Origin: Salinigranum rubrum | GTDB lineage: Archaea > Halobacteriota > Halobacteria > Halobacteriales > Haloferacaceae | Direction: 5' to 3' | Assembly (NCBI RefSeq): GCF_002906575.1 | Contig: NZ_CP026309.1 | Span: forward strand, 744,001 to 808,000 | DNA length: 64,000 nucleotides | Program-made: the position numbers and the translations under genes | The notes under the pieces: model-generated | Told to the model about the DNA's origin: nothing | Database searches by the model: none | What the model saw: the letters and a program-made list of their open reading frames with translations, nothing else | Shown: one piece after another, positions 1 through 64,000 of the stretch | How positions within the stretch are numbered: position 1 is the stretch's first letter | Layout: every line of letters begins with the position of its first letter

Positions 1-228
1 GACGAGTCGTTCGATCTCCCCAGCATCGGTCAGGTCTGCCTGTACTCCGAGCACGTCACCCTCTGAGACACGCTGGACGTCTGCCACTGCTGATTCGAGC
101 TGGTCCTCGTCTCGGCCGTTGATGACGACGTCGCACCCTTCGCGTGCGAGTGCTTTCGCCGATGCTTTGCCGAGACCACTGCTCGACGCGGCAACGAGCG
201 CTGTATCACCAGCTATTCCATAATCCAT
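1..228 (-). CDS. Short-chain dehydrogenase/reductase, N-terminal part (cut by window edge)
   Basis: The first 76 residues are visible. They contain the SDR Rossmann start: a beta strand (TALVAASSSGLGKASA) carrying a glycine-rich nucleotide-binding turn with SSSGLG in place of the usual TGxxxGxG, then VINGRDEDQLE, where the NGR after the second strand suggests NADP(H) preference. The catalytic Tyr-x-x-x-Lys lies outside the window. The start codon is the ATG ending at 228. A TATA-like GTTTTACATG on the minus strand near 258-268 fits a short or absent leader. The gene diverges from the IclR regulator at 476, and the palindrome at 292-308 lies just upstream, so this reductase is probably the regulator's target. 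The substrate is unknown. Confidence 0.85.
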   Translation of the reverse strand, partial: MDYGIAGDTALVAASSSGLGKASAKALAREGCDVVINGRDEDQLESAVADVQRVSEGDVLGVQADLTDAGEIERLV

Positions 229-291
229 GTTCGCCAGAGGATACAGTGCAATCTCATGTAAAACCTTTCGCCGAACGCCGGGGTTCCAGGC

Positions 292-308
292 GTTTAGTAC
301 CGCTAAAC
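292..308. promoter_or_regulatory. Putative IclR operator, copy 1
   Basis: GTTTAGTACCGCTAAAC is an inverted repeat (GTTTAG, 5-nt spacer, CTAAAC) upstream of the TATA-like element of the SDR gene. The same 17-mer occurs again at 426-442. Repetition in one divergent intergenic region beside an IclR gene suggests an autoregulated operator. Confidence 0.7.
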
Positions 309-425
309 CGAGATCGAAGCGCGGGATCTACTCACGCTCACCGACTATTCGGTGTGTGATTGCTCGCACCAGTCCCACCGCGACAGACGGATTCCTCGGA
401 GGGCTCTCTTGGAGAACTGATAATT

Positions 426-442
426 GTTTAGTACCGCTAAAC
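426..442. promoter_or_regulatory. Putative IclR operator, copy 2
   Basis: This is an exact second copy of GTTTAGTACCGCTAAAC. It lies directly upstream of the TATA-like GATTTTTG (444-451) that serves the IclR start at 476, so a bound regulator would sit on the BRE/TATA region. This suggests autoregulation. Confidence 0.72.
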
Positions 443-475
443 AGATTTTTGTATCTGGAACGTCGATGCGTGAGC

Positions 476-1237
476 ATGGGACACGCCCGGAACCCGGTGA
501 TGGCCGTGGAAACGACCGCGACCATCCTCAAGAAGTTGGTCGAGCTGGATGGGGCAGGGGTGACTGAGCTGTCGAAGCATCTCGACGTCACGAAGGGAAC
601 GGTCCACAACCACCTCACGACGCTCGAAGAGAACAAACTGGTCGTCAGAGAGGATGGCGAGTTCCGACTGGGCCTTCGCTTCTTCGAGTACGGCGAACAC
701 GTCAAGAGCCAACACAAGATCTACGAGGTCGGTGTCTCGGAGGTCGACAAGCTCGCCGAGGAGACCGGTGAGCTGGGTAACATCCTCGTCGAGGAACACG
801 GTCTGGGGACGTATCTGTACCGTTCAGAAGGGGAAAACGCCCTGTCGCTCGATACGGATATCGGGTCGCGAGTCTACCTCCATCAGACCGGCCTCGGGAA
901 GGCGATTCTCGCCCACCTGCCGGACGAACGTGTCGAGGAGATCATCCAGGAACACGGCCTCGAACCGAGTACCGAGCAGACGATCACGACTCGCGAGGCC
1001 CTCCTCGAAGAGCTATCGGATATCCGTGACCGTGGCTACGCGATCGATATGGAAGAGCGGGCCGAAGGGATTCGCTGCGTGGCGGCTCCAGTCATCACCA
1101 ACGACGGGGTCGTCCGCGGGGCCGTGAGCGTCGCCGGTCCCGCGAGTCGGATGCGTGGTGAGTATCTGGAGACGACGGTTTCCGACCTGGTCGAACGGGC
1201 CGCGAACGTCATCAGTATCAACCTCTCCTACAAGTAG
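476..1237 (+). CDS. IclR family transcriptional regulator
   Basis: A 253-aa IclR protein. A winged helix occupies about residues 8-60, including VTELSKHLDVTKGTVHNHL as the recognition region. The effector-binding domain follows (about 75-250), with the typical HQTGLGKAILAHLP and EGIRCVAAPV segments. The reading frame stays open upstream of 476, but the ATG at 476 is chosen because it gives a full-length family member and lies about 27 nt after a TATA-like GATTTTTG. Matching palindromes lie on both sides of the gene (426-442, 1243-1259) and before the divergent SDR. IclR proteins commonly sense small organic acids or sugar intermediates; the ligand here is unknown. Confidence 0.93.
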   Translation: MGHARNPVMAVETTATILKKLVELDGAGVTELSKHLDVTKGTVHNHLTTLEENKLVVREDGEFRLGLRFFEYGEHVKSQHKIYEVGVSEVDKLAEETGELGNILVEEHGLGTYLYRSEGENALSLDTDIGSRVYLHQTGLGKAILAHLPDERVEEIIQEHGLEPSTEQTITTREALLEELSDIRDRGYAIDMEERAEGIRCVAAPVITNDGVVRGAVSVAGPASRMRGEYLETTVSDLVERAANVISINLSYK

Positions 1238-1242
1238 TGAGC

Positions 1243-1259
1243 GTTTAGCAGTACTAAAC
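1243..1259. promoter_or_regulatory. Putative IclR operator, copy 3 (variant)
   Basis: GTTTAGCAGTACTAAAC keeps both half sites of the two upstream palindromes and the 5-nt spacing; only the spacer differs. It begins 6 nt after the IclR stop codon. No gene start is obvious just downstream, so it may be an auxiliary site for looping. Confidence 0.55.
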
Positions 1260-1779
1260 GATTGGCGCGCGCCGATGCCGATGGGTGATCGACGACGGAC
1301 ATTACACTAATACAGTTGTAATTCGTGCTAGCGCGTTCGGGCTCTCGGCGTTCGAGTATCGCACGCGCGTCTACGACCAGCGCGTGAGCGTCGGAGTCCG
1401 CAACGTCCTCACCGCCGGAGCCTCTGAGCTACCGCCTCCGACCCGTCGACGACGAATGGGACCACTGCCCACACGCCGCGAGATTCCACGAGCAGTGCAC
1501 CGCCCGTCAACACTCGGACCGTTTTCGAGATATATATTATTGTATAACACGAATCACGAGACACTCGTCTCAGCTGTTCCACGCTGTACCTCGAGCGAAC
1601 TTGAGATGAATATCGGACGAATCGGTAGACCACGTGCGATAAAGTTCGTCGATAGTCATCTCTCGTTATGTAGGTAGTACAACCTGTTTAAAGAATAATG
1701 TCTATAGCTTCCGGCCGTGACACAAACCGGGCCTTGTGTCTCCACCAAGGATATGCCCTCAGCCGACGACACACTGAAC
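1260..1779. other. Gene-poor intergenic stretch
   Basis: I see no convincing gene here. Short open frames exist on both strands, but their composition (Arg/Ser/Val-rich, no domains) is that of out-of-frame reading. An AT-rich patch (GATATATATTATTG, about 1530-1543) and a second one near 1676-1705 could be promoters; the second would serve the lipoprotein gene downstream. Confidence 0.4.
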
Positions 1780-2493
1780 ATGTCCCTGACACGACGAACG
1801 GTTCTCGGCCTCGGTTCCCTCGCACTCGCCGGCGCGCTCGCCGGCTGTACCGGAAGCGCGCCGCGCGCGGACGGCGGCGACGACAGTGGCAGCGGTGGGA
1901 GCAGCGGCGGCGATGGCGGCGACAACGGTGACGGCGGCCTCCCCGGCTCCGACTCCGGCACCGGTACGGACAGTTCCGGCGCGGGCGGCACGCGTCCCGA
2001 AGGAACGGGCGGACCCGGTGTCACCCTCGTCTCCGTCGACGACGACCCCGACCTCCCGGTCCGGCCGAGCGTCGAACTCGTCCGCGACACGGCGACGGCC
2101 GACCACCCGCCCCAGTTGCGGACGACGCTCACCAACACCACCGATTCGCCCGTGCGCGTCGGTGAGGGCCGCGCCGTCCACTTCGAGTACGTCTACAGCG
2201 GGGACGACCAGCTCGTCCTCCTCCCCGGCGGCGAGGAGTGGCCCGCAGAGCCCGACTGCTGGCGGCTCACCGAGGGTATCGCCGTGACCGAGGAGTACCG
2301 GATGCTCGATATCTCTCCGGGAGAACCGAGCACGCGCCTCGTCGACCTCTATGCGACGCCGGGCGAGGGTGAGGACGCCGACGCCTGCCTCCCGGTCGGC
2401 GAGCACCGCTTCGAGACGACCATCTCCGTGCTCTCGGAGTCGGGCGAACAGCAGGAGTCGGTCACCTGGGGGTTCACGGTTCTCCTGGAGTGA
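1780..2493 (+). CDS. Twin-arginine lipoprotein of unknown function
   Basis: The protein starts MSLTRRTVLGLG and reaches an LAGC lipobox about 25 residues in, so it should be exported by Tat and lipid-anchored outside the cell. A Gly/Ser/Asp-rich linker of about 60 residues follows, typical of haloarchaeal lipoproteins. The folded part (about 90-237) is a beta-rich domain with VELVRDTATADHPPQLRTTL, NTTDSPVRVGEG and a conserved-looking Cys pair (PDCWRL, DACLPVG). That pattern resembles immunoglobulin-like domains of secreted haloarchaeal proteins. An upstream in-frame ATG at 1753 is possible; 1780 gives the normal short Tat N-region. Confidence 0.85.
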   Translation: MSLTRRTVLGLGSLALAGALAGCTGSAPRADGGDDSGSGGSSGGDGGDNGDGGLPGSDSGTGTDSSGAGGTRPEGTGGPGVTLVSVDDDPDLPVRPSVELVRDTATADHPPQLRTTLTNTTDSPVRVGEGRAVHFEYVYSGDDQLVLLPGGEEWPAEPDCWRLTEGIAVTEEYRMLDISPGEPSTRLVDLYATPGEGEDADACLPVGEHRFETTISVLSESGEQQESVTWGFTVLLE

Positions 2494-2612
2494 GAGCGAA
2501 GGCGTGTGACGGTGACGTCACCGCTGTACGCTGTGTTTCGATAGACGAAGGGAGTGGAGCGGCCGGAGGGAGCGAGGCCCGTGCGGGTCTGACGACGAGA
2601 CTGGTGTGGTGA

Positions 2613-2753
2613 TTAGGCGGTGGTCGTCTCCGCCGGGAGCCGCTCTTCGATTCGCCTGCCGCACTTTCGGCACTTTCTGACGAGCGTTTCCTCTCCATGG
2701 ATTGACACGGGTTCGTACTGGTACCGACAGAGGAGTTGTTGGACGACGCTCAG
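2613..2753 (-). CDS. Possible 46-residue zinc-ribbon protein without ATG/GTG start
   Basis: An in-frame stop lies two codons before a CTG at 2753, and from there 46 codons run to TAA. The product contains LCRYQYEPVSIHGEE and then KCRKCGRRIEE, a CxxC knuckle preceded by another Cys, as in the small zinc-ribbon proteins common in haloarchaea. The first Met-like options are CTG (2753) or an internal GTG that would delete the first Cys. It could use CTG, or be a decayed gene whose ATG became ATA. Coding character rather than length supports it. Confidence 0.4.
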   Translation of the reverse strand: MSVVQQLLCRYQYEPVSIHGEETLVRKCRKCGRRIEERLPAETTTA

Positions 2754-2892
2754 TATCTATCTACATCACTTCGATCCCGCGTTGAGATTCAACATTGTGT
2801 GTAAATTCATCTCAAAAATCACATTACGATATTATTGGGTGATATATTGCCAGATTGTGTTCTCTCGCCCCTGTGATCGACATGTGTTCGCG

Positions 2893-3417
2893 TCAGCGCG
2901 CACGAACCCGTACTGTCGCGGTGGTCTCACCCGTCGGCGACCGGTGAACCACGTCGAGCGCGACGCCGACCAGTGCGGTCTCGTTCGCCCGTTCCTGGAC
3001 GACGATACCGCCGTCGGCGACACAGGGACCGAACGCGCGCTGAGCATCACCCGGGCAGTCGCTGTCGGCCCACTCGGCCGCGACGTCACTGTTCTCACGC
3101 ACGACGAACACCGAGCGGTCCGCCGCGGCGACCTGTCGGAGGTTTTCCCGCGCCCTTCCGAGTGCGGCCCGGGTGTCGTTGACGGTCTGCCCGCGTTCCG
3201 CCCACGGTCGGACCGGTCCCACGGCCGCCTCGTTGACGCTCCGCTGGAGGTGACGTTCGGCGACGCTCATCGGGTCGCCAGTTCCGATCTCCGTCGTCGT
3301 TCGGACGTCGCCGTGGTACGCGAGACCGTGATACGCCGTCGCCATCGCGACCAGCGCGACCGCCACGACGACCGCCGCGAGGACGACGACTTGCCCGCGG
3401 TTCGCTCCCCCGCTCAT
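2893..3417 (-). CDS. Pilus-operon protein with one N-terminal membrane helix (last gene of operon)
   Basis: A 174-aa protein starting MSGGANRGQVVVLAAVV: a short polar tip, then one helix (about 9-30) and an extracellular-looking acidic domain, as in type IV pilin-like or minor-pilin proteins. It has a Cys pair (DSDCPGDAQRAFGPC). The ATG at 3417 overlaps the previous gene's TGA by 4 nt and is preferred over an ATG 9 nt upstream. It ends the overlapping operon led by the ATPase at 9930. I do not recognise a named function. Confidence 0.8.
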   Translation of the reverse strand: MSGGANRGQVVVLAAVVVAVALVAMATAYHGLAYHGDVRTTTEIGTGDPMSVAERHLQRSVNEAAVGPVRPWAERGQTVNDTRAALGRARENLRQVAAADRSVFVVRENSDVAAEWADSDCPGDAQRAFGPCVADGGIVVQERANETALVGVALDVVHRSPTGETTATVRVRAR

Positions 3418-3848
3418 CGGAACCACACCCAGAGCGTCACGCGTCCCCCGACACTCTCTCGCATCGCCCGTCCAACCGGTCCGCGTGGGGGGAGCGGGTC
3501 GCCGACGACGCCATGCGGCGTCGCCAGCCGATAGCGGACGCGGTCGGGGTAGAGCGCCCGTAGCTGGTCGTCAGTGTGGCTCCGCTCACGGACGAACCCC
3601 GACCGGTCACGAGCGAGCGCCGTCAACCGCGACGTGCCGTCGCCGTCGGGCGGTGTCGCGTCGAGCACGTCGAGTCCGTCCTCCGCGAGTACGGTCAACG
3701 TCGCCTCCTCCGATTCGGCCTCGGGAAGCCCGACGACGAACGTCGTCGCCGCTGCGAGGACGACGAGGAGGCCGACGGCGGCCTCGACGACGGACAAGGA
3801 GAGCTGTCCGCGACGTCCGTTCCGACTGCTCGCCCCGCGGTCACACAT
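3414..3848 (-). CDS. Pilus-operon protein with one N-terminal membrane helix
   Basis: A 144-aa protein: Arg-rich N-tip, then RRGQLSLSVVEAAVGLLV, where an E a few residues into the hydrophobic stretch is reminiscent of pilin-like N-termini, then one helix to about residue 42. The rest is a short soluble domain. It overlaps the upstream gene by 8 nt and the downstream gene by 4 nt, so translation is probably coupled. It is likely a minor pilin or assembly factor; the family is uncertain. Confidence 0.8.
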   Translation of the reverse strand: MCDRGASSRNGRRGQLSLSVVEAAVGLLVVLAAATTFVVGLPEAESEEATLTVLAEDGLDVLDATPPDGDGTSRLTALARDRSGFVRERSHTDDQLRALYPDRVRYRLATPHGVVGDPLPPRGPVGRAMRESVGGRVTLWVWFR

Positions 3849-4524
3849 CGACGGTCACCACCAGTGTCGTGGGTTCGACAGCAAGCGACGTGTACGACAC
3901 CTCGACGGTCCCGTTCGCCGTCGTCTGGTTCTCCGCCTCGAACGTGAGTTCCGTCTCCCGGAACCGCGACGTCGCGACGGACGCCTCGCCCGACACTCCC
4001 GTCTCGTTGTGGAGGACGATCCGGTCGTTCACCCGGACCGTTCGAACGGTCGTGTTCGCTTCGGGGTCGACGACGAGTTCGACCCGGTCCGTTCGGTGCG
4101 ACAGGGTGAGCGTGTCGTTCGTCGCGAGGTCGACCGTGGCCGTCCGGCTCTGTGGGGTCGCGACGAGGACGCCCCGGTGGACGGTCGCACCGCCCGAGGG
4201 GTCGCCCCGCTCGAAGAGCGTTCGTTCCCCGAGTTCGACTCTCACGGTCGCGTTCTCGACGACCGGCGCGAGCGACACGACCGATCCGGCGGTCAGGCTC
4301 CGGTTCGGGACGACGTTCTGTGGGTACGACGCCGGCGCGTCGTCGACGAACCGAGCGGCCAGCGTCGACGCCGCGTGTCTATCGGCGGGATCACGCTCCG
4401 TCGTCGCGCCGACGAGAACGCTCTCGGCCACCGCGAGACTCGCACCGAGTACGCTCGTGAGAAGGACGAGCGCGACGGCGACGGCGACCAGGTTCGCCTG
4501 TCCTCGCCCCTCGCCTCCGATCAT
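3841..4524 (-). CDS. Pilus-operon protein with one N-terminal membrane helix, Thr/Asn-rich ectodomain
   Basis: A 227-aa protein: MIGGEGRGQANLVAVAVALV leads into one hydrophobic helix (about 10-32). The ectodomain is beta-rich with many Thr and several N-x-T/S sequons (VPNRSL, VENATV, HNETG), consistent with a surface glycoprotein or minor pilin. It overlaps its upstream neighbour by 4 nt (ATGA). Confidence 0.82.
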   Translation of the reverse strand: MIGGEGRGQANLVAVAVALVLLTSVLGASLAVAESVLVGATTERDPADRHAASTLAARFVDDAPASYPQNVVPNRSLTAGSVVSLAPVVENATVRVELGERTLFERGDPSGGATVHRGVLVATPQSRTATVDLATNDTLTLSHRTDRVELVVDPEANTTVRTVRVNDRIVLHNETGVSGEASVATSRFRETELTFEAENQTTANGTVEVSYTSLAVEPTTLVVTVDV

Positions 4525-4967
4525 CGAAGGACCACCTCGATCCTTCCGCTCTCCTGGGTGACGACGACTGTCGGCTCACTCGTACTCTGGAGGCTCCCGT
4601 TGACCCTCGTCTCCGCCGGGACCGACAGCGGGACCGCCCCGCCGACTCCGGCGTGTGGGTGGTCGAGGACGAGCGTCGGTGTCTGATTCCCGTTCACGGC
4701 CCGCACGACGTACGCCGAACCCCGGATCGTCCGCGGCATCGAGACGGCGACGCGCCGTTCGACCACGCTGTCGGTGACGACCGCGGCGGTGTCGACCTGT
4801 CCCACGACGGCGACGAGCGTCCGGTCGCCCACTTCGGCGCCGGCCGCCGTCCGGTACGTGGGGACGACGCTCCCGAACAGCGCCGCCGAGACGACCCCGA
4901 CGAACACGACGAGGATGGCGATTTCGAGCGCCTTGCCGGCGACCGGCGCGGCGGCACGCTCATCCAC
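4521..4967 (-). CDS. Pilus-operon protein with one N-terminal membrane helix (GTG start)
   Basis: A 148-aa protein. The frame is open further upstream, but the GTG at 4967 lies inside the end of the preceding gene (8-nt overlap, GTGGATGA) and gives VDERAAAPVAGKALEIAILV, the same short polar tip plus helix as its neighbours. The ectodomain carries VVTQESGRIEVVLR at the C-terminus. It is probably a minor pilin-like subunit of this operon. Confidence 0.78.
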   Translation of the reverse strand: MDERAAAPVAGKALEIAILVVFVGVVSAALFGSVVPTYRTAAGAEVGDRTLVAVVGQVDTAAVVTDSVVERRVAVSMPRTIRGSAYVVRAVNGNQTPTLVLDHPHAGVGGAVPLSVPAETRVNGSLQSTSEPTVVVTQESGRIEVVLR

Positions 4968-5670
4968 TGCCGACCACCGCCCGAAGGTCGTGGAGCGCGA
5001 GGTCGACCGTCGTCTCGCCGGGAATCGGCACGACCACGCTCGGCACGCCGTCGTCGTCGAAATCCCGCCGCTCGACGTCGACACCCGTCTCCTCGAACGC
5101 CCGCTCCCACGCGCTCGGCGTTGCGGTCTCGATGGCGACCGTATACCGACCCGCTCGGAGGGTTCGGTACTCGTGGGTCGCGTTCGTCCGTATCGTCACG
5201 GCCGTGCCCGTCGATCCACCCACGGCGGTCGATCCGGAGGCGTTCAGCACGACCACGTCGACGAGGACGCGCTCGCCTTCGACGACCACCGGGAGGGGTT
5301 CCTGGAGGGACGACCGGTTCCGCCGCCCGTCGACGAGCACGCCACCGAGCGACGCGACTCGCCGTGCCCGGTTCTCGTAGACGAGCACGCCGGCGTCGAC
5401 GCGCACGACCGCCCTGTCTCCACGGAGGACTCTGACGGTCCGTGGCTCGACGCGGAGGGTACCGTCACTGAACTCGACGCGCGTCGTGTGCGTCCCCCAC
5501 TCGCCGACGTGCTCCAGGTCGTCGGCGACGCGCTGGGCGTCCGCCGCGGCGACGCCGTCGGCGACGAACGTCCCCGCGGCGACGGTGAGGGCTCCGATGC
5601 TGAGCGCCGTCACCGCCACGAGGACGGCGACGCCGATGACGCTGGACTGAGCACGGTTCGTGGAACTCAT
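4960..5670 (-). CDS. Archaeal type IV pilin-like surface protein
   Basis: A 236-aa protein starting MSSTNRAQSSVIGVAVLVAV. The RAQSSVIGVAV tract closely resembles the N-terminus of haloarchaeal type IV pilins: a charged residue, Q/S, then the conserved hydrophobic assembly helix. The helix spans about 8-38. The ectodomain is beta-rich with a C-terminal PSVVVPIPGETTVDLALHDL segment. Its ATG overlaps the stop of the membrane platform gene (5667-5670). It is a candidate major or minor pilin processed by a prepilin peptidase, which is not in this window. Confidence 0.83.
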   Translation of the reverse strand: MSSTNRAQSSVIGVAVLVAVTALSIGALTVAAGTFVADGVAAADAQRVADDLEHVGEWGTHTTRVEFSDGTLRVEPRTVRVLRGDRAVVRVDAGVLVYENRARRVASLGGVLVDGRRNRSSLQEPLPVVVEGERVLVDVVVLNASGSTAVGGSTGTAVTIRTNATHEYRTLRAGRYTVAIETATPSAWERAFEETGVDVERRDFDDDGVPSVVVPIPGETTVDLALHDLRAVVGSG

Positions 5671-7550
5671 ACGATTCCCACCCCGTGGTAGACGAGGTAG
5701 CAGGCGGCGACGAGCGCGCCGGAGTGCAACAACGCCTCGTACCGGTCCCGGCTCGCCATCCCGGCGAACCAGCCGGAGGCGAGCACCGTCGCCTGCGTCA
5801 CGACGTACACCCGAAAACGGTCGCGTTCGAGGTCGACCGCGTCGGAGACGAGGACGAACCCCGAGGTGTCCGACAGCGCCGACAACTGGGCGAACCCGTC
5901 GAAGACGTAGAGGCTGACGGCGACGGTGATGCCGACGACCAGAACGGCGGTCGTCCACCCGACGGCGACGTAGGCCATGAGTGCCGACCGGAGGGCGCGT
6001 TTCTCGTGGTAGAGCCGACCGACTTCGGTCTGGAGCGTCTCGAAGACGGTCTCGGTGTCGCTGCCGGCGTCGAGTGCTCCGGTGACGAGGCCGACGGTCT
6101 GCTCTGCGAGCGGCGTGCCGACCCGTGCGACGAACCGGTCGAGCGCGGCCGTGCGGACGTTCTCGTCGACGCCCGCGGCGGGGCTCGTCAGGTTCAGATT
6201 GAGAGCCAGGTCCGCGACGTCAGGGTTCAGCGGGCCGAGATCGACCTGTGTCGCCACCAGTTCGACCGCCTGTGGGAACGGCCGGCCGAGCGTGACGTGT
6301 CCCGACACGGCGTGGACGAAGTCCTTCAACTCTCGATCCTTCGCGTCGTCGAGCCGCGCCCGTCTGATGGAGACGACGCCCACGGGGAGCGCGTACGCCA
6401 CGTACCCCACCAGGACGACGTCGACGGGGTCGACGCCGAGCAACCAGGCACTGACGGCACCGCCGACACCGGGAACGAGCGCGACGGCGGCCGCGCTCGC
6501 CGGATTCAGGGTGGCGCTTCGGAGAACCGCCCCGAGTCCGGGTGGGCGGGTGTAGGTGATCCGCTGGTCCGGCGGGCGGAGGTCTGTCACGACGCCGCTC
6601 GCCGCGGCGCCGACGACGAGGATGAACACCGCGCTGGCGTAGACCACGACGCCTCTCACGGTCGTCTCTCCGACCGGCGTCGTCACCGACGCGGAGAGAC
6701 CGGGCGAGATGACGCTCATCACCGTGAGGACGATGACGAGGAGCGCCGGCAGGACGAGGAGGACGATGAACAACTCCGAGAGCAGTTGGAGGAACCCTTC
6801 GGCGCGCTGGCGGGCGCGGTCCTGCTGGAAGCCGAGCATCCGGCTCTCCATCCGGAGGTACGTCCGAAGCGCGTCGGGACCCTGGTTCGCGTGTTCGCGG
6901 AACTTCATGAGGAACGGGGCGAGGACGTCCCGAGAGGGGGTGTCGCGTGCCACTCGTCTGGTCCCCTCGCCGACGCTTCCGGTGAGCGCGGCCGTGTTGA
7001 GCGCCTTGCGGAAGGCGACGGCCGTCTCGCCGTACGCGTCAGTGTCGGCGACGCGGCGGAACATCGTCGTCAGGTCGTCACTCCCCGAGGAGAGGACGTG
7101 TAGATATCTGACCGCGCCGGGGAGCGTCCGTTCGATGTTCTCGCGCCGGGCCGCCGCGTGCCACCACAGGTAGCGTGCCCCGAGCGCCAGTACGGCCTGC
7201 CTCGTGACCAACCCTGCCAGGATACCTCCGACGACGGGAAGGAGCGTGTCCGGTATCCGGACGCCGCCGAGGACGAGCGGCGGTCGGGAGACGGCCGCCC
7301 CGACGAGGAAGACACCCAACGCGGCGACCCCCACCGCCAGCCACGACAGCCCGTAGACGCGAGCGAGGTAGAGGTCGAAACTCGTCCGGAGGTCGGTCGA
7401 CCGGTAGCGGTGTCGGTCGCGGTCGTGCCGCGGCGCGTCGGCGTGTCGTGCGAACAGCGCGTACAGGCCACGATCGAGGACCGAGAGTCCGCTCGCGTCA
7501 CCCGTCGCGCGATCCGGCCCCTCGCCGGGTGCTGCCGTCTCGTGGCTCAC
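5667..7550 (-). CDS. tadC: Type II secretion F / TadC-like membrane platform protein (two F domains)
   Basis: A 627-aa integral membrane protein. It has two type II secretion F domains (about 165-305 and 420-560), each with the conserved polar helix region, e.g. FRKALNTAALTGSVGEGTRR and ELKDFVHAVSGHVTLGRPF. There are several hydrophobic helices near 75-125, 260-330, 365-400 and 530-625. Such proteins sit in the membrane beneath the pilus and connect the ATPase to pilin assembly. The gene overlaps the ATPase (4 nt) upstream and a pilin-like gene (4 nt) downstream, so it is the second gene of the operon. Confidence 0.9.
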   Translation of the reverse strand: MSHETAAPGEGPDRATGDASGLSVLDRGLYALFARHADAPRHDRDRHRYRSTDLRTSFDLYLARVYGLSWLAVGVAALGVFLVGAAVSRPPLVLGGVRIPDTLLPVVGGILAGLVTRQAVLALGARYLWWHAAARRENIERTLPGAVRYLHVLSSGSDDLTTMFRRVADTDAYGETAVAFRKALNTAALTGSVGEGTRRVARDTPSRDVLAPFLMKFREHANQGPDALRTYLRMESRMLGFQQDRARQRAEGFLQLLSELFIVLLVLPALLVIVLTVMSVISPGLSASVTTPVGETTVRGVVVYASAVFILVVGAAASGVVTDLRPPDQRITYTRPPGLGAVLRSATLNPASAAAVALVPGVGGAVSAWLLGVDPVDVVLVGYVAYALPVGVVSIRRARLDDAKDRELKDFVHAVSGHVTLGRPFPQAVELVATQVDLGPLNPDVADLALNLNLTSPAAGVDENVRTAALDRFVARVGTPLAEQTVGLVTGALDAGSDTETVFETLQTEVGRLYHEKRALRSALMAYVAVGWTTAVLVVGITVAVSLYVFDGFAQLSALSDTSGFVLVSDAVDLERDRFRVYVVTQATVLASGWFAGMASRDRYEALLHSGALVAACYLVYHGVGIV

Positions 7551-9040
7551 TCTCTTCCCCCCGTAGCGTCAGACTCGCTCGTCGCCCCGTTCTCCCGTCG
7601 GCCCTCACCCGCTTCGCCGTTCGTCGGCCTCTCGCCTCCGTTCGACGTTGTCGATCGCTTATCTCGGCCGCCGCGTTCGTCGCATCCGTCGTCTCCGTTC
7701 GAACCCTCTCGCTCCACCAACCGGCCTCGCCTGACCCGTTCGACGGTCGCCGCCTCGTCGATGCGCAGATCGGAGATGAAGTCGAACAGGTCGGTGAACG
7801 CCTCGACGCCCTCCTCGACGAGGTACTGTACGTACCGGTGTTTCCGGTGGAACTCCGCCTCGACTTCGTCGACGGACCGGTCCGTCGCCCGCGCCACGCG
7901 GTGGAAGAGGTAGTGGCCGGCGTCGCGCGTCTCCTCGTCGTATCCCGGGTGGTGGTAGTCGAACGCGAGTTCCCCCTCGGCCGTGCGCCGCGCGACCATG
8001 TTCCAGTACATCTCGCTCCCGCCCTTCTCGATGACGCCGCACTCTCGTTCGGCCGAGCCATCGGCGCTGCCGCGTGCTTCGAGCGTCCGGTACTCCGACT
8101 CGGTGACGAACTCCACGACCGAGGAGACGTACCGCTCGCCGTCGACGTGGTGTGGGAAGACGACGAGGTCTATCTCGCGGAGGAGATACGCCGGGAGACC
8201 CTGTTCGATGACGCGGTTCACGAGCGTCTCGACGTCCTCGGCGTGGGTCGTTCCGATGACGCCGTGACCCGTGTTGAGCGTCTCCGCGAACGTCCGGAAC
8301 GACGCCGGCGTGTTGATCTCGGCGATGATCTCGACGTCGGGGTTGAGGTAGTTCGCCTCGGTCATGAGGTCCGCCATCGTGACGCGTTTGTGCTCGGACT
8401 CGTGGTCTCGCGTCGTCAGCGAGACGCCCGTCTCGTGGGGCAGATGCACCTCCCGGGAGCCCTCGTCGATGCTGATGGGCCGGTGGTCGTACGGGATAAA
8501 CGGCATGTGCGCGTTCATCAGCGTCGTCTTGCCAACTCCCGTGGGTCCCGAGAACAGCACGACCCGATGGTGTTCGTACGCCAGCCACAGCAGGGTCACG
8601 AGTTCGGTCGATAGCGACCCGCCGGTGACGAGCGAGACCGGGGTCATCGGCTCTGCGGCCTGCTTTCGGATGGAGACGTGCGGGCCGTCCTCGGAGATGA
8701 CCGGGAGCGCGACCGCACACCGGATCGTCTCGTCGACGCCCGGGGGCGAGAGGTTCACCTTCGCGCTCGGCACCGACGCCGACAACTCGGTCCCGTCGGA
8801 GGCCGCGAGTTGCGTGACGACGTTGACGAACTCCGTCTCGTCGGCGAAGGTGAGATTCGTCGGGACGCGTCCGCCGACGCCGCGCGGGATGACCTTCACC
8901 CGTTCGCCGACCCGGTTGGCCTCGATGTCTTCGAGGTAGGGGTCGCGGATGGGGACCGTCAGGATGCCCTCACCGACGTAGTCGCGGAGGACGTAGTAGA
9001 CCAGGTCGTCGAGGCGGTCCTCGGCGTAGCGCGAGTCCAC
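7547..9040 (-). CDS. tadA: Type II/IV secretion (TadA/VirB11-like) ATPase, C-terminal fragment after a frameshift
   Basis: This fragment holds the catalytic domain: Walker A FSGPTGVGKTTLMN, an acidic IDEGSREVHLPHE box, Walker B VEIIAEINTPASF and the His box TGHGVIGTTHAED. The C-terminus is a long acidic and Ser/Gly-rich tail. The GTG at 9040 is only the first start available after the break; the real protein should continue from the frame entered at 9930. The two frames join if the C run at 9042-9046 (minus strand) had six bases, giving AVPPVDSRYAEDRLDD. The role is powering assembly of the pilus-like structure encoded by this operon. Confidence 0.88.
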   Translation of the reverse strand: MDSRYAEDRLDDLVYYVLRDYVGEGILTVPIRDPYLEDIEANRVGERVKVIPRGVGGRVPTNLTFADETEFVNVVTQLAASDGTELSASVPSAKVNLSPPGVDETIRCAVALPVISEDGPHVSIRKQAAEPMTPVSLVTGGSLSTELVTLLWLAYEHHRVVLFSGPTGVGKTTLMNAHMPFIPYDHRPISIDEGSREVHLPHETGVSLTTRDHESEHKRVTMADLMTEANYLNPDVEIIAEINTPASFRTFAETLNTGHGVIGTTHAEDVETLVNRVIEQGLPAYLLREIDLVVFPHHVDGERYVSSVVEFVTESEYRTLEARGSADGSAERECGVIEKGGSEMYWNMVARRTAEGELAFDYHHPGYDEETRDAGHYLFHRVARATDRSVDEVEAEFHRKHRYVQYLVEEGVEAFTDLFDFISDLRIDEAATVERVRRGRLVEREGSNGDDGCDERGGRDKRSTTSNGGERPTNGEAGEGRRENGATSESDATGGRE

Positions 9041-9930
9041 CGGGGGACCGCGAGGTCGTACGCGGCCAGCGCTCCCCGGACGCGATAGTCGAGCGCGTCG
9101 AGCCACGCCCTGGTGTTTCTGGCGGTGAGTCGTCGCGAGAGGAACTGCCGAGCACGCGTGCGAACGAACCGTTCCCTGTCGACGACGACCTCGTCGACGT
9201 TCGCCTCCCAGATGCGCTCCTTGCACTCCTCGACGAGTTCGTCGTCGCCCGGAAGGAGATCGGGTTCGAGGACGGCGTACTTGGTGGTGAAGCGGTCGTC
9301 GCCGAGGAGGTGTTCGCGGTAGACGACGACTTCGACCTCGAATCCCGCGAAGGAGACGGTGTACGCCGACAGCTGTTCCCCGGCGACTCTGGACGTGTAC
9401 TCGGCGTCGGCCGCGTACGCCGTCGTTGCCGGTGCGTAGTCCGCGGTGTGGATGACGAGTCGGTCCGTCGCGTGGTCGCCGACGTCGACCACCTCGACGC
9501 GCTCGTCCAACGCGAGCGGGGTGAGTTCGTCGAGGAGTCGCAGGTCCCGCAGAGTGTAGTACTCGACCCGACGACGACCCGCGCGGGTGGTGTCGAGCAG
9601 GCGGTCGAGCACGCGGCGGTACTTCGGTTCGAGCCCCCGTCGGGCCCGAGCGACGGTGCCTTCTCGGGTGAGCGGTCGACGGCGCTGGACGGCGCTGAAG
9701 TGGTCGCGGACGGACGCGAGCGCTTCGGTTTCCGAAGGTCCGAGTTCCGGTTCTCTGACGAGATATTCGAATCCGAACTCGCGCTCCTCGACGGTCACGA
9801 CCACACCGGGGTGGACCTCGTACTGCGCGCGCACTTCGGGTGCGTACCACGCGTCGACGTCACCGGGACCGACGGGCGGTGGGACGGCGTGTGTCGTCCA
9901 CTCGCCGTCGACCGCTTCGTCCCGGGTCAT
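8959..9930 (-). CDS. Type II/IV secretion ATPase, N-terminal fragment (frameshifted)
   Basis: This is the N-terminal half of the ATPase. It starts MTRDEAVDGEWTTHAVPPPV, contains VHPGVVVTVEEREFGFEYLV and the all-helical plus alpha/beta N-domain typical of archaeal TadA/GspE ATPases. Meaningful sequence ends near 9045 (ALAAYDLAVP); the residues after that (Ser/Thr/Arg-rich, to 8959) are out of frame. An in-frame GTG at 9939 is an alternative start. TATA-like GTATAAAC lies at 9974-9981. It is the first gene of the pilus operon. Confidence 0.85.
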   Translation of the reverse strand: MTRDEAVDGEWTTHAVPPPVGPGDVDAWYAPEVRAQYEVHPGVVVTVEEREFGFEYLVREPELGPSETEALASVRDHFSAVQRRRPLTREGTVARARRGLEPKYRRVLDRLLDTTRAGRRRVEYYTLRDLRLLDELTPLALDERVEVVDVGDHATDRLVIHTADYAPATTAYAADAEYTSRVAGEQLSAYTVSFAGFEVEVVVYREHLLGDDRFTTKYAVLEPDLLPGDDELVEECKERIWEANVDEVVVDRERFVRTRARQFLSRRLTARNTRAWLDALDYRVRGALAAYDLAVPRWTRATPRTASTTWSTTSSATTSVRAS

Positions 9931-9971
9931 CCGTCCCACCGCCGTTGCATGCGACGAACTGTCTCGGAGAT

Positions 9972-9983
9972 TCGTATAAACGT
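9972..9983 (-). promoter_or_regulatory. TATA box of the pilus/Tad operon
   Basis: On the minus strand GTTTATAC is centred near 9977. Transcription should start near 9950, about 20 nt before the ATG at 9930. It is the only clear promoter before the run of overlapping genes down to 2893. Confidence 0.5.
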
Positions 9984-10075
9984 TCCACCGAGAGTATCTC
10001 GACTGAGAATCAAGCGGTATGCACGCCTGGATCGGACGCGTCGATGTCGGTATCCGTGTCGACTCGGCCCTCCGT

Positions 10076-10747
10076 CTACTTGTCAGTCCCCGTCGCCCGC
10101 AGGTACTCCTCTAAGAGCGTCGGGAACTGTCCGCCGTGGACGTACCGGAGGCCGAACTCGTCGGCCCAGGAGATGACGCCCCTGTCCTCGGTGACGACGC
10201 CGGCGTCGAGTTCGCGCGCGAGGACGAGCAGGTCGAAGTCCTCGCGGGAGTCGAGGACGCCCTGTCGGAGCGCCCGGCGGTACTTGTCGCGCATGTTCGA
10301 CAGCACCCGGTCGGCCTCGGTGATGTACTCGCCGGCCTCGTCGTCGCCGGCGAGTTTCTGGGGGTCGAGTTGCTGGACCTCCCGGAGCGCCTCCTCCGAC
10401 ACGCGGAGCCCTCGATTGACCCGGTCGGACATCTCGTCGATGAAGTTGTAGACGATGTTGGCGGGGATGGTGACGCCGTACCGGTCGGGGCTCTTCCGGA
10501 CGATCCAGGTGTCGAGCCGCGAGAACACCTCGTCGCTGATGTCGCGGTCTCTGAGCATCGTCGCGAGTTCGTCGTGAATCGAGGGCGGCATGTAACAGGA
10601 GATGTTGAGTTCGAGCCGCGCCGTCGCGACGAGGTCGAGCAGGCGAAGTACGGCGTCATCCAGCGATTCGTCGTCCCGGCGGATCTCCTCGGTGATGAAC
10701 AGCGAGGTGTCGAGGACGAACCGCTGCCGTGGGAGTCCACTGGCCAT
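10076..10747 (-). CDS. RNA ligase partner protein (PIN domain)
   Basis: A 223-aa protein matching the MJ0950-type RNA ligase partner family: [15 protein letters not shown] at the N-terminus carries the first PIN aspartate, [20 protein letters not shown] follows, and the C-terminal half has [21 protein letters not shown] with the further PIN acidic residues and a closing [13 protein letters not shown]. In other archaea this gene is usually found with the Pab1020-type RNA ligase; here that ligase lies 23 kb away at 33873. The ATG at 10747 is about 25 nt after ATATAAAG, a leaderless layout. It may process RNA ends for the ligase. Confidence 0.88.
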
Positions 10748-10970
10748 ATCGAAGCGTTGCCCGCTGAGATATAAAGACGTCCGCCCGTTCGTCGACTTTA
10801 CCCCACACGGCGGTTCCCGGGTGGGCTGTGCCGTCTTCGGCTCGCACACGCTGCTCTGTGACGAGTTGTCGCTGCGGTCTGTCCGTGGCGCGTTTCGGCA
10901 CCCTGGAGTGCTGAACCGCGTTCCACAAGGATAGCCGACCATATATGCCTGCGAACGAACAGATGCGAGC

Positions 10971-12110
10971 ATGCGGAGCTACACAGTCACCGAAATCTGG
11001 GACATTCCGATACGGATCAACACGTCGCTGATTGTCTTCCTCCCGATCCTCGCGTGGCTGATCGGGAGCGGACAGCAGATTCCGCTGTACGCCGGGTTCA
11101 TCGAGGGTCTGACCGGCGTCGGGTTCGACCTGCCGCGCTTGCGTGCTGGCGTCACCCCGTGGCTCATCGGCGTCCTCGCGGCGGTCGGCCTGTTCGTCAG
11201 CGTCACGCTGCACGAACTCGGACACTCGTGGGCGGCTCTCCGGTACGGGATCGAGATCGAGTCGATCACGCTGTGGATTCTCGGCGGGATCGCCTCGCTG
11301 AAGACGCTCCCGAAGGAGTGGAACCGCGAGTTCTGGATCGCCATCGCTGGCCCGGCGGTGAGCGTCCTCGTCGCCGCGGTCTGTTACGTCGGGGTCCTCG
11401 TCGTCCCGCCGTCGTTGCAGGTGGTCCGATTCGTCGTCGGCTGGCTGGCGATCACGAACGTCTCGCTCACGGTGTTCAACCTGCTCCCCGCGTTCCCGAT
11501 GGACGGTGGGCGGGTCCTCAGAGCCCTGCTGGCCCGGTCGCGGCCGTACGGGACGGCGACCCGCCTCGCAGCCCGCGTCGGCGTCGTCTTCGCCTTCCTG
11601 TTCGCAGTCGTCGGTGTGCTCACGTTCCAGTTGCTCCTGCTCTTGCTCGCGTTGTTCATCTACGGCGCGGCGACCACCGAATCCCGCACGGTACTGCTCG
11701 ACGAACTGCTGGAGGGCATCACGGTCGGGGACGTCATGACGCGCGACCCCAGATCCGTCCCGGCGGACAGCACCATCGACGAACTGGGCGAGCAGATGCT
11801 CCGCGACCGACAGACGGTCCACCTCGTGACGGGCCTTGGTGGTGAGGTCGTGGGTGTCGTCACCCTCGAAGACCTGCGGAAGGCCCGACGTGCCGACCGC
11901 GCGACGATGCGGGTCACGGACATCATGGAGGAGGTCCCGCGGGTCGAGACGAACGACGACGCCTTCGACACGCTGGCGCTGTTGAACCAGGCCGGTCGCT
12001 CGGAGGCGCTCGTCTACAAGAACGGCACGCTCGTGGGCGTCCTCTCGCAGGCCGACTTCGCCCGGGCGATGACGATCCGACGTGGCTTCGGGAGTTCGGT
12101 CGCGATGTAA
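10971..12110 (+). CDS. M50 (site-2-protease type) membrane metalloprotease with two CBS domains
   Basis: A 379-aa protein. Zinc site: HELGH at 81-85 in a membrane helix, with the third ligand in [11 protein letters not shown] (170-180, Asp178). About six hydrophobic segments cover 15-225. Two CBS domains follow (about 245-365: [16 protein letters not shown] and [15 protein letters not shown]), which bind adenine nucleotides in this family and probably gate activity. It cleaves within membranes; the substrate is unknown. Leaderless start: ATATATG at 10941-10947 is about 27 nt before the ATG. It diverges from the PIN gene. Confidence 0.93.
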
Positions 12111-12114
12111 GTTA

Positions 12115-12134
12115 CCCACGACTGAAGTGGTGGG
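12115..12134. repeat. Solo hairpin resembling the right end of an IS1341/TnpB element
   Basis: CCCACGACTGAAGTGGTGGG is a near-perfect inverted repeat (8 of 9 stem pairs) beginning 5 nt after the protease stop codon. Hairpins of this form are common at 3' ends of archaeal TnpB-type elements. No transposase is adjacent, so it is either an old scar or a transcription-stop hairpin. The rest of 12135-12399 shows no gene. Confidence 0.45.
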
Positions 12135-12399
12135 CTTTCCCCCGTGAGCGGTTTCGGCCCCCTTCGTCCACCGTCGAGGGCGGATTGCACGACGGCGGGT
12201 CTGTCACACGGAGGGGGTCCTGCGTGGTGTTCCACCCGTGGTCTGCGTCCGAGGCCGTCTCACACCGCTTTGATTACCGGCTGCTTGTCTCTCTGTGAGT
12301 TCGATGATCGATCCCACACGCCGTTTCCATCCCCCGAGGTCGTGAACCGCCGGATTGAAACGACTGGTCGTGAAAGACGCTCACACACCTCCTGCACAA

Positions 12400-13422
12400 A
12401 TGAGTGAACCAGACCAGCCGCCAACACCCGACCGCCTGACTGATCTTCTCGAGGAGGGAGACCACGAGGAGACGGCGGCGTGTCTGGACCGACTCGGCGC
12501 GGCTGGGGTCGATACTCGCAAGCAAGCGGTACGGGCGGTCCGGAACGTCGCTGAACAGCGGCCACGTTCCTTCGAGCGACTCGCTGGCCCGCTTTCGACG
12601 TTCCTGACCGACGAGGACCGCGCGGTCAGGCTGACGACCGCGAAACTGTTCGTCACGCTGGCCGAGTCGGAACCGGCGGCCGTCCTCCCCGCCGTCGACG
12701 CGCTCGCCGAGCGCCTGGCCGACGGCGAGGAGTTCTACTACGTTCGAGCGCGGTGTGCCGAAGCGCTGGGGTACGTCGCGGTCGAAGCGCCCGACGCAGT
12801 CACCGGTCCGGACACGCTGGCCGACCTCCGCATCGGACTCGAGTTCGACGAACCCGAAGTCAAGGAGAAACTGGCGAAGGCGCTGACGTACGTCGCACTC
12901 GGCGATCCGAGTCGACTCCGCCATCAGGTCGATTCGCTGGCCGAGCACCTCGACGACGAGAACGAACTCGTCCGGTATCACCTCTGTACGGCGCTGGTGG
13001 TCGTCGGTTGCACGCATCCTGGGAAGCTGGCCGGCGCCGAGGCCGCGCTCCGTGAGCGACTGACCGACGGGAGCCCGTACGTCCGGGGACGTGCGGCGGA
13101 GGCACTCGGAGTGCTCGCGGGGTCGGGCGTCGAGGTCGAGTCGGATTCCCCCCTCGACGACACCGACACCGACACCGACACCGAGGCCGACGAGCCACCG
13201 TCGTTCCTGACCGACCGCGTACGGTTCTGTCGACGACGGCTGGCCGACGGGCAGTCCGGATCGACTCCAGCGGGAGTCGGTACGGTCGAGTCGGTCCGCG
13301 ACGGGACGGCCGACGTCGTCGAGGAGATGACATCACCCGCCGACCGGGAGTGTCCCCACTGCGGGCTGGCGCTCACCGACAGCGCCCCACCGATGTGTCC
13401 ACGCTGCGGAGCCCCTCGCTGA
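12400..13422 (+). CDS. HEAT-repeat protein with C-terminal zinc ribbon
   Basis: A 340-aa protein. Residues about 10-235 are repeated helical pairs with HEAT character (DRAVRLTTAKLFVTLAE, YYVRARCAEALGYVAVE, EVKEKLAKALTYVAL, ELVRYHLCTALVVVG, PYVRGRAAEALGVLAG). An acidic Asp/Thr repeat follows (DDTDTDTDTEADE), and a C-terminal zinc ribbon CPHCGLALTDSAPPMCPRCG ends the protein. HEAT arrays are protein-binding scaffolds; no catalytic motif is visible. The ATG at 12400 is preferred over upstream codons without coding character. Confidence 0.87.
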   Translation: MSEPDQPPTPDRLTDLLEEGDHEETAACLDRLGAAGVDTRKQAVRAVRNVAEQRPRSFERLAGPLSTFLTDEDRAVRLTTAKLFVTLAESEPAAVLPAVDALAERLADGEEFYYVRARCAEALGYVAVEAPDAVTGPDTLADLRIGLEFDEPEVKEKLAKALTYVALGDPSRLRHQVDSLAEHLDDENELVRYHLCTALVVVGCTHPGKLAGAEAALRERLTDGSPYVRGRAAEALGVLAGSGVEVESDSPLDDTDTDTDTEADEPPSFLTDRVRFCRRRLADGQSGSTPAGVGTVESVRDGTADVVEEMTSPADRECPHCGLALTDSAPPMCPRCGAPR

Positions 13423-13425
13423 GGG

Positions 13426-13441
13426 ATTTGGCTGGCCTAAA
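13426..13441. promoter_or_regulatory. Degenerate DtxR/SirR-type iron box, upstream copy
   Basis: ATTTGGCTGGCCTAAA matches the CCTAAA half-site and part of the other half of the box at 13462-13477. Its centre is 36 nt upstream of that box, on the other side of the TATA-like TTTTGAATTTTTA. The arrangement suggests two dimers bracketing the promoter. Confidence 0.5.
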
Positions 13442-13461
13442 CTTCGGAACGCTTTTGAATT

Positions 13462-13477
13462 TTTAGGTGGGCCTAAA
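13462..13477. promoter_or_regulatory. DtxR/SirR-type iron-responsive operator
   Basis: TTTAGGTGGGCCTAAA is a perfect inverted repeat (TTTAGG, 4 nt, CCTAAA) of the form bound by metal-dependent DtxR-family repressors of haloarchaea. It lies between the TATA-like element (about 13452-13464) and the likely leaderless GTG at 13482, where a repressor would block initiation. It supports an iron-uptake role for the operon. Confidence 0.68.
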
Positions 13478-13481
13478 GAAT

Positions 13482-14801
13482 GTGACAGACGATTCCGGAG
13501 GCCACGAGACATCGGTGCGGGGTGATCCCCGCGAGCACGAGCGAGCGGGAAGTCGTCAGGGAAGTGAGCGAAGCGAGCGGACCCGACGCGAGTACCTGAA
13601 GTACGGCGGCGCACTCGTCGGTGGTGGGCTCCTTGCCGGCTGTTCCGGTCGGTCAGGAGATGGATCACCCTCGCCAGTGAGCCCGAGTGAGGCAACGCCG
13701 TCAGCGGACACAACCCAGCCAACGGAGGCTGACACGTCGAACTCGACGCCAGAAGCGAGCTACTCCGTTGAGCTCTCACCGGTCGGTGAAGTCACACTGG
13801 ACGCGCCACCGACCAACGTGTTCACCCACTTCCCGTGGTTCCCAGATATGGCCAGCGCACTCGGTCGAGGAGACACCATCAACAATCTGTGGTGGGACGG
13901 AACCGTCGCAGGTCTCGAATACTTCACCGCCGGCTTCGACGAGTTCGAGATCGAATGGGCAGATAACGCAGGGGAGTACGGCTTCACGAAAGAGCAGTTG
14001 TACGAACTCGACAGCGACCTACACCTCGTGGACCCCGCGTGGGTGACATCGCAGGACGGATGGGCCCCAGCTGACATCGACGAGGTCGCGAGCAACGTCG
14101 GACCGTGGCTCGGCAACTACTACAGTAACTTTCACGCCACGCCTCCAGAGGAGTGGGCCGATGGGTACGAGTATTACAGCCTGTGGGAGCTGTTCGACGG
14201 AGTCGCAGCGCTGTACGGGGAGCGCGAACGGTACGACGCGCTCGCGTCCGTCCACGACGAGCAACTCGCGACCATCGAAGAAGGGCTGCCACCGGAATCC
14301 GACCGACCGACCGTCGCGTACCTCTCGATTTCGACAGACCTGTCCAGTATCTACCTGCTCCGGCTGAACGCGCCCGGCTACTGGAACTCACACACCCGAC
14401 CGCTCGGTGCCGTCGATGCCTTTGGCGACGAACAGTTTTCCGGACCGTTCAAGGAAGTCGATATGGAGGCGCTGCTGGAAGCCGACCCAGACGCAATACT
14501 CGCACTGTGGACGGTCACGGAGACCTTCGACTTCGGCGCACTGAAACAGAATCTCGAAGACGACCCCGTGGGCCGCGAGTTATCGGCCGTCGAGAACGAC
14601 CGGGTGTACCCGCAGGGGACGCGCTGGCAAGGGCCGCTGATGAATCTCTTCCAACTCGAGATGACCGCCAAACAGCTCTATCCCGAGCAGTTCGGCGCGT
14701 GGCCCGAGTACGAGAACGGCGACGTCTATCCGGATTTCAGTGCCACCGAGCAGCTATTCGACCACCAACGGGTTGCAGACATCATCGACGGAGACATCTG
14801 A
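13482..14801 (+). CDS. Iron-type ABC transporter substrate-binding lipoprotein 1
   Basis: A 439-aa Tat lipoprotein: TRREYLKYGGALVGGGLLAGC gives the twin arginine and lipobox after an unusually long N-region of about 35 residues. The mature part is a periplasmic-binding (FecB/BtuF-like) fold: PPTNVFTHFPWFPDMASALGRGD, DEFEIEWADNAGEYGF, VDMEALLEADPDAILAL, and a C-terminal FGAWPEYENGDVYPDFS. The GTG at 13482 is about 25 nt after the TATA-like element (leaderless); a GTG at 13467 is an alternative. The next gene, 3 nt downstream, is a paralog. The iron box suggests Fe(III)-siderophore or another metal chelate; no permease is present here. Confidence 0.88.
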   Translation: MTDDSGGHETSVRGDPREHERAGSRQGSERSERTRREYLKYGGALVGGGLLAGCSGRSGDGSPSPVSPSEATPSADTTQPTEADTSNSTPEASYSVELSPVGEVTLDAPPTNVFTHFPWFPDMASALGRGDTINNLWWDGTVAGLEYFTAGFDEFEIEWADNAGEYGFTKEQLYELDSDLHLVDPAWVTSQDGWAPADIDEVASNVGPWLGNYYSNFHATPPEEWADGYEYYSLWELFDGVAALYGERERYDALASVHDEQLATIEEGLPPESDRPTVAYLSISTDLSSIYLLRLNAPGYWNSHTRPLGAVDAFGDEQFSGPFKEVDMEALLEADPDAILALWTVTETFDFGALKQNLEDDPVGRELSAVENDRVYPQGTRWQGPLMNLFQLEMTAKQLYPEQFGAWPEYENGDVYPDFSATEQLFDHQRVADIIDGDI

Positions 14802-14804
14802 GTT

Positions 14805-16073
14805 ATGAGCGACGACGAATCCAACACGACCGAGGTACCGACGCGACGCGAGTACGTGAAGTACGGCGGCGCGGTCATCGGCGGGGGACTGCTGGCGGGC
14901 TGTTCAGGGCAGGCTGACCCCGGGGCGACGCCGGAGCCGACGAGCACCGAGACCGCGGCGGCCACCGAGACCGAGACGTCGACCAGCGATGGGAGCTACA
15001 CGGTCGAGATGTTCCCCGTCGGTGAGGTCGAGTTCGCGTCCGTCCCCCAGTCGGTGACGACCTACAACATGGGCTGGGCGGACATGGTCGTCTCCCTCGG
15101 ACAGGTGGACAAACTGCAAACGAACAGGCTCCCGGCACCGACGTTGTTCTACGACCGGTTCGATATCGAGTACGACATCGACTGGCCGCCGCTGTGGCAG
15201 GACGGTGGGATGCCGAAGGAAGCCTTCTACGAACACGATCCGGATGCGTTTCTCATCGACCCGAACATGCTCATGGGGTGGGACGACAACTGGGACGAAT
15301 CAGATATCGTGGAAGTCGAGACGCACGTCGCACCCTTCTTCGGCTGTCACAACCGTCGGATGAACAGCCAGTGGCAGACGGAGATGAGCTACGCCGAGAA
15401 GGCCCCGTCGATGCTCGAAGCGTTCGACAAGGTCGGAACGGTGCTCGACGAACGGGAACGAACCGAGGCGTGGCTCGCCCTCCACGAAGAGCTCCAGTCC
15501 ACGGTGCAGTCGAGGCTCCCGTCCGGCAGCGATCTGCCGTCGGTCGCGTTGATAAACAGCGGCTCTGAACCCGAGAAAGGAACGTTCTACGCGATGAATC
15601 TGGGAGGGAAGGGGTACGAGATGAAGCCGTACCGCGACCTCGGGTTAGTGGAGGCTGACGCCTTCGCCGGCGTCGAGACCGGAAAATGGGGCGAAACCGA
15701 CTACGAGACGATGCTCGAAGTGGACCCGGACCTCGTACTGGTCCACTGGGGTATCACCACGGGGTCGGTAACCTTCGACGGTGACGGTGCCTACGACGCC
15801 GAGCAGTTCCACGAAAAGTTCGTCGCGCCGATGGAGAACGACGACGTCGGGAGCCAACTCACCGCGGTCCAGAACGAGCGCGTCCTCCCGGGCCCAACCG
15901 CGGAGCAAGGACCCCTCGTCAACGCCTTCCAGACCGAGCTGACCGCGCGACTCTTCTTCCCCGAGAAGTTCGGCGAACTCGATCTGAGTGCACCGCTCGA
16001 CGTCCCCGAAGACGAACAGCTGTTCGACCGCCAGCGGGTCGCGGACATCATCGACGGAGGGGTCGAGTCATGA
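14805..16073 (+). CDS. Iron-type ABC transporter substrate-binding lipoprotein 2
   Basis: A 422-aa paralog of the preceding protein: TRREYVKYGGAVIGGGLLAGC, a short Thr/Glu-rich linker, then the same binding fold (VGEVEFASVPQSVTTYNMGW, MLEVDPDLVLVHWG, C-terminal EDEQLFDRQRVADIIDGG, nearly the same ending as protein 1: EQLFDHQRVADIIDGD). Tandem duplication with divergence suggests two ligands or ligand forms. It overlaps the following flavoprotein by 4 nt (ATGA). Same iron-regulated operon. Confidence 0.88.
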   Translation: MSDDESNTTEVPTRREYVKYGGAVIGGGLLAGCSGQADPGATPEPTSTETAAATETETSTSDGSYTVEMFPVGEVEFASVPQSVTTYNMGWADMVVSLGQVDKLQTNRLPAPTLFYDRFDIEYDIDWPPLWQDGGMPKEAFYEHDPDAFLIDPNMLMGWDDNWDESDIVEVETHVAPFFGCHNRRMNSQWQTEMSYAEKAPSMLEAFDKVGTVLDERERTEAWLALHEELQSTVQSRLPSGSDLPSVALINSGSEPEKGTFYAMNLGGKGYEMKPYRDLGLVEADAFAGVETGKWGETDYETMLEVDPDLVLVHWGITTGSVTFDGDGAYDAEQFHEKFVAPMENDDVGSQLTAVQNERVLPGPTAEQGPLVNAFQTELTARLFFPEKFGELDLSAPLDVPEDEQLFDRQRVADIIDGGVES

Positions 16074-16813
16074 GTACTACAGTCCCGCGGGACGTGATCG
16101 TCGTCGGAGGTGGCGTCGCCGGTCTCTCGGCGGCCGTCTTCACCGCCCGTCACGGGTTAGACACGCTCGTCATCGATTCCGGCGAGTCGATCCTCCGGCG
16201 GAACGCCCACCTCGAGAACTTCCCCGGCTTTCCCTCGGGCCTCAACGCCCGCCGGTTGCTCGACCTGCTGGCGGAGCAGGTCGAGAACGCAGGCGCACAC
16301 CGCCACGAGGCAGCCGTGCAGCGGGTCAAACAGAGCGAGGGCGAGGACGGCTTCGCCGTCGAAACCGACGCCGGCGAGCGCTACCTCAGTCAGTACGTGA
16401 TCGCTGCGACGAAGAACACGACCGAGTACCTCGTCGACCTCGACGGCGTCGGAATCATCGACCGCGGGAAGACGTTCGTCGACACCGACGAGCGGGGGCG
16501 AACCGGCGTCGACGGGCTGTACGCGGCCGGTCGGCTCGCTGAAAAGCCCCACCAGGCGGTCGTCTGTGCCGGCCACGGTGCAGAGGTCGCCGTAACCGTT
16601 CTGGAAGACGACGAGCGGCCGTTCTATCACGACTGGGTCGCCCCGGACGGTTACTTCACCGCTCGCGGGCGGGACCTCCCGCCGGGCTGTGAGGAGATCG
16701 ACGAGGACGAGCGTCGGAGGCGGGAGGCACGCTCGCTCGAGACGATGCGCGAGCGGTTCGCCGAGCCTCACCCCGACGACCAGGTCACTCACCCCAGCCT
16801 GCGAGACGACTGA
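16070..16813 (+). CDS. FAD-dependent oxidoreductase of the thioredoxin-reductase type, lacking the redox CxxC
   Basis: A 247-aa flavoprotein. The FAD-binding Rossmann motif VVGGGVAGLSAAVFTARHG lies near residue 11 and a second FAD motif (RTGVDGLYAAGRLAEKPHQA) near 145. The central NADPH domain of true thioredoxin reductases is largely missing and there is no CxxC, so it is a short single-domain-like relative. Being translationally coupled to two iron-binding lipoproteins, it may reduce a ferric chelate after uptake (inference). Confidence 0.82.
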   Translation: MSTTVPRDVIVVGGGVAGLSAAVFTARHGLDTLVIDSGESILRRNAHLENFPGFPSGLNARRLLDLLAEQVENAGAHRHEAAVQRVKQSEGEDGFAVETDAGERYLSQYVIAATKNTTEYLVDLDGVGIIDRGKTFVDTDERGRTGVDGLYAAGRLAEKPHQAVVCAGHGAEVAVTVLEDDERPFYHDWVAPDGYFTARGRDLPPGCEEIDEDERRRREARSLETMRERFAEPHPDDQVTHPSLRDD

Positions 16814-16913
16814 GTCGCTGGCAACCCCGTCTGGGGCGTTCTGTCTCCCCTCCGATCCCTCTCCAGTCGTCGCTGTGCCGGTCCACGCGTCCGCGAACCG
16901 AGAGCCCACGACC

Positions 16914-18223
16914 TCAGTCGCGGGCCGATAGTTCGTCGTCCGTCCCCCGCGGTCGGACAGCCAGAGGACGACCGAGAGAGCGGTCGCGACGACCAAGGCG
17001 GCGGTGAGGAGCCAGAAGGCCGGTCGGAACCCGACAGTCTCGGAGAGGAAGCCGACGAGAGCCGGGGACGACGCGCCGGCGATCATCAGGAGTGTCCGGA
17101 CCGCACCGAGGCTCCCGCCGGCGACGGAGGCGGGAATGACCGACATCAGGTAGGCGCTGCGGACCGGCCGATAGCCGTGCGCGCCGAGGCCGAGACAGAC
17201 GACCGCCGCGCCCAGCATCAGTGGACCACCGACGCCCGTCAACAGCACGACCGCGCCCAGCCCGGCCGACGCGAACCCGAGCGCGACCGCGAGCACCGGG
17301 AGCGCCCGGGTTCGGTCGCTTACCTCGCCGCTCACGAGTTGGACGAGACTCACGGCGAACAGCGCACTGAAGAGCAGGCTCGCGGTGGTGGATTCGAGTC
17401 CGGCCTCCCTCGTAAGATACAGCGGGAGGAAGGCGATTGCGGCGTTGTACGCGAACGAATACAGCACCGTCACCGCGACGAACACGGTGAATCGCGGCTC
17501 ACGGAACAGCGCCGCGTACTCGCGGAGCGGCACGCTCGTGCCGTCGCTCGCCGCGTTCCCCTTCGCGCCGTCGGATCGCCTGGGTGCCCGGACGACGAAC
17601 GCCGCACTCACGCCGATGCCGACGACGCCCGCAAGGAGGAACGGCGTTCGCCAGCCGGCCCCGAACAGGCCGGGTGCGCCCGAGAAGAGAACCACCGCTG
17701 CGGGCGCCACGACACCGCCGAAGCTCCCGAACGTGTCGAACACGCCCAGCGCGCGCCCGGTCTGTGCCGGATACGTTCGCGAGAGCAACCGCACTCCGAC
17801 CGTTTTGAGCGTCCCGGTTCCGGCACCCACCGTCAGCATCGCACCGACGAGGACGGCCAACGGGGTGTCGACGGCGAGGGCGAGCGCACCCGCTGCTGCG
17901 ACCGATGCACCGCCGCCGAGTACGACGACGGAACCGAACCGGTCCGCGAGCAGCCCCGACGGGAACTGCAACACAGCGTAGACGAGCAGGAGGCCACTGA
18001 ACGCGGTACCCAACACCGCCGTCGAAACGCCGTACACGCCGGCGAGTCGCTCGAAGAGCGGCGGGAACGCGAACCGGACGAACTTCCCCAGGAACCACAG
18101 GGAGGCGGTGAGAACGAGCGTGTCGAAGCGCGAGACGTAGTCGGGTACCGACTGCCTCACCCGCATCCACCACCGCCGAACCCCTCGACGAATTCTGGAC
18201 CGGATGCGAGGCGACAGCGGCAT
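16914..18223 (-). CDS. Major facilitator superfamily transporter (C-terminus frameshifted)
   Basis: About 12 membrane helices. The helix 2-3 loop signature is GLLADRFGSVV; other conserved parts include GTLKTVGVRLLSRTYPAQ, a central acidic loop (about 205-225) and a second half GEVSDRTRALPVLA. Homology ends at LWLSDRGG near 16950. Read literally, the frame then runs on without a stop to 16157, antisense to the flavoprotein, which is not credible. If the C run 16944-16948 had one more base the protein would end TDDELSARD with a stop at 16914-16916. The substrate is unknown; it converges on the iron operon. An internal ATG at 18166 is an alternative start. Confidence 0.82.
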
Positions 18224-18323
18224 CCGTCGGTGGAGACGGCATCCGTCGTCGACTCGTCGGCTCCGGCGGCAAGCGACAGTCGCTCACCGGTCATGTGGAC
18301 GGGCGGTACAATCCAAGGATTCA

Positions 18324-18339
18324 TAATGGTAATCCATTA
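18324..18339. promoter_or_regulatory. Palindrome between MFS gene and fused ABC ATPase
   Basis: TAATGGTAATCCATTA is a perfect 6-4-6 inverted repeat in the only AT-rich patch of this divergent intergenic region. It is 111 nt before the ATPase start and about 100 nt before the MFS start. It is a plausible operator; the regulator is unknown. Confidence 0.5.
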
Positions 18340-18450
18340 ACCTCACGGGCGGATGGCTCGACACGATCAGCGCGCCCTGTCCGTGTTGGATACCGGTTAC
18401 GGCCCGCGTGCCGTGGCTGGCACCCCGACACGACCCATCGGTGTCGAAGC

Positions 18451-19002
18451 ATGACGCTTCTCGACGTCGACGACCTGGTGGTGCGGTACGACACGCCGGA
18501 CGGACCGCTCCACAGTGTCAACGGCGTCTCCTTCAGTATCGACGACGGCGTCAACTACGCGCTCTCGGGCGAGTCGGCCTCGGGGAAGTCGACGACGGCG
18601 AAGGCGATTCTCGGCCTGTTGCCCGACCACGCGACGGTCGAGTCGGGGACGGTCGAGTTCGAAGGGCGCGACCTCCGGTCGCTGACGCCGTCGGAGCGTC
18701 AGGACCTCCTCTGGGAGGACATCGCCTTCATCCCCCAGACGGCGATCGACGCGCTCGACCCGGTGATGACGGTCGGCGCACAGATCGAGCAGGCGATCCA
18801 GACACACCGCGAGATGTCCCACCCGAACGCGCGTCGACGCGCGTGCGAACTGTTCGAACTCGTCGGGCTGGACCCCGACCGGGTCGACGACTACCCCCAC
18901 CAGTTCTCGGGGGGATGCGCCAGCGGGTCGTCATCGCGATGGCGCTGGCGCTCGACCCGAAGCTCGTTATCGCGGACGAGCCGACGACCGGGCTGGACGT
19001 GA
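18451..19002 (+). CDS. Fused oligopeptide-type ABC ATPase 1 (DppD-DppF), N-terminal fragment
   Basis: This is the first part of a DppD-like ATPase: Walker A GESASGKSTTAKAIL (near 36), Q-loop FIPQTAIDALDPVMTVG, then the start of the ABC signature (QFSGG) where the frame breaks. The residues after 18915 in this frame (Ser/Arg-rich) are out of frame. The intact paralog at 26658 has a run of seven Gs at the equivalent codons; here 18909-18914 has six. It is followed by the C-terminal fragment in the other frame. Confidence 0.85.
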   Translation: MTLLDVDDLVVRYDTPDGPLHSVNGVSFSIDDGVNYALSGESASGKSTTAKAILGLLPDHATVESGTVEFEGRDLRSLTPSERQDLLWEDIAFIPQTAIDALDPVMTVGAQIEQAIQTHREMSHPNARRRACELFELVGLDPDRVDDYPHQFSGGCASGSSSRWRWRSTRSSLSRTSRRPGWT

Positions 19003-20635
19003 TCGTCCAGGACAAGATCATCGACAACATCCTCCAGATTCAAGAGGAGACCGACAGTTCATTGCTTCTCATCACCCACGACCTGAGCGTCATCGCGGAG
19101 ACCTGCGACGAGATGTCGGTGTTGTACGGTGGCAAGGTGATGGAGCAGGGGAGCATCGAGAACCTCCTGTTGAACCCGACAAACCCCTACACCATGGGGC
19201 TGGAACACGCCTCGCCGGCACTGGGCGACGACCTCGTGTCGGTCCCGGGGAAACCGCCGAACCTGGAGTCGAAACCGACCGGGTGCGTCTTCGAGCCGCG
19301 GTGTCCGTTCGCGAACGAGGAGTGTGCGACGACGGAGCCCCCGCTCGACGACCTCCCGTACCGGAACCAGCGCGTGGCGTGTCACCGGTCGGAACGAGCG
19401 GCTCAGATGCGGACGGAGGCGGCGGACGTCGACACCTGGGGTGGGGCCGCCGAAGGGACCCGGGGCGCCCCCGGCGAGGTGCTGCTCGAGGTCGACGACC
19501 TCCGGAAGTGGTACACGCGACAGAAGTCGCTGCTGGGCCGGCTTCCGGTCGGCGGCATCTCACCGACGGTCACGGGGCTCACGAGCGGACTGCGCCAGTG
19601 GTACGAACAGCGCGGCGAGATTCTCAGCGAGGTACTCGGTGACGGTGAAACCGACGTTCGCGCCGTCGACGGCGTCTCGCTTTCCGTCTCGCGTGGTGAG
19701 ATTCTCGGCGTCGTCGGCGAGTCGGGCTCCGGCAAGACGACGCTCGGACAGACGCTCGCCCTCCTAGAGGACCCGACTGGCGGCGGGTTCTCGTTCGACG
19801 GCCGCCCGCACGAACACTACCAGGACGGGGACCTGAAGTCGCTCCGTCAGAAGCTCCAGATAATCTTCCAGAACCCGTACGAGTCGCTGAACCCCCGTCT
19901 GACGGTCGAACAGCTGGTCAAGGAGCCGCTGACGATTCACGGCTACCGGCTCGACGAACGCGAATCGGCCGTTCGAGAGACGCTCGAACGGGTCGGGATG
20001 GCGCCCGCGGAACGGTTCCTGACGAAGTACCCCAGCGAACTCTCGGGCGGGCAGCGTCAGCGCGTCGCCATCGCCCGGGCGCTCATCATCGACCCCGACT
20101 TCCTCATCTGCGACGAGCCCGCCTCGATGCTCGACGTCTCACTGCAGGCGGAGATCATGAACCTCCTCCGTGGGCTGGCGAACACCGAGGACATCGGCGT
20201 GCTGTACATCTCACACGACCTGGCGAGCCTCACTCGAATCGCCGACCGGCTGTCGATCATGTATCTGGGGCGGTTCGTCGAGCGAGGGCCGACCGACCGC
20301 ATCGTGGGCGACCCGCGACACCCCTACACCGAGGCCCTGCTCGCGGCCGTCCCGGAGACGAACCCGCGTGGGAGTCGCGACCGGGTTGCACTCGACGGAG
20401 CGCCGGCCGACGCGTCGGAAGTGCCCGACGGCTGTCGGTTCGCTCCCCGCTGTGAGAAGGCGACCGACCGCTGTCGCAGCGAGGAGCCCGAACTCGACGC
20501 GTGGGTCGACGACGAGCACGCCGCAGCGTGTTTCCATCCGTCGTCGAAGGGCGCCGGCGACGGAACCGTCCGCACAGCCGAATACGACCGCGAGAGGTCG
20601 CCCCCCTCGGCTCACCGACGCGCCCGGACCAGTAG
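18915..20635 (+). CDS. Fused oligopeptide-type ABC ATPase 1 (DppD-DppF), C-terminal fragment
   Basis: It continues the first ATPase ([29 protein letters not shown]) and its oligopeptide-specific C-domain ([15 protein letters not shown]). A complete second ATPase follows: Walker [16 protein letters not shown], signature [16 protein letters not shown], Walker [15 protein letters not shown], and a second Cys-rich tail ([15 protein letters not shown]). Such Cys tails are typical of Dpp/Opp ATPases. Family sequence ends near 20580. Read literally, the frame continues antisense through the methyltransferase to 21029; one extra C in the run 20601-20606 would bring a stop at 20633-20635. No permease or binding protein is adjacent. 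Confidence 0.8.
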
Positions 20636-21373
20636 CTTGAGGTTGGCGAACGAGTCGATTTCCCCGTCGTCGTACGTCAGTTCGAACGTCTCGACGGCCC
20701 CAGGCGGCGGGTCTTCGAAGGCGGTTTCGAGCCGCGTCCGGCGCTCGGCGGGCGCGTCGACGTTCGCGACCCACTCCTCGAAGTCGAGCGTCTTCGTCAC
20801 GACCCGCGACGTCTCGACAGCGAAGCCCGCGGCTTCGAGCCACCCGGTCCAGTCGGAAACGGCGTGCGAACGGACGTGCGTCGGGTCACGGATGCGCTCG
20901 ACGGTGTTGAGAAAGTCGTCGAGCGCGTCGTCCGTCGGGGCGACGTTGTCCTCGAACGCGAAGGTGCCGCCGGGTTCGAGGACGCGAGCGACCTCCGCGA
21001 CGAACGCGGACGGGTCCGGGAAGTGGTGAGCGGCGATCCGACAGGTGACGGCGTCGAACCGGTCGGAGTCGAACGGCAGCCGTTCGGCGTCGCCGACGAC
21101 GCCCTCGACGGCTGGAAAGGCGTCGGTCGCCGTCGAGACCATGTCCGGTGCCGCGTCCGTCGCGACGACGCGGTCGACCCCGGCATCGACGAGCGCACCC
21201 GCGGTGTGGCCGGCACCCGTCGCGACGTCCAGTCCGCGCTCGGCCGACGCACACCACGCGGCGAGTTGGTCGAGGTCGTCGCCGGCGCTGTGAACCCCGC
21301 TGTCGAGGTACTCGGCGGCGTGGTCCCCGAAGTGCGACGCAGTCGACCGCTTCTGGTCGCTCCCCTCGGTCAT
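20612..21373 (-). CDS. SAM-dependent class I methyltransferase (UbiE/Methyltransf_11 type)
   Basis: A 253-aa protein. Motif I GLDVATGAGHTAGALVDAG (about 50-68), acidic end of the next strand VVATDAAPDMV, motif II RFDAVTCRIAAHHFPDP, motif III RVLEPGGTFAFEDNV. It is a soluble methyltransferase of broad type; the substrate cannot be told. It converges on the ABC ATPase gene. The ATG at 21373 is chosen because upstream residues lack coding character. Confidence 0.88.
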   Translation of the reverse strand: MTEGSDQKRSTASHFGDHAAEYLDSGVHSAGDDLDQLAAWCASAERGLDVATGAGHTAGALVDAGVDRVVATDAAPDMVSTATDAFPAVEGVVGDAERLPFDSDRFDAVTCRIAAHHFPDPSAFVAEVARVLEPGGTFAFEDNVAPTDDALDDFLNTVERIRDPTHVRSHAVSDWTGWLEAAGFAVETSRVVTKTLDFEEWVANVDAPAERRTRLETAFEDPPPGAVETFELTYDDGEIDSFANLKLLVRARR

Positions 21374-21602
21374 ACACCTCCGCTCGTTCGCTCGAACAAA
21401 GGTGTTCCGACCGTCACCCCGAGACCACCATCCTGACCTCGCGGGCATCGCGCGTTATCGAGCACACGAACCCGAGGGACCGAACCCCTCGGGTGTCGGG
21501 AAGACGACCGCTGCGACCGATGCGGTGGGTCGACCCGGTCCGGGAGTCGATGGGTCCGCGATTCACCCCGACTTTTTCCGCCGGAGGGGACGTACGCGAC
21601 GC

Positions 21603-22457
21603 ATGGTCCGTCGATCACTGTTGTACTGTCCGGGCGACGACCGGAGCATGATGGACAAGGCGGTCGAGACAGCGGCCGACACGGTCATCTTCGACCTCGA
21701 AGACGCCGTCGCTCCCGGGTCGAAAGCGGCGGCTCGTGAACGGGTGGCGTCGACGCTCGACGCGCTCGACGACCCGACACCGAGCATCAGCGTTCGAATC
21801 AACCCCTACGACCTGTCGGGACCCGAGGACGTCGACGCGGTCGTGGGCGACGTGAACGCGCCGCCCGACAGCATCGTCCTTCCCAAAGTGGACGAGGGCA
21901 CTCCCGTCGAGACCCTGTCCGACCACCTCGCCGACCTCGGCGCAACGGACGTCGACATCATCCCGCTCGTCGAGACGGCGGCGGGCGTCGTGGCCGCCGA
22001 GGAAATCGCCGCGGCGCCCGGCGTCGACGCGGTCGCGTACGGTGACCAGGACTTCACCGCCGACATCGGTGCGACCGTGACCGACGACAAGACCGAGTCG
22101 CTCTACGCCCGCCAGAAGGTCGTCGTCGCGGCGGCCGCGGCGGGGGTCGACGCGCTCGACACCGTCTTCACCGACATCGGGGACGCCGACGGGTTACGGG
22201 AGCAGACCGAGTTCGTCGTCGACCTCGGTTTCGACGGAAAGCTCGCCATCCACCCGGACCAGGTCCCGGTGATCAACGAGGCGTTCACCCCGGCCGACGA
22301 GGCAATCGAGTGGGCCGAGGACGTCCTCGCCGGACAGGAGCGCGCCAGCGAGGACGGGGACGGTGTGTTCACTGTCGACGGGCAGATGATCGATCCGCCG
22401 CTGGTCGAGCGCGCACGGCGCATCGTCGAGCGTGCCGAGGCCGCCGGGGTCCGCTGA
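21603..22457 (+). CDS. HpcH/HpaI-family CoA-ester lyase (CitE-like)
   Basis: A 284-aa TIM-barrel protein of the citrate-lyase-beta / malyl-CoA lyase type: RRSLLYCPGDDRSMMDKA at the N-terminus, the Mg-binding region VIFDLEDAVAPGSKAAAR, IPLVETAAGVVAAEEIA (catalytic Glu), AYGDQDFTADIGA, and FDGKLAIHPDQVPVINEAF. Family members split or form beta-hydroxyacyl-CoA esters. The neighbours (acyl-CoA synthetase, two MBL-fold proteins, ABC importers) suggest catabolism of an organic acid. ACTTTTTCC about 27 nt upstream is a possible TATA region. Confidence 0.9.
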   Translation: MVRRSLLYCPGDDRSMMDKAVETAADTVIFDLEDAVAPGSKAAARERVASTLDALDDPTPSISVRINPYDLSGPEDVDAVVGDVNAPPDSIVLPKVDEGTPVETLSDHLADLGATDVDIIPLVETAAGVVAAEEIAAAPGVDAVAYGDQDFTADIGATVTDDKTESLYARQKVVVAAAAAGVDALDTVFTDIGDADGLREQTEFVVDLGFDGKLAIHPDQVPVINEAFTPADEAIEWAEDVLAGQERASEDGDGVFTVDGQMIDPPLVERARRIVERAEAAGVR

Positions 22458-22551
22458 GCGCAGCGGCCGCCTCCCCGGTGTCTCTCGGACCGGTGGCTCG
22501 GCTGGCGTACCGAGAGAGCTGTCGAACTCCGGACGAGGACCGCTCGGCGCG

Positions 22552-23292
22552 TCACGCGACGGCGTACTCCGACGCGATTCGCTCTATCGCGTCGCCGAGG
22601 CGGTCGCGGTAGGTGTCGATGTCGTCGCCCTCGATGGGGTTGCCGTGGATGGGCGCGACGGCCTCCACGTCGTACCGTGCGAAGATGTCGTCCAGCCGTT
22701 TTTCGACCTTCGACGGGTCGACGTAGCGCAACCAGACCAGGTTGTCACGGTGGTACTCGTAGATTCTCCGGGTGGGTGTCACGTCGGGGAAGTCGCCCGA
22801 GAGCGAGTCACACTGGCCCGGGTCGTGGTAGTTCCCGAACCCGTCGGCGGTGAACAGCACGCCGTCGCCGCGGTCGTAGATCCAGGTCGTATGCGAGCGG
22901 TCGGCCAGCGGGGGGTCGATGAAGTGGAGCTCTCGGCCCTGCACCGTCAACGAGCCGCCGATGTCACACTTGCGGGCGTCCGGGAGCCCCTGCTGTGCGG
23001 GGGAGGCCGACGAGGCGACGAGTTCCACGTCCTCGGTGTCGCCGCCCAGAGGCGAGACGTTCGCCGCGTGAGGGTAGTCCGAGTGAGAGAGGACGATGGC
23101 GTCCGGCCCGGTCCCGTCGGTCGCGTCGTCGACGGCCGCCGTGATCGCCTCGCGGTGGTAGAACGACCCCGAGTCGACCAGCACGGTCCCCTCCGGCGCG
23201 CGCAGGAGATACAGCGAGACGTGTTCGTGTGTCCCCTCGTGGTCGTAACACTTGTTCACCCACTCGACGGTCGGGGTGACCGGCACCGTCAT
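22552..23292 (-). CDS. MBL-fold metallohydrolase-like protein 1 (HxDxPH variant)
   Basis: A 246-aa MBL-fold protein: VSLYLLRAPEGTVLVDSGSF (first strands), IVLSHSDYPHAANVSPL where the usual HxHxDH is HxDxPH, FTADGFGNYHDPGQ (bridging Asp) and APIHGNPIEGD (final His). The pattern is closer to oxygen-binding diiron (flavodiiron-like) domains than to hydrolases, but no flavodoxin domain is attached. It has a paralog 45 nt upstream with the same variant motif. The two probably form one transcript on the minus strand. Confidence 0.83.
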   Translation of the reverse strand: MTVPVTPTVEWVNKCYDHEGTHEHVSLYLLRAPEGTVLVDSGSFYHREAITAAVDDATDGTGPDAIVLSHSDYPHAANVSPLGGDTEDVELVASSASPAQQGLPDARKCDIGGSLTVQGRELHFIDPPLADRSHTTWIYDRGDGVLFTADGFGNYHDPGQCDSLSGDFPDVTPTRRIYEYHRDNLVWLRYVDPSKVEKRLDDIFARYDVEAVAPIHGNPIEGDDIDTYRDRLGDAIERIASEYAVA

Positions 23293-23337
23293 GCGTTCAC
23301 CTCGGTGTCGTCGGTGTTGGTTTGGTCCCACATCGGC

Positions 23338-24144
23338 TCACCCGAGCGTCCCGATCCGGCCACGGTCGTCGATAGTGCGGGTCACGTCCTTCATCAGTTC
23401 CATGTACTCTGTGGCGTTCTCCCGGATGACCAGCCCGTGGGCGGGGGCGACCATCTCCGGGTCGAACTTCTCGACGAGTCGGTCGATCTCGGCGGTGGTC
23501 TTCTCGACGTCGACGTACTGGTACCAGAACAGCACCCGACCGTGGAACTCGACGAGTCGGCTCGGGTCGAACTCGCCGTCGAGTTCGTCGACGAAGGAGA
23601 GGCGCTCCTCGTCGAGGTGGATGAAGCCCATCCAGTCGACCGGGAACAGCGTCTCGGTCTCCCGTTCGGTCATCCACACCGACACGGGCGCGTCGAGGAA
23701 CGTCGCCTCGTGGAACTCGACGGCCCTGTCGCCGAGGTCGATCACGTCGCCCTCGGTGACGTGCAGCCCCTCGTCGAGGTGGTAGAGTTCGTGGTCGTTG
23801 CCGTAACCGGGGGCGACGAGCGTCGTCTCCGGGTGTTCGTCGAGGATCGCGAGCGCGTTCCCGGCGTGAGGGACGTCGGGGTGGGAGACGACGAGGTAGT
23901 CGAGTCCGCGGTCGCCGACGAGGTCGTCGATGGCCGCCAGGACGTGTTCGGTGTTCGCCGGGGAGAGGGTGTCGAACAGCAGCGTCTCCTCGCCGCCGTC
24001 GACGAGGTACGCACACTGCGGGACGTACGCCTCCCGTCCCTCTTCGTACCACGCCGGGTTGCGGTCGGCGAGGTCCCACGACTCCGTTCGGTCCGGGCCG
24101 GCCTCGTAGATCCAGTGGACGCCGGGCGCTATCTCGCGTGACAT
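23338..24144 (-). CDS. MBL-fold metallohydrolase-like protein 2 (HxDxPH variant)
   Basis: A 268-aa paralog of the downstream protein: CAYLVDGGEETLLFDTLSP, VVSHPDVPHAGNALAIL (again HxDxPH), FPVDWMGFIHLDEE (Asp) and VAPAHGLVIRENATEYM (final His). The two pairs of metal ligands look intact apart from Pro replacing the usual Asp. It diverges from the acyl-CoA synthetase gene at 24397. The ATG at 24144 avoids a non-coding-like extension. Confidence 0.83.
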   Translation of the reverse strand: MSREIAPGVHWIYEAGPDRTESWDLADRNPAWYEEGREAYVPQCAYLVDGGEETLLFDTLSPANTEHVLAAIDDLVGDRGLDYLVVSHPDVPHAGNALAILDEHPETTLVAPGYGNDHELYHLDEGLHVTEGDVIDLGDRAVEFHEATFLDAPVSVWMTERETETLFPVDWMGFIHLDEERLSFVDELDGEFDPSRLVEFHGRVLFWYQYVDVEKTTAEIDRLVEKFDPEMVAPAHGLVIRENATEYMELMKDVTRTIDDRGRIGTLG

Positions 24145-24326
24145 GCGATACCAGCTAGCTCGGTGGGCCACTAAAACCTGCAGGACGGTTCGGCTCGGTA
24201 GCGTACAGAGACGCGATGGCCTGTCGAAGAACCGTCACCGGACGGAACCGGACGGGGCCGTCGTCCCGACGAAGTCGCTCGACGCGCCGACGTGAGCCGC
24301 TTCACCGGGCGGCGTGACTCACCTCC

Positions 24327-24345
24327 TGATAAAGGACGATTATCA
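24327..24345 (+). promoter_or_regulatory. Palindromic promoter element before the acyl-CoA synthetase
   Basis: TGATAAAGGACGATTATCA is an inverted repeat (TGATAA, 7 nt, TTATCA) about 52-70 nt before the ATG. A closely similar sequence in the same orientation relative to its gene occurs before the oligopeptide ABC operon (32719-32739). TTATCAT could itself be the TATA box, making this a core promoter plus operator. Confidence 0.55.
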
Positions 24346-24396
24346 TTGACGCGTTTCGGGGGTAGGTTCAGGCCCGTTTCCGTGGAACGACCGGGT

Positions 24397-26556
24397 ATGG
24401 CAAGAGACCCCTCGTCGGCCGTCACGACGGATTCCCACACGGCTCCGGACGTTCCCGAGCTCGGTCCGCTGTTCGACCCCGCATCGGTCGCGGTGGTCGG
24501 GGCCAGTCCCGACTCGTTTTACTCGGGGAACCTCGTGGACAACCTCCTCGACTACGGGTTCGACGGGAGGCTCTACCCCGTCAACCCGAACCGGGCGGAA
24601 GTCTGGGGACGCCAGTGCTACGACGACGTCGACGACGTCCCGGAGACCGTCGACCTCGCGGTCGTGAGCGTGCCCCGCGAGTACGTCGTCGACGTCGTCG
24701 CCGCGGCGGGTGACCGGGGCGTCCCGACAGCGCTCGTCCTCACCGCCGGCTTCTCCGAAGCTGACGACGAGGGGGCCGAACTCGAGGCACGACTCGCCGA
24801 AACCGCCGCCGAGACCGGTATTCGCGTCGTCGGGCCGAACTGCATCGGCGTGATGGCCGCCCGGGGCGCGACGCTCACCTCGACGTGTTCTCGCGAGCCC
24901 GAACCGGGTCGAATCGGGCTCGTCAGCCAGTCGGGCGCGCTCGCGTTCACGACCTTCTTCGAGCGGGCGGCCGACAGAGACCTGCACTTCAGTCACATCG
25001 TCTCGACGGGCAACGAGGCGGATCTGACGCTGACGGACTACGTCGCCTACCTCGCCGAGCAGGACACCGTCGACGTCGTCTGTACCTACGTCGAAGGGAT
25101 CGACGCGCCCGAGCGGTTCATGCGCGTCGCCGAGCGGGCGACCCGGAACGGGACGCCGGTCCTGACGGTGAAGATCGGTCAGTCCGCCCTGGCCGAGGAG
25201 GCGACGCTCTCACACACGGGCTCGCTGACCGGGAGCGACGAGGGCTGGGCGGCGGCGTTCGACCAGACCGGCGTCCAGCGGGTGCCGGACGTCCCCGACC
25301 TGCTCTCGCGGGCGACGGCACACACCGCCTACGACGCGCCCGACGGCGACAGGGTGTGTATCGCCTCGACCAGCGGCGGACTCGCGAGCCTGCTCGCCGA
25401 CATGGCCGCCGAGCGCGACCTCTCGCTGCCCGACATCGACGGCGAGACCGAACGGACGCTCCTGGAGATGGACGAACTCCTGACCTACGGCGAGTTCCAC
25501 AACCCCGCAGACATCCGCGGGTACGGCGCCGAGGTCCTCCCGGAAATCGCCGACGTGCTGCTCGCCGACGACGCCTTCGACGCGTACGTCTTCGCGATCG
25601 GACTCCCGGGCGTCGACGAGCGCGCCGAAACGATCGCCGCCGACCTCGAATCGGTCGTCACCGGGGCCGACGACCCGGTCTACGTGCTCTGGACGGGCCG
25701 CAAGCGGCCCGACGACCCGACCGAGACACCGCCGTACGCCCGCCTGCGCGAGTCCGTCCCGGTCTACGAGGACCCGGGCCGGTGTCTGGACGCGGTCGCC
25801 TCGACCGCCGACTACGTGGCCGACCGCGACCGGATATCCACCCAGCCCTCTCGCTCCGCCCTCGCCGGGGCGCTCGACGCACCCGATTTCGACCTCCCGA
25901 GCGGGCGCGTCCTCACGTGGCAGGAGGCCGAACCGCTTCTCGACGCGTACGACGTTCCGGTGGTCGAGACCCGAGTCGCGACCGACGCCGAGGACGCCGT
26001 CGCGGCCGCCGAGCGTCTCGGATACCCGGTCGTGCTGAAAGTCGACTCGCCGGCGCTCCCCCATCGAACTGATATCGGCGCCGTCGCACTCGGCCTCGAC
26101 TCGGCCGACGCGGTCCGGGAGGCGTACGGCGACGTGACGGACGCCGCGCTGGCACACGCCGACGAGTCGGACGTCGCGGGGGTGCTCGTCCAGCCGATGG
26201 TCGACGACGGCGTCGAGGCACTCCTCGGGGTCGCGCCGGGCGACGTGTTCGGCTCGCTGGTCACTGTCGGACCCGGCGGCGTTCTGGTCGAGGCGCTCGA
26301 CGAGAGCGCGACCCTCGTCCCGCCGTTCTCGCGGGTCGACGCCCGACGTGCCGTCGAGGAGACCGCCCTCGCAGACCTGCTAGTCGACCGCCGCGGCGGC
26401 GACCCGCTGCCCGTCGACGCCGTCGTCGACCTGCTCGTGAACGTCGGGGACCTGGCCGCCTCGGTCGACGCCGTCGCAGAACTCGACCTCAACCCGGTCG
26501 TCGTCACCGCGGACGGCCCGGTTGCCGTCGACGCGCTCGTCCGGACGACCGACTGA
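24397..26556 (+). CDS. NDP-forming acyl-CoA synthetase (fused alpha-beta, acetate-CoA ligase family)
   Basis: A 719-aa fusion. CoA-binding domain with VAVVGASPDSFYSGNLVDNL (about 30), succinyl-CoA-synthetase-like domains with VGPNCIGVMAARG and GRIGLVSQSGALAFTTF, the phosphohistidine segment EEATLSHTGSLTGSDEGW (His in SHTGS), and a C-terminal ATP-grasp domain from about 510 (GYPVVLKVDSPALPHRTDIG, VGPGGVLVEALDESA, ELDLNPVVVT). It interconverts an acyl-CoA and acid with ADP/ATP (or GDP). Together with the CoA-ester lyase it suggests acid activation or energy recovery. Confidence 0.93.
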   Translation: MARDPSSAVTTDSHTAPDVPELGPLFDPASVAVVGASPDSFYSGNLVDNLLDYGFDGRLYPVNPNRAEVWGRQCYDDVDDVPETVDLAVVSVPREYVVDVVAAAGDRGVPTALVLTAGFSEADDEGAELEARLAETAAETGIRVVGPNCIGVMAARGATLTSTCSREPEPGRIGLVSQSGALAFTTFFERAADRDLHFSHIVSTGNEADLTLTDYVAYLAEQDTVDVVCTYVEGIDAPERFMRVAERATRNGTPVLTVKIGQSALAEEATLSHTGSLTGSDEGWAAAFDQTGVQRVPDVPDLLSRATAHTAYDAPDGDRVCIASTSGGLASLLADMAAERDLSLPDIDGETERTLLEMDELLTYGEFHNPADIRGYGAEVLPEIADVLLADDAFDAYVFAIGLPGVDERAETIAADLESVVTGADDPVYVLWTGRKRPDDPTETPPYARLRESVPVYEDPGRCLDAVASTADYVADRDRISTQPSRSALAGALDAPDFDLPSGRVLTWQEAEPLLDAYDVPVVETRVATDAEDAVAAAERLGYPVVLKVDSPALPHRTDIGAVALGLDSADAVREAYGDVTDAALAHADESDVAGVLVQPMVDDGVEALLGVAPGDVFGSLVTVGPGGVLVEALDESATLVPPFSRVDARRAVEETALADLLVDRRGGDPLPVDAVVDLLVNVGDLAASVDAVAELDLNPVVVTADGPVAVDALVRTTD

Positions 26557-26657
26557 GCCGCCGTCACAGACGTCGGTACGGGGTCGTCCGAACGTCACCG
26601 TCGATACGGTGCATCGAAGAGAGAGTCCCGCCCTTCGAGTTCGGGGCGGAGAGGACC

Positions 26658-28763
26658 TCAAAGCGTCAGTTCGTCCTCGACGGCCTTCGAGAGTTCGTCC
26701 TCGTGTTCCTCGGCGTACCGTTCCAGCAGTTCGTCCTCGACGTCCTCGACCGGGAAGTAGCAGGCCGCCTCGTGTCCGTCGTCCGCGAACGCCGAGCGTG
26801 CCGGGTCCTCGCTGCGACACGTCTCGTCGGCTTTCGGACAGCGCGGCGCGAAGTTACAGCCGTCGGGAAGGTCGACCGGATTCGGCGGTTCGCCGGGCAA
26901 GAGCACCCGCTGGCGGTCGACGTCGGGGTCGGTTCTGGGCGACGCCGCGAGGAGCGACGCCGTGTACGGGTGTTTCGGCGTGCGGACGACGTCTTCGGTC
27001 GTTCCGAGTTCGGCGATCCGACCCAGGTACATCACGGCCAGGCGGTCGGCGATCTGGGTGAGGCTCGCCAGGTCGTGGGAGATGTAGACGATGCCGATGT
27101 CGCGCTCGTCGGCCATCTCCCGCAGGATGTTGAGGATGTTCGCCTTCAACGAGACGTCGAGCATCGACGCCGGTTCGTCACAGATGAGCAGCGTCGGTTC
27201 GAGGACGAGTGCCTGCGCGATAGCGACGCGCTGGCGCTCCCCGCCCGACAGTTGCGCCGGCAACTGGTCGAGGTACTTGTCGACCGGTTCGAGCCCCACG
27301 TCCGCCAGCGTCTGTCGGACGCGGCGGTCGATCGTCTCGCGGTCGTGGCCCTGTATCTTCAGGGGTTCGGCGACGGCCGCACGAACTCGCTGGCGGGGGT
27401 TGAGCGAGTCGAACGGGTCCTGGAAGATGAACTGCACCTGCGAACGGAACTTCCGGGTGCTCTCTTCGAGCAGCGCGTCGACGGGCGTTTCGTCGATGAA
27501 AATCTCCCCGCCGGTCCGCTCTTGGAGCGCGGCGATCACCTCCGCCAGCGTGGACTTCCCGCAGCCGGACTCGCCGGCGACGCCGACGATTTCGCCCTCG
27601 CGGACGGTGAGGTCGACGCCGTTGACGGCCTTGACGTAGTTCGGCTCTCTGCCGCGCAGGTCGTCGAGCATCCCCTGTGGCTGTTTGAACCACTTCTCGA
27701 GCCCCTGGGTTTCGAGGATGACGTCGCCGCCGTCGTCCGTCCGTCCCCGCTCGTCACGAGCCTCGATTCCCCAGGTCTCCGGGTCGGCCGCCTCCTCCCG
27801 CATCTCGTCCGCCTGGTCGGTGTAGTAGCAGGCCGACAGCTGTTCGTTGGCCTCGACCAGCGGCGGGTGGCCCTGCTCGCATTCTTCGGTGGCGAACGGG
27901 CACCGATTGCGGAACACACAGCCCGTCGGCTCGCCGACGAGGTCCGGGAGCGACCCCGGGATGGAGATTGCCTGCTGGTCGAACTCGTCGACCTCGGGGA
28001 AGGCGTTCTTCAGGCCCATCGTGTAGGGGTTCGTCGGCGTCCTGAAGACGCGGTCCGTCTCGCCCTGCTCCATCACCTTCCCGCCGTAGAGGACCGACAC
28101 CTCGTCGCACGTCTCGGCGACGACTCCGACGTCGTGGGTGATGAGGAGGAGCGAACTGCCGGTCTCCTCTTGGATCTGCATCAGCTTGTCGATGATCTTG
28201 TCCTGGACGATCACGTCCAGTCCGGTCGTCGGCTCGTCCGCGATGATGAGTTCGGGGTCTAACGCCAGCGCCATCGCGATGGTGACCCGCTGGCGCATCC
28301 CCCCCGAAAACTGGTGAGGGTAGTCGTCGACCCGGTCGGGGTCCAGCCCGACCATCTCGAACACGTCGGCGACGCGCTCGTTCGCGGTCGCCTTCGAGAC
28401 GTCCCGGTGTTTTCTGATCGCCTGGCGGATCTGTGCGCCGACGGTCATCACGGGGTCCAGCGAGTCCATCGCGCTCTGTGGGATGTAGGCGATGTCCTCC
28501 CAGCGGACGGACTGCCAGTCACGCTCGGAGAGTTCACGTAGCTCCCGTCCGTCGAATCGGATGCTTCCCTCGCGGACCTCGCCGTTGTCGTCGAGCAGCC
28601 CGAGCACGGACTTGGCGAGGGTCGACTTCCCGCAGCCGGACTCGCCGACGAGCCCGTAGTTGTCCCCCTCGTCGATCGAAAAGGAGACGTTGTTGACCGC
28701 GTGCACGTCGTCGTCTGGCATTCGGTACGTGATCTTCACGTCGTCGACTTCGAGCAGGCTCAT
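26658..28763 (-). CDS. Fused oligopeptide-type ABC ATPase 2 (DppD-DppF)
   Basis: A 701-aa intact fusion of two ATPases. First: [45 protein letters not shown], Cys tail GCVFRNRCPFATEEC. Second: [48 protein letters not shown], Cys tail GCNFAPRCPKADETC. It is the ATP-hydrolysing part of the importer encoded upstream (binding protein, two permeases). Its start overlaps the DppC-like gene by 4 nt. It is the last gene of the operon. It also serves as an internal reference for the frameshifted copy at 18451. Confidence 0.94.
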   Translation of the reverse strand: MSLLEVDDVKITYRMPDDDVHAVNNVSFSIDEGDNYGLVGESGCGKSTLAKSVLGLLDDNGEVREGSIRFDGRELRELSERDWQSVRWEDIAYIPQSAMDSLDPVMTVGAQIRQAIRKHRDVSKATANERVADVFEMVGLDPDRVDDYPHQFSGGMRQRVTIAMALALDPELIIADEPTTGLDVIVQDKIIDKLMQIQEETGSSLLLITHDVGVVAETCDEVSVLYGGKVMEQGETDRVFRTPTNPYTMGLKNAFPEVDEFDQQAISIPGSLPDLVGEPTGCVFRNRCPFATEECEQGHPPLVEANEQLSACYYTDQADEMREEAADPETWGIEARDERGRTDDGGDVILETQGLEKWFKQPQGMLDDLRGREPNYVKAVNGVDLTVREGEIVGVAGESGCGKSTLAEVIAALQERTGGEIFIDETPVDALLEESTRKFRSQVQFIFQDPFDSLNPRQRVRAAVAEPLKIQGHDRETIDRRVRQTLADVGLEPVDKYLDQLPAQLSGGERQRVAIAQALVLEPTLLICDEPASMLDVSLKANILNILREMADERDIGIVYISHDLASLTQIADRLAVMYLGRIAELGTTEDVVRTPKHPYTASLLAASPRTDPDVDRQRVLLPGEPPNPVDLPDGCNFAPRCPKADETCRSEDPARSAFADDGHEAACYFPVEDVEDELLERYAEEHEDELSKAVEDELTL

Positions 28764-29680
28764 TCTTGCTCCGTTTGCAGGTCGGGGTTGACTATCTCCT
28801 CGAACGCCCGTCCGACCAGGAAGACGGCCGTCGTGACGGCACCGATACCGAGTGCGGGCGGGAGCACCCACCACCACGCCGTGCGGATGGCGCCCGAGCG
28901 GAACACCTGCTGGAGCATCCGGCCCCACGAGGTCGTCGTCGGGTCGCCGAAGCCGAGGAACGCGAGCGACGCGCCGGCGACGATAGACCAGCCGACGGCG
29001 TAGGCGGTGTACAGGAAGCCGATCCCGAGCACGTTCGGCGCGACGTGGAGGAACATCGTCCGCGTGTGACCGGCCCCTCTCGCCCGGGCCGACTTGACGA
29101 ACGTCCGCTCCTTGACCGTGATGACCTCCGAACGGATGACCCGCGCGGGCATCTTCCAGAGGAAGACGACGAGGACGGCCGTGATCACCCAGATGCTCGG
29201 GGTGACGAACGAGAGGATCACCAGCGCCATCGGCAGCAACGGAAGCGCGAAGGTCAGGTCGGTCAGCCGCATCAGGAACTCGTCGACGCGACCGCCGAAG
29301 TACCCGCTCGTGAGTCCCACGAGGAACCCCACGACGCCGGTCCCGACGCCGCCGAAGAGACCGACGATGAGCGTCGGCCGCGCGCCGGCGAGGAACTGGC
29401 TCAGGACGTCCTTGCCGAACGAAGTCGTCCCGAAGGGGGCTTTCACGCTCGGACTGGTCAGCCGCATGATCGACCCACCCTGTCGGAGCGTGTCCTCGAT
29501 GGGTGCGTAGGGAGCGATGTACGGACCGAAGAGACCGAGGAAGCCGAACGCGACGATGATCGCGAAGCCCACCTTCGCCGCGTTGTCCTCAAGCACGACG
29601 CTCAGCGTGCGTCTCGCCCGGCCGAACTCCGAGCGGAGTCGGTCTCTCGCGGTGTCGGCGTCGAGGTTGTATCCCGACAT
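28760..29680 (-). CDS. Oligopeptide-type ABC permease, DppC-like
   Basis: A 306-aa membrane protein. The N-terminal helix (about 36-58) is followed by an external loop with FGTTSFGKDVLSQFLAGARP, typical of DppC/OppC, then the inner-membrane BPD domain with five helices and the EAA-type loop (ARGAGHTRTMFLHVAPNV). It pairs with the DppB-like permease; the two genes share one base (ATG/TGA). Substrate specificity cannot be read from the permease. Confidence 0.92.
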   Translation of the reverse strand: MSGYNLDADTARDRLRSEFGRARRTLSVVLEDNAAKVGFAIIVAFGFLGLFGPYIAPYAPIEDTLRQGGSIMRLTSPSVKAPFGTTSFGKDVLSQFLAGARPTLIVGLFGGVGTGVVGFLVGLTSGYFGGRVDEFLMRLTDLTFALPLLPMALVILSFVTPSIWVITAVLVVFLWKMPARVIRSEVITVKERTFVKSARARGAGHTRTMFLHVAPNVLGIGFLYTAYAVGWSIVAGASLAFLGFGDPTTTSWGRMLQQVFRSGAIRTAWWWVLPPALGIGAVTTAVFLVGRAFEEIVNPDLQTEQE

Positions 29681-30663
29681 CAGACGTCACCTGCCCCGAC
29701 CGTCGGGTCGAGTTTCGCGTACGCCACGTCGGCCGTGAGGTTCATCACGATGACCGCCAGCGCCATGATGAACACGGCAGCCTGTACGGTCGGGTAGTCC
29801 TGCTGGAGAATCGCCTGGACGAGCGCGCGGCCGATTCCCGGCCACGCGAAGACGACTTCCAGCGTGATCACTCCCTGAAAGAGCATGCCCGTCCGGAGCG
29901 CGAAGTACGTCACCAGCGGGAGCAGTGAGTTGCGGCCGGCCCGACCGAGTTGTTCCATCTCCGACAGGCCCTTCGCGCGGTGAAGCATGAGGAACTCCGA
30001 GCCCTTGCGCTCGACGACGGAGTTGCGCGCGAGCATCAGGAAGTCACCGCTGTAGAACAGCACCGTCGCCGTGAACGGGAGGAGGTAGTGTTTCAGGAAG
30101 TCGACCGAGAGGTACGTCTCCGCGTACCCCTGCGGGTTGGCCAACGGACTTCGCATCCCGAAGGCGGGCAGCCAGTCCAACCCGTACGAGAAGACGATGA
30201 GCAGGAGGATCCCGGTCACGAAGATGGGCGTCGCGCGGAAGACCGTGGTCACGACGATGCTCGACTGCTCGAACCACGACCCGCGGTTCCACCCGGCGTA
30301 CATGCCGGCCAGCGAACTGACGATCGCCGTCGCGACGAGCGCCGGCAGCAGGAGTACGAGCGTGTTCACCAGCGCCGGGATGATGATCTCACCCACCGGC
30401 CGCTGCTGCGTGATCGAGATCCCGAACTGGAGCGTGAACAGGTTCTGGATGTACTTGATGTACTGGACGTACATCGGCTCGTCGAGCCCGTACATCGCGC
30501 GTACCTGCTCCACCTGCTCGGGCGTGAGCGACCCGGAGGCCACGAGTCCGCTGAACGGGCCTGCCGGGAGCAACCGAAGCGTCGCGAAGATGACGCTGAC
30601 GGAGATCAGCGTCAGCACCACCGCGATCAGCGTCCGTTTTGCCAGGAAGCGTCGGAAGGTCAT
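29680..30663 (-). CDS. Oligopeptide-type ABC permease, DppB-like
   Basis: A 327-aa membrane protein with the DppB layout: N-terminal helix (LIAVVLTLISVSVIFATLRLLP), an extracellular domain with SLTPEQVEQVRAMYGLDEPM, and the BPD domain with the EAA loop HRAKGLSEMEQLGRAGRNSL. It lies 18 nt after the binding-protein gene and one base from the DppC-like gene. Confidence 0.92.
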   Translation of the reverse strand: MTFRRFLAKRTLIAVVLTLISVSVIFATLRLLPAGPFSGLVASGSLTPEQVEQVRAMYGLDEPMYVQYIKYIQNLFTLQFGISITQQRPVGEIIIPALVNTLVLLLPALVATAIVSSLAGMYAGWNRGSWFEQSSIVVTTVFRATPIFVTGILLLIVFSYGLDWLPAFGMRSPLANPQGYAETYLSVDFLKHYLLPFTATVLFYSGDFLMLARNSVVERKGSEFLMLHRAKGLSEMEQLGRAGRNSLLPLVTYFALRTGMLFQGVITLEVVFAWPGIGRALVQAILQQDYPTVQAAVFIMALAVIVMNLTADVAYAKLDPTVGAGDV

Positions 30664-30681
30664 TGGTCGATTCTGGTCCCG

Positions 30682-32667
30682 TTAGGAGAAGTCCGCCTGG
30701 TCGAGTTCGGATCTGGTGGCGTGGCCGTCTTCGACCCGTTCCTCGAAGGCGCCCCAGGCGTCACCCTGCGGAGAGACGAGCATGTCGTCGCCGTTGAAGG
30801 TGTAGCCCGCCTGCTGGAGCATCGTCCGGGCCTGCTCGACGTCGTACGCGTAGGGCTCGGTTTCGCCGTAGAACGGCGTCAGTAGCGGCGTGAGCAGGTT
30901 CTGGCCCTGGATGGCCTCCCCCCGACCGCCGAGCGTGCTCTCGACGAAGCCCTGCTTGTCCACGGCGTGGCTCAGGGCCACGCGGAACGTCTTGTCTCGG
31001 AACAGCGGGACGATGTGGTTGATGTGGACGTCGGTGGGGACGTAGTTCCGTGCGGTCTGTTTCTCGACGCCGCTCGCGTTCGCCGCACGCTCGGCCTGCT
31101 GGTTCGAGACGGTCGTCCCGATAGCGTCGATGTCGCCGGCCTGCATCGCGCCGATGAGCGTCGAGACGTTGCCGACGTTGACCTCGACCAGCCCGTCGAT
31201 CCCGTCCCCGGGGACGAAGTACTGCTCGCCCATGATCTCCCGACGGGTCTCGTCGTCCCACAGCCAGTGGTCCGCGTGCTTCTCCAGGCGGAGTTCCGAC
31301 CCCTGCTCCCAGTTGACGAAGCTGAACGGGCCGGTGCCGACCGGGTTGTCCGGGTTGTACTCGCTGGGGCTGTCGACGTCGCTCCAGCGGTGTTGTGGGA
31401 TGATCGCGCTCCGGACGGCCCGCTGGGTGAGGAACGCCGCGTCGGGCTGTGTGAGGTTGAACCGCACCCGCCCGCCGCCGTTGCTCGACAACACTTCGAC
31501 GCTCTCGATCGGTCGGTAGAACGGGCCCTGCTGGGGGGCCGTGTGCTGCTTGTACATCTCGACGCTGAACTTGACGTCCTCCGGCGTGAACGACTCGCCG
31601 TCGTGCCAGGTCACCCCCTCCCGGAGGTCCATCTCGACGGTCGTGTCGTCGACCACGTCGGCGTTCGTCGCCAGTCCGGGAACGATCTCTAGCTGGGGCG
31701 AGGCGTCGAACAGCCCGTCGTAGACGTTCAACAGGCGCTTTTCCTCCTGTCCACCGCTGGACCACGGGAGGTTCGTGCCCTGCATCCCCGACGTGACGCC
31801 TTTCACCCAGGTCGCCGAGTCGCCCGTCGGCTGGAGGTTCACCTGCGTCCAGATGAACGAGTCGCGGGTCGTCCCGTTGCCGGGCGTCGGGACGTACCCC
31901 TCCCAGTTCGCGGTGTTGGCGACCGTGATGACCTCGGGGAAGTTCGACGCGATGATGTAGGCGTCTTCGCTGAGTTTCCGTTGAATCTCCTGACAGATCT
32001 CGGCGCGCGCCTCGCGGTCGCCGATCGTGGTCGCCTGCTCGTCGAGGAGTTCGGTGACCTCGTCGTTCTTGTAGTTGTAGTAGTTCCCGCCGGTTTCGGG
32101 GTGTGCCCGCATGAGGAACGGGTTCGGGTCGAGTCCGCGCTGGGGGTCCGGACCGTGGAGGTTCATCGTCGCCGGCACCGGATGGCCGATGTCCGCCCGC
32201 CAGAACTCCCCGTATCGCGTGCTGGGCTGGACGTTTTTGAGGTTGACCGGCACCCCGATGTCGTTGAACGACTGCTGGATCATCAGCGCGTGTTCGCGCA
32301 TCCACGGGGTCTCCGACTGCGCGAACTGGACCGTGACCTCCGGGATGGCCTCGCCCTCGACCACGGTGTACTCGAACTGGACCGCCTGATCGTTGACGTC
32401 GACGCCTTTCGTGTCGACCGGCCACTCCTCCCAGAACCGCGTCTGGATCGAGTTGCCGCCACCGCTGCCGCCACTACCGCCACCGCCGCTTCCGCTGCCG
32501 TCTCCGCTCCCACCGCCACCACTGCCGCCGCTTCCACTTCCGCCACCGCCACCTTGATTGCCTCCACAACCGGCCAGTCCCGCGGCCCCCACTGCGCCTG
32601 CGATTCGAATGAACCGACGCCGCGATGTCGTACCTTTCTCCATCTCGACGGATCTGTCGCGTGACAT
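30682..32667 (-). CDS. Family 5 (oligopeptide-type) substrate-binding lipoprotein
   Basis: A 661-aa Tat lipoprotein: SRRRFIRIAGAVGAAGLAGC, then a Gly/Ser-only linker of about 45 residues, unusually long. The mature protein carries family-5 binding-protein parts, with VTWHDGESFTPEDVKFSVEM and NPVGTGPFSFVNWEQGSELRL in the second half and a C-terminal YDVEQARTMLQQAGY. The N-terminal third resembles a second, partial copy of family-5 sequence. It is the first gene of the importer operon. A start at 32643 is possible. Confidence 0.9.
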   Translation of the reverse strand: MSRDRSVEMEKGTTSRRRFIRIAGAVGAAGLAGCGGNQGGGGGSGSGGSGGGGSGDGSGSGGGGSGGSGGGNSIQTRFWEEWPVDTKGVDVNDQAVQFEYTVVEGEAIPEVTVQFAQSETPWMREHALMIQQSFNDIGVPVNLKNVQPSTRYGEFWRADIGHPVPATMNLHGPDPQRGLDPNPFLMRAHPETGGNYYNYKNDEVTELLDEQATTIGDREARAEICQEIQRKLSEDAYIIASNFPEVITVANTANWEGYVPTPGNGTTRDSFIWTQVNLQPTGDSATWVKGVTSGMQGTNLPWSSGGQEEKRLLNVYDGLFDASPQLEIVPGLATNADVVDDTTVEMDLREGVTWHDGESFTPEDVKFSVEMYKQHTAPQQGPFYRPIESVEVLSSNGGGRVRFNLTQPDAAFLTQRAVRSAIIPQHRWSDVDSPSEYNPDNPVGTGPFSFVNWEQGSELRLEKHADHWLWDDETRREIMGEQYFVPGDGIDGLVEVNVGNVSTLIGAMQAGDIDAIGTTVSNQQAERAANASGVEKQTARNYVPTDVHINHIVPLFRDKTFRVALSHAVDKQGFVESTLGGRGEAIQGQNLLTPLLTPFYGETEPYAYDVEQARTMLQQAGYTFNGDDMLVSPQGDAWGAFEERVEDGHATRSELDQADFS

Positions 32668-32718
32668 TACACGTCCCCGTCTCTGCTATATCGGCCTGAA
32701 CCTACTCCCGATGCCGAC

Positions 32719-32739
32719 CAATCATAATCATCCTTTATG
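32719..32739 (-). promoter_or_regulatory. Promoter element of the oligopeptide-type operon, similar to the one before the acyl-CoA synthetase
   Basis: Read on the minus strand it is CATAAAGGATGATTATGATT(G). It shares the ATAAAGGAYGATTAT core with the element at 24327-24345 and lies about the same distance (about 50 nt) from its first codon. Co-regulation of importer and acyl-CoA synthetase is plausible. Confidence 0.5.
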
Positions 32740-32873
32740 TACAACACCTCCCCGCGGGCTCACGACGCCGGTTTCGAGCGTAACTCGGTACGGAACAGTT
32801 TCATATTTTAGATTTAGTAAAAATCCATACAGGTACTCCTCGTCGCAAGGGTCGGGATGCACCCCACCGTCGG

Positions 32874-33593
32874 TTACTCGCGGTCGTCCGGCGTGTCGAA
32901 CGAGGCGCCGTCGGTCGAGAAGACGAGGTCGAACAGCTGTTTTTCCGCCGTCCGAAGGCGTTCACTGAGCGTCGACTGCGCGATGTCGAGTTCGGTCGCG
33001 ATGTCGTCCGCGGACGCCCCGCGCGGCACGTCGAAGTAGCCCCTCGCGTGGGCCGTCTGGAGGACGGTTAGCTGCTCTTCGGAGAGTTCGTTCCGCAACA
33101 CGCGGCCGAGATGCCCGCTTCCCAGCGGTTCACCGGTCGTCTCGACCTGATTCACGCTCAGGAGTTCGAACCGTCCGAACCGCTCTTGGATCTGGTCTGC
33201 GAGGGTCCGAAACGCCTCCCACGCTTTGACCGTGACGACGCCGTCGAAGTGGTCGTCGTGGAGTTCCAGTCGGTTGGGGATGGCTTTCCCTCGCAGGATG
33301 ACGCCCAGTAAGAACGGATACGGTTCGTGCGCGACGACCGTCAGCCGATAGGTCGACTGGCCGGCCCGACTCGCCGACACTCGCTCGTGGTGGAACAGTT
33401 CGACGCGCGAGAGGGGGGCGACCGCGGACTCCGGATCGAACGTCGTCCCCGAGGTGACCAAAAGCGACTCGATCCAGTCGCCCTCGTCGGCGTAGAAGGC
33501 GTTCTCGAACTCGATCCGTCGCACGTCCGGGAGATGCGTCTCGAGTTCGCTCACGACGCCGGACGCGGTGGTTTGGAATTCGATGCGGAGCAT
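32874..33593 (-). CDS. Bat-type regulator with C-terminal HTH_10 domain
   Basis: A 239-aa protein. The N-terminal about 150 residues form the bacterio-opsin-activator-like sensory region, and the C-terminal HTH_10 domain is LSEEQLTVLQTAHARGYFDV followed by ASADDIATELDIAQSTLSER. This is a large haloarchaeal DNA-binding regulator family. It lies directly upstream of the ABC operon on the same strand, so it may control that operon (inference). Confidence 0.9.
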   Translation of the reverse strand: MLRIEFQTTASGVVSELETHLPDVRRIEFENAFYADEGDWIESLLVTSGTTFDPESAVAPLSRVELFHHERVSASRAGQSTYRLTVVAHEPYPFLLGVILRGKAIPNRLELHDDHFDGVVTVKAWEAFRTLADQIQERFGRFELLSVNQVETTGEPLGSGHLGRVLRNELSEEQLTVLQTAHARGYFDVPRGASADDIATELDIAQSTLSERLRTAEKQLFDLVFSTDGASFDTPDDRE

Positions 33594-33872
33594 CTCGGGT
33601 CACCCCGGTCTGACCTGCTCGACCTGTTACGTTAGCCTATAATTAAGCTGTTTGTTCCCGGGCGCGAGACGACTCGACCTGTCGGCCCTCCCCGGGGGCG
33701 ACACCGAACGGCGCGACGGGCGAGGAGACGTGGCGGAGGGCACGCAGAGGGTGGTCGGTCGTGCTCCACCGTCCCCGACCCGCGCACGTCCTCGTCGTTC
33801 GACCACGCGCGAACGCTTCGGGACCTGTGCGTCGACCGAGATTTTTCCCCCGCGGCCGCCGTCGGGAGCAGT

Positions 33873-35009
33873 ATGGACGAACGGGAGTACTTCCAGCGGC
33901 TGGAGTCGACCGCCGAGACCCCGTCCGACCTCTTCGAGCACTTCGAGACGCGCACACACGCGGGATGGACGTACCACGCCCTCCCCTCCGCTCACCACGA
34001 CATCGAGCGTGGAACCGTCATTATCCCCGACGCCGACGTCGTCGTCCGCGGGTATCCGAGCGTCCCGCGAGTCCTGGTTCTCGACCCGGGAATCGAGTCC
34101 GTCTTCGGCGAGGAGGCGGTCGCCGTCGAGGAGAAACTCGACGGCTTCAACGTTCGAATCGCCGACCTCCCCGGGGAAGCGAGCGAGTCGCTCGCGTTCA
34201 CCCGTGGGGGGTACGTCTGCCCGTACACGACAGGGCGGGCCCGTGACCGACTCGATCTGTCGGCGTTTTTCGCCGACCACCCCGAGAAGGCCCTCTGTGC
34301 GGAACTCGTCGGCCCCGAGACGCCGTACACGTCCCACGACTACGACGACGTCGACTCCCACGAGTTCCGCGTGTTCGACGTCCGCGACCGCGCGTCCGGT
34401 GACCCGCTCTCGGTCGAGCGTCGACGCGACCTCTGTGCGAGGTACGGCTTCGAGCAACCACGGCTGTTCGGGCGCTACGAGCCGTCTGACGCCGTCGAAG
34501 CCGTCCGTAAGCGCATCGACCGCCTCGACGACGCAGAGCGGGAGGGCGTGGTGCTGAAGTCGACCGACGGCACTGCGATGGTCAAGTACACCACCGAGTC
34601 GCAGCACCACGCCGAACTCGCCTACGCCTTCTCGCTCCCGTTCGACTACGGCCGCGACTTCGTCTTCTCGCGGGTCGTCCGCGAAGCGTTCCAGGCGGCC
34701 GAGTTCGATGACTCGTCCGAGCGCCTCCGCGAACGCGCCCACTCCCTCGGCGAATCGATTCTCCTGCCGATGGTCGAGACCATCGACGACGTCTCGGCGG
34801 GGGAGGCGGTCGGCGAGCGCCAGACGGTCCGGGGGCCGTCCGACGAGGTCGACGCGCTCTTCGACCACCTGCGCGAGCAGTCGCTCACGCTCGACGTCGA
34901 ATCCGACCGACGCGAGAACGGCGAGCGCGTCGTCGAGTTCCTCAAGGTGTCCGAGGCGACCCACGACCGCATCCAGTACTACCTCGGCGGTGGAACGCGC
35001 GACGAGTGA
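33873..35009 (+). CDS. ATP-dependent RNA ligase, Pab1020 (Rnl3) family
   Basis: A 378-aa nucleotidyltransferase. Motif I is EKLDGFNVRI with the AMP-accepting Lys88; motif III/IIIa SHEFRVFDVRDRASG; motif IV EREGVVLKSTDG; motif V MVKYTT. The C-terminal about 120 residues are the helical dimerisation domain of this family. The enzyme adenylates and seals (or circularises) RNA ends. Its usual partner, a PIN-domain protein, is encoded at 10076-10747 in this window rather than next to it. Start about 27 nt after a TATA-like GATTTTTC. Confidence 0.92.
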   Translation: MDEREYFQRLESTAETPSDLFEHFETRTHAGWTYHALPSAHHDIERGTVIIPDADVVVRGYPSVPRVLVLDPGIESVFGEEAVAVEEKLDGFNVRIADLPGEASESLAFTRGGYVCPYTTGRARDRLDLSAFFADHPEKALCAELVGPETPYTSHDYDDVDSHEFRVFDVRDRASGDPLSVERRRDLCARYGFEQPRLFGRYEPSDAVEAVRKRIDRLDDAEREGVVLKSTDGTAMVKYTTESQHHAELAYAFSLPFDYGRDFVFSRVVREAFQAAEFDDSSERLRERAHSLGESILLPMVETIDDVSAGEAVGERQTVRGPSDEVDALFDHLREQSLTLDVESDRRENGERVVEFLKVSEATHDRIQYYLGGGTRDE

Positions 35010-35071
35010 GTCCGTCGGCCGCTCACGCTCGGAGGGGCTCCGTCAGAAGAGGACGGTCGCCGTCTCGGACC

Positions 35072-35554
35072 CTACTCGCCCCGGTCGAACGACTCGATCC
35101 GTGAGTGAAGCTCGTCGATGGTCTCCGCGTCCTCGTCGAGGTTCTGGCGGAGGAGGTCCGCGGCGGCCTCCCGACCGAGGTCCTCGGCGAGGTCGATCAG
35201 GCTCTCGTACGCCGTCTGCTCGTACCGCTCGGTCTTTACCGCGGTGACGAGGTGGTAGTAGTCCATGAGCGACCCCGTCTCGTTCTCCTCGAGGAACTCC
35301 TCCCACTCGGCGAGCAGTCCTTCGATGCCCTCGCACTCTTCCATCTGCGGCGGTTCGCCCGTCTCCTCGAACACCTCGACGAGCCGCTCGACGTGGACGC
35401 CCGTCTCGGTGGCGTGGTCGTCGAAGAACGACGCGAGCTCCTCGTCGTCGGCGTGCTCGGCCATCCGCGTGTAGGCCTCGGTGAGCTCGTGCTCAGCGAA
35501 GTAGATGTTCTCTAGCTCGTGCTCGAACAGACCGCTGACAGTCTCGGCTGACAT
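35072..35554 (-). CDS. DUF892 (YciE/YciF-type) ferritin-like protein
   Basis: A 160-aa four-helix bundle. Helices carry ENIYFAEHELTEAYTRMAEH, ETGVHVERLVEVFEETGEPP, DYYHLVTAVKTERYEQTAYE and LLRQNLDEDAETIDELHSRI, with Glu/His pairs (E..H, E..H) spaced as in ferritin-like di-metal sites. In bacteria and archaea the family is linked to stress. Single-gene unit; the ATG at 35554 is chosen as the family start. Confidence 0.9.
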   Translation of the reverse strand: MSAETVSGLFEHELENIYFAEHELTEAYTRMAEHADDEELASFFDDHATETGVHVERLVEVFEETGEPPQMEECEGIEGLLAEWEEFLEENETGSLMDYYHLVTAVKTERYEQTAYESLIDLAEDLGREAAADLLRQNLDEDAETIDELHSRIESFDRGE

Positions 35555-35753
35555 CGACCGGTCCTTGGACGCTCGGATGAAACGTCTTGAGCTTGCATTC
35601 TCCAGTGATACGATTTCCGACGGCTCACCCGCCGGTGTGCGCGTCAGCCGTTCGAGCGCCCCGTTTCCTCCGTCGGCCGGTCCGCCCAAACCGTCGGCTG
35701 TTCGTCGACCCCTCGGCGACTCCGCGCTCTGCTGTCACAGTCGGCTCCCCCGT

Positions 35754-36707
35754 CTATTCTGCGACGTGCGGCGCCACGTCGGTGACTTGCTCTATCGAGG
35801 TGACGTCGATTTCGGGTTCACCGTCCCGCGGCGGATACCGCTTCACCGGCCCCGTCACGAACGCGTAGCTTCGAGTCGGTCGCTGAACGGTCGTGCCGTC
35901 GGACTCGGCGACGTACCGCTGTCGGAGGAGCGAGAGCACGCGCTGTCCCGACTCGGTCTCCAGCGCGTCGGGGAGGAACAGTTTGAACCGCTGTTCGCGC
36001 GAGCCGTTGCTGGCGACGGCGTGGGCCGCGCCGACGCGCTCTACCTCGGCGATTTCGGTGAACACCGTCGCCTCGCTCCCCGCCCGTTCGCGGAGAGCGT
36101 CGTAGTCCAGTCGGCTGTCGAACACGTCACCCTCGGTCGCTGCCGCGCGGTACCGCTCGACGGCTTCTGCCCTGAGTGCCCACCACGCCGAGAGGCCGTG
36201 ATAGTCGCGCATCTCGGCCCCGTTGACCGCGAACTGGTTCCAGACCCCCCGGTCGTTGGCCTGAGCCTCCCGTTCGGCCTCGCGGTACCGTTCGTGATTG
36301 ACCTGGACCGCCGCGTAGCCGTACTTCGTGAAGTAGGGGCTGTACCCCTCGCGGATCATGTGCTCCTGGAAGTCCTCTCCGTCGACGTACACGTACACGA
36401 GGAGTCGGCCGTAGTTGTCGCGGTACCGGCGAAGACACTCCGCCAGGGACTCGGTCCCGGGGAATTCGAGCGTGACAGTCGACCCACTCGGGACGAACTC
36501 CGTGGCGTGCTCCTTCGCCGCGACCCCCCACGGCGTCTTCGGCTTGCCGCTTCCTCCCCGGGACTCCTCGGTGTCGAGCGCGAGTATCCGGAGGTCGACG
36601 ACGTCCGACTCCGCGTCGCCGGCCTCGGGGAACCGGACCTTGATGGTGTCCCCGTCGACGACCCGTTCCACCCCTACCTCCTGTGTCGTGCCGGTCGGCG
36701 TCGGCAT
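35754..36707 (-). CDS. Thermonuclease (SNase-like) protein with C-terminal extension
   Basis: A 317-aa protein. The staphylococcal-nuclease-like domain covers about 10-150: VERVVDGDTIKVRFP, DLRILALDTEESRGG (Ca/active-site Asp and Glu), RDNYGRLLVYVYVDGEDFQE (active-site Arg) and HMIREGYSPYF. Residues 175-317 are a separate beta-rich domain (AEVERVGAAHAVASNG, RSYAFVTGPVKRYPP), possibly OB-like and nucleic-acid binding. No signal peptide is visible, so a cytoplasmic nuclease is likely. Confidence 0.88.
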   Translation of the reverse strand: MPTPTGTTQEVGVERVVDGDTIKVRFPEAGDAESDVVDLRILALDTEESRGGSGKPKTPWGVAAKEHATEFVPSGSTVTLEFPGTESLAECLRRYRDNYGRLLVYVYVDGEDFQEHMIREGYSPYFTKYGYAAVQVNHERYREAEREAQANDRGVWNQFAVNGAEMRDYHGLSAWWALRAEAVERYRAAATEGDVFDSRLDYDALRERAGSEATVFTEIAEVERVGAAHAVASNGSREQRFKLFLPDALETESGQRVLSLLRQRYVAESDGTTVQRPTRSYAFVTGPVKRYPPRDGEPEIDVTSIEQVTDVAPHVAE

Positions 36708-36850
36708 GTCGAACAGACGATACGATTCGAGTCAATATAAACACATTTTCTGTGCGCTCGGTCTGTCCGTCCGCCGAGAACGATCCAGGAACTGACCACT
36801 GTCAGGTGTTTTTCTGATCCCCGTGGTTCGAGGGCAATGTCTTCTGTGAA

Positions 36851-37225
36851 TCAGACTCGCTCGAGAGCCTCGTCGATATCCAGCGGGACTTCCTCGCCAC
36901 TCACTTCGAACCTTTGGAACCAACTCTCTTCCATTTCTCGTTTGAGCGCCGTTCTGACCTCGGCGTGAGGATTGCTCTCCACGAAGGTTTGGAGCGACTC
37001 GTCACTCTCCCAGGCAGCAACTGCCCAGAACTGCTTCTGGGGTAATTTGGCGCGCAGGGCATAGCCGATCAGCCCACTCGATTCCGCCAGCTGTGCTTCT
37101 ATCTCCCGGGTCCGCCAGAGAACTCTTGGCACTGTCCGGTACCGCAACGGGTGCAGATACCCGACGACCCCCTGGAGCTCTGATTGCGGGTCAGGTTCAA
37201 CGAAGGATTTCCACGCAAAATCCAT
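36851..37225 (-). CDS. Small dimeric alpha/beta-barrel protein (antibiotic-monooxygenase-like)
   Basis: A 124-aa protein with the pattern of ferredoxin-like alpha/beta barrels: YLHPLRYRTVPRVLWRTREI, SGLIGYALRAKLPQKQFWAVAAWESDESLQTFVESNPHAE. The W-A-V-A-A-W-E-S-D core is typical of ABM/DUF3291-like proteins. No catalytic residue can be assigned. It lies just outside the decayed integrase, at the edge of the unusual region that follows. Confidence 0.78.
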   Translation of the reverse strand: MDFAWKSFVEPDPQSELQGVVGYLHPLRYRTVPRVLWRTREIEAQLAESSGLIGYALRAKLPQKQFWAVAAWESDESLQTFVESNPHAEVRTALKREMEESWFQRFEVSGEEVPLDIDEALERV

Positions 37226-37395
37226 GGTGTACGTTACCGTACAACACGATTGGAGGTAATCTTTCCGTCACCGCTGCACGGACGGTGGTGAAGGCTGGTC
37301 CGTCGGGACAACGATAGCTCGTCGGATCAATCGGCGCAGTTACCCTCTGTATCCAGCACGCAGTTGTCGAGGGATGGCTGGTTAGTTCTTAGTTC

Positions 37396-37715
37396 CTACC
37401 GGTGATGGACTCGACGGAGCGCATCAGCCGTCGCTGTCCACGAGATACGGATGTATTTCCGTGCAGTCGCCAGTCGAACCAGCCCATCAGGGCTTGTAGC
37501 GGCACCGGAGCGACGCCTTTGTAGGCGTGGTAGCCGGCGGCAGTCGCTCGCAGACAGTGTGGATAGAGGTGCTCCGGTAGATCGGCCTCGCTCGCGGTAG
37601 CCTGTACTCGTCTGTTGATCGTCGAACGGGAGCGAGGGCAACGCCTCGTGCCGGGTGGCGAAACGCTCGACACATAGCTCCAGTCGAAGCGAGAGGTCGA
37701 ACGGAATGAGCCGAA
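37396..37715 (-). pseudogene. Decayed tyrosine recombinase (integrase) C-terminal part
   Basis: Three frame pieces together spell the C-terminus of a haloarchaeal XerC/D-type integrase: IPFDLSLRLELCVERFATRH, then PRSRSTINRRVQATASEADL and LYPHCLRATAAGYHAYKGVA with the HxxR box and LQALMGWFD, then ATARKYIRISWTATADALRR with the catalytic Tyr. Joining them needs one base removed near 37635 and one added near 37460. The N-terminus is missing. It marks an old integration event at the edge of the peptide and signalling island. Confidence 0.75.
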
Positions 37716-37999
37716 CTGAGGATACGGCCTTCGGATGCCACCGGGATGTGACGGGATCGTCGACAGACGAGTCGCCGTTGTGGGTGGCCTCCTGTGGGGT
37801 TCGTGGCCTCGACTGTTCGGATGGTTCGACTCATCTTCTGGCTTCGTACCTGGTTATGCGTGCTGTTTTGTTGACCGCTGTGGTTGGCGTGGAATATGCG
37901 GCCTTGCTATCGACGGTGGATTGGTAGGGTTTGTCGGCTGTATCCCACCCTTCAGAGCGGGGTTCTAGCCTCGAACTCCCATACCCCAGGTCGTGTCGG
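37716..37999. other. Non-coding or decayed stretch with a TnpB-type end hairpin remnant
   Basis: No convincing gene. Near 37944-37962 CCCACCCTTCAGAGCGGGG followed by TTCTAGCC resembles a mutated 3'-end hairpin of archaeal IS1341-type elements (canonical form: CCC-rich arm, TTCAG loop, GGG-rich arm). Short open frames on both strands lack domains. It fits a scar zone between the integrase remnant and the first secreted-peptide gene. Confidence 0.4.
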
Positions 38000-38374
38000 T
38001 TAGAAGCTGGGTTTGCCTGAGCCACCGCCTCGCCCCACGTAAGCCGCAGTGAAGGCGGTGACGTTGTTGATCGGGAACGCGTTGATTGTGGCATCGTTCC
38101 CTATTCCAGCAAGCGAGTACAGGCTCGGCGGAAGGGTGGGCACATCGTTGCCCTTCCCGTCGAGTGAGGACAGCGTCGGAGGGAGCGGGTCGTTGCCCTT
38201 CCCGTCAAGCGAGTACAGGCTCGGCGGAAGGGTGGGCACATCGTTGCCCTTCCCGTCCATTGGTTCGGCTGCGGCCATTCCGCTGGTTCCAGCTACCGCG
38301 GAGGTCAACATGACCGCGACGAGAAGTACTCTGGTGGCAGTGCGTCCAGCCGTGATGTGGGTCAGTGCTTTCAT
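38000..38374 (-). CDS. Small secreted repeat protein 1 (DGKGND family, undescribed)
   Basis: A 124-aa protein. A Sec-type signal peptide (1-36: RVLLVAVMLTSAVAGTSG then MAAA|EP) is followed by three repeats of about 15-17 residues, each starting DGKGND and continuing with Pro/Leu/Ser-rich sequence (VPTLPPSLYSL, PLPPTLSSL, VPTLPPSLYSL), then a fourth diverged unit IGNDATINAFPINNVTA and a Gly-rich tail. No Cys. Repeats 1 and 3 are identical over 52 bp. It is homologous to the protein at 41828: same signal-peptide register and the GNDATxxAFPIxN motif. The ATG at 38374 is supported by the conserved upstream element exactly 25 nt away. Unknown function; the G-x-G-N-D core faintly resembles RTX Ca-binding loops, but the spacing differs. 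Confidence 0.78.
   Translation of the reverse strand: MKALTHITAGRTATRVLLVAVMLTSAVAGTSGMAAAEPMDGKGNDVPTLPPSLYSLDGKGNDPLPPTLSSLDGKGNDVPTLPPSLYSLAGIGNDATINAFPINNVTAFTAAYVGRGGGSGKPSF
38110..38161. repeat. 52-bp direct repeat, copy 1 (within secreted repeat protein 1)
   Basis: This is identical to 38206-38257, 96 bp away, and encodes the same peptide repeat (part of SL, DGKGNDVPTLPPSLYSL). The unit between is a diverged copy. Perfect identity suggests recent duplication or gene conversion. Confidence 0.9.
38206..38257. repeat. 52-bp direct repeat, copy 2 (within secreted repeat protein 1)
   Basis: Second identical copy of 38110-38161. Recombination between the copies would delete 96 bp, exactly 32 codons, keeping the frame. 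Repeat number could therefore vary between cells or strains. Confidence 0.9.
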
Positions 38375-38399
38375 CACAGTTGGAGGCAAGACGTGGTAT

Positions 38400-38425
38400 T
38401 CGATGAAGTCAGACGCTCAGTATTG
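38400..38425 (-). promoter_or_regulatory. Conserved upstream element of the secreted-peptide genes, copy 1
   Basis: On the minus strand it reads CAATACTGAGCGTCT, then GACT, then TCATCGA, matching the element at 41777-41802 at 22 of 26 positions. It ends exactly 25 nt before the ATG at 38374. Further upstream CTAGAGGTGAGCGC parallels CTAGATAGTAAGCGC before the other gene. It is a shared promoter, operator or leader-RNA element. The rest of 38426-38699 shows no gene. Confidence 0.7.
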
Positions 38426-38699
38426 CAGCGCGTCTCCGGCGCTCACCTCTAGATAATTAGCACGAATCGAGCTGTTCGGCCAGAACCGGGGTCTCGCTTC
38501 GCACGCTCACCCAGCGGCTGATTCGTCGGTGATGAACCAATCCGACCCGTGAGCAGGCAGAACGCGGGAGTTGGTTTCTGGATAGCTGTCACTCACACCT
38601 GTAGTCTCGCCTCGCCAGCACCTACGGTGAGTGCAGCCGGAGGACCGTTTCAACTCGCTTCAGCCACCGTGAGTCGTTCACCGGGTCGTTACCGGTCGG

Positions 38700-39809
38700 T
38701 CACGTGAGAATCGAGACGTCCGTGAACTCGAATCTGGCTCCCGTGTCCGAGTCGGTCGATGTAGCATCGGGTGATACGACCGATACCCACCAGCCATGCT
38801 CCTGTGCGATCCGATCGACGATGGCGAGTCCGAGCCCCCGACTCCCCGGTGTAGTCGTCACGCCGACCCTGAACACACTGTCGCCGACTTCCGACGGGAT
38901 TCCCGGGCCGTCGTCGACGACCGCGAACCCATCTGGAATCGGTTCGACAGCCACGGTCACATCAGGCCCCGCATGCTCCACGGCGTTGCGAAAGAGGTTC
39001 TCGAAGATCTGGCGAAGACGGTCGGCGTCGGCTCGGATCGTCGGTACATCTGGTGAACTGACGAGCGTGGCGTCGGCCGTGTCGACTGTCTCCCACGCGG
39101 ACTCGGTTGCGTCCCCCAGCGCAACCGCGTCGGTCGGGTCGATACCTCCTGCGCTGGCCGAGTTGACATCGCTGACTAGTTGTTCGATCCGATCGAGTGC
39201 GCCCGCGACTTTCTCGAAGTGGACATCCTTGCCGGCCTCCTGTGCTGCTTCGAGGCGGATTCTAGCCACTTCGAGGGGGTTCCGAATGTCGTGGGTCACG
39301 ACGTCCAAGGTTCGTTCGAGGCGGTCTATCCTCGCCACCAGTTCGAGTCGTCCTTGCTCGAGTTCTGGAACGGTAGTGAAGTGGAGATAGCTACCAGTGT
39401 GGTCTGGCCCTGTGTCGATCGCTCGGACGTGGAAGTGACGTCTGTCGCCCGAGAGGACCTGTGCGAGTCGAACCGTCGAGTCGGCTGTCCCGCCGACGGC
39501 ATCGAGGATGTTCCTCACGGTTGTCGTGTCATGCGGGCTGATGTCGTGGGCGTCAGCGTCGTCATCTGTGGTTGAGACGATTCGGCCAGCAACGGTGACC
39601 TGCTCGAGAGGGGTGCCGATGCAGTCGCGGTCGACGTTGAACGTCGATTCGAAGGCGGGGTTCACCATGTGGAGCACGAGCGCATCTGGACGCGAATTCG
39701 GCTCATCTGACCGGGCGGGCCGGTATGACAGAACGGGATCGGGAAACACGTCGAAGAGACCACTCTCCGTCGATCCCTGGTCCGGCCCGGTATCTGGGGC
39801 CGCTGTCAT
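38700..39809 (-). CDS. PAS-domain sensor histidine kinase (cytoplasmic)
   Basis: A 369-aa kinase without membrane helices. The N-terminal PAS-like domain covers about 18-150. H-box DVVTHDIRNPLEVARIRLE (phospho-His near 173), N-box IFENLFRNAVEHAG, G1 AVVDDGPGIPSEVG and G2 GSRGLGLAIVDRIAQEHGWW. Its start overlaps the end of the Bat-type regulator gene by 4 nt, so the two are one transcript on the minus strand. The dimerisation part is short, as in many haloarchaeal kinases. Confidence 0.92.
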   Translation of the reverse strand: MTAAPDTGPDQGSTESGLFDVFPDPVLSYRPARSDEPNSRPDALVLHMVNPAFESTFNVDRDCIGTPLEQVTVAGRIVSTTDDDADAHDISPHDTTTVRNILDAVGGTADSTVRLAQVLSGDRRHFHVRAIDTGPDHTGSYLHFTTVPELEQGRLELVARIDRLERTLDVVTHDIRNPLEVARIRLEAAQEAGKDVHFEKVAGALDRIEQLVSDVNSASAGGIDPTDAVALGDATESAWETVDTADATLVSSPDVPTIRADADRLRQIFENLFRNAVEHAGPDVTVAVEPIPDGFAVVDDGPGIPSEVGDSVFRVGVTTTPGSRGLGLAIVDRIAQEHGWWVSVVSPDATSTDSDTGARFEFTDVSILT

Positions 39810-41428
39810 TGGTCTCCCCCCTGCTCACCTTGCCACTCGTCACGCTCGTCGCGAAGTGGTCGCCCCGGGTCATCGGAGATGAATGCGTCGACCAGCTTCC
39901 ACTGGGCGGCCCGGAGGTGGTAGTGGAGCGTGGGGGAGGAGATCCCAAGTCCCTCGGCGAGTTCCTCGGCCGTGCTGTCACGTGGTGATTTGAAGTAGCC
40001 GCCGTGATACGCCACCCTCAGTGTCGTTTGCTGGCGGTCGGTGAGTCGCTCGTGGAGCGAGCTTCGGAACTCCTGAGCCGTCTCGACGTCCCGCTCTCGT
40101 TCCCGCTTCGCGAGGAGATTCGAGTCGGGAAATCGATCACCGACGGCCTCGACCACTGCGCGGATGTCCTCGTCGGGGGCGAGTTCCGCGACGACCCAGC
40201 CGACGCCCTCAGTGTACGTCACCGTACGGACGGTTGCGCCGTATTCCACCAGGGTCAAGAGTGGTGATTCCTCGGTGATGGTGAGTTCGAGCAGTCCACC
40301 GTCGGTCGCCTCGTCTGCTGTCGTTTCGTGGACGACGCGTGCGTCGACAATCCCAGTCGAGTCTACCACCGTCTCGAGGAGTTTTCCGGGTGGCACTCCC
40401 TCGACGCTGACGAAACAGCGCAACGCGCCTTCAGAGAGCGGGACGACGCCTTCAACCGCGAGCGAGCATGCCAGTCGAGATGACGCCGCCAGCAGAGCGT
40501 CCGCAGAATCGGTCAGGCGGAACCTGAGTTCGACCACCGTGTCCGACAGGAGGAGATTGCGCTGTCGAGCAGCGTTGATGACGAATCCCATCGCGACGCC
40601 CAACGTCTCCAGGCTCTTGCGCTCGCGCTCGGTGAAGGCGTTCGCGCGAGCGGCGTACACGCCAAGGACGCCGTAGGTGGTCGTACCGTATCGAACGGGG
40701 ACCGCGATGGCAGACTGCAGCCCGCGAGCGAACGCGACGCGCCGTATCTGCTCGGGCACTGACTCGTCCTCGACGAGTTGTCGAACGAGTCGCGTCTCAC
40801 CGGTTCGTGTGACGGCTTGTTCCAGGTACTCCGGCCCATCGGACGTTCCACTCTCGTCGACGAGCAACTCGACGACACCTTCGTATTCGCCAGCAGCACT
40901 CCGGTAGATGAGACGGTCGGTCAGCAGGTCGCGCTCCCCGACCCACGTGAACTCGTAGAGATCGCTCGCCGCAAGCCGTTCACAGACGGTCCGTTCGATT
41001 TCCTCACGATTCGTCGCGCCGACCAGTTCGCGGATTATCTCCTGAATGGCCGCGTTGATGCGCGTGAGACGGTCTAATTCCGCCTCGCGGTCGGTAATCG
41101 AGTCCTCCAGGTCTTTGCGAGCAGTGACGTCGTGGAAGACGACCACCATCCCACTATCCACAGGGACCGTCCGAACCTCGAACCATTTCCCGATGTCGGG
41201 GAAATAGTCCTCGAAGTCGATCGCAGCCGGCTCTGAGTCCTCATCAGCGACGGACTCGTGGAACCGCGAGTCGACCGACCGGGGAAAGACATCCCGGACA
41301 TCGAGGCCGGTCAACTCCGAGACCTCACGATGGAGGCTGGCCGCCGCGACGGCGTTCGAACGAGTGACGAGCCAGTCCTCATCGACGACGAACACTCCGT
41401 CTGTCACGTAATCCAGGGTATCGTCCAT
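39806..41428 (-). CDS. PAS-GAF Bat-type transcriptional regulator (HTH_10)
   Basis: A 540-aa protein: PAS domain about 1-110 (VTDGVFVVDEDWLVTRSNAV, VVVFHDVTARKDLEDSI), GAF domain about 125-280 (YRSAAGEYEGVVELLVDESG, SAIAVPVRYGTTTYGVLGVY), bacterio-opsin-activator linker about 290-450, and C-terminal HTH_10 LTDRQQTTLRVAYHGGYFKS then TAEELAEGLGISSPTLHYHL. A one-component sensor and DNA-binding protein, coupled to the kinase downstream. It diverges from the second secreted-peptide gene, which it could control. Confidence 0.93.
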   Translation of the reverse strand: MDDTLDYVTDGVFVVDEDWLVTRSNAVAAASLHREVSELTGLDVRDVFPRSVDSRFHESVADEDSEPAAIDFEDYFPDIGKWFEVRTVPVDSGMVVVFHDVTARKDLEDSITDREAELDRLTRINAAIQEIIRELVGATNREEIERTVCERLAASDLYEFTWVGERDLLTDRLIYRSAAGEYEGVVELLVDESGTSDGPEYLEQAVTRTGETRLVRQLVEDESVPEQIRRVAFARGLQSAIAVPVRYGTTTYGVLGVYAARANAFTERERKSLETLGVAMGFVINAARQRNLLLSDTVVELRFRLTDSADALLAASSRLACSLAVEGVVPLSEGALRCFVSVEGVPPGKLLETVVDSTGIVDARVVHETTADEATDGGLLELTITEESPLLTLVEYGATVRTVTYTEGVGWVVAELAPDEDIRAVVEAVGDRFPDSNLLAKRERERDVETAQEFRSSLHERLTDRQQTTLRVAYHGGYFKSPRDSTAEELAEGLGISSPTLHYHLRAAQWKLVDAFISDDPGRPLRDERDEWQGEQGGDQ

Positions 41429-41776
41429 AGTATCGTGTTAGACGGTACCAGTAGTCAAGATTCGGACTGGCCTGACAGAGTGTACTCGTGTGGTCTGTCA
41501 TTCAGACGGGTTCTCTATGTCGAAGATGACGCCGCCGTCACCTGCGGGGAGGAGCCAGTTCGATGGTCGGTCTGGCCCCGGTCGGCTGGGGGCTGTGTGT
41601 GGTGGGTTGGAATCGGCCATGATCACCGGCCCTGTCCCTATTGGAAGGCACGTGTCTCAGTGGGACACCGGTATTCGGTTGTCGATCCTTGCGTCGTACC
41701 ATGCCCGCGAGGTATTGAAGCTCTGCAGTGGCGGCTCTCCTCTAGATAGTAAGCGCTCTGAGGAGAGAGACGTTCT
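41429..41776. other. Divergent intergenic region, no gene seen
   Basis: It separates the Bat-type regulator from the second secreted-peptide gene. Short frames present lack domains. CTCTAGATAGTAAGCGC near 41741-41757 and the perfect 12-nt palindrome CTCAGTACTGAG (41775-41786, running into the conserved element) are the only signals I see. Confidence 0.4.
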
Positions 41777-41802
41777 CAGTACTGAGCGTCTATCCTCATC
41801 GA
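41777..41802 (+). promoter_or_regulatory. Conserved upstream element of the secreted-peptide genes, copy 2
   Basis: CAGTACTGAGCGTCT, then ATCC, then TCATCGA, matching 38400-38425 (minus) at 22 of 26 positions and likewise ending exactly 25 nt before its ATG (41828). Both leaders end with TGTG directly before ATG. Conservation outside the coding part indicates function. Confidence 0.7.
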
Positions 41803-41827
41803 TGCCTCCGTCCGAGCGGTAAGTGTG

Positions 41828-42265
41828 ATGATGGAAGACACCCACATCGCCGATGGAATCGCTGTCAAACTGCTGCTGGCCTGCATCGTCCTCACGAGTG
41901 GTGCGGTCGGCATCATGGGACTTGCACCCGCGACGGTTCACGAGGACGGATCGAGCGGAGACCACACAGCTGCGCTCGCGTTCCCGATCGACAACGTGAC
42001 TGCGACCGCAGAGACCCCCCTCGCCTCGATCGATGGGAAAGGCAACGACGCCACCCAGACTGCGTTCCCAATCGACAACATCTCCGTCGAGTTCCCGGTC
42101 GATGACATGTCACGTGACGTGGGGGACTGGGACGTTCGAATCCACCACCTGCGTGGTGTTACGGACGCCACCGGCGCAACTTCGCAGTTCCGAATGCAGG
42201 ATATGGACCCGTATGCGTTGCCGCGGCGTTCGGACGGACTCCCGCAGGACATGGATCCGTACTAG
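41828..42265 (+). CDS. Small secreted repeat protein 2 (DGKGND family, undescribed)
   Basis: A 145-aa paralog of the protein at 38000. The two align from residue 1 (M..xTHIxxG), through a hydrophobic segment (KLLLACIVLTSGAVGIMGLA) that is a signal peptide or membrane anchor. The mature part contains ALAFPIDNVTA, SIDGKGNDATQTAFPIDNIS and an acidic stretch VEFPVDDMSRDVGDWDVRIH, and ends with a QDMDPY repeat (about 124-129 and 140-145, the last residues). It has one DGKGND unit instead of three. A GTG 3 nt upstream and an ATG 3 nt downstream are other possible starts. 80 nt upstream of a PGF-pre-PGF surface protein on the same strand. Function unknown. Confidence 0.75.
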   Translation: MMEDTHIADGIAVKLLLACIVLTSGAVGIMGLAPATVHEDGSSGDHTAALAFPIDNVTATAETPLASIDGKGNDATQTAFPIDNISVEFPVDDMSRDVGDWDVRIHHLRGVTDATGATSQFRMQDMDPYALPRRSDGLPQDMDPY

Positions 42266-42345
42266 AGACCAATCCGGAGACACCGTCGCGGTTCTCGATA
42301 AGCTATTTGGTGTGTGTTAGCATACACTGCGGAACGGAGACGATT

Positions 42346-43755
42346 ATGAGACCAGGTGCCTCTGGGCGGACAGTGCGGGTGCTCCTCGTGATGGCAGTCC
42401 TTCTCTCCACCGCTGCCGTCGGGGTAGCAGTCCAGCCCACGGGTCCTGTCTCGCGACAGGTCGACGCGGAACCGGATATCGTGGTCCAGCCCGAGGCGCT
42501 CCGTTTCTCGAACGCGACTGGCGAGTCGGAGGCGCAGACGCTCTCGATACGAAACGTGGGAGACGCCCCACTGACGATCGATGCAGTCGCCATCGTCGGA
42601 CCCGACCGAGCAGCCTTCGAGCGGGCGTTCGACGGGCCGCTGACGCTCGGACCGGGTGACCGACAGAACGTGACTGTAACGTTCGACGCGACGACGGCAC
42701 GCCCGCAGTTCGCGACGCTCCACGTCCTGAGCAACGATCCGGACGAACCGCAACGGAACGTCTGGCTTACGAATACGCAGACGGTCGCTGACGTCTCGCC
42801 GTCACGGGTGCTGGAGCGAAAGACACTGGTGAACGCCACGATCACGGACGCCGAGGCGAACACGACGCAGTCGCTCAATATCTCGTGGCCGCTGACGCGT
42901 GACGACGTCGTCGCGGTTGACGCGGTCACGTTCACGCCTGAACGCGCCGGATCGGTCGATCTCAGCATAGCGACGAACGTCAGTCGGTTCGGCGACGTCC
43001 CTGCGTTCGCTCTCGGCGACGGAACAGAGCCCGCGGGATACGTCCACGTCGATCACAGCATTCCGAACGAGCAGATCAGTGACGTCACGTTCAGAATCCG
43101 TGTTCGGAAAGACCGATTGGCCGGGAACGAGACCGGCCCAGAGGACGTCGTGCTGTACCGTCACGAGGAAAGCGGGTGGGTCGAACTCCCGACACGGTTC
43201 GTCGAAGAGGGTGAGACCCACTACTTTTTCGAGGCGAGGACACCGGGGTTCTCTGACTTCACGACGGGTGTAAAACAGGCGAAGTTCCGTATCACCGACG
43301 CGCTCGTGACCGTCACGCGTATCAGCACACATCAGGGAACTGAGGTCCTGGTCCGCGTGCGGAACGATGGGGGTGCAGATGGCACGTACACTGTGAAACT
43401 GCTCCTCGAAGAGACGCTGGTGGACCGCACGGAGCTGTCGATCGCCCCGAACGGAACTCGACAGGCCACCTTCGAACGCTCCTTCGACGAACCGGGAATC
43501 TATCAGGTGTACGTCAACGAACGGTTCGTCGGAAACGTCACGGTCGAATCCGGAGACACCGTACCGACGGGTGGCTCAACGATCGGTCGCAGGGGTACTC
43601 TTACAGCCGAGAGGACGAACAACGCGTCGACGGGCCCTCCAGAGGCTAGTCAGGCAACGAGCGGTGAATCCGTTCCTGGACTCGGGTTCGGCACGACGGC
43701 TGTCGCACTGCTCGTCGTGGCCCTGTCCGTAGCGTTCGGTCGTCGTCACCGGTAA
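42346..43755 (+). CDS. PGF-pre-PGF domain surface protein
   Basis: A 469-aa exported protein. Signal peptide 1-36. A choice-of-anchor / ASPM-SPD-2-Hydin-type beta domain (about 40-140: LRFSNATGESEAQTLSIRNV, APLTIDAVAIVG) is followed by the PGF-pre-PGF domain (about 150-320: ITDAEANTTQSLNISWPLTR, DVVLYRHEESGWVELPTRFV, FEARTPGFSDFTTG). A CARDB-like domain follows (about 325-410), then a Thr/Ser-rich stalk and a C-terminal ESVPGLGFG plus helix plus RRHR tail of the PGF-CTERM kind processed by archaeosortase. Many N-glycosylation sequons. Same strand as the secreted peptide upstream. Confidence 0.87.
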   Translation: MRPGASGRTVRVLLVMAVLLSTAAVGVAVQPTGPVSRQVDAEPDIVVQPEALRFSNATGESEAQTLSIRNVGDAPLTIDAVAIVGPDRAAFERAFDGPLTLGPGDRQNVTVTFDATTARPQFATLHVLSNDPDEPQRNVWLTNTQTVADVSPSRVLERKTLVNATITDAEANTTQSLNISWPLTRDDVVAVDAVTFTPERAGSVDLSIATNVSRFGDVPAFALGDGTEPAGYVHVDHSIPNEQISDVTFRIRVRKDRLAGNETGPEDVVLYRHEESGWVELPTRFVEEGETHYFFEARTPGFSDFTTGVKQAKFRITDALVTVTRISTHQGTEVLVRVRNDGGADGTYTVKLLLEETLVDRTELSIAPNGTRQATFERSFDEPGIYQVYVNERFVGNVTVESGDTVPTGGSTIGRRGTLTAERTNNASTGPPEASQATSGESVPGLGFGTTAVALLVVALSVAFGRRHR

Positions 43756-43839
43756 TCCAGTCCGGCCCAGTCGATGTCCTGTCTCAGTGGACTCTTGGCC
43801 ACAGTGAGGGAAATCGCGGAGCCGACGAGGCTCGTCCGG

Positions 43840-45648
43840 CTAACGCTCTCCTCCCGACTCCCCGTCCGGCCCGTGTGTCGGTGTCGTCGCCGCGGCCCGT
43901 GGGAGGAGCAGTTCGACGACCGTCCCCCGAGGGGATGCGTCGTGGAACCGGAGGTGACCACCTGAACGGTCGGCGAGCCAATGGGCCAACCAGAGACCGA
44001 GGCCGCTCGCGTGTTCGAGCTCCGTCTCGCGTCCCTCGGTGATGGCAGTCCGGTCCTGTTCGGGGAGACCGGGGCCATTGTCGGCAATCACGATGCGTAC
44101 CCAGCGGTCGGTGTCGCTGTCGACGACGCCATCCTTCCACACAGTCTCGCCGTCCGCTTTCCTGTCTTGGTCGGCGCGCTGGACACTGTCATCCACAGTA
44201 CCGGTTCGAGTCAGTTCCGTCGGACGTGTTCCACGCGCACTCGTCCCGTCGACCGTGGCGACCGTTACCTCGACGTGAGGTTCCTCGGCATCGTTGTGCT
44301 GGCAAGCGTTCTCACAGACGCTCTCGATCGCCATCCGGAGCGACGGGAGGGCGTGTGCCCAGCGGTCCTCGGCGAGAGAGGTTTCGATCTCCACCGTCGG
44401 GTACGTCTCACGGAGGTCGGCGACAACGTCGGAGACGATCTCGTTCACCTCTATCCGCGAGGGTGTCTGATCATCCGCGAGGGCTGTCTCGATCTGACGG
44501 GCCCGTTCGCTGAGATGCGTGAGCGTCTGTCCTGCGTCGCCGATAGACTGAGCTGCCCTGCGGATTTCTTCGTCGTTGGTGACCTCAGCGATGACATCTG
44601 CGTAGGTCAAGAGAACCGTTAGCTGGTTCCGGAGGTTGTGCCGCACGACGCGGTACATGACTTCCAGTCGCTGTGTTCGGCGACGAAGCGCCGTCTCGCG
44701 CGCTTGGAGCGTCGACGCCAAGTCATTGAACCCGTCGCTGATCTGCTCCCACTCGGTGCCACCTTCGAGCGAGACAGTCCGGTCGTAGTTACCGGATCCG
44801 ATGTCATCGAAGCCCCCGAGGAGACGCTCCGTCTGGCGAAGACTCGCGACGTACTGCCAGTAGCCGAGCCCGGCCATCACTACGAGTACGACACCCAGCT
44901 GTCCAGCTTGAAACAGCTCCAGACGATGGAGGCGGGCATCGAGTCTCGACCGGTCGCGGACGACGGTGACCGTCCACCCCGTCGCGTCAACAGTCGCGGA
45001 GGCTTCGATCGACGCGGTGAACTGCTGGTCGCCCTCGTAGAGTTCCGTCCCGTTCCCGACGACTCGAACGGTCTGTCTGCTCGTTTCTAAGGGTGGCAGT
45101 GCGTCAAAGGCGGTCTGTGTGTCGAGATAGACCGCCCCTGCGAGGACACCCGCTATCTCCCCGTCCTCGAAGATCGGCGTACTGAACACGAGGACGTGCC
45201 TGTCCGTCTCGTCGACAGCCTCGCCCTCTCCCACGAACGAGCGACCGTCGAGCGCGGCTTTGACGTAGGGTTCGGTGCTTCGGTTCGAGCCGAGGACGGC
45301 TCGCCGCTGTTGGGCTGTGATGTCTCCGCGAAAGGCGATGACGGTCCCGTTCGTGGCGACGATCTGGGCGGCGTAGAAACGTGAGTTCAAAACGAGCGCA
45401 TCGAGAAACTGACCACTCTGGTCGAACTGGTGTGCTTCTGACCGGGATGCGACGAGCCCCAAGTAGTCCTGTCTCTCGCGAACCGATGCGTCGATCTGGT
45501 TTGCTGTACGGGTCGCCGTCTCGTTGACGGCCACGCGAGACTCCTCGACGGCATCGCGTCGATACAGATCCACAGCGGTGAAAACCGAGACACTCAGCGT
45601 GAGTGTCACCAGGATGATGACGATCGCGAACTTACTCCGGAGCCGCAT
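43840..45648 (-). CDS. Membrane sensor histidine kinase with extracellular dCache-like domain
   Basis: A 602-aa protein. First helix 8-28, extracellular sensor about 30-250 (YAAQIVATNGTVIAFRGDIT, GVLAGAVYLDTQTAFDAL) of Cache type, second helix about 255-275, HAMP (LLGGFDDIGSGNYDRTVSLE), H-box VMYRVVRHNLRNQLTVLLTY (phospho-His near 336), N-box SVCENACQHNDAEEPHVEV, G1 IADNGPGLPEQD and G2 ASGLGLWLAHWLA. An acidic loop of about 50 residues between the N and G boxes is unusual. It likely detects an extracellular ligand; the nearby secreted proteins are candidates (inference). Confidence 0.92.
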   Translation of the reverse strand: MRLRSKFAIVIILVTLTLSVSVFTAVDLYRRDAVEESRVAVNETATRTANQIDASVRERQDYLGLVASRSEAHQFDQSGQFLDALVLNSRFYAAQIVATNGTVIAFRGDITAQQRRAVLGSNRSTEPYVKAALDGRSFVGEGEAVDETDRHVLVFSTPIFEDGEIAGVLAGAVYLDTQTAFDALPPLETSRQTVRVVGNGTELYEGDQQFTASIEASATVDATGWTVTVVRDRSRLDARLHRLELFQAGQLGVVLVVMAGLGYWQYVASLRQTERLLGGFDDIGSGNYDRTVSLEGGTEWEQISDGFNDLASTLQARETALRRRTQRLEVMYRVVRHNLRNQLTVLLTYADVIAEVTNDEEIRRAAQSIGDAGQTLTHLSERARQIETALADDQTPSRIEVNEIVSDVVADLRETYPTVEIETSLAEDRWAHALPSLRMAIESVCENACQHNDAEEPHVEVTVATVDGTSARGTRPTELTRTGTVDDSVQRADQDRKADGETVWKDGVVDSDTDRWVRIVIADNGPGLPEQDRTAITEGRETELEHASGLGLWLAHWLADRSGGHLRFHDASPRGTVVELLLPRAAATTPTHGPDGESGGER

Positions 45649-45834
45649 ACACGACTGTTGTCAAGGAACACGATAAGAATACACGCTCAGACGAACGCAG
45701 AAGTCACACGGACCCGAGGCGGACGCTCAAGACTGAGCACTGCGAGAGATCGACTGGAGGCTCCCTCTGTTCTCCCGGACCGTTGCACGAAAGTATAACA
45801 GCTCTAGTGACCAACCTCATTGGCGCGTGATACT

Positions 45835-46404
45835 ATGGCACAGGAGAGGGAGGGAACGATTCTATTCGTCGACGACGAACGCGAAGTCGCTGATGCGTAC
45901 GCGCTCCGGTTACGGTCGCGTTACGGAGACGTCAGAACAGCGTATGGTGGTGAAGAAGCGCTCGTGGAGATGGACGACACGGTAGATGTGGTGTTACTGG
46001 ACCGTCGGATGCCGTATTCGGGTGATAACGTGTTGCGGGACCTCCGAGACTACGGGTACGACTGTCGTATCATCATGGTGACGGCAGTCGACCCTGGATT
46101 CGGAATCGTCGACATGCCCTTCGACGATTACCTCTGCAAACCAATCGACAAAGAGGACCTCTTTGCAGCGATCGACCAGCAACTAGAGGCTGCTTCGTAC
46201 GATGATCCACTCACGGCCTTTTTCAGCCTCACTGCGAAACTGGCCGTCCTCGAGGCCGAGCATACAGCTGAACAGCTTGCGGAGTCCACCGAGTACCTCC
46301 GGATGCAACGACGAAGCGAAAAACTCCGTGAGGAACTCGCGGTTTCGGAGGAGAACTTCACCGAGATGCGAGAGACGTTCACCGCGATCAACCGAGCCGG
46401 CTGA
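45835..46404 (+). CDS. Response regulator with HalX output domain
   Basis: A 189-aa protein. Receiver domain 1-112: acidic pair DD at 13-14, phosphoacceptor Asp56 (DVVLLDRRMP), Lys102 (CKPID). The C-terminal HalX domain (about 115-182) is a helical region with FSLTAKLAVLEAEH and LREELAVSEENF. There is no DNA-binding domain, as usual for HalX proteins. It diverges from the membrane kinase at 45648 and is its probable partner. TATA-like AGTATAAC lies about 40 nt upstream. A TTG at 45820 is an alternative start. Confidence 0.92.
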   Translation: MAQEREGTILFVDDEREVADAYALRLRSRYGDVRTAYGGEEALVEMDDTVDVVLLDRRMPYSGDNVLRDLRDYGYDCRIIMVTAVDPGFGIVDMPFDDYLCKPIDKEDLFAAIDQQLEAASYDDPLTAFFSLTAKLAVLEAEHTAEQLAESTEYLRMQRRSEKLREELAVSEENFTEMRETFTAINRAG

Positions 46405-46498
46405 GGGTCTCTCTGTGGGGACGAATACGGGAACTCCGGGCGAACTTCGGCTCCAGATGTCGACGGTTCATTGGTTATGCTGAACAGAGGGCGCGTAT

Positions 46499-46934
46499 TC
46501 AGCTGCCGAATCTAAGAAATAACACTCCGCGGCCTTCCGGACCGGTCGTACCGGGGAGTGGCTCCGAACTCTCGCCGCTCCCGGACGACAAACCGTTGCT
46601 TCGACCGACAACGGTCGCTCCTCTGGCCAGTGGTTCGATGTTCTGGTTGAGGTGGAACACGTTGTCGGGGTCGTACGCGGCCTTGATATCGGCGAGCCGC
46701 CGGTAGGTGCGTCGCCGTAGGCCTCGCAGACCCGTTGAGTACCGTCGTCGGCATCGAGGAAGTTCACGTAGACGCCCTCTCGATGGGGTTCGAGGGCCTC
46801 AAAGAACTCACGGGCCCACTCCGTGTCTGGCTCGACGAAGTCCTCGTCGGACCGCCACACGCCGTTGATGTTGATGTTGATGTTGTGCGGCGCATTTCGA
46901 CCGGCGTAGGCGGTGGCGTCCTCGGAGACGTGAC
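46499..46934 (-). pseudogene. Remnant of an FAD-linked oxidase (berberine-bridge-enzyme C-terminus)
   Basis: Only the C-terminal about 145 residues remain: SEDATAYAGRNAPHNINI, WRSDEDFVEPDTEWAREFFE, GVYVNFLDADDG, then after a one-base loss near 46707 (GACGC-ACC) the other frame gives TYRRLADIKAAYDPDNVFHL and NQNIEPLA, the classic BBE ending. It abuts the stop codon of the SDR gene, so the missing N-terminus was probably lost by deletion at that junction. Confidence 0.8.
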
Positions 46935-47840
46935 TCAGTCGACCGTCAGCGGTTCGTCGATCCCGAGCAACTCCGCGCTCCGCTGCCACAGCCGTCGCTG
47001 CGCCTCGGGGTACCGGGCGGCCTGCGACGGCGTCGCGGGGCGTTGCTTCGAGAAGTATCGCCCTGACACCCCGTCGACGCGGTCGGAGATGGCGAGGTAG
47101 ACCAGCGCCGCCGCGCCGTCCGTCACGGAGGTCACGCCCGGAACGGCGTTGAGAAGCTTCGCGCCCTGCGAGAGCGGCGTCGGGAGGAAGCGCGTGAAGC
47201 CCGACCCGGGGATAGCGCCCGGATGCAGGGCGTTCGAGGTCACTTTCGAGTCCCGATCCGACAGCCGCTTCGCGAGTTCGAACGCGAACTGGACGTTCGC
47301 GAGCTTCGAGCGCTGGTAGGCGGTCCATCCCGAATAGTCCTCGATCGAGGCCACCGAGTCGAGGTCGAGCGTCACGCCGCGGTGGGCGTCCGAGGCCGTC
47401 GTCACCACCCGCGCCTCGGGTGCGAGGTGGTCGAGCAACTCGGCCGTGAGGAGGTACGGCGAGAGGTGGTTCACGTGGAAGGTGTACTCGACGCCGAGGC
47501 CGGTGAGGCGGGCCTCACGGAAGAAGCCGCCTGCGTTGTTCACGAGCAGGTCGAGTTCGTCCGTCTCGGCTCGCACCTCGTCGGCCAGGCCGCGAACGGC
47601 GCCGACGTCGGAGAAGTCCGCGCGGACGAACCGGGCGTCCGACCCGCTCGCCGTGAGTTCGTCGACCAGTTCCGCGCCCGCCGCGTCGTCGCGGCCGTGA
47701 ACGACGACATCCGCGCCGAGTCGACCCAGCGCGAGGGCGGCCCCGCGTCCGATGCCGCTCGTCGACCCCGTCACCAGTGCGGTCGTTCCCGTGAGGTCCG
47801 TTTCCTCGACGCCGGCCCGCTTCTCCGGAGGGTGGGTCAT
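46935..47840 (-). CDS. Short-chain dehydrogenase/reductase (retinol-dehydrogenase-like)
   Basis: A 301-aa SDR. TGxxxGIG motif ALVTGSTSGIGRGAALALG (about 21-39), NNAG motif LLVNNAGGFF, catalytic Tyr/Lys in GWTAYQRSKLANVQFAFEL, and the C-terminal half typical of the WW-oxidoreductase/RDH group (NALHPGAIPGSGFTRFLP). NADP-preferring by the HGRDD after the second strand. The ATG at 47840 removes an upstream Arg-rich stretch without coding character. Confidence 0.92.
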   Translation of the reverse strand: MTHPPEKRAGVEETDLTGTTALVTGSTSGIGRGAALALGRLGADVVVHGRDDAAGAELVDELTASGSDARFVRADFSDVGAVRGLADEVRAETDELDLLVNNAGGFFREARLTGLGVEYTFHVNHLSPYLLTAELLDHLAPEARVVTTASDAHRGVTLDLDSVASIEDYSGWTAYQRSKLANVQFAFELAKRLSDRDSKVTSNALHPGAIPGSGFTRFLPTPLSQGAKLLNAVPGVTSVTDGAAALVYLAISDRVDGVSGRYFSKQRPATPSQAARYPEAQRRLWQRSAELLGIDEPLTVD

Positions 47841-48019
47841 CGTGTGGAGGTGAGGACCGAAGCGACAAAAGGGGTCGTCCCGGCCCGAACCGTCCCGGCC
47901 TCGACCACAGCGCCGCCGGCGTGTCGGGTCGACGTGAACGTTCCGTGCCCGCTCCGAGACCACCGGGCGACGACGTTTCATACACAACTTGACATCTCCG
48001 CGGGTCGTATCCTCCCACG

Positions 48020-49579
48020 ATGACTGGGGAGGCTGAGACACCGGAGGAAGGAGGCGCGTGGGAGCCAGTCGAACACCGGTTCGACCACCTGCCGGTCCAC
48101 GTCGCGCTGTTGCACACGGGGAAGGTACTCGCGTTCGGCGGGTCGGGCAACGACGAGACGCGCCTGCATCACCCGTATCCCGCGGAACTGTTCGACCCCG
48201 AGACCGGGAGCCTCACCGTCGTCGACCAGGAACTCGGGGGCGATGTCTTCTGCGTCGGCCACGCGTTCCTCCCCGACGGCCGGTTGCTCGCCGCGGGCGG
48301 CACCTACCGGTACGACGGCGGCATCGACCCGCCCGCGCTGCCGGGGGTGCCCGACCTGCCGAACCTTCCGCCCTTCGCGGGGCTCGACCACACCTACCTG
48401 TTCGACCCCGACGCGGAGCGGTGGACGCGGGGACAGGACGTCCACGCCGGGCGGTGGTACCCCACGCTGGTGACGATGGGCGACGGGAGCGTGCTGGCCG
48501 CGGCCGGTCTCACCAAACACCCGCCGTGGGTCGCCCTGCGGAAGCTGGAGCTGTACACCCCCGGTGAGGGGTGGCGTGTCCTCCGCGGTGCCGGTCGGTG
48601 GCTCCCCCTCTACCCGCGGCTCCACCTCCTTCCCGACGGGACGGTCTTCTACGCCGGGTCGTACAACACCCACTACACGTTCCCCTTTTCGCTCCGGGCG
48701 TTCCCGACGGCGCGGTTCGATGTAGGGAGAAGAACGTGGACCGAGTACGGCCTGCCCAGCGAGCAAGAGCGCGAGGAGGGCGCCTCGGCGTTGCTCCCGC
48801 TTCGTCCCGGGGACGACTACCGGGCTCGCGTGCTCCTCGCCGGCGGCGGGACGCCGACCGGGACGGAGGCCGTCGCCGACACGGAACTCATCGACCTCTC
48901 CGCGCCCGACCCGCGGTGGCGGTCCGTCGACTCGATGGCGCACGCACGCTACTACGCCTACGCCGTCTTGCTCCCCGACGGTACCGTGTTCGTGATGGGC
49001 GGACGCAGCGGCAAGAAGGGGCACGTCCACGGGGTCGGGTACGACCCCGAAACGGGCGAAGTCGCGTCGGCACCGAACGCCGTCCACGAGGCCGAGCGGT
49101 TCGACCCCGCAACGGAGACGTGGACTGCGCTCGCCCCGATGACGGTCGACCGCCTGTACCACTCGAACGCCCTGTTGCTCCCCGACGGTCGGGTGTTGAC
49201 GTGCGGGAGCAATCCCCGACGACGGGTCGACGAGCTTCGAATCGAACTGTACCGGCCGCCGTATCTGTTCGCCGGTCCCCGCCCGACCGTCGACGCCGCG
49301 CCCGAGCGCGTCGTCTACGGTGAGGCGTTCGACGTGGAGACGCCGGACGCGCCCGAGGTCGACGAGGTCGTGCTCGTCCGCCAGTCGTCGACGACCCACT
49401 GTCTCAACACGGACCAGCGGCTGGTCGAACTCGTCGTCGAGGCGAAGAGCGAAGGAACGCTCACCGTCCGCCTCCCGGCGAACCCGAGCCTCCTCCCGCC
49501 GGGGTACTACCTCCTGTTCGTCCTGCGCGAGGGCGTTCCCTCGGTCGCGCCGTTCGTTCGGGTGGCGGGCGGCGACTGA
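48020..49579 (+). CDS. Galactose-oxidase-like copper radical oxidase (Kelch propeller plus DUF1929)
   Basis: A 519-aa protein with a seven-bladed Kelch propeller (repeated LPDGRLLAAGG, LPDGTVFYAGS, LPDGTVFVMGG, LPDGRVLTCGS) and a C-terminal DUF1929 beta-sandwich. Candidate cofactor residues match the galactose/glyoxal oxidase set: Cys78 (FCVGHAFLPDG), Tyr147 (GRWYPTLVTM), Tyr380-His381 (DRLYHSNALLL) and His460 (STTHCLNTDQR). These would form the Cys-Tyr radical and copper site and oxidise an alcohol or aldehyde with O2. There is no signal peptide, odd for a family that is normally secreted. Confidence 0.88.
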   Translation: MTGEAETPEEGGAWEPVEHRFDHLPVHVALLHTGKVLAFGGSGNDETRLHHPYPAELFDPETGSLTVVDQELGGDVFCVGHAFLPDGRLLAAGGTYRYDGGIDPPALPGVPDLPNLPPFAGLDHTYLFDPDAERWTRGQDVHAGRWYPTLVTMGDGSVLAAAGLTKHPPWVALRKLELYTPGEGWRVLRGAGRWLPLYPRLHLLPDGTVFYAGSYNTHYTFPFSLRAFPTARFDVGRRTWTEYGLPSEQEREEGASALLPLRPGDDYRARVLLAGGGTPTGTEAVADTELIDLSAPDPRWRSVDSMAHARYYAYAVLLPDGTVFVMGGRSGKKGHVHGVGYDPETGEVASAPNAVHEAERFDPATETWTALAPMTVDRLYHSNALLLPDGRVLTCGSNPRRRVDELRIELYRPPYLFAGPRPTVDAAPERVVYGEAFDVETPDAPEVDEVVLVRQSSTTHCLNTDQRLVELVVEAKSEGTLTVRLPANPSLLPPGYYLLFVLREGVPSVAPFVRVAGGD

Positions 49580-49610
49580 CGAGCGGGGCGAGCGACGACC
49601 GACGCTCCGG

Positions 49611-50369
49611 TCACTCCTCGCCGTCTTCGTCGTCCGTTGGTCGCACCAGGTTCGCCAGCGTGACGAGGATTCCCAGGACCCACCCCACCGGGACGGCCAG
49701 CGCGCTCCACATCCCGACGTACGCGAAGCCGACGAGATCGAACCGCGCCCGCAGAACGGCGTTGAGGTCCCCGACGACGAGCACGTTGTCGAGCAGCCAG
49801 ATGGCGAGCGACTCGCTCTCGGGGAACACCACGCCCGCGAGGGTCGGCGAGTACAGCGCCGCCACCACCGGGGGCAAGAAGACGGCGACGACGCCGAGCG
49901 GGTACGCGAAGAGGACGGTCGTCAGGCGCCCGCCGACGTGAGCGAAGGCGAGCGCGAGCACGGTGGCGACGACGGCGACGGAACCGGCGGCGGCGACGGC
50001 GAGGAAGCCCTCGGGGGAGAACCGGAGGCGCGCGAGTGCCGTGAGCCCGCCCCAGACCACGACGGCGAGGAGGACGGTCCCGACCACCCCGATGCGCGTC
50101 GTCGTCCGGTCGAAGCGTCGGGCGTAGAAGCGGACCGCGAAGCCCGCCACGGTGAGGGGGTAACCGACGAGCAGACCCAGCCCACCGAGGACGGCCCACA
50201 GCCGATACGCCACGCGCTGGCCCGTCGTCTGCGGATACCACTGGCCCAGCACCGGATGAGACTCCCGGAGCTGTGGGAAAGCCAGCGCCATCCAGAGACC
50301 GTGGAGCGTCCGCAGGTCGTATCGGACGCCGGCGACGATGCCGGTGCTCGCGAGGAGAGGCGCTCGCAT
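49611..50369 (-). CDS. Polytopic membrane protein of unknown function
   Basis: A 252-aa protein with about six hydrophobic helices (about 52-75, 90-112, 118-145, 150-178, 185-200, 215-240) and an acidic C-terminus (VRPTDDEDGEE). No motif I recognise. The ATG at 50369 is chosen because the upstream extension is Arg/Gly-rich and out of character. It converges on the copper oxidase gene, 31 nt apart; no link is evident. Confidence 0.8.
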   Translation of the reverse strand: MRAPLLASTGIVAGVRYDLRTLHGLWMALAFPQLRESHPVLGQWYPQTTGQRVAYRLWAVLGGLGLLVGYPLTVAGFAVRFYARRFDRTTTRIGVVGTVLLAVVVWGGLTALARLRFSPEGFLAVAAAGSVAVVATVLALAFAHVGGRLTTVLFAYPLGVVAVFLPPVVAALYSPTLAGVVFPESESLAIWLLDNVLVVGDLNAVLRARFDLVGFAYVGMWSALAVPVGWVLGILVTLANLVRPTDDEDGEE

Positions 50370-50519
50370 ACCCCGTCCGTTCACGGCGAGGGGTTTAACC
50401 GTTGGCCTCCGAATCTCACGCCGCGAAACCGCTCCGACCACCCCCGTTCGTCCTCGTCCCTTCGATTCTCGTCTTCCAGCGGTCGCCCCACCCACTCGTC
50501 TCGTCGTCGAACGCTACGC

Positions 50520-50672
50520 TTACTCTTCGAGGTCGAACGCGACGACTTCCGTCGGGCCACAGTACGGACACGGATCGGTCCGTTTGAGGAGCGTGGCCCC
50601 ACAGTGCCGACACTCGTACAGGCGCGGTCCCCCCCGTCCGACCAGCGACGTCACCAGTTCGGTGAGAATCAT
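50520..50672 (-). CDS. 50-residue zinc-ribbon protein
   Basis: MILTELVTSLVGRGG, then YECRHCGATLLKRTDPCPYCGP: a two-knuckle CxxC...CxxC zinc ribbon. A TATA box (ATTTATCG on the minus strand, centred near 50701) lies about 27 nt before the ATG at 50672, giving a leaderless mRNA; this favours it over the ATG at 50690. It probably binds nucleic acid or protein; no partner is indicated. Confidence 0.75.
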   Translation of the reverse strand: MILTELVTSLVGRGGPRLYECRHCGATLLKRTDPCPYCGPTEVVAFDLEE

Positions 50673-50794
50673 TGAGTTTCCTGTTGACATGTAACACGAT
50701 AAATGTATCTCTATTGACATTCGAGGAGTCAGCTTCTCCGGACTGTCGGCACACGGGACCGATTCGGCCCACTGCCCCGTGGTCGGCTCGTGGT

Positions 50795-51616
50795 TCACGC
50801 GTCCGTCTCGCCCGGTACCCACGCCTCGTCGACGTCCACGCGGCCGGCTCTCACCGCGTTCAGGACGACCCCGACGAGTAGCGCGAACGAGCCGACGTAC
50901 AGCCACGTGAGGACGAGCAGGACGGCACCGGCGATGCCGTACAGTTCGACGGTCTCCGAGGTGGTGAGATAGAGGCGGAACACGAGAAGCGAGACGGTCC
51001 AGACGCTCGCGGCGAACGCCGCACCGGGGGCGATTTCGGCGACCGAGACGTCCGGTCCCGACAGCACGTAGTACATCGGGACGAAGACGACCGCGAGCGA
51101 GAGCCACAGCACCACCGGGCCGAGTCCGAGCCACAGCAGCCCGGAGACACGCACCGCGAGGGCGACGCCGAGCCCAGCCATCACCGCGACGCCGACCGTG
51201 ACGGTCACCAGCACGAGCGTGCTGTCGAGGAAGCCGCGGGTGGTCGACCGCTCGCGGCGCACGCCGTACACCTCGGCGAAGATGCTGTCGACGGCCCGAA
51301 ACATCCGGTGGGTGCTCCAGACGGAGATGACGAGCGCGAGGGTGACCGCTCGAATCCGACCGGCGCCGCTCCCGCCGAGCTGACTGATCACCCCCTCGAA
51401 CTCCCCCGCACTGACCCCCGTCACCAGTTCGAGCGCGTGGGCGAGCGCCGGTACCGTCCCGAACGTCGTGAGCGCGGCGTACGCCAGAACCAGAAGGGGG
51501 ACGAGCGAGTTGAACGCGTAGTATGCAAGGCCGGCCGCGTCCGCAGTGACGTGTCGCTCGCGCACGACGGCGACCGTCGACCGTATCACCGTCGATGCCC
51601 GCGATTGCTGTCGCAC
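50795..51616 (-). CDS. YihY/BrkB family membrane protein
   Basis: A 273-aa protein with six helices and the family signature AAGLAYYAFNSLVPLLVLAY near residue 25, SVWSTHRMFRAVDSIFAEVY (about 105), and GIAGAVLLVLTWLYVGSFAL near the C-terminus. The GTG at 51616 lies about 27 nt after a TATA box (TTCTATACC, near 51642), a leaderless layout. The family was once called ribonuclease BN, but its function is uncertain, perhaps membrane transport. Confidence 0.88.
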   Translation of the reverse strand: MRQQSRASTVIRSTVAVVRERHVTADAAGLAYYAFNSLVPLLVLAYAALTTFGTVPALAHALELVTGVSAGEFEGVISQLGGSGAGRIRAVTLALVISVWSTHRMFRAVDSIFAEVYGVRRERSTTRGFLDSTLVLVTVTVGVAVMAGLGVALAVRVSGLLWLGLGPVVLWLSLAVVFVPMYYVLSGPDVSVAEIAPGAAFAASVWTVSLLVFRLYLTTSETVELYGIAGAVLLVLTWLYVGSFALLVGVVLNAVRAGRVDVDEAWVPGETDA

Positions 51617-51893
51617 GTCGTAGACGTTCTCTAGGGAGGTATAGAACCTGTGGGTCGTCGCTCGACAGCCGTCTCCGCGGCGTCCACCCCCCACGTCCAT
51701 GCAACCTAAAGGCACTTGGTAGCCGACCGATACCAACTATCCATGAAGCAGAACGTGAAACGGTTCGAGCGAGTCAGTCTCCCGCGCGCCCGACGGCCAG
51801 CGACCGGGTCGAAGCCGTCACGACGGTCCCCGTCGAAGCCGAGAGACGACACGACGTGTCCCTCCTGTCAGCTCTCCTCGGTCGTGGTTGTCC

Positions 51894-52748
51894 GTGAGTA
51901 ACGACGCCGAAGCGCCGGACCCGGTCGAGGCGGGCAAGAGCGCCTACGAGACCGCACTCGAGGTGCTCCTCACCGGCTTCGCAATCCTCATCCCGGTCGT
52001 CATCACGGTCTACCTCGTCGATATGATGCTCGACCTGTTGACGGACGCGCTCGTCCCCGTCATCGGCATCCTCCAGTGGGCCGGCGTCATCGAGCGCCTG
52101 ACGGACGCGGGCTTCGGGCAGGTCATCGTGCAAGCCGGGTTGTACTCGACGGTCACCGACTTCTACACCGAACTCATCACGGTCGTCGTACTCCTCAGCG
52201 TGGTCGTGGCGGTCGGAACCGTCGGTCACAACCGCTACGGCGAGATGGTCATCGACTACGTCGACCTCGCGATCACGTCGATCCCGGGCGTCGGGACCGT
52301 CTACGGGAGCTTCCGGCGAATGAGCGACGCGATGCTCGACCAGGGAGCCGACGAGTTCAGGGAGGTCAAACTGGTCGAGTGTCTCGGCGACGAACTGTAC
52401 GTCATCGGCTTCGAGACGGGGCCGTCGCCCGACTCGGTGAACGTGGCGACCGGACACGACGAGATGGTGACGATGTTCCTCCCGATGGCTCCGAACCCCG
52501 TCACCGGCGGCTTTCTCACGCACGTCCCCCAGTCTCGGGTCCACGACGTCGACATGACCATCGAGGAGGGTATCCGGAGCATCCTGACGAGCGGTGTCGC
52601 CACCGGCGAAGGGTCCAACGGAGCCGAGGTCCCCACGATGGACGACATCAGGGAGGCGACCGACATCGATACGCTCCAGACGACGGTCCTCTCCGAGGAC
52701 CGCCGCGCCGACGACCGCCGCGCCGAGGACGACTCCAGGCGCGACTGA
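51894..52748 (+). CDS. DUF502 family membrane protein
   Basis: A 284-aa protein. Two N-terminal helices (about 23-48 and 80-108) bracket a loop, and then come GYGEM-like HNRYGEMVIDYVDLAITSIP, GTVYGSFRRMSDAM and the conserved soluble part PSPDSVNVATGHDEMVTMFL, LPMAPNPVTGGFLTHVPQ. The C-terminus is acidic/Arg-rich. Function unknown. The GTG at 51894 starts VSNDAEAP; a TTG at 51888 is possible. It diverges from the BrkB gene. Confidence 0.88.
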   Translation: MSNDAEAPDPVEAGKSAYETALEVLLTGFAILIPVVITVYLVDMMLDLLTDALVPVIGILQWAGVIERLTDAGFGQVIVQAGLYSTVTDFYTELITVVVLLSVVVAVGTVGHNRYGEMVIDYVDLAITSIPGVGTVYGSFRRMSDAMLDQGADEFREVKLVECLGDELYVIGFETGPSPDSVNVATGHDEMVTMFLPMAPNPVTGGFLTHVPQSRVHDVDMTIEEGIRSILTSGVATGEGSNGAEVPTMDDIREATDIDTLQTTVLSEDRRADDRRAEDDSRRD

Positions 52749-53012
52749 CACGCCCTCGTCGTCGACTCGCCGTCCTTGTCGTCGCCGCGTCCACCAACGA
52801 CTCGTCTCGCACTCTCCGCCCCGAACTCGCTTGTTGTGCCGTCCATCGACCAGGACGAGCGGCGCTCGAACCGACGCCACGGCTCTCCGTCGCTCTCCGA
52901 CGCGAGAGCCTCGACGGTTTTCTGACGCAGTAGTTGATATTTATTCGCTGTCACACCCCACGTCATAAAATCACAAAGTATTAGGATGTGGTCTATATAC
53001 CAGCTCCATTGT
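52749..53012. other. Intergenic region with the promoter of the branched-chain-type ABC operon
   Basis: Mostly GC-rich without a gene, then an AT-rich tract from about 52935: TTGATATTTATTC, CATAAAATCACAAAG and CTATATACC (52992-53000). The last lies only about 17 nt before the ATG at 53013; the CATAAAATC block at about 52963-52971 could serve a transcript with a short leader. Confidence 0.4.
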
Positions 53013-54389
53013 ATGTCAGACGATCACACGAACAAGTCGCGTCGGCGGTTCCTGAAAACGGCGGGTGCAGGCGCAATCGCGGTCGGATTCGCGGGCTGTT
53101 CCGGCGGCGGCGGTTCGAGTGGCTCCGGCAGTCCGAGCGAGTCGGGCGGGGGAGGGAGTTCGGGCGGCACCAGCACTGACACCGAGAGCGGGGGTTCGAC
53201 CGGAAGCACCGGCGGCGGCCGCGACCGGTTCAAACTGGGCGCGGTCACGTCGCTGTCGGGCGACCTCCGCTTCGGCGGTGGCGTCACCAAGCGCGGATAC
53301 GACCTCTGGGCGGACACGGTCAACCAGAACGGCGGCATCGAGGTCGGCGGGGAGTCGTACGACGTCGAAATCGTCTACGCCGACGCACAGTCGAAGCCCA
53401 GTTCGGGCGCCGACGCCGCCTCGCGGATGATCTCCAGCGAGAACGTCGACGCCGTGCTTGGCCCCTACTCCAGTAACGTCACGCTGGCCGTCTGTCCGAT
53501 CATGGAACAGAACTCCATGCCGCACATCACGGGCAGCGCGGAGTCGCCACAGATCTGGCAACAGGGGTTCGAGTACTCGTTCGGGACGATTCCGACGGTC
53601 TCGATCATCGCCAGCGAAACCGGGGAGGCGCTGTTGAACCTCGACCCGAACGCCGAATCGGTCTACATCACCGGCGTCAACGAACCCTTCTCGAAGAGCA
53701 CCGCGGAGGCGATGCGCACGGCCGCCGAGAACGCCGGCGTCGAAGTCCTCGACTTCCAGCTCTTCCCGCGGGGCGCCGACTACGCGAACGTCGTCTCCCA
53801 GGCGAAGAGCGCGGGTCCGGACCTCCACCTCCACGGCGGACACATCGGGAGCCACGTCAACCTCATCAACGCCGCCGAGCAGTTCGACTACTCGCCGAAC
53901 GGCTTCATGATGCACTACGGCGTCAACACGGGGAGTTACAAGGACGGCGCGGGTGCGGGCGCGGCCCACACGTTCGGCGCGACCGTCTGGCTCCCGAGCG
54001 CCGACCGCTCCGGCGGCGTACTGTTCGACTCGCCGAGCGCCTACGCCGACGCCGCGCAGGCCGCCTACGGCAGCGCTCCCGACTACACGCAGGCCGGATC
54101 GACGGCCGCCGGCATCGTCTTCCAGGAGGCGTTCAAAGAGCTCGGCTCCGCGCCGCCGCTCTCACAGGACGACAAGGACGAACTCATCTCCGTCCTCGAA
54201 GGGATCGAGGTCAACACGTTCTACGGGGACGTGCGGTTCGAGACCGAGGGCGAGTACTACCACAACAACATCAACACGACCTCGCTCCTCATCCAGCTTG
54301 CCGAGGACGGGTCGCCGAATATCGTCGGACCGGAGGACCAGGCCGTCGGCGAGGCGACGTACCCGATTCCGAGCTGGAGTGAACGGTAA
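53013..54389 (+). CDS. Branched-chain amino-acid-type substrate-binding lipoprotein (LivK-like)
   Basis: A 458-aa Tat lipoprotein: SRRRFLKTAGAGAIAVGFAGC, a Gly/Ser/Thr linker of about 45 residues, then a type I periplasmic-binding fold: GAVTSLSGDLRFGGGVTKRG, GYDLWADTVNQNGGIEVGG, VDAVLGPYSSNVTLAVCPIM, HITGSAESPQIWQQGFEYSF and QAGSTAAGIVFQEAFKEL. It captures an amino acid or similar ligand (the family also takes amides and aromatic acids) for the permeases downstream. First gene of the operon; 6 nt to the next. Confidence 0.93.
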   Translation: MSDDHTNKSRRRFLKTAGAGAIAVGFAGCSGGGGSSGSGSPSESGGGGSSGGTSTDTESGGSTGSTGGGRDRFKLGAVTSLSGDLRFGGGVTKRGYDLWADTVNQNGGIEVGGESYDVEIVYADAQSKPSSGADAASRMISSENVDAVLGPYSSNVTLAVCPIMEQNSMPHITGSAESPQIWQQGFEYSFGTIPTVSIIASETGEALLNLDPNAESVYITGVNEPFSKSTAEAMRTAAENAGVEVLDFQLFPRGADYANVVSQAKSAGPDLHLHGGHIGSHVNLINAAEQFDYSPNGFMMHYGVNTGSYKDGAGAGAAHTFGATVWLPSADRSGGVLFDSPSAYADAAQAAYGSAPDYTQAGSTAAGIVFQEAFKELGSAPPLSQDDKDELISVLEGIEVNTFYGDVRFETEGEYYHNNINTTSLLIQLAEDGSPNIVGPEDQAVGEATYPIPSWSER

Positions 54390-54395
54390 CGAGCG

Positions 54396-55289
54396 ATGGT
54401 CGAGACCGGACTGCTGATTCAGACAATCGTCAACGGCCTGCTGCTGGGCGGCATCTACGTCACCGTCGGCGTCGGCTTCTCGCTGGCGTTCGGGGTGCTG
54501 GAGGTCGTCGACTTCGCCGTCGGCGAGTACGTGATGCTCGGCGCCATCCTCGGCGGACTCGCCGCCCCCCTGCTCGGGTCCGAGGGCGTCTTCGTCATCC
54601 CGTTCGTCCTCGTCGGCTTTTTCGTCCTCGGCTTCTTCGTCCAGCCGCTCATCCACCACGTCACGACGGGCGACCGGCCCCAGCCGCTGCTGATGGGGCT
54701 CGTGTTCACCTTCGGGCTGGCGACGTTCTTCCGCGGGACCGTCCTCACCGTCTTGGGACCCAACAACCGCGACGTCCCCTCGTCGCTGCTACAGGGGAGT
54801 CTCACCGTCCCCAGCGTGGGTATCTTCCCGTACGTCCGCGCCGCGACTGCCGTCTTCGGTGTCGTCGCCCTCGCGGCGTTCATGTACTACCTCTACAACA
54901 CCAAGGGCGGGATGGCCATCCGCGCCATCGCCGAGGACCGGACGAACGCCCGCCTGATGGGGATCAAGATCAACCGGTACCAGTCCATCGCCTACGGGAG
55001 TTACGCCGCGCTGACGGCGGCCGCGGGCGTGTTCATCGGGATGGTGTTCACCGCCAATCCGGGGATGGGTCTCCAGTACACCGCCTTCGCGTTCTTCATG
55101 GTCGTGCTCGCCGGGATGGGCTACCTCCCCGGCGTGATTCTCAGCGGTATCGTGCTGGGGCTGACCCAGTCCCTGACGGCGGTGTACGCGAGCAGCCAGG
55201 TCGTCCTCCTCGTGCTGTTCGCGCTCATCTACGTGGTACTGCTCGTCTCGCCGGCCGGCATCCTCGGGAAAGGGGAGTGGGCTTCATGA
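54396..55289 (+). CDS. livH: Branched-chain-type ABC permease LivH-like
   Basis: A 297-aa membrane protein with about eight helices. Family features: NGLLLGGIYVTVGVGFSLAF at the N-terminus, DFAVGEYVMLGAILGG, and the cytoplasmic EAA-like loop GMAIRAIAEDRTNARLMGI. It forms the channel with the LivM-like protein, whose gene overlaps its stop by 4 nt. Confidence 0.93.
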   Translation: MVETGLLIQTIVNGLLLGGIYVTVGVGFSLAFGVLEVVDFAVGEYVMLGAILGGLAAPLLGSEGVFVIPFVLVGFFVLGFFVQPLIHHVTTGDRPQPLLMGLVFTFGLATFFRGTVLTVLGPNNRDVPSSLLQGSLTVPSVGIFPYVRAATAVFGVVALAAFMYYLYNTKGGMAIRAIAEDRTNARLMGIKINRYQSIAYGSYAALTAAAGVFIGMVFTANPGMGLQYTAFAFFMVVLAGMGYLPGVILSGIVLGLTQSLTAVYASSQVVLLVLFALIYVVLLVSPAGILGKGEWAS

Positions 55290-56320
55290 GCGAGAAGACG
55301 ACCGACGTGCTCTCGACGCGGCTCGGGGACGTCCCGGTCTGGCTCGTCGTCCTCGTCGCCGTCGTCGTGCTGGTCGCCCTCCCGATGGCCCTCGGCGCGT
55401 TCTGGACCCGTATCGGCCTCGGCGCCCTCATGTGGATCGGCCTCGCACAGTCGTGGAACATGATCGGCGGCTACGCCGGCTACCTCGACTTCGGACACGG
55501 CGCGTACTTCGGCATCGGCGCGTTCGCCACCGGCGCCGTGATGGTCACGTTCGGCCTCCCGTTTCTCGCGGGCTTCGTGGTCGCCGCCGCCGTCGCCGCC
55601 GTCATCGCCTACCTCGTCGCCGTCCCGACGCTCCGCCTGACCGGGGCGTACTTCGCCATCGCGACCTGGGCGCTCGCGGAGGCGTTCAAACAGTTGGCGC
55701 TCAACCTCGACATCACCGGCGGAACGTTCGGACTCAGCCTGCCGACCGCCGCGGGGAGCTTCGGGCTCCCGGTCGGGGAACTCTCGACGTCGCTGTTCTA
55801 CTACCTCATGCTGGCGCTGTGTCTCGCGACCATCGCCGTGACGTACGTCGTCTTCGAGCGCAGCGAGTTCGGGTTCCGCGTGAAGGCGCTCCGGGACGAC
55901 GAGGACGCCGCCGAGTCGCTCGGCATCGACACCACCCGAGTAAAGCGACAGGTGTACGTGCTGTCGTGTGCCATCGCGGCGCTGTTCGGCAGCGTCCACG
56001 CGTACTTCATCACGTTCATCCACCCGAACGACGTCCTCGCGGCGATCATCACCGACCAGATGGTGATCATGGCGCTTCTGGGTGGACTCGGGACTATCAC
56101 CGGCCCCATCATCGGCGGGATTCTCGTCTTCTTGCTCCAGCGTCTCTCGTCGGTGTTCCTCGGACAGTCGACCATCTACCTCCCGCTCATCGGCGTCCTC
56201 ATCATGATCGTCGTGCTGTTCGCGCCGAGCGGCGTCGTCGGCATCCTGCGCGGCGAAGTCGACCGAACCGACATCCGAAACAACGCGCGCGAACTCGCGG
56301 AGAAGTTCGACCTCCTATGA
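55286..56320 (+). CDS. livM: Branched-chain-type ABC permease LivM-like
   Basis: A 344-aa membrane protein: LGALMWIGLAQSWNMIGGYA, GYLDFGHGAYFGIGAFATG (the typical helix-turn), the loop FRVKALRDDEDAAESLGIDT, and GGLGTITGPIIGGILVFLLQ. The C-terminus is short and acidic. Overlaps both neighbours by 4 nt; the ATG at 55286 makes that coupling. Confidence 0.93.
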   Translation: MSEKTTDVLSTRLGDVPVWLVVLVAVVVLVALPMALGAFWTRIGLGALMWIGLAQSWNMIGGYAGYLDFGHGAYFGIGAFATGAVMVTFGLPFLAGFVVAAAVAAVIAYLVAVPTLRLTGAYFAIATWALAEAFKQLALNLDITGGTFGLSLPTAAGSFGLPVGELSTSLFYYLMLALCLATIAVTYVVFERSEFGFRVKALRDDEDAAESLGIDTTRVKRQVYVLSCAIAALFGSVHAYFITFIHPNDVLAAIITDQMVIMALLGGLGTITGPIIGGILVFLLQRLSSVFLGQSTIYLPLIGVLIMIVVLFAPSGVVGILRGEVDRTDIRNNARELAEKFDLL

Positions 56321-57057
56321 GCGAACGAGACACCATCCTCCGGACGGAGGAGTTGACGAAGACGTTCGGGGCGCTCCGGGCGAACGACGGCATCTCGCTG
56401 TCGGTGCCTCGGGGCGAGATCAGAGGCATCATCGGCCCGAACGGGAGCGGGAAGACGACGTTCTTCAACACCGTCACCGGCTTCTACCAGCCCGACGGCG
56501 GTTCGGTCGCCTTCGACGGGACCGACATCACGGGCTGGAAGCCCCACAAGATCGCTCGTCGTGGGCTCGGCCGAACGTTTCAGATCGTCTCACCGTTCGA
56601 GAACATGACGGTCCGGCAGAACATGCTGGCGGTCCAGACGACCGACGACTTCGACAAGCAGGCCCGGGCCGACGAGATTCTGGCGTTCCTCGACATCGAC
56701 CACATCGCGGAGAACCAAGCGAGCGGCATGAGCGGCGGGCAGCAGAAACTGCTCGAACTGGCGCGGGTCCTGATGCTGGACCCGGAGGTCATCATGTTGG
56801 ACGAACCCGCCGCGGGCGTCAACCCGGCGCTGGAAGAGCGCATCATGGACCACATCCGCGACCTCAACGACGAGGGGACCACGTTCGTCGTCGTCGAACA
56901 CGACATGAACGTCATCCGGTCCATCGTCGACAGCGTCTCCGTGTTCGACCAGGGCGCGCTCATCGCCGAGGGGACGTTCGACGAGGTGCGACAGGACGAG
57001 CGGGTCCGCGAGGCGTACCTCGGTACCGCCGCGGACGACGAGGGGGTGCCGATATGA
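56317..57057 (+). CDS. livG: Branched-chain-type ABC ATPase LivG-like
   Basis: A 246-aa ATPase: Walker A IIGPNGSGKTTFFNTVTG, Q-loop RTFQIVSPFENMTVRQNML, signature GMSGGQQKLLELARVL, Walker B VIMLDEPAAGVNPAL, switch VVVEHDMNVI. The C-terminal EAYLGTAADD is LivG-like. One of two ATPases energising the importer; 4-nt overlaps on both sides. Confidence 0.94.
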   Translation: MSERDTILRTEELTKTFGALRANDGISLSVPRGEIRGIIGPNGSGKTTFFNTVTGFYQPDGGSVAFDGTDITGWKPHKIARRGLGRTFQIVSPFENMTVRQNMLAVQTTDDFDKQARADEILAFLDIDHIAENQASGMSGGQQKLLELARVLMLDPEVIMLDEPAAGVNPALEERIMDHIRDLNDEGTTFVVVEHDMNVIRSIVDSVSVFDQGALIAEGTFDEVRQDERVREAYLGTAADDEGVPI

Positions 57058-57779
57058 GCACCGACGCCGGCCCGCCGACGCTGATCGCCGAGGACGTGGT
57101 CACCGGCTACGACGACCACGAGGTGCTCCACGGCATCTCCTTCGAGAACCGCGACGGCGTCACCTCCATCTTCGGTCCGAACGGCTCCGGGAAGTCGACG
57201 TTCATGAAGGCGGTGAACGGCGTCGTCCCGGTCTGGTCGGGACGCGTCCGGTACGGCGACGTCGACCTGACGGGCCGGCCGCCCGAGGAAACCGTCACCA
57301 ACGGCATCGCGACGCTCCCGCAGGGCGGTGGCGTCTTCGACAGCCTCTCGGTCGAGGAGAACCTCCGCGTCGGCGCCTTCACCGTCGACGACGGCGAGAC
57401 GGTCGAACGGCGTATCGACGAGGTCCTCGACGCGTTCCCCGCGCTCGAAGACAAGATGGGGGACAAGGCGCGGAACCTCTCGGGCGGCCAGCAGATGATG
57501 GTCAGCCTGGGTCGGGCGATGATGTCCGGCGCGGACACCTACCTGCTCGACGAACCGTCCGCGGGTCTCGCACCACAACTGGTCGACGACGCGTTCGACC
57601 TCGTCACGACGCTCGTCGACAGGGGCGCTCGCGTCGTCCTCATCGAGCAGAACGTCTCCGCGGCGCTCCGCATCACCGACTACGTCTACATCTTCGCCGA
57701 GGGTGAGGTGCAGTTCCACGGCGAACCGACCGACCTCGCCGACGAGGACGAACTGATGAACCTCTATCTCGGGCTGTAG
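57054..57779 (+). CDS. livF: Branched-chain-type ABC ATPase LivF-like
   Basis: A 241-aa ATPase: Walker A IFGPNGSGKSTFMKAVNG, Q-loop ATLPQGGGVFDSLSVEENLR, signature NLSGGQQMMVSLGRAM, Walker B TYLLDEPSAGLAPQL, switch VLIEQNVSAAL, ending LMNLYLGL. Pairs with LivG. Last gene of the five-gene operon. Confidence 0.94.
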   Translation: MSTDAGPPTLIAEDVVTGYDDHEVLHGISFENRDGVTSIFGPNGSGKSTFMKAVNGVVPVWSGRVRYGDVDLTGRPPEETVTNGIATLPQGGGVFDSLSVEENLRVGAFTVDDGETVERRIDEVLDAFPALEDKMGDKARNLSGGQQMMVSLGRAMMSGADTYLLDEPSAGLAPQLVDDAFDLVTTLVDRGARVVLIEQNVSAALRITDYVYIFAEGEVQFHGEPTDLADEDELMNLYLGL

Positions 57780-57946
57780 CTCGGACCGAGGCTCGCCGCC
57801 CCCGTCGGTTTTCGTTCCGACCGCCGACCGTGCCGTCCTCCGGCATCGCAACGCGTTCATCGACGGTCCGCCCCGAGCGCCGAGCCACCGACGACCGGAC
57901 GCCGTACGTGACGCGTCTCCGCCGTCGACCTGACACGAACGGCCTC

Positions 57947-58585
57947 TCAGGTCGCACGCGCGACGACGGCGTAGAACGGGTCCGTTCCCGGCCGCTCTCG
58001 AATCACCTCGTGCTCTTCGAACCCGCCCGCCGCGTCGAGTGCCCGGTTCAACAGGCCGACGCGTCCCTCCATCGACGCCCCGCGCCACGCCCGGACGGCC
58101 TTCGTCGGGAACAGCCGGTTCGAGAAGCTCACGACGAGGACGCCGCCCTCACCGAGCACCCGGCGGAACTCGGCGAACACCCGACCCGGGTACTGCAGGT
58201 ACTGGACGGAGAGCGCACACAGGACCGCGTCGAACTCGTTCTCCTCGAACGGGAGGGTCTGTTCGGTGTTCAAATCCTGGACGAACCACTCGTCGAGGCG
58301 GTCGTTCGCGGCGAGTTCCTCCGCGTTGAGCCCGTGACCGACCACCTCGTACTCGACCCCGTCCGGAAGGTGAGACACCCAACTGCTCATCGCGTCGAGA
58401 ACGCGGTCACCGGGGGCGAGCACGTTGGCGTAGAGCGCGGTCAACCGCGCGAGGAACGCGCTGTCGGCGTGTGTGACGAACCGCGGACTGTCGTAGAAGG
58501 TCTGGTCGGACCGCTCGTCGAACCGCTGTCGTTCGGTCGCCGAGAGGACGGGCTGCACGCCCGAGGGGAGGGGCGACGAGCCCAT
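57947..58585 (-). CDS. SAM-dependent class I methyltransferase
   Basis: A 212-aa protein. Motif I is RVLDAMSSWVSHLPDG (about 60-75), where Gly-rich binding is replaced by SSWVSH, then EVVGHGLNAEELAANDRLDE, motif II EFDAVLCALSVQYLQYP and motif III RVLGEGGVLVVSFSNRLFP. This S-x-W-x-S-H form of motif I is found in a distinct subfamily of small methyltransferases. Substrate unknown. Confidence 0.87.
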   Translation of the reverse strand: MGSSPLPSGVQPVLSATERQRFDERSDQTFYDSPRFVTHADSAFLARLTALYANVLAPGDRVLDAMSSWVSHLPDGVEYEVVGHGLNAEELAANDRLDEWFVQDLNTEQTLPFEENEFDAVLCALSVQYLQYPGRVFAEFRRVLGEGGVLVVSFSNRLFPTKAVRAWRGASMEGRVGLLNRALDAAGGFEEHEVIRERPGTDPFYAVVARAT

Positions 58586-58661
58586 GACTCCGTCGGCCGC
58601 GCGTCCCTTCGTGTGCGTCGCATCGCGCCGGACGGCCGGGTCGAGACGGCCGACGTCCGCC

Positions 58662-58907
58662 CTAGAACGAGTAGTCGTCGCCCGTGTCGCTGCGTGCGGC
58701 GGGGTCCTGCTGGTCCTCGACGGCCTGCGAGAAGAGGTTCTCCTCGGGGCCCTGGCTATCGTCGGTCGACGTGGTGTTGTACGCGGACATCCCCATCGAG
58801 AGGAGTTCCTCGACGGCCTGGTCACGGTTGACGAACTCGCCCTGGTCGACGAGTCGGCGGATGTCGTTATCGATGCGGTCCGGTAGCGAGAGTTCGACTT
58901 TCGACAT
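58662..58907 (-). CDS. Ribbon-helix-helix (CopG/MetJ-like) DNA-binding protein
   Basis: An 81-aa protein. N-terminal RHH domain: KVELSLPDRIDNDIRRLVDQ then FVNRDQAVEELLSMGMSAY; the C-terminal 30 residues are acidic and disordered. It looks like a small transcription factor or antitoxin, but no toxin gene lies beside it. The ATG at 58907 is preferred to a TTG two codons upstream. Confidence 0.85.
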   Translation of the reverse strand: MSKVELSLPDRIDNDIRRLVDQGEFVNRDQAVEELLSMGMSAYNTTSTDDSQGPEENLFSQAVEDQQDPAARSDTGDDYSF

Positions 58908-59024
58908 GGTCAATACTCAGTGATGCACAGGTGATAAATGTGCGCTCTGACGGACCGTCCGGCACGGCGGACGACGCGAGCGGACTCACCGACGCCCCGT
59001 TTTCAGCGTAATGTATGGTGGAGC

Positions 59025-59067
59025 CCCCGACCTCAAGGAGCGAACGAAGTGAGTGAGTAGGTCGGGG
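59025..59067. repeat. Left-end hairpin of the TnpB element
   Basis: CCCCGACCT (59025-59033) pairs perfectly with AGGTCGGGG (59059-59067); the inner part contains GAGCGAACGAAGTGAGTGAG. It is similar in arms and loop to the right-end hairpin, as expected for subterminal structures recognised by HUH transposases. Confidence 0.75.
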
Positions 59068-59168
59068 AGGAAACCGTCATGAGGACTACACCAACCACAT
59101 TCAATGGCCGACTGACTCCCCTTCGAATCATTATAAATATAAAGACAAGAGCTACATCTGAAACACGG

Positions 59169-60452
59169 ATGGAGGTACGTCGCACCGTTCCGGTCAAGCT
59201 CAACGTGGCCGACAGCGATGCTAACCTCCTCGAAGAAACCATCTCCGAGTTCCTGTGGGCCGCCAACTACGTCGTAGACCACGCGTGGAAAGGCGAGTAC
59301 AAGACTACGAGCAAAGCCGAACTCCAACGGGAAACCTACGACGACGTGCGGGCCGAGACGCGACTGCAAGCGAACCTCGTCCAGAACGCTCGCAACAAGG
59401 CCGCCGACGCCGTCCAGAGCGTCGTCACTCGCTGGAAGCAAGGCGATTACGCGGGGAAACCGCACTTCACAGCCCCGACGCTCGTCTACGACAAGAGGTG
59501 TGCAACGTTCAACGACGACCACGCGACACTCTCGACCGTCGGAGGACGCATCACCGCCGAATACGTCCTCCCCGACGAGGGACGCGAGACGCCCCACTCG
59601 GAGTACCTGTTCAACGACGACTACGAAGTGACGGGCGGGGAACTTCACTATCGCGACGGTGAGTTCTACCTTCACGTCCGAACAAAGGCGGACGTGGAGT
59701 TCGAGACTGCCGACGACGGCAACGACGAGCACAGGACAGTCCTCGGCGTTGACCTCGGCATCGAAAATGTCGCCGTCACATCTACAGGCACCTTCTGGAA
59801 CGGGTCGGAGTTGAACCACTGGCACCGCGAGTTCGAGAAGCGGCGCGGGTCGCTCCAACAGCGTGGAACGCGGGCCGCTCACGAAACCATCCAGTCGGTC
59901 GGACGTACCGAGACGGGCCGCTACGACCACTTCTTACACACCGTCTCGAAACAACTCGTCGCGGAAGCTGTCGAATACGACTGCGACGTGATCGCGTTCG
60001 AGAACCTGACAGGGATTCGTGAGCGGATGCCCCGCGCAAAGAAGTTCCACGCGTGGGCGTTCCGACGCCTGTTCGAATATGTCGAGTACAAAGCCGAGGT
60101 GGTCGGCATCTCGGTTGAACAGGTGAGTCCCGCCTACACCTCCCAGCGGTGTTCTAAGTGCGGGTTCACCTACGAGGGAAACCGCCCGACCTCGAGTGGA
60201 CAGGACGTATTCGAGTGCCTGAAGTGCGGGTACTCACCGCACGCGGACTACAACGCGGCGAAGAATATCGGTCTGAAGCATCTCCGCTCGGCGCAAACGT
60301 CGTCGGGCGGAGGCGCACCGGTAAACGTGCGCTTGAATCGCGGGACGTTGAACGCGAACGGCGATTACGAGCCTGCCAGCACTGGCCAGAACGGGAGTCC
60401 ACGCGAAAGCCCCACCCTCACCGAAGCGAACGGCGAAGCCGTGAGCGAGTAG
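59169..60452 (+). CDS. tnpB: RNA-guided endonuclease TnpB (IS1341 type)
   Basis: A 427-aa protein with an intact RuvC-type active site: Asp195 ([13 protein letters not shown]), Glu278 ([13 protein letters not shown]) and Asp360 ([12 protein letters not shown]). The zinc finger has four cysteines ([12 protein letters not shown] at 328/331 and FECLKCGYS at 350/353). N-terminal OrfB domain about 1-150. TnpB cuts DNA guided by an RNA (omega/reRNA) transcribed over the gene's 3' end and right end, here overlapping the hairpin at 60410-60459. The ATG at 59169 gives the usual [11 protein letters not shown] start. Confidence 0.94.
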
Positions 60453-61073
60453 GGTGGGGTAGTTTACGCGGTGGATCCGTCGGTACACCGCACCGAGCGC
60501 GCGGAAGGCCCGTCCGTCGCGGATGGCGTCGACGACGGCTGCGGGCGTCAGGCGGTCGATGTCCAGCCGCGTCGAGAGTCGACCGACCTCGAACGGGACG
60601 TGCGCGTCGCTCCCGCCGACGAGTGGGAGGTCACGCTCGCGGGCGAGACGCTCTATCTTCCGGCGGTGTTCGGGGCGCTTCCCGTTCAGTTCGATGGCGT
60701 CGAAGTCGGCGTTCGCGGCTCGAAGCGTCGAGTTCCGGAACGGATGGGCGACGATGGCGGCACACCCTCGCTCGTGGGCGAGGTCGACCGCCTCGTGCGG
60801 GGTCAACTGTCCGGCGACCGTCCGTGTCGGCGGGTCCGGACCGACGACGAGGAGGTGCCCCCGCGTGGTCGATGTCTCGATGCCCGGGATGCAGGCGTCG
60901 TCGACGAGCGCCTCCGGGCGGAAGCAGTCGTGGTTCGTAACGGCGATACCGTCCAGTCCGCGAGACCGGGCCACCCGAAGCGCCACACGCACGCCGAACG
61001 GGTCGTACCAGGCTGCCACCTCCGGTCGGAGATGAAAGAACCGGCTGTGGGTGTGGAGGTCGCAGTCGAGCAT
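60234..61073 (-). CDS. PHP-domain metal-dependent phosphoesterase, 3' end apparently interrupted by the TnpB element
   Basis: The PHP part covers about 61073-60470: [48 protein letters not shown] and [14 protein letters not shown] supply the metal ligands. After RRIHRV near 60476 the frame runs into the mobile element and stops at 60234, adding about 80 foreign residues. The core enzyme (about 200 aa) may still fold, so it could be active with an altered tail. Such proteins hydrolyse small phosphoesters or nucleic acids. The ATG at 61073 is followed by LDCDLHTHS, the family start. Confidence 0.82.
60410..60459. repeat. Right-end hairpin of the TnpB element, probable omega RNA region
   Basis: CCCCACCCT (60410-60418) pairs with AGGGTGGGG (60451-60459), with a nested stem (TCAC...GTGA and GGCGAAGCC). 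It overlaps the last codons of tnpB. In characterised TnpB systems the guide RNA ends at this boundary and the guide is the flanking genomic DNA, here the PHP gene sequence from about 60467. Confidence 0.7.
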
Positions 61074-61180
61074 ACCTCCTGTGGGGAACAGGGCGTCGTA
61101 AAACGACGCTCTCCGGCCCCGGTGACTCCCCGCTGACACCTGGCGCCACAGCTTACTCCCCCGGGCGTGAGCAGTCGACG

Positions 61181-62104
61181 ATGGACAGCCCCTCCCCGGT
61201 CGTCGTCAGGAACCCGAACAGCGGTGACCGGACGCGTTCACGAAACGCGAAGCGGCTCGCGGCCGAACGCGGCTGGGAGGTGCTCGATAGCGAGGGCGGC
61301 GACCACGCGGTCGACCTGGCGGTCGAGGCGGCCGCGCGTACGGAGACGGTCGTCGCCTGCGGCGGCGACGGGACGCTGAACAAGGTCGTCCGCGGAGTGC
61401 GTGACGCGGACCGACTCGACGACGTCACGCTCGGCGTCCTCCCCGCGGGGACGGGCAACGACTTCGCCGACAACGTCGGCATCCGCGGCCTCGACCACGC
61501 GTTTTCCGTCGTCGAGTCGGGTGAGCGCCGCAGGCTCGACCTCGGGCTGGCGAACGACCGTGTCTTCTTGAACTCCTGCGTCGGCGGCCTGACCGCGGAG
61601 TCGAGCGCGCGGACCTCCCGCGAGCGCAAACGACAGCTCGGCGTGTTGGCGTACGTGTTGTCGACGCTGTCGACGGCCCGTGACTTCGAGGGACTGCGAC
61701 TGCACGTCTCGGCCGGCTCCGACCGCGACCCCGTCTGGGTCGGCGACGCGCTGCTGCTCCTCATCGGGAACGGCCGCCGGTTCCCCGGTGAGCGGATGCG
61801 CCAGGCGAACATGGAGGACGGACTCGTCAACGTCGTCATCATCGAGGAGGCCCCCGTCCTCGACTACCTGACGATGGGTGCGGCGGACAGCCTCCTCCGG
61901 CGGCGCGCCCGTCACCTCACCCGCGTGAAGACGTCACACCTCCACGTCACTCACGAGGGGGGCCCGGTCCGGTTCAGCCTCGACGGCGAGATGGTCGACA
62001 TCGACGACCTCACCGTCGACAGCCTCCCCGGGGCGATGCGCTTCTGCGTCGGCGCGGGGTACGACCCGACCCCCGTCGAATGGAGCACGCGTACCCCCGA
62101 GTGA
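61181..62104 (+). CDS. Diacylglycerol/lipid kinase family protein (YegS/DagK type)
   Basis: A 307-aa protein. The NAD-kinase-like N-domain has PVVVRNPNSGDRTR (phosphate-binding start), ETVVACGGDGTLNKVVRGV with GGDGT at 61-65, and LGVLPAGTGNDFADNVG (GTGNDFA). The C-terminal beta domain carries LLIGNGRRFPGERMRQANME and FSLDGEMVDIDD. It phosphorylates a lipid such as diacylglycerol or an archaeal ether-lipid equivalent. Divergent from the PHP gene. Confidence 0.92.
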   Translation: MDSPSPVVVRNPNSGDRTRSRNAKRLAAERGWEVLDSEGGDHAVDLAVEAAARTETVVACGGDGTLNKVVRGVRDADRLDDVTLGVLPAGTGNDFADNVGIRGLDHAFSVVESGERRRLDLGLANDRVFLNSCVGGLTAESSARTSRERKRQLGVLAYVLSTLSTARDFEGLRLHVSAGSDRDPVWVGDALLLLIGNGRRFPGERMRQANMEDGLVNVVIIEEAPVLDYLTMGAADSLLRRRARHLTRVKTSHLHVTHEGGPVRFSLDGEMVDIDDLTVDSLPGAMRFCVGAGYDPTPVEWSTRTPE

Positions 62105-62179
62105 CGCCTCCCTCTCCGCGCAGCGCGCTCGACGCGCCCCGAGGGAAACCGTTGAGTTCGTCCGGTCCCGAACGCCGAC

Positions 62180-62428
62180 GTGTCCGAGACGTACCTCTGT
62201 TCGGTCTGTCGCGAGCCCACGGAGCGCTCGTACGGGGTCAGATACATCGTGCTGACCTGTCCCGCCTGCGGGCGACACGGGCGGCACGTCCACGCCTCGC
62301 TGGTCCCGCTGCTCGACCGCGTTCCCGAGTCCGAGCGGTCCGACGACTGGGAGGACAGACCGCTGGACGAACGCCTGCTGGAGGCGCTCGAACGGGGAGA
62401 CATCTCGCTCGGCGACACGGCGGTCTGA
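62180..62428 (+). CDS. Small zinc-ribbon protein (GTG start)
   Basis: An 82-aa protein. YLCSVCREPTERSYGVRYIVLTCPACGRHGRHVHASL contains CxxC...CxxC plus HxRHxH, then an acidic helical tail (DDWEDRPLDERLLEALERGD). It has the look of the small zinc-finger proteins numerous in haloarchaea. Start GTG at 62180; no ATG is available. Same strand as the lipid kinase gene, 75 nt downstream. Confidence 0.8.
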   Translation: MSETYLCSVCREPTERSYGVRYIVLTCPACGRHGRHVHASLVPLLDRVPESERSDDWEDRPLDERLLEALERGDISLGDTAV

Positions 62429-62443
62429 ATCTCGGTCCGACCC

Positions 62444-63328
62444 TCAGCCCTGGTCGTCACGCCCGGCGAGGTACGCGCTCGTCGTCTCGGCGGCGGCCGA
62501 CCGGAACGCGCGGACGTCGATTCCCCCCTCGAAGAGCCGTCGGTGGTGTGCGCGGGCGACGCGGTCGACGACCCGGCCGTACAGCGCGTCGAACGTCACC
62601 GGCCGCCCCTCCGCTTGAAGCTGCCGAGCCACGCTGTCGAGGCGCTCTGTCGTCACGTGACGTCGAGCGAACCCCTCGGCGTCGTCGACAGTCGCCCCCG
62701 TGTCGCCGTCCACGCTCGCGCTCGCACCCGCCCCGGTGTCGGCGTCGGTGCTTCCCCCGGAGTCGCCGACGGACGGGTTCGAGAGCGCACAGCGGAGCCC
62801 GGTCTTGTTCCGGACCAGGACGCCGGCGGCCGGGCCGTCGTACCACGCTGAGGTGGGAAACTCGTACGACCCGGGACCGAAGTCGACCGCGCGCACCTCC
62901 GCACGGACCGTGTTGAGCGGGTCGAGCCCCAGTCGGGTGTAGATCTTCTCGACGCGGTCCGGCTGACGGTACTCCCCTTCGGACCAGACGTCGACGCCGA
63001 GGAAGCTGGGGGTCGCATCCCAGTCGTAGTCGACCCCGCGGCGGTGCATCGCGCGACCGAAGAAGACGACCGACTCGACGTCGTCGACCGCCGCTCTGAG
63101 CGCGCCGCGGTCGAACGACTCGCGGACGTGCCGCACGGCGTGACCGTACGCCGGCGGCGCGTCGTCGCCGAACACCCGAACGTCGTCGCCGAACCGGAGC
63201 CGCCCGTCCTCCTGCGCCTGAAACCGCAGCGGTGCGCCGTCGACCAGTTCGTGCAGCCAGAGGTGGCCGCGCTCGAACAGTGCCGGTGGCGCTTCGGCGG
63301 CGGGTGGGTACGAGGGGAACGCCTGCAT
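62444..63328 (-). CDS. RNA-ligase-like nucleotidyltransferase lacking the motif I lysine
   Basis: A 294-aa protein. The layout is that of Rnl2-like RNA ligases: N-terminal FERGHLWLHELVDGAPLRFQ at the motif I position, VVFFGRAMHRRGVDYDW with FLGVDVW (motif III/IIIa), and AAGVLVRNKTGLRCAL (motif IV/V). The nucleophilic Lys of KxDG is Leu28 (ELVDG), encoded by CTG, so this is not a single-base error from a Lys codon. An Asp/Ser/Gly-rich insert follows (about 205-235), then a helical C-domain. Either a non-catalytic RNA-binding derivative or a diverged enzyme. The ATG at 63328 is chosen by family start. Confidence 0.75.
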   Translation of the reverse strand: MQAFPSYPPAAEAPPALFERGHLWLHELVDGAPLRFQAQEDGRLRFGDDVRVFGDDAPPAYGHAVRHVRESFDRGALRAAVDDVESVVFFGRAMHRRGVDYDWDATPSFLGVDVWSEGEYRQPDRVEKIYTRLGLDPLNTVRAEVRAVDFGPGSYEFPTSAWYDGPAAGVLVRNKTGLRCALSNPSVGDSGGSTDADTGAGASASVDGDTGATVDDAEGFARRHVTTERLDSVARQLQAEGRPVTFDALYGRVVDRVARAHHRRLFEGGIDVRAFRSAAAETTSAYLAGRDDQG

Positions 63329-63534
63329 TCGTGTGTCGACACTCGGCGGCCACCGGGAAGTCGTTTCGCTCCCGGACGTGTGACGCTGGGCGCGTGGTGA
63401 ACGGTTCGCGGGCGTCGAGACGTGTTCGCGGGTGTCGACTCGTGGTGTGAACGCGCGGACACGCGAACGCGCCAAAAGAGCGGGTCGGTCGAGGGAATCC
63501 GCGGGGGGAGCGCGCGAACGAGTCGTCCGCCGGG

Positions 63535-64000
63535 CTATCGACGACGACGAGCGACGAACGCGGTGACGAGCGTCAGCGCGAGCGCGGTCAGCGCGATGCC
63601 GCCGGCGGGGAAGGCGAACTCGGTCGCGGTCGTCTCGGCCGCGGTGCCATCAGCGCCTTCGGCGTCCGATGGTGCGGCCGAGGCGTCTCCCGTTTCGGAG
63701 TCGGCGTCGCCCGCGTCACCCTCGGTCGCTGCGGTGTCCTCACCGGCGGTGACGGTCACGGTTCCCGACTCGCTTGCGGGGTCCACGGACGCGCCGCCGT
63801 CGGCGTCGAACTGGAGCGGTTCGACGGAGAGGGTGATGTCACCGGCCATCCCGCTGGACACCTCGACGGTCGCGAGCACGACGTCGCTCGCTCCGGGCTG
63901 GACCTGCTGGTTCAGGTCCGCGGCTTCGAGCGTGACGCTCGACCCGTCCTCGGAGAGAGCGGGCTCGGAGGTCAGCCCGAACGTGTCCGGGTAGCTCGCA
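63535..64000 (-). CDS. C-terminal part of a cell-surface protein (window edge)
   Basis: The frame is open to the window end. The visible 154 residues begin SYPDTFGLTSEPALSEDG and contain a cohesin-like beta domain (VTLEAADLNQQVQPGASDVV, ITLSVEPLQFDADGG), then an acidic Asp/Ala/Glu/Thr stalk, then a C-terminal membrane helix and RRRR. The helix-plus-Arg ending is the form of haloarchaeal surface-anchor tails, but a clear PGF motif is absent. The N-terminus lies outside. Confidence 0.8.
   Translation of the reverse strand, partial: ASYPDTFGLTSEPALSEDGSSVTLEAADLNQQVQPGASDVVLATVEVSSGMAGDITLSVEPLQFDADGGASVDPASESGTVTVTAGEDTAATEGDAGDADSETGDASAAPSDAEGADGTAAETTATEFAFPAGGIALTALALTLVTAFVARRRR

Follow-up and report, generated by a model that had tools for sequence, protein, structure and literature searches.

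A leaderless gene for a GlxA-type copper-radical oxidase, predicted from sequence and model, in Salinigranum rubrum and other archaea

The window studied here is the whole 64,000-nt stretch of Salinigranum rubrum DNA taken for analysis (contig NZ_CP026309.1). Its forward strand holds an intact open reading frame at 48020-49579 that starts with ATG and encodes 519 aa, in agreement with the initial annotation. The features of the locus are as follows (window coordinates; row counts refer to the 22-row alignment described below).

47990..47992, + strand: in-frame TGA stop, 10 codons 5' of the ATG
48020..49579, + strand: gene for a predicted GlxA-type copper-radical oxidase, leaderless; 519 aa, kelch-type propeller and C-terminal E-set domain
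48251..48253, + strand: Cys78 codon, predicted crosslink Cys; corresponds to GlxA Cys121; Cys in 22/22 rows
48455..48457, + strand: Trp146 codon; corresponds to GlxA Trp288; Trp in 21/22 rows, Gly in 9g43
48458..48460, + strand: Tyr147 codon, predicted radical/crosslink Tyr; corresponds to GlxA Tyr289 and galactose oxidase Tyr272; 22/22 rows
48659..48688, + strand: archaeal-clade loop S214-F223, SYNTHYTFPF; S214, N216, H218, F221, P222 and F223 in 9/9 clade rows and 0/13 others
49157..49162, + strand: Tyr380-His381 codons, predicted copper ligands; correspond to galactose oxidase Tyr495-His496; 22/22 rows
49280..49564, + strand: PF09118 galactose-oxidase-like early-set domain, residues 421-515, E 1.2e-25
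49397..49402, + strand: His460, predicted copper ligand, and adjoining Cys461; His in 22/22 rows, Cys461 in 9/9 archaeal-clade rows and 0/13 others

For the three window neighbours, Pfam yields a short-chain dehydrogenase, no family and a BrkB-like protein, respectively. Third-position GC is 0.66-0.75 for the genes called in window 38000-46404 and mostly 0.84-0.93 from 46.9 kb on (two exceptions, 0.69 and 0.76); the lower values suggest an acquired stretch that ends just before the oxidase gene. By eye, the genes further downstream (52986-57779) resemble an ABC transporter operon of the branched-chain-amino-acid type whose binding protein is a Tat lipoprotein.

A chance open reading frame is ruled out by the Pfam match of the protein to GO-like_E_set (E 1.2e-25), which is accompanied by kelch repeats, and by the top PDB sequence match, i.e., Streptomyces lividans GlxA (4unm, E 6.6e-66). 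The latter is followed by GlxA W288A mutants and the bacterial galactose oxidase 9g43. The match to Glyoxal_oxid_N is marginal (39.7 vs. a cut-off of 37.5), while the NCBIfam GlxA equivalog NF052501 scores 314.8 bits, i.e., below its curated cut-off of 800. Together with dN/dS, these Pfam and PDB E-values also rule out a pseudogene. Using our own Nei-Gojobori script, we computed a dN/dS of 0.224 for the window gene vs. its Salinigranum salinum counterpart and of 0.301 vs. that of Halogeometricum limi, while the oxidase genes of two Nitrosopumilus metagenome-assembled genomes (MAGs) give 0.099. That is, the oxidase genes compared are under purifying selection.

A complete set of copper-radical residues had been claimed for the protein, and all five are found at the positions given. 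They sit in the same motifs in 9g43 and in fungal galactose oxidase 1gof (aligned through 9g43). PDB titles give the 1gof numbers 272 and 495; the aligned Cys, His and His sites of 1gof are 228, 496 and 581. In GlxA, Trp288 sits over the radical; Trp146, beside the predicted radical Tyr, aligns with it and would take the same place. The predicted ligands Tyr380, His381 and His460 align with GlxA residues 501, 502 and 589, where GlxA numbering uses an offset of +30 set from the PDB titles reading 'W288A', consistent with the C121G variant in PMC4736821 (partial text).

An AlphaFold2 model based on an alignment of 14 sequences reached a pLDDT of 86.7 and a pTM of 0.90, and superseded an earlier, weak model from three sequences (pLDDT 70.5). 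Copper radical oxidases have a kelch-type propeller of seven blades. Both Pfam and superposition on GlxA and galactose oxidases identify a kelch-type propeller with an E-set domain in our protein, so the proposed copper-radical oxidase fold holds. When structures are compared by VIA-align, GlxA is the best match (Z 50.6, 2.2 A, 483 residues, 33% identity), followed by 9g43 (Z 46.8), 1gof (Z 44.7) and the F. graminearum glyoxal oxidase 9n3u (Z 41.0), while the first propeller from outside the family reaches only Z 23.3. The match to glyoxal oxidases (CAZy AA5_1) is thus alike in fold and weaker than that to GlxA. Foldseek also ranks GlxA first, then 9g43/9g8h, with larger rmsd (GlxA 4.8-5.3 A over 621-634 columns including gaps). 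With regard to a predicted grouping of the five residues in one site, the global superposition of the model and the residue alignment agree with each other.

Which known enzyme does the protein resemble most? With the galactose oxidases 1gof (fungal) and 9g43 (P. siccitolerans) it shares the Cys, Tyr, Tyr, His, His site, the propeller and the E-set domain. However, GlxA ranks higher than the galactose oxidases (AA5_2) by sequence as well as by structure, the archaeal clade stands apart in the tree presented below, and a GlxA-type Trp precedes the radical Tyr where 9g43 and 1gof have Gly. In addition, the archaeal protein has no visible leader and is missing the N-terminal part of 1gof, since the alignment begins at 1gof residue 150. 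We therefore rejected the assignment as galactose oxidase proper; as far as sequence and model tell, the protein is GlxA-like. That a true galactose oxidase was acquired from a fungus or bacterium, as the shared fold and catalytic residues might suggest, is very improbable given the ranking of GlxA, the Trp/Gly difference and the fact that the nearest relatives found are archaeal. To GlxA itself (SCO2837, S. lividans), the protein is alike in fold over the 483 superposed residues, in its copper-radical residues and in the Trp before the crosslink Tyr. It differs by the 33% identity of the structural alignment, by the loop and Cys461 of the archaeal clade and, most visibly, by its N-terminus.

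Fungal copper-radical oxidases are mostly secreted. In GlxA, the tested export/anchor segment lies within residues 1-32 (PMC11022532, partial text), and the enzyme acts at the cell surface (PMC11267884, PMC11022532; partial texts). The S. rubrum protein shows no such N-terminal signal or anchor, and the model aligns with GlxA only from GlxA residue 42-48 onward. The open frame that holds the oxidase comprises 528 codons, and the in-frame TGA 10 codons before the ATG excludes a signal peptide encoded upstream in the same frame. Within the first 80 residues, the most hydrophobic 15-residue stretch (at residue 26) averages 1.24 on the Kyte-Doolittle scale and lies within the first propeller strands; the respective maxima are 1.60-2.56 for five planctomycete homologues that are Sec-exported in appearance. 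A C-terminal anchor is not visible by eye in the 519-aa protein. At the sequence level, the upstream stop and the weak N-terminal hydrophobicity thus bear out the absence of an export signal noted initially.

Next, we studied how widely the gene is distributed. The S. rubrum genome holds a single copy. Among genomes of relatives, matches occur in 2/40 (2/4 within the genus), and at the order level in 3/392, one of them weak and partial; the S. rubrum genome is included in each of these two totals. The E-set family exceeds its cut-off in 2/392 genomes (own included) and in 0/14 control genomes. Two exact peptide patterns retrieved 13 loci from genome contigs: S. salinum, H. limi, five Nitrososphaerota MAGs, one unclassified bacterium and five Planctomycetota. 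The orthologues of the five Nitrososphaerota MAGs are 47-53% identical and without obvious leader; the ammonia oxidizers among the archaea belong to Nitrososphaerota. Within this phylum, 9/398 genomes match (centre counted), i.e., two with the full-length leaderless type, one partial, two of Tat type and four weak and partial; a sixth clade member lies on a 1.7 Mb contig. Hence, the idea of a lone haloarchaeal case has to be given up, since orthologues occur in two other haloarchaea and in six Nitrososphaerota sequences, and the archaeal occurrence of the leaderless oxidase is nevertheless very patchy. The plasmid search yielded 30 matching records, the best near-full-length match being 37% identical. 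The relative on a plasmid of Nostoc sp. C052 is apparently a broken gene, since it is annotated as two ORFs that overlap and lie in different frames. Carriage by viruses was rejected, since none of the 46 stretches that match the two patterns on viral contigs encodes a relative.

For phylogenetic analysis, 22 rows were aligned. Left out were the partial match of G709 (199-codon frame), an extra copy of G402 (781-codon frame), the weak partial matches of G070, G540, G627, G691, G750 and G391, the split Nostoc C052 gene, the other 26 of the 30 plasmid records, duplicate copies of included loci and other bacterial matches. In the maximum-likelihood tree (midpoint root, for drawing only), the three haloarchaea (100/98) and the six Nitrososphaerota (100/96) form one clade (100/99), where nine rows of the tree have a deviating letter make-up, six of them within this clade, and four other rows are long-branched. 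The bacterial rows are finds of the peptide patterns and the plasmid search only, so an unsampled bacterial sister of the archaeal clade is possible. An earlier GlxA phylogeny from 2013 states, going by domain composition, that archaea yielded no orthologs (PMC3543389, partial text). Against this statement, the sequences gathered here place the leaderless archaeal clade in two phyla. Among the titles and abstract starts of the open-licence literature, we found no description of an archaeal enzyme of this type.

The clade is also set apart by its residues: 20 positions are invariant in 9/9 clade rows and different in 13/13 others, among them S214, N216, H218, F221-F223, Y311, Y314 and C461. Cys461 directly adjoins the predicted copper ligand His460. 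By eye, most archaeal members have a further loop that is rich in His (about 331-352), part of which is of low model confidence. We tentatively go one step further, at somewhat less than an even chance: haloarchaea and Nitrososphaerota may share a distinct cytosolic subfamily, in which copper would be loaded and the Tyr-Cys link built inside the cell without extracellular Sco or DyP proteins. With its own active-site surroundings, i.e., Cys461 and the SYNTHxTFPF loop, such a subfamily would probably also have an intracellular substrate of its own.

None of the nine clade members shows an obvious leader by N-terminal sequence and hydropathy. The proteins open directly at the first propeller strands, with starts set by alignment where several are possible. 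Such an alignment-based choice was made for the GTG or TTG starts of four Nitrososphaerota loci (L008, L009, L011, L030). Two starts are doubtful: for S. salinum, the frame continues upstream for another 107 codons, which include GTG/TTG candidates, and for L008 a start at an earlier TTG would lengthen the protein by a short hydrophobic run. By eye, an obvious signal is also missing from the S. meliloti plasmid protein, the Nostoc C057 plasmid protein and the protein of the unclassified bacterium (L012), so leader absence is not unique to archaea. The Sinorhizobium meliloti plasmid relative (L043) is unannotated and carries a C-terminal extension of about 150-200 residues.

Two Nitrososphaerota proteins (L031 and L033, from G637 and G732) show a different design. 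They have the same complete catalytic residues and come from the same phylum as the six clade members, but start with Tat-type SRRDFLK and SRREFLK motifs, lack both Cys461 and the SYNTHxTFPF loop and group outside the leaderless clade; their genomes yielded no leaderless copy. By eye, L031 is surrounded by sugar-nucleotide-type genes. These paralogs, together with the surface location of GlxA as the closest characterized relative (partial texts cited above), could be taken to mean that the leaderless proteins are exported as well, by a non-classical route such as a Tat partner, and function outside the cell like their relatives. We consider this improbable, since L031 and L033 demonstrate that Nitrososphaerota can equip such an enzyme with a signal, while the nine clade members show no obvious one and no conserved adjacent partner was found.

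At the loci compared, no neighbour conserved across the archaeal clade was found that would point to a substrate. The sole shared block is an upstream gene pair common to L011 and L047 (61% and 75% identity). In S. salinum, the oxidase and three downstream blocks have the same order and orientation as in the window. Just upstream of the oxidase of the Nitrosopumilus MAG locus L011, a GMC-type FAD oxidoreductase gene is located at 2275-3819, and a phosphoesterase lies beside the oxidase in L007 (Nitrososphaerota). A cellulose synthase-like partner was not recognised beside the S. rubrum gene, neither by eye nor by Pfam on the three window neighbours.

The cytosol is normally copper-poor, its copper being tightly limited, and this raises the question of maturation. 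When copper is low, Streptomyces needs Sco and the DyP peroxidase DtpA to mature GlxA (PMC4736821, partial text). Among the nine gene-carrying genomes, several of which are MAGs and possibly incomplete, Sco-family proteins exceed the cut-off in four (the three haloarchaea including S. rubrum, and weakly G400), while Dyp_perox_N is found in one, which is not S. rubrum. The Streptomyces maturation partners thus do not look like general companions of the archaeal gene. On the other hand, E. coli over-expressing GlxA with copper produces the crosslinked form (PMC4736821, partial text), so maturation is possible outside the native host. On the Burkholderia ambifaria plasmid NZ_CP086300.1 (L046), a galactose-oxidase-like gene is immediately followed by one annotated as SCO family (copper chaperone), consistent with a Burkholderia pairing of such an oxidase with SCO that is mentioned in PMC4736821 (partial text).

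Given limited cytosolic copper and the extracellular chaperones of known GlxA maturation (same source), one may ask whether the site is present while copper never reaches it, i.e., whether it is a kelch/E-set protein that is catalytically silent, serves another purpose or binds another metal. We regard this as unlikely: the nine archaeal sequences, drawn from two phyla, and the 13 other rows all keep the five redox-site residues, which is hard to explain without metal-radical chemistry.

We therefore favour, as the probable reading, a working GlxA-type copper-radical oxidase that is made without a leader and stays in the cytoplasm. The residues, fold, leader absence, archaeal clade and purifying selection are computed results; from sequence and model, copper loading, the Tyr-Cys crosslink, the cytosolic location and the substrate class are most likely as follows. 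Copper from the cytosolic pool would be bound by Tyr147, Tyr380, His381 and His460 and drive self-processing, in which Cys78 becomes linked to Tyr147, with Trp146 placed over the radical as is GlxA Trp288. The Cu(II)/Tyr-Cys radical would then carry out the two-electron oxidation of a small primary alcohol or (hydroxy)aldehyde with O2 as electron acceptor, yielding H2O2 and an aldehyde or acid.

With regard to the role of such an enzyme, a fungal case is informative. In Metarhizium that has lost a glyoxal oxidase, which has a signal peptide and is located at the cell membrane, intracellular glyoxal and methylglyoxal rise (PMC11315307, partial text). Since loss of the fungal enzyme raises intracellular carbonyls, carbonyl clearance is a plausible role for the archaeal oxidase as well. 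Clearing of reactive carbonyls is our favoured guess by analogy, which we hold at well under an even chance.

The archaeal clade, in which the leader is not seen and the site residues do not vary, poses the question of whether a Cu/Tyr-Cys radical enzyme can mature and act in a copper-scarce cytosol, and what it would oxidize there. The clade is also a source of possibly salt-tolerant oxidases for biocatalysis.
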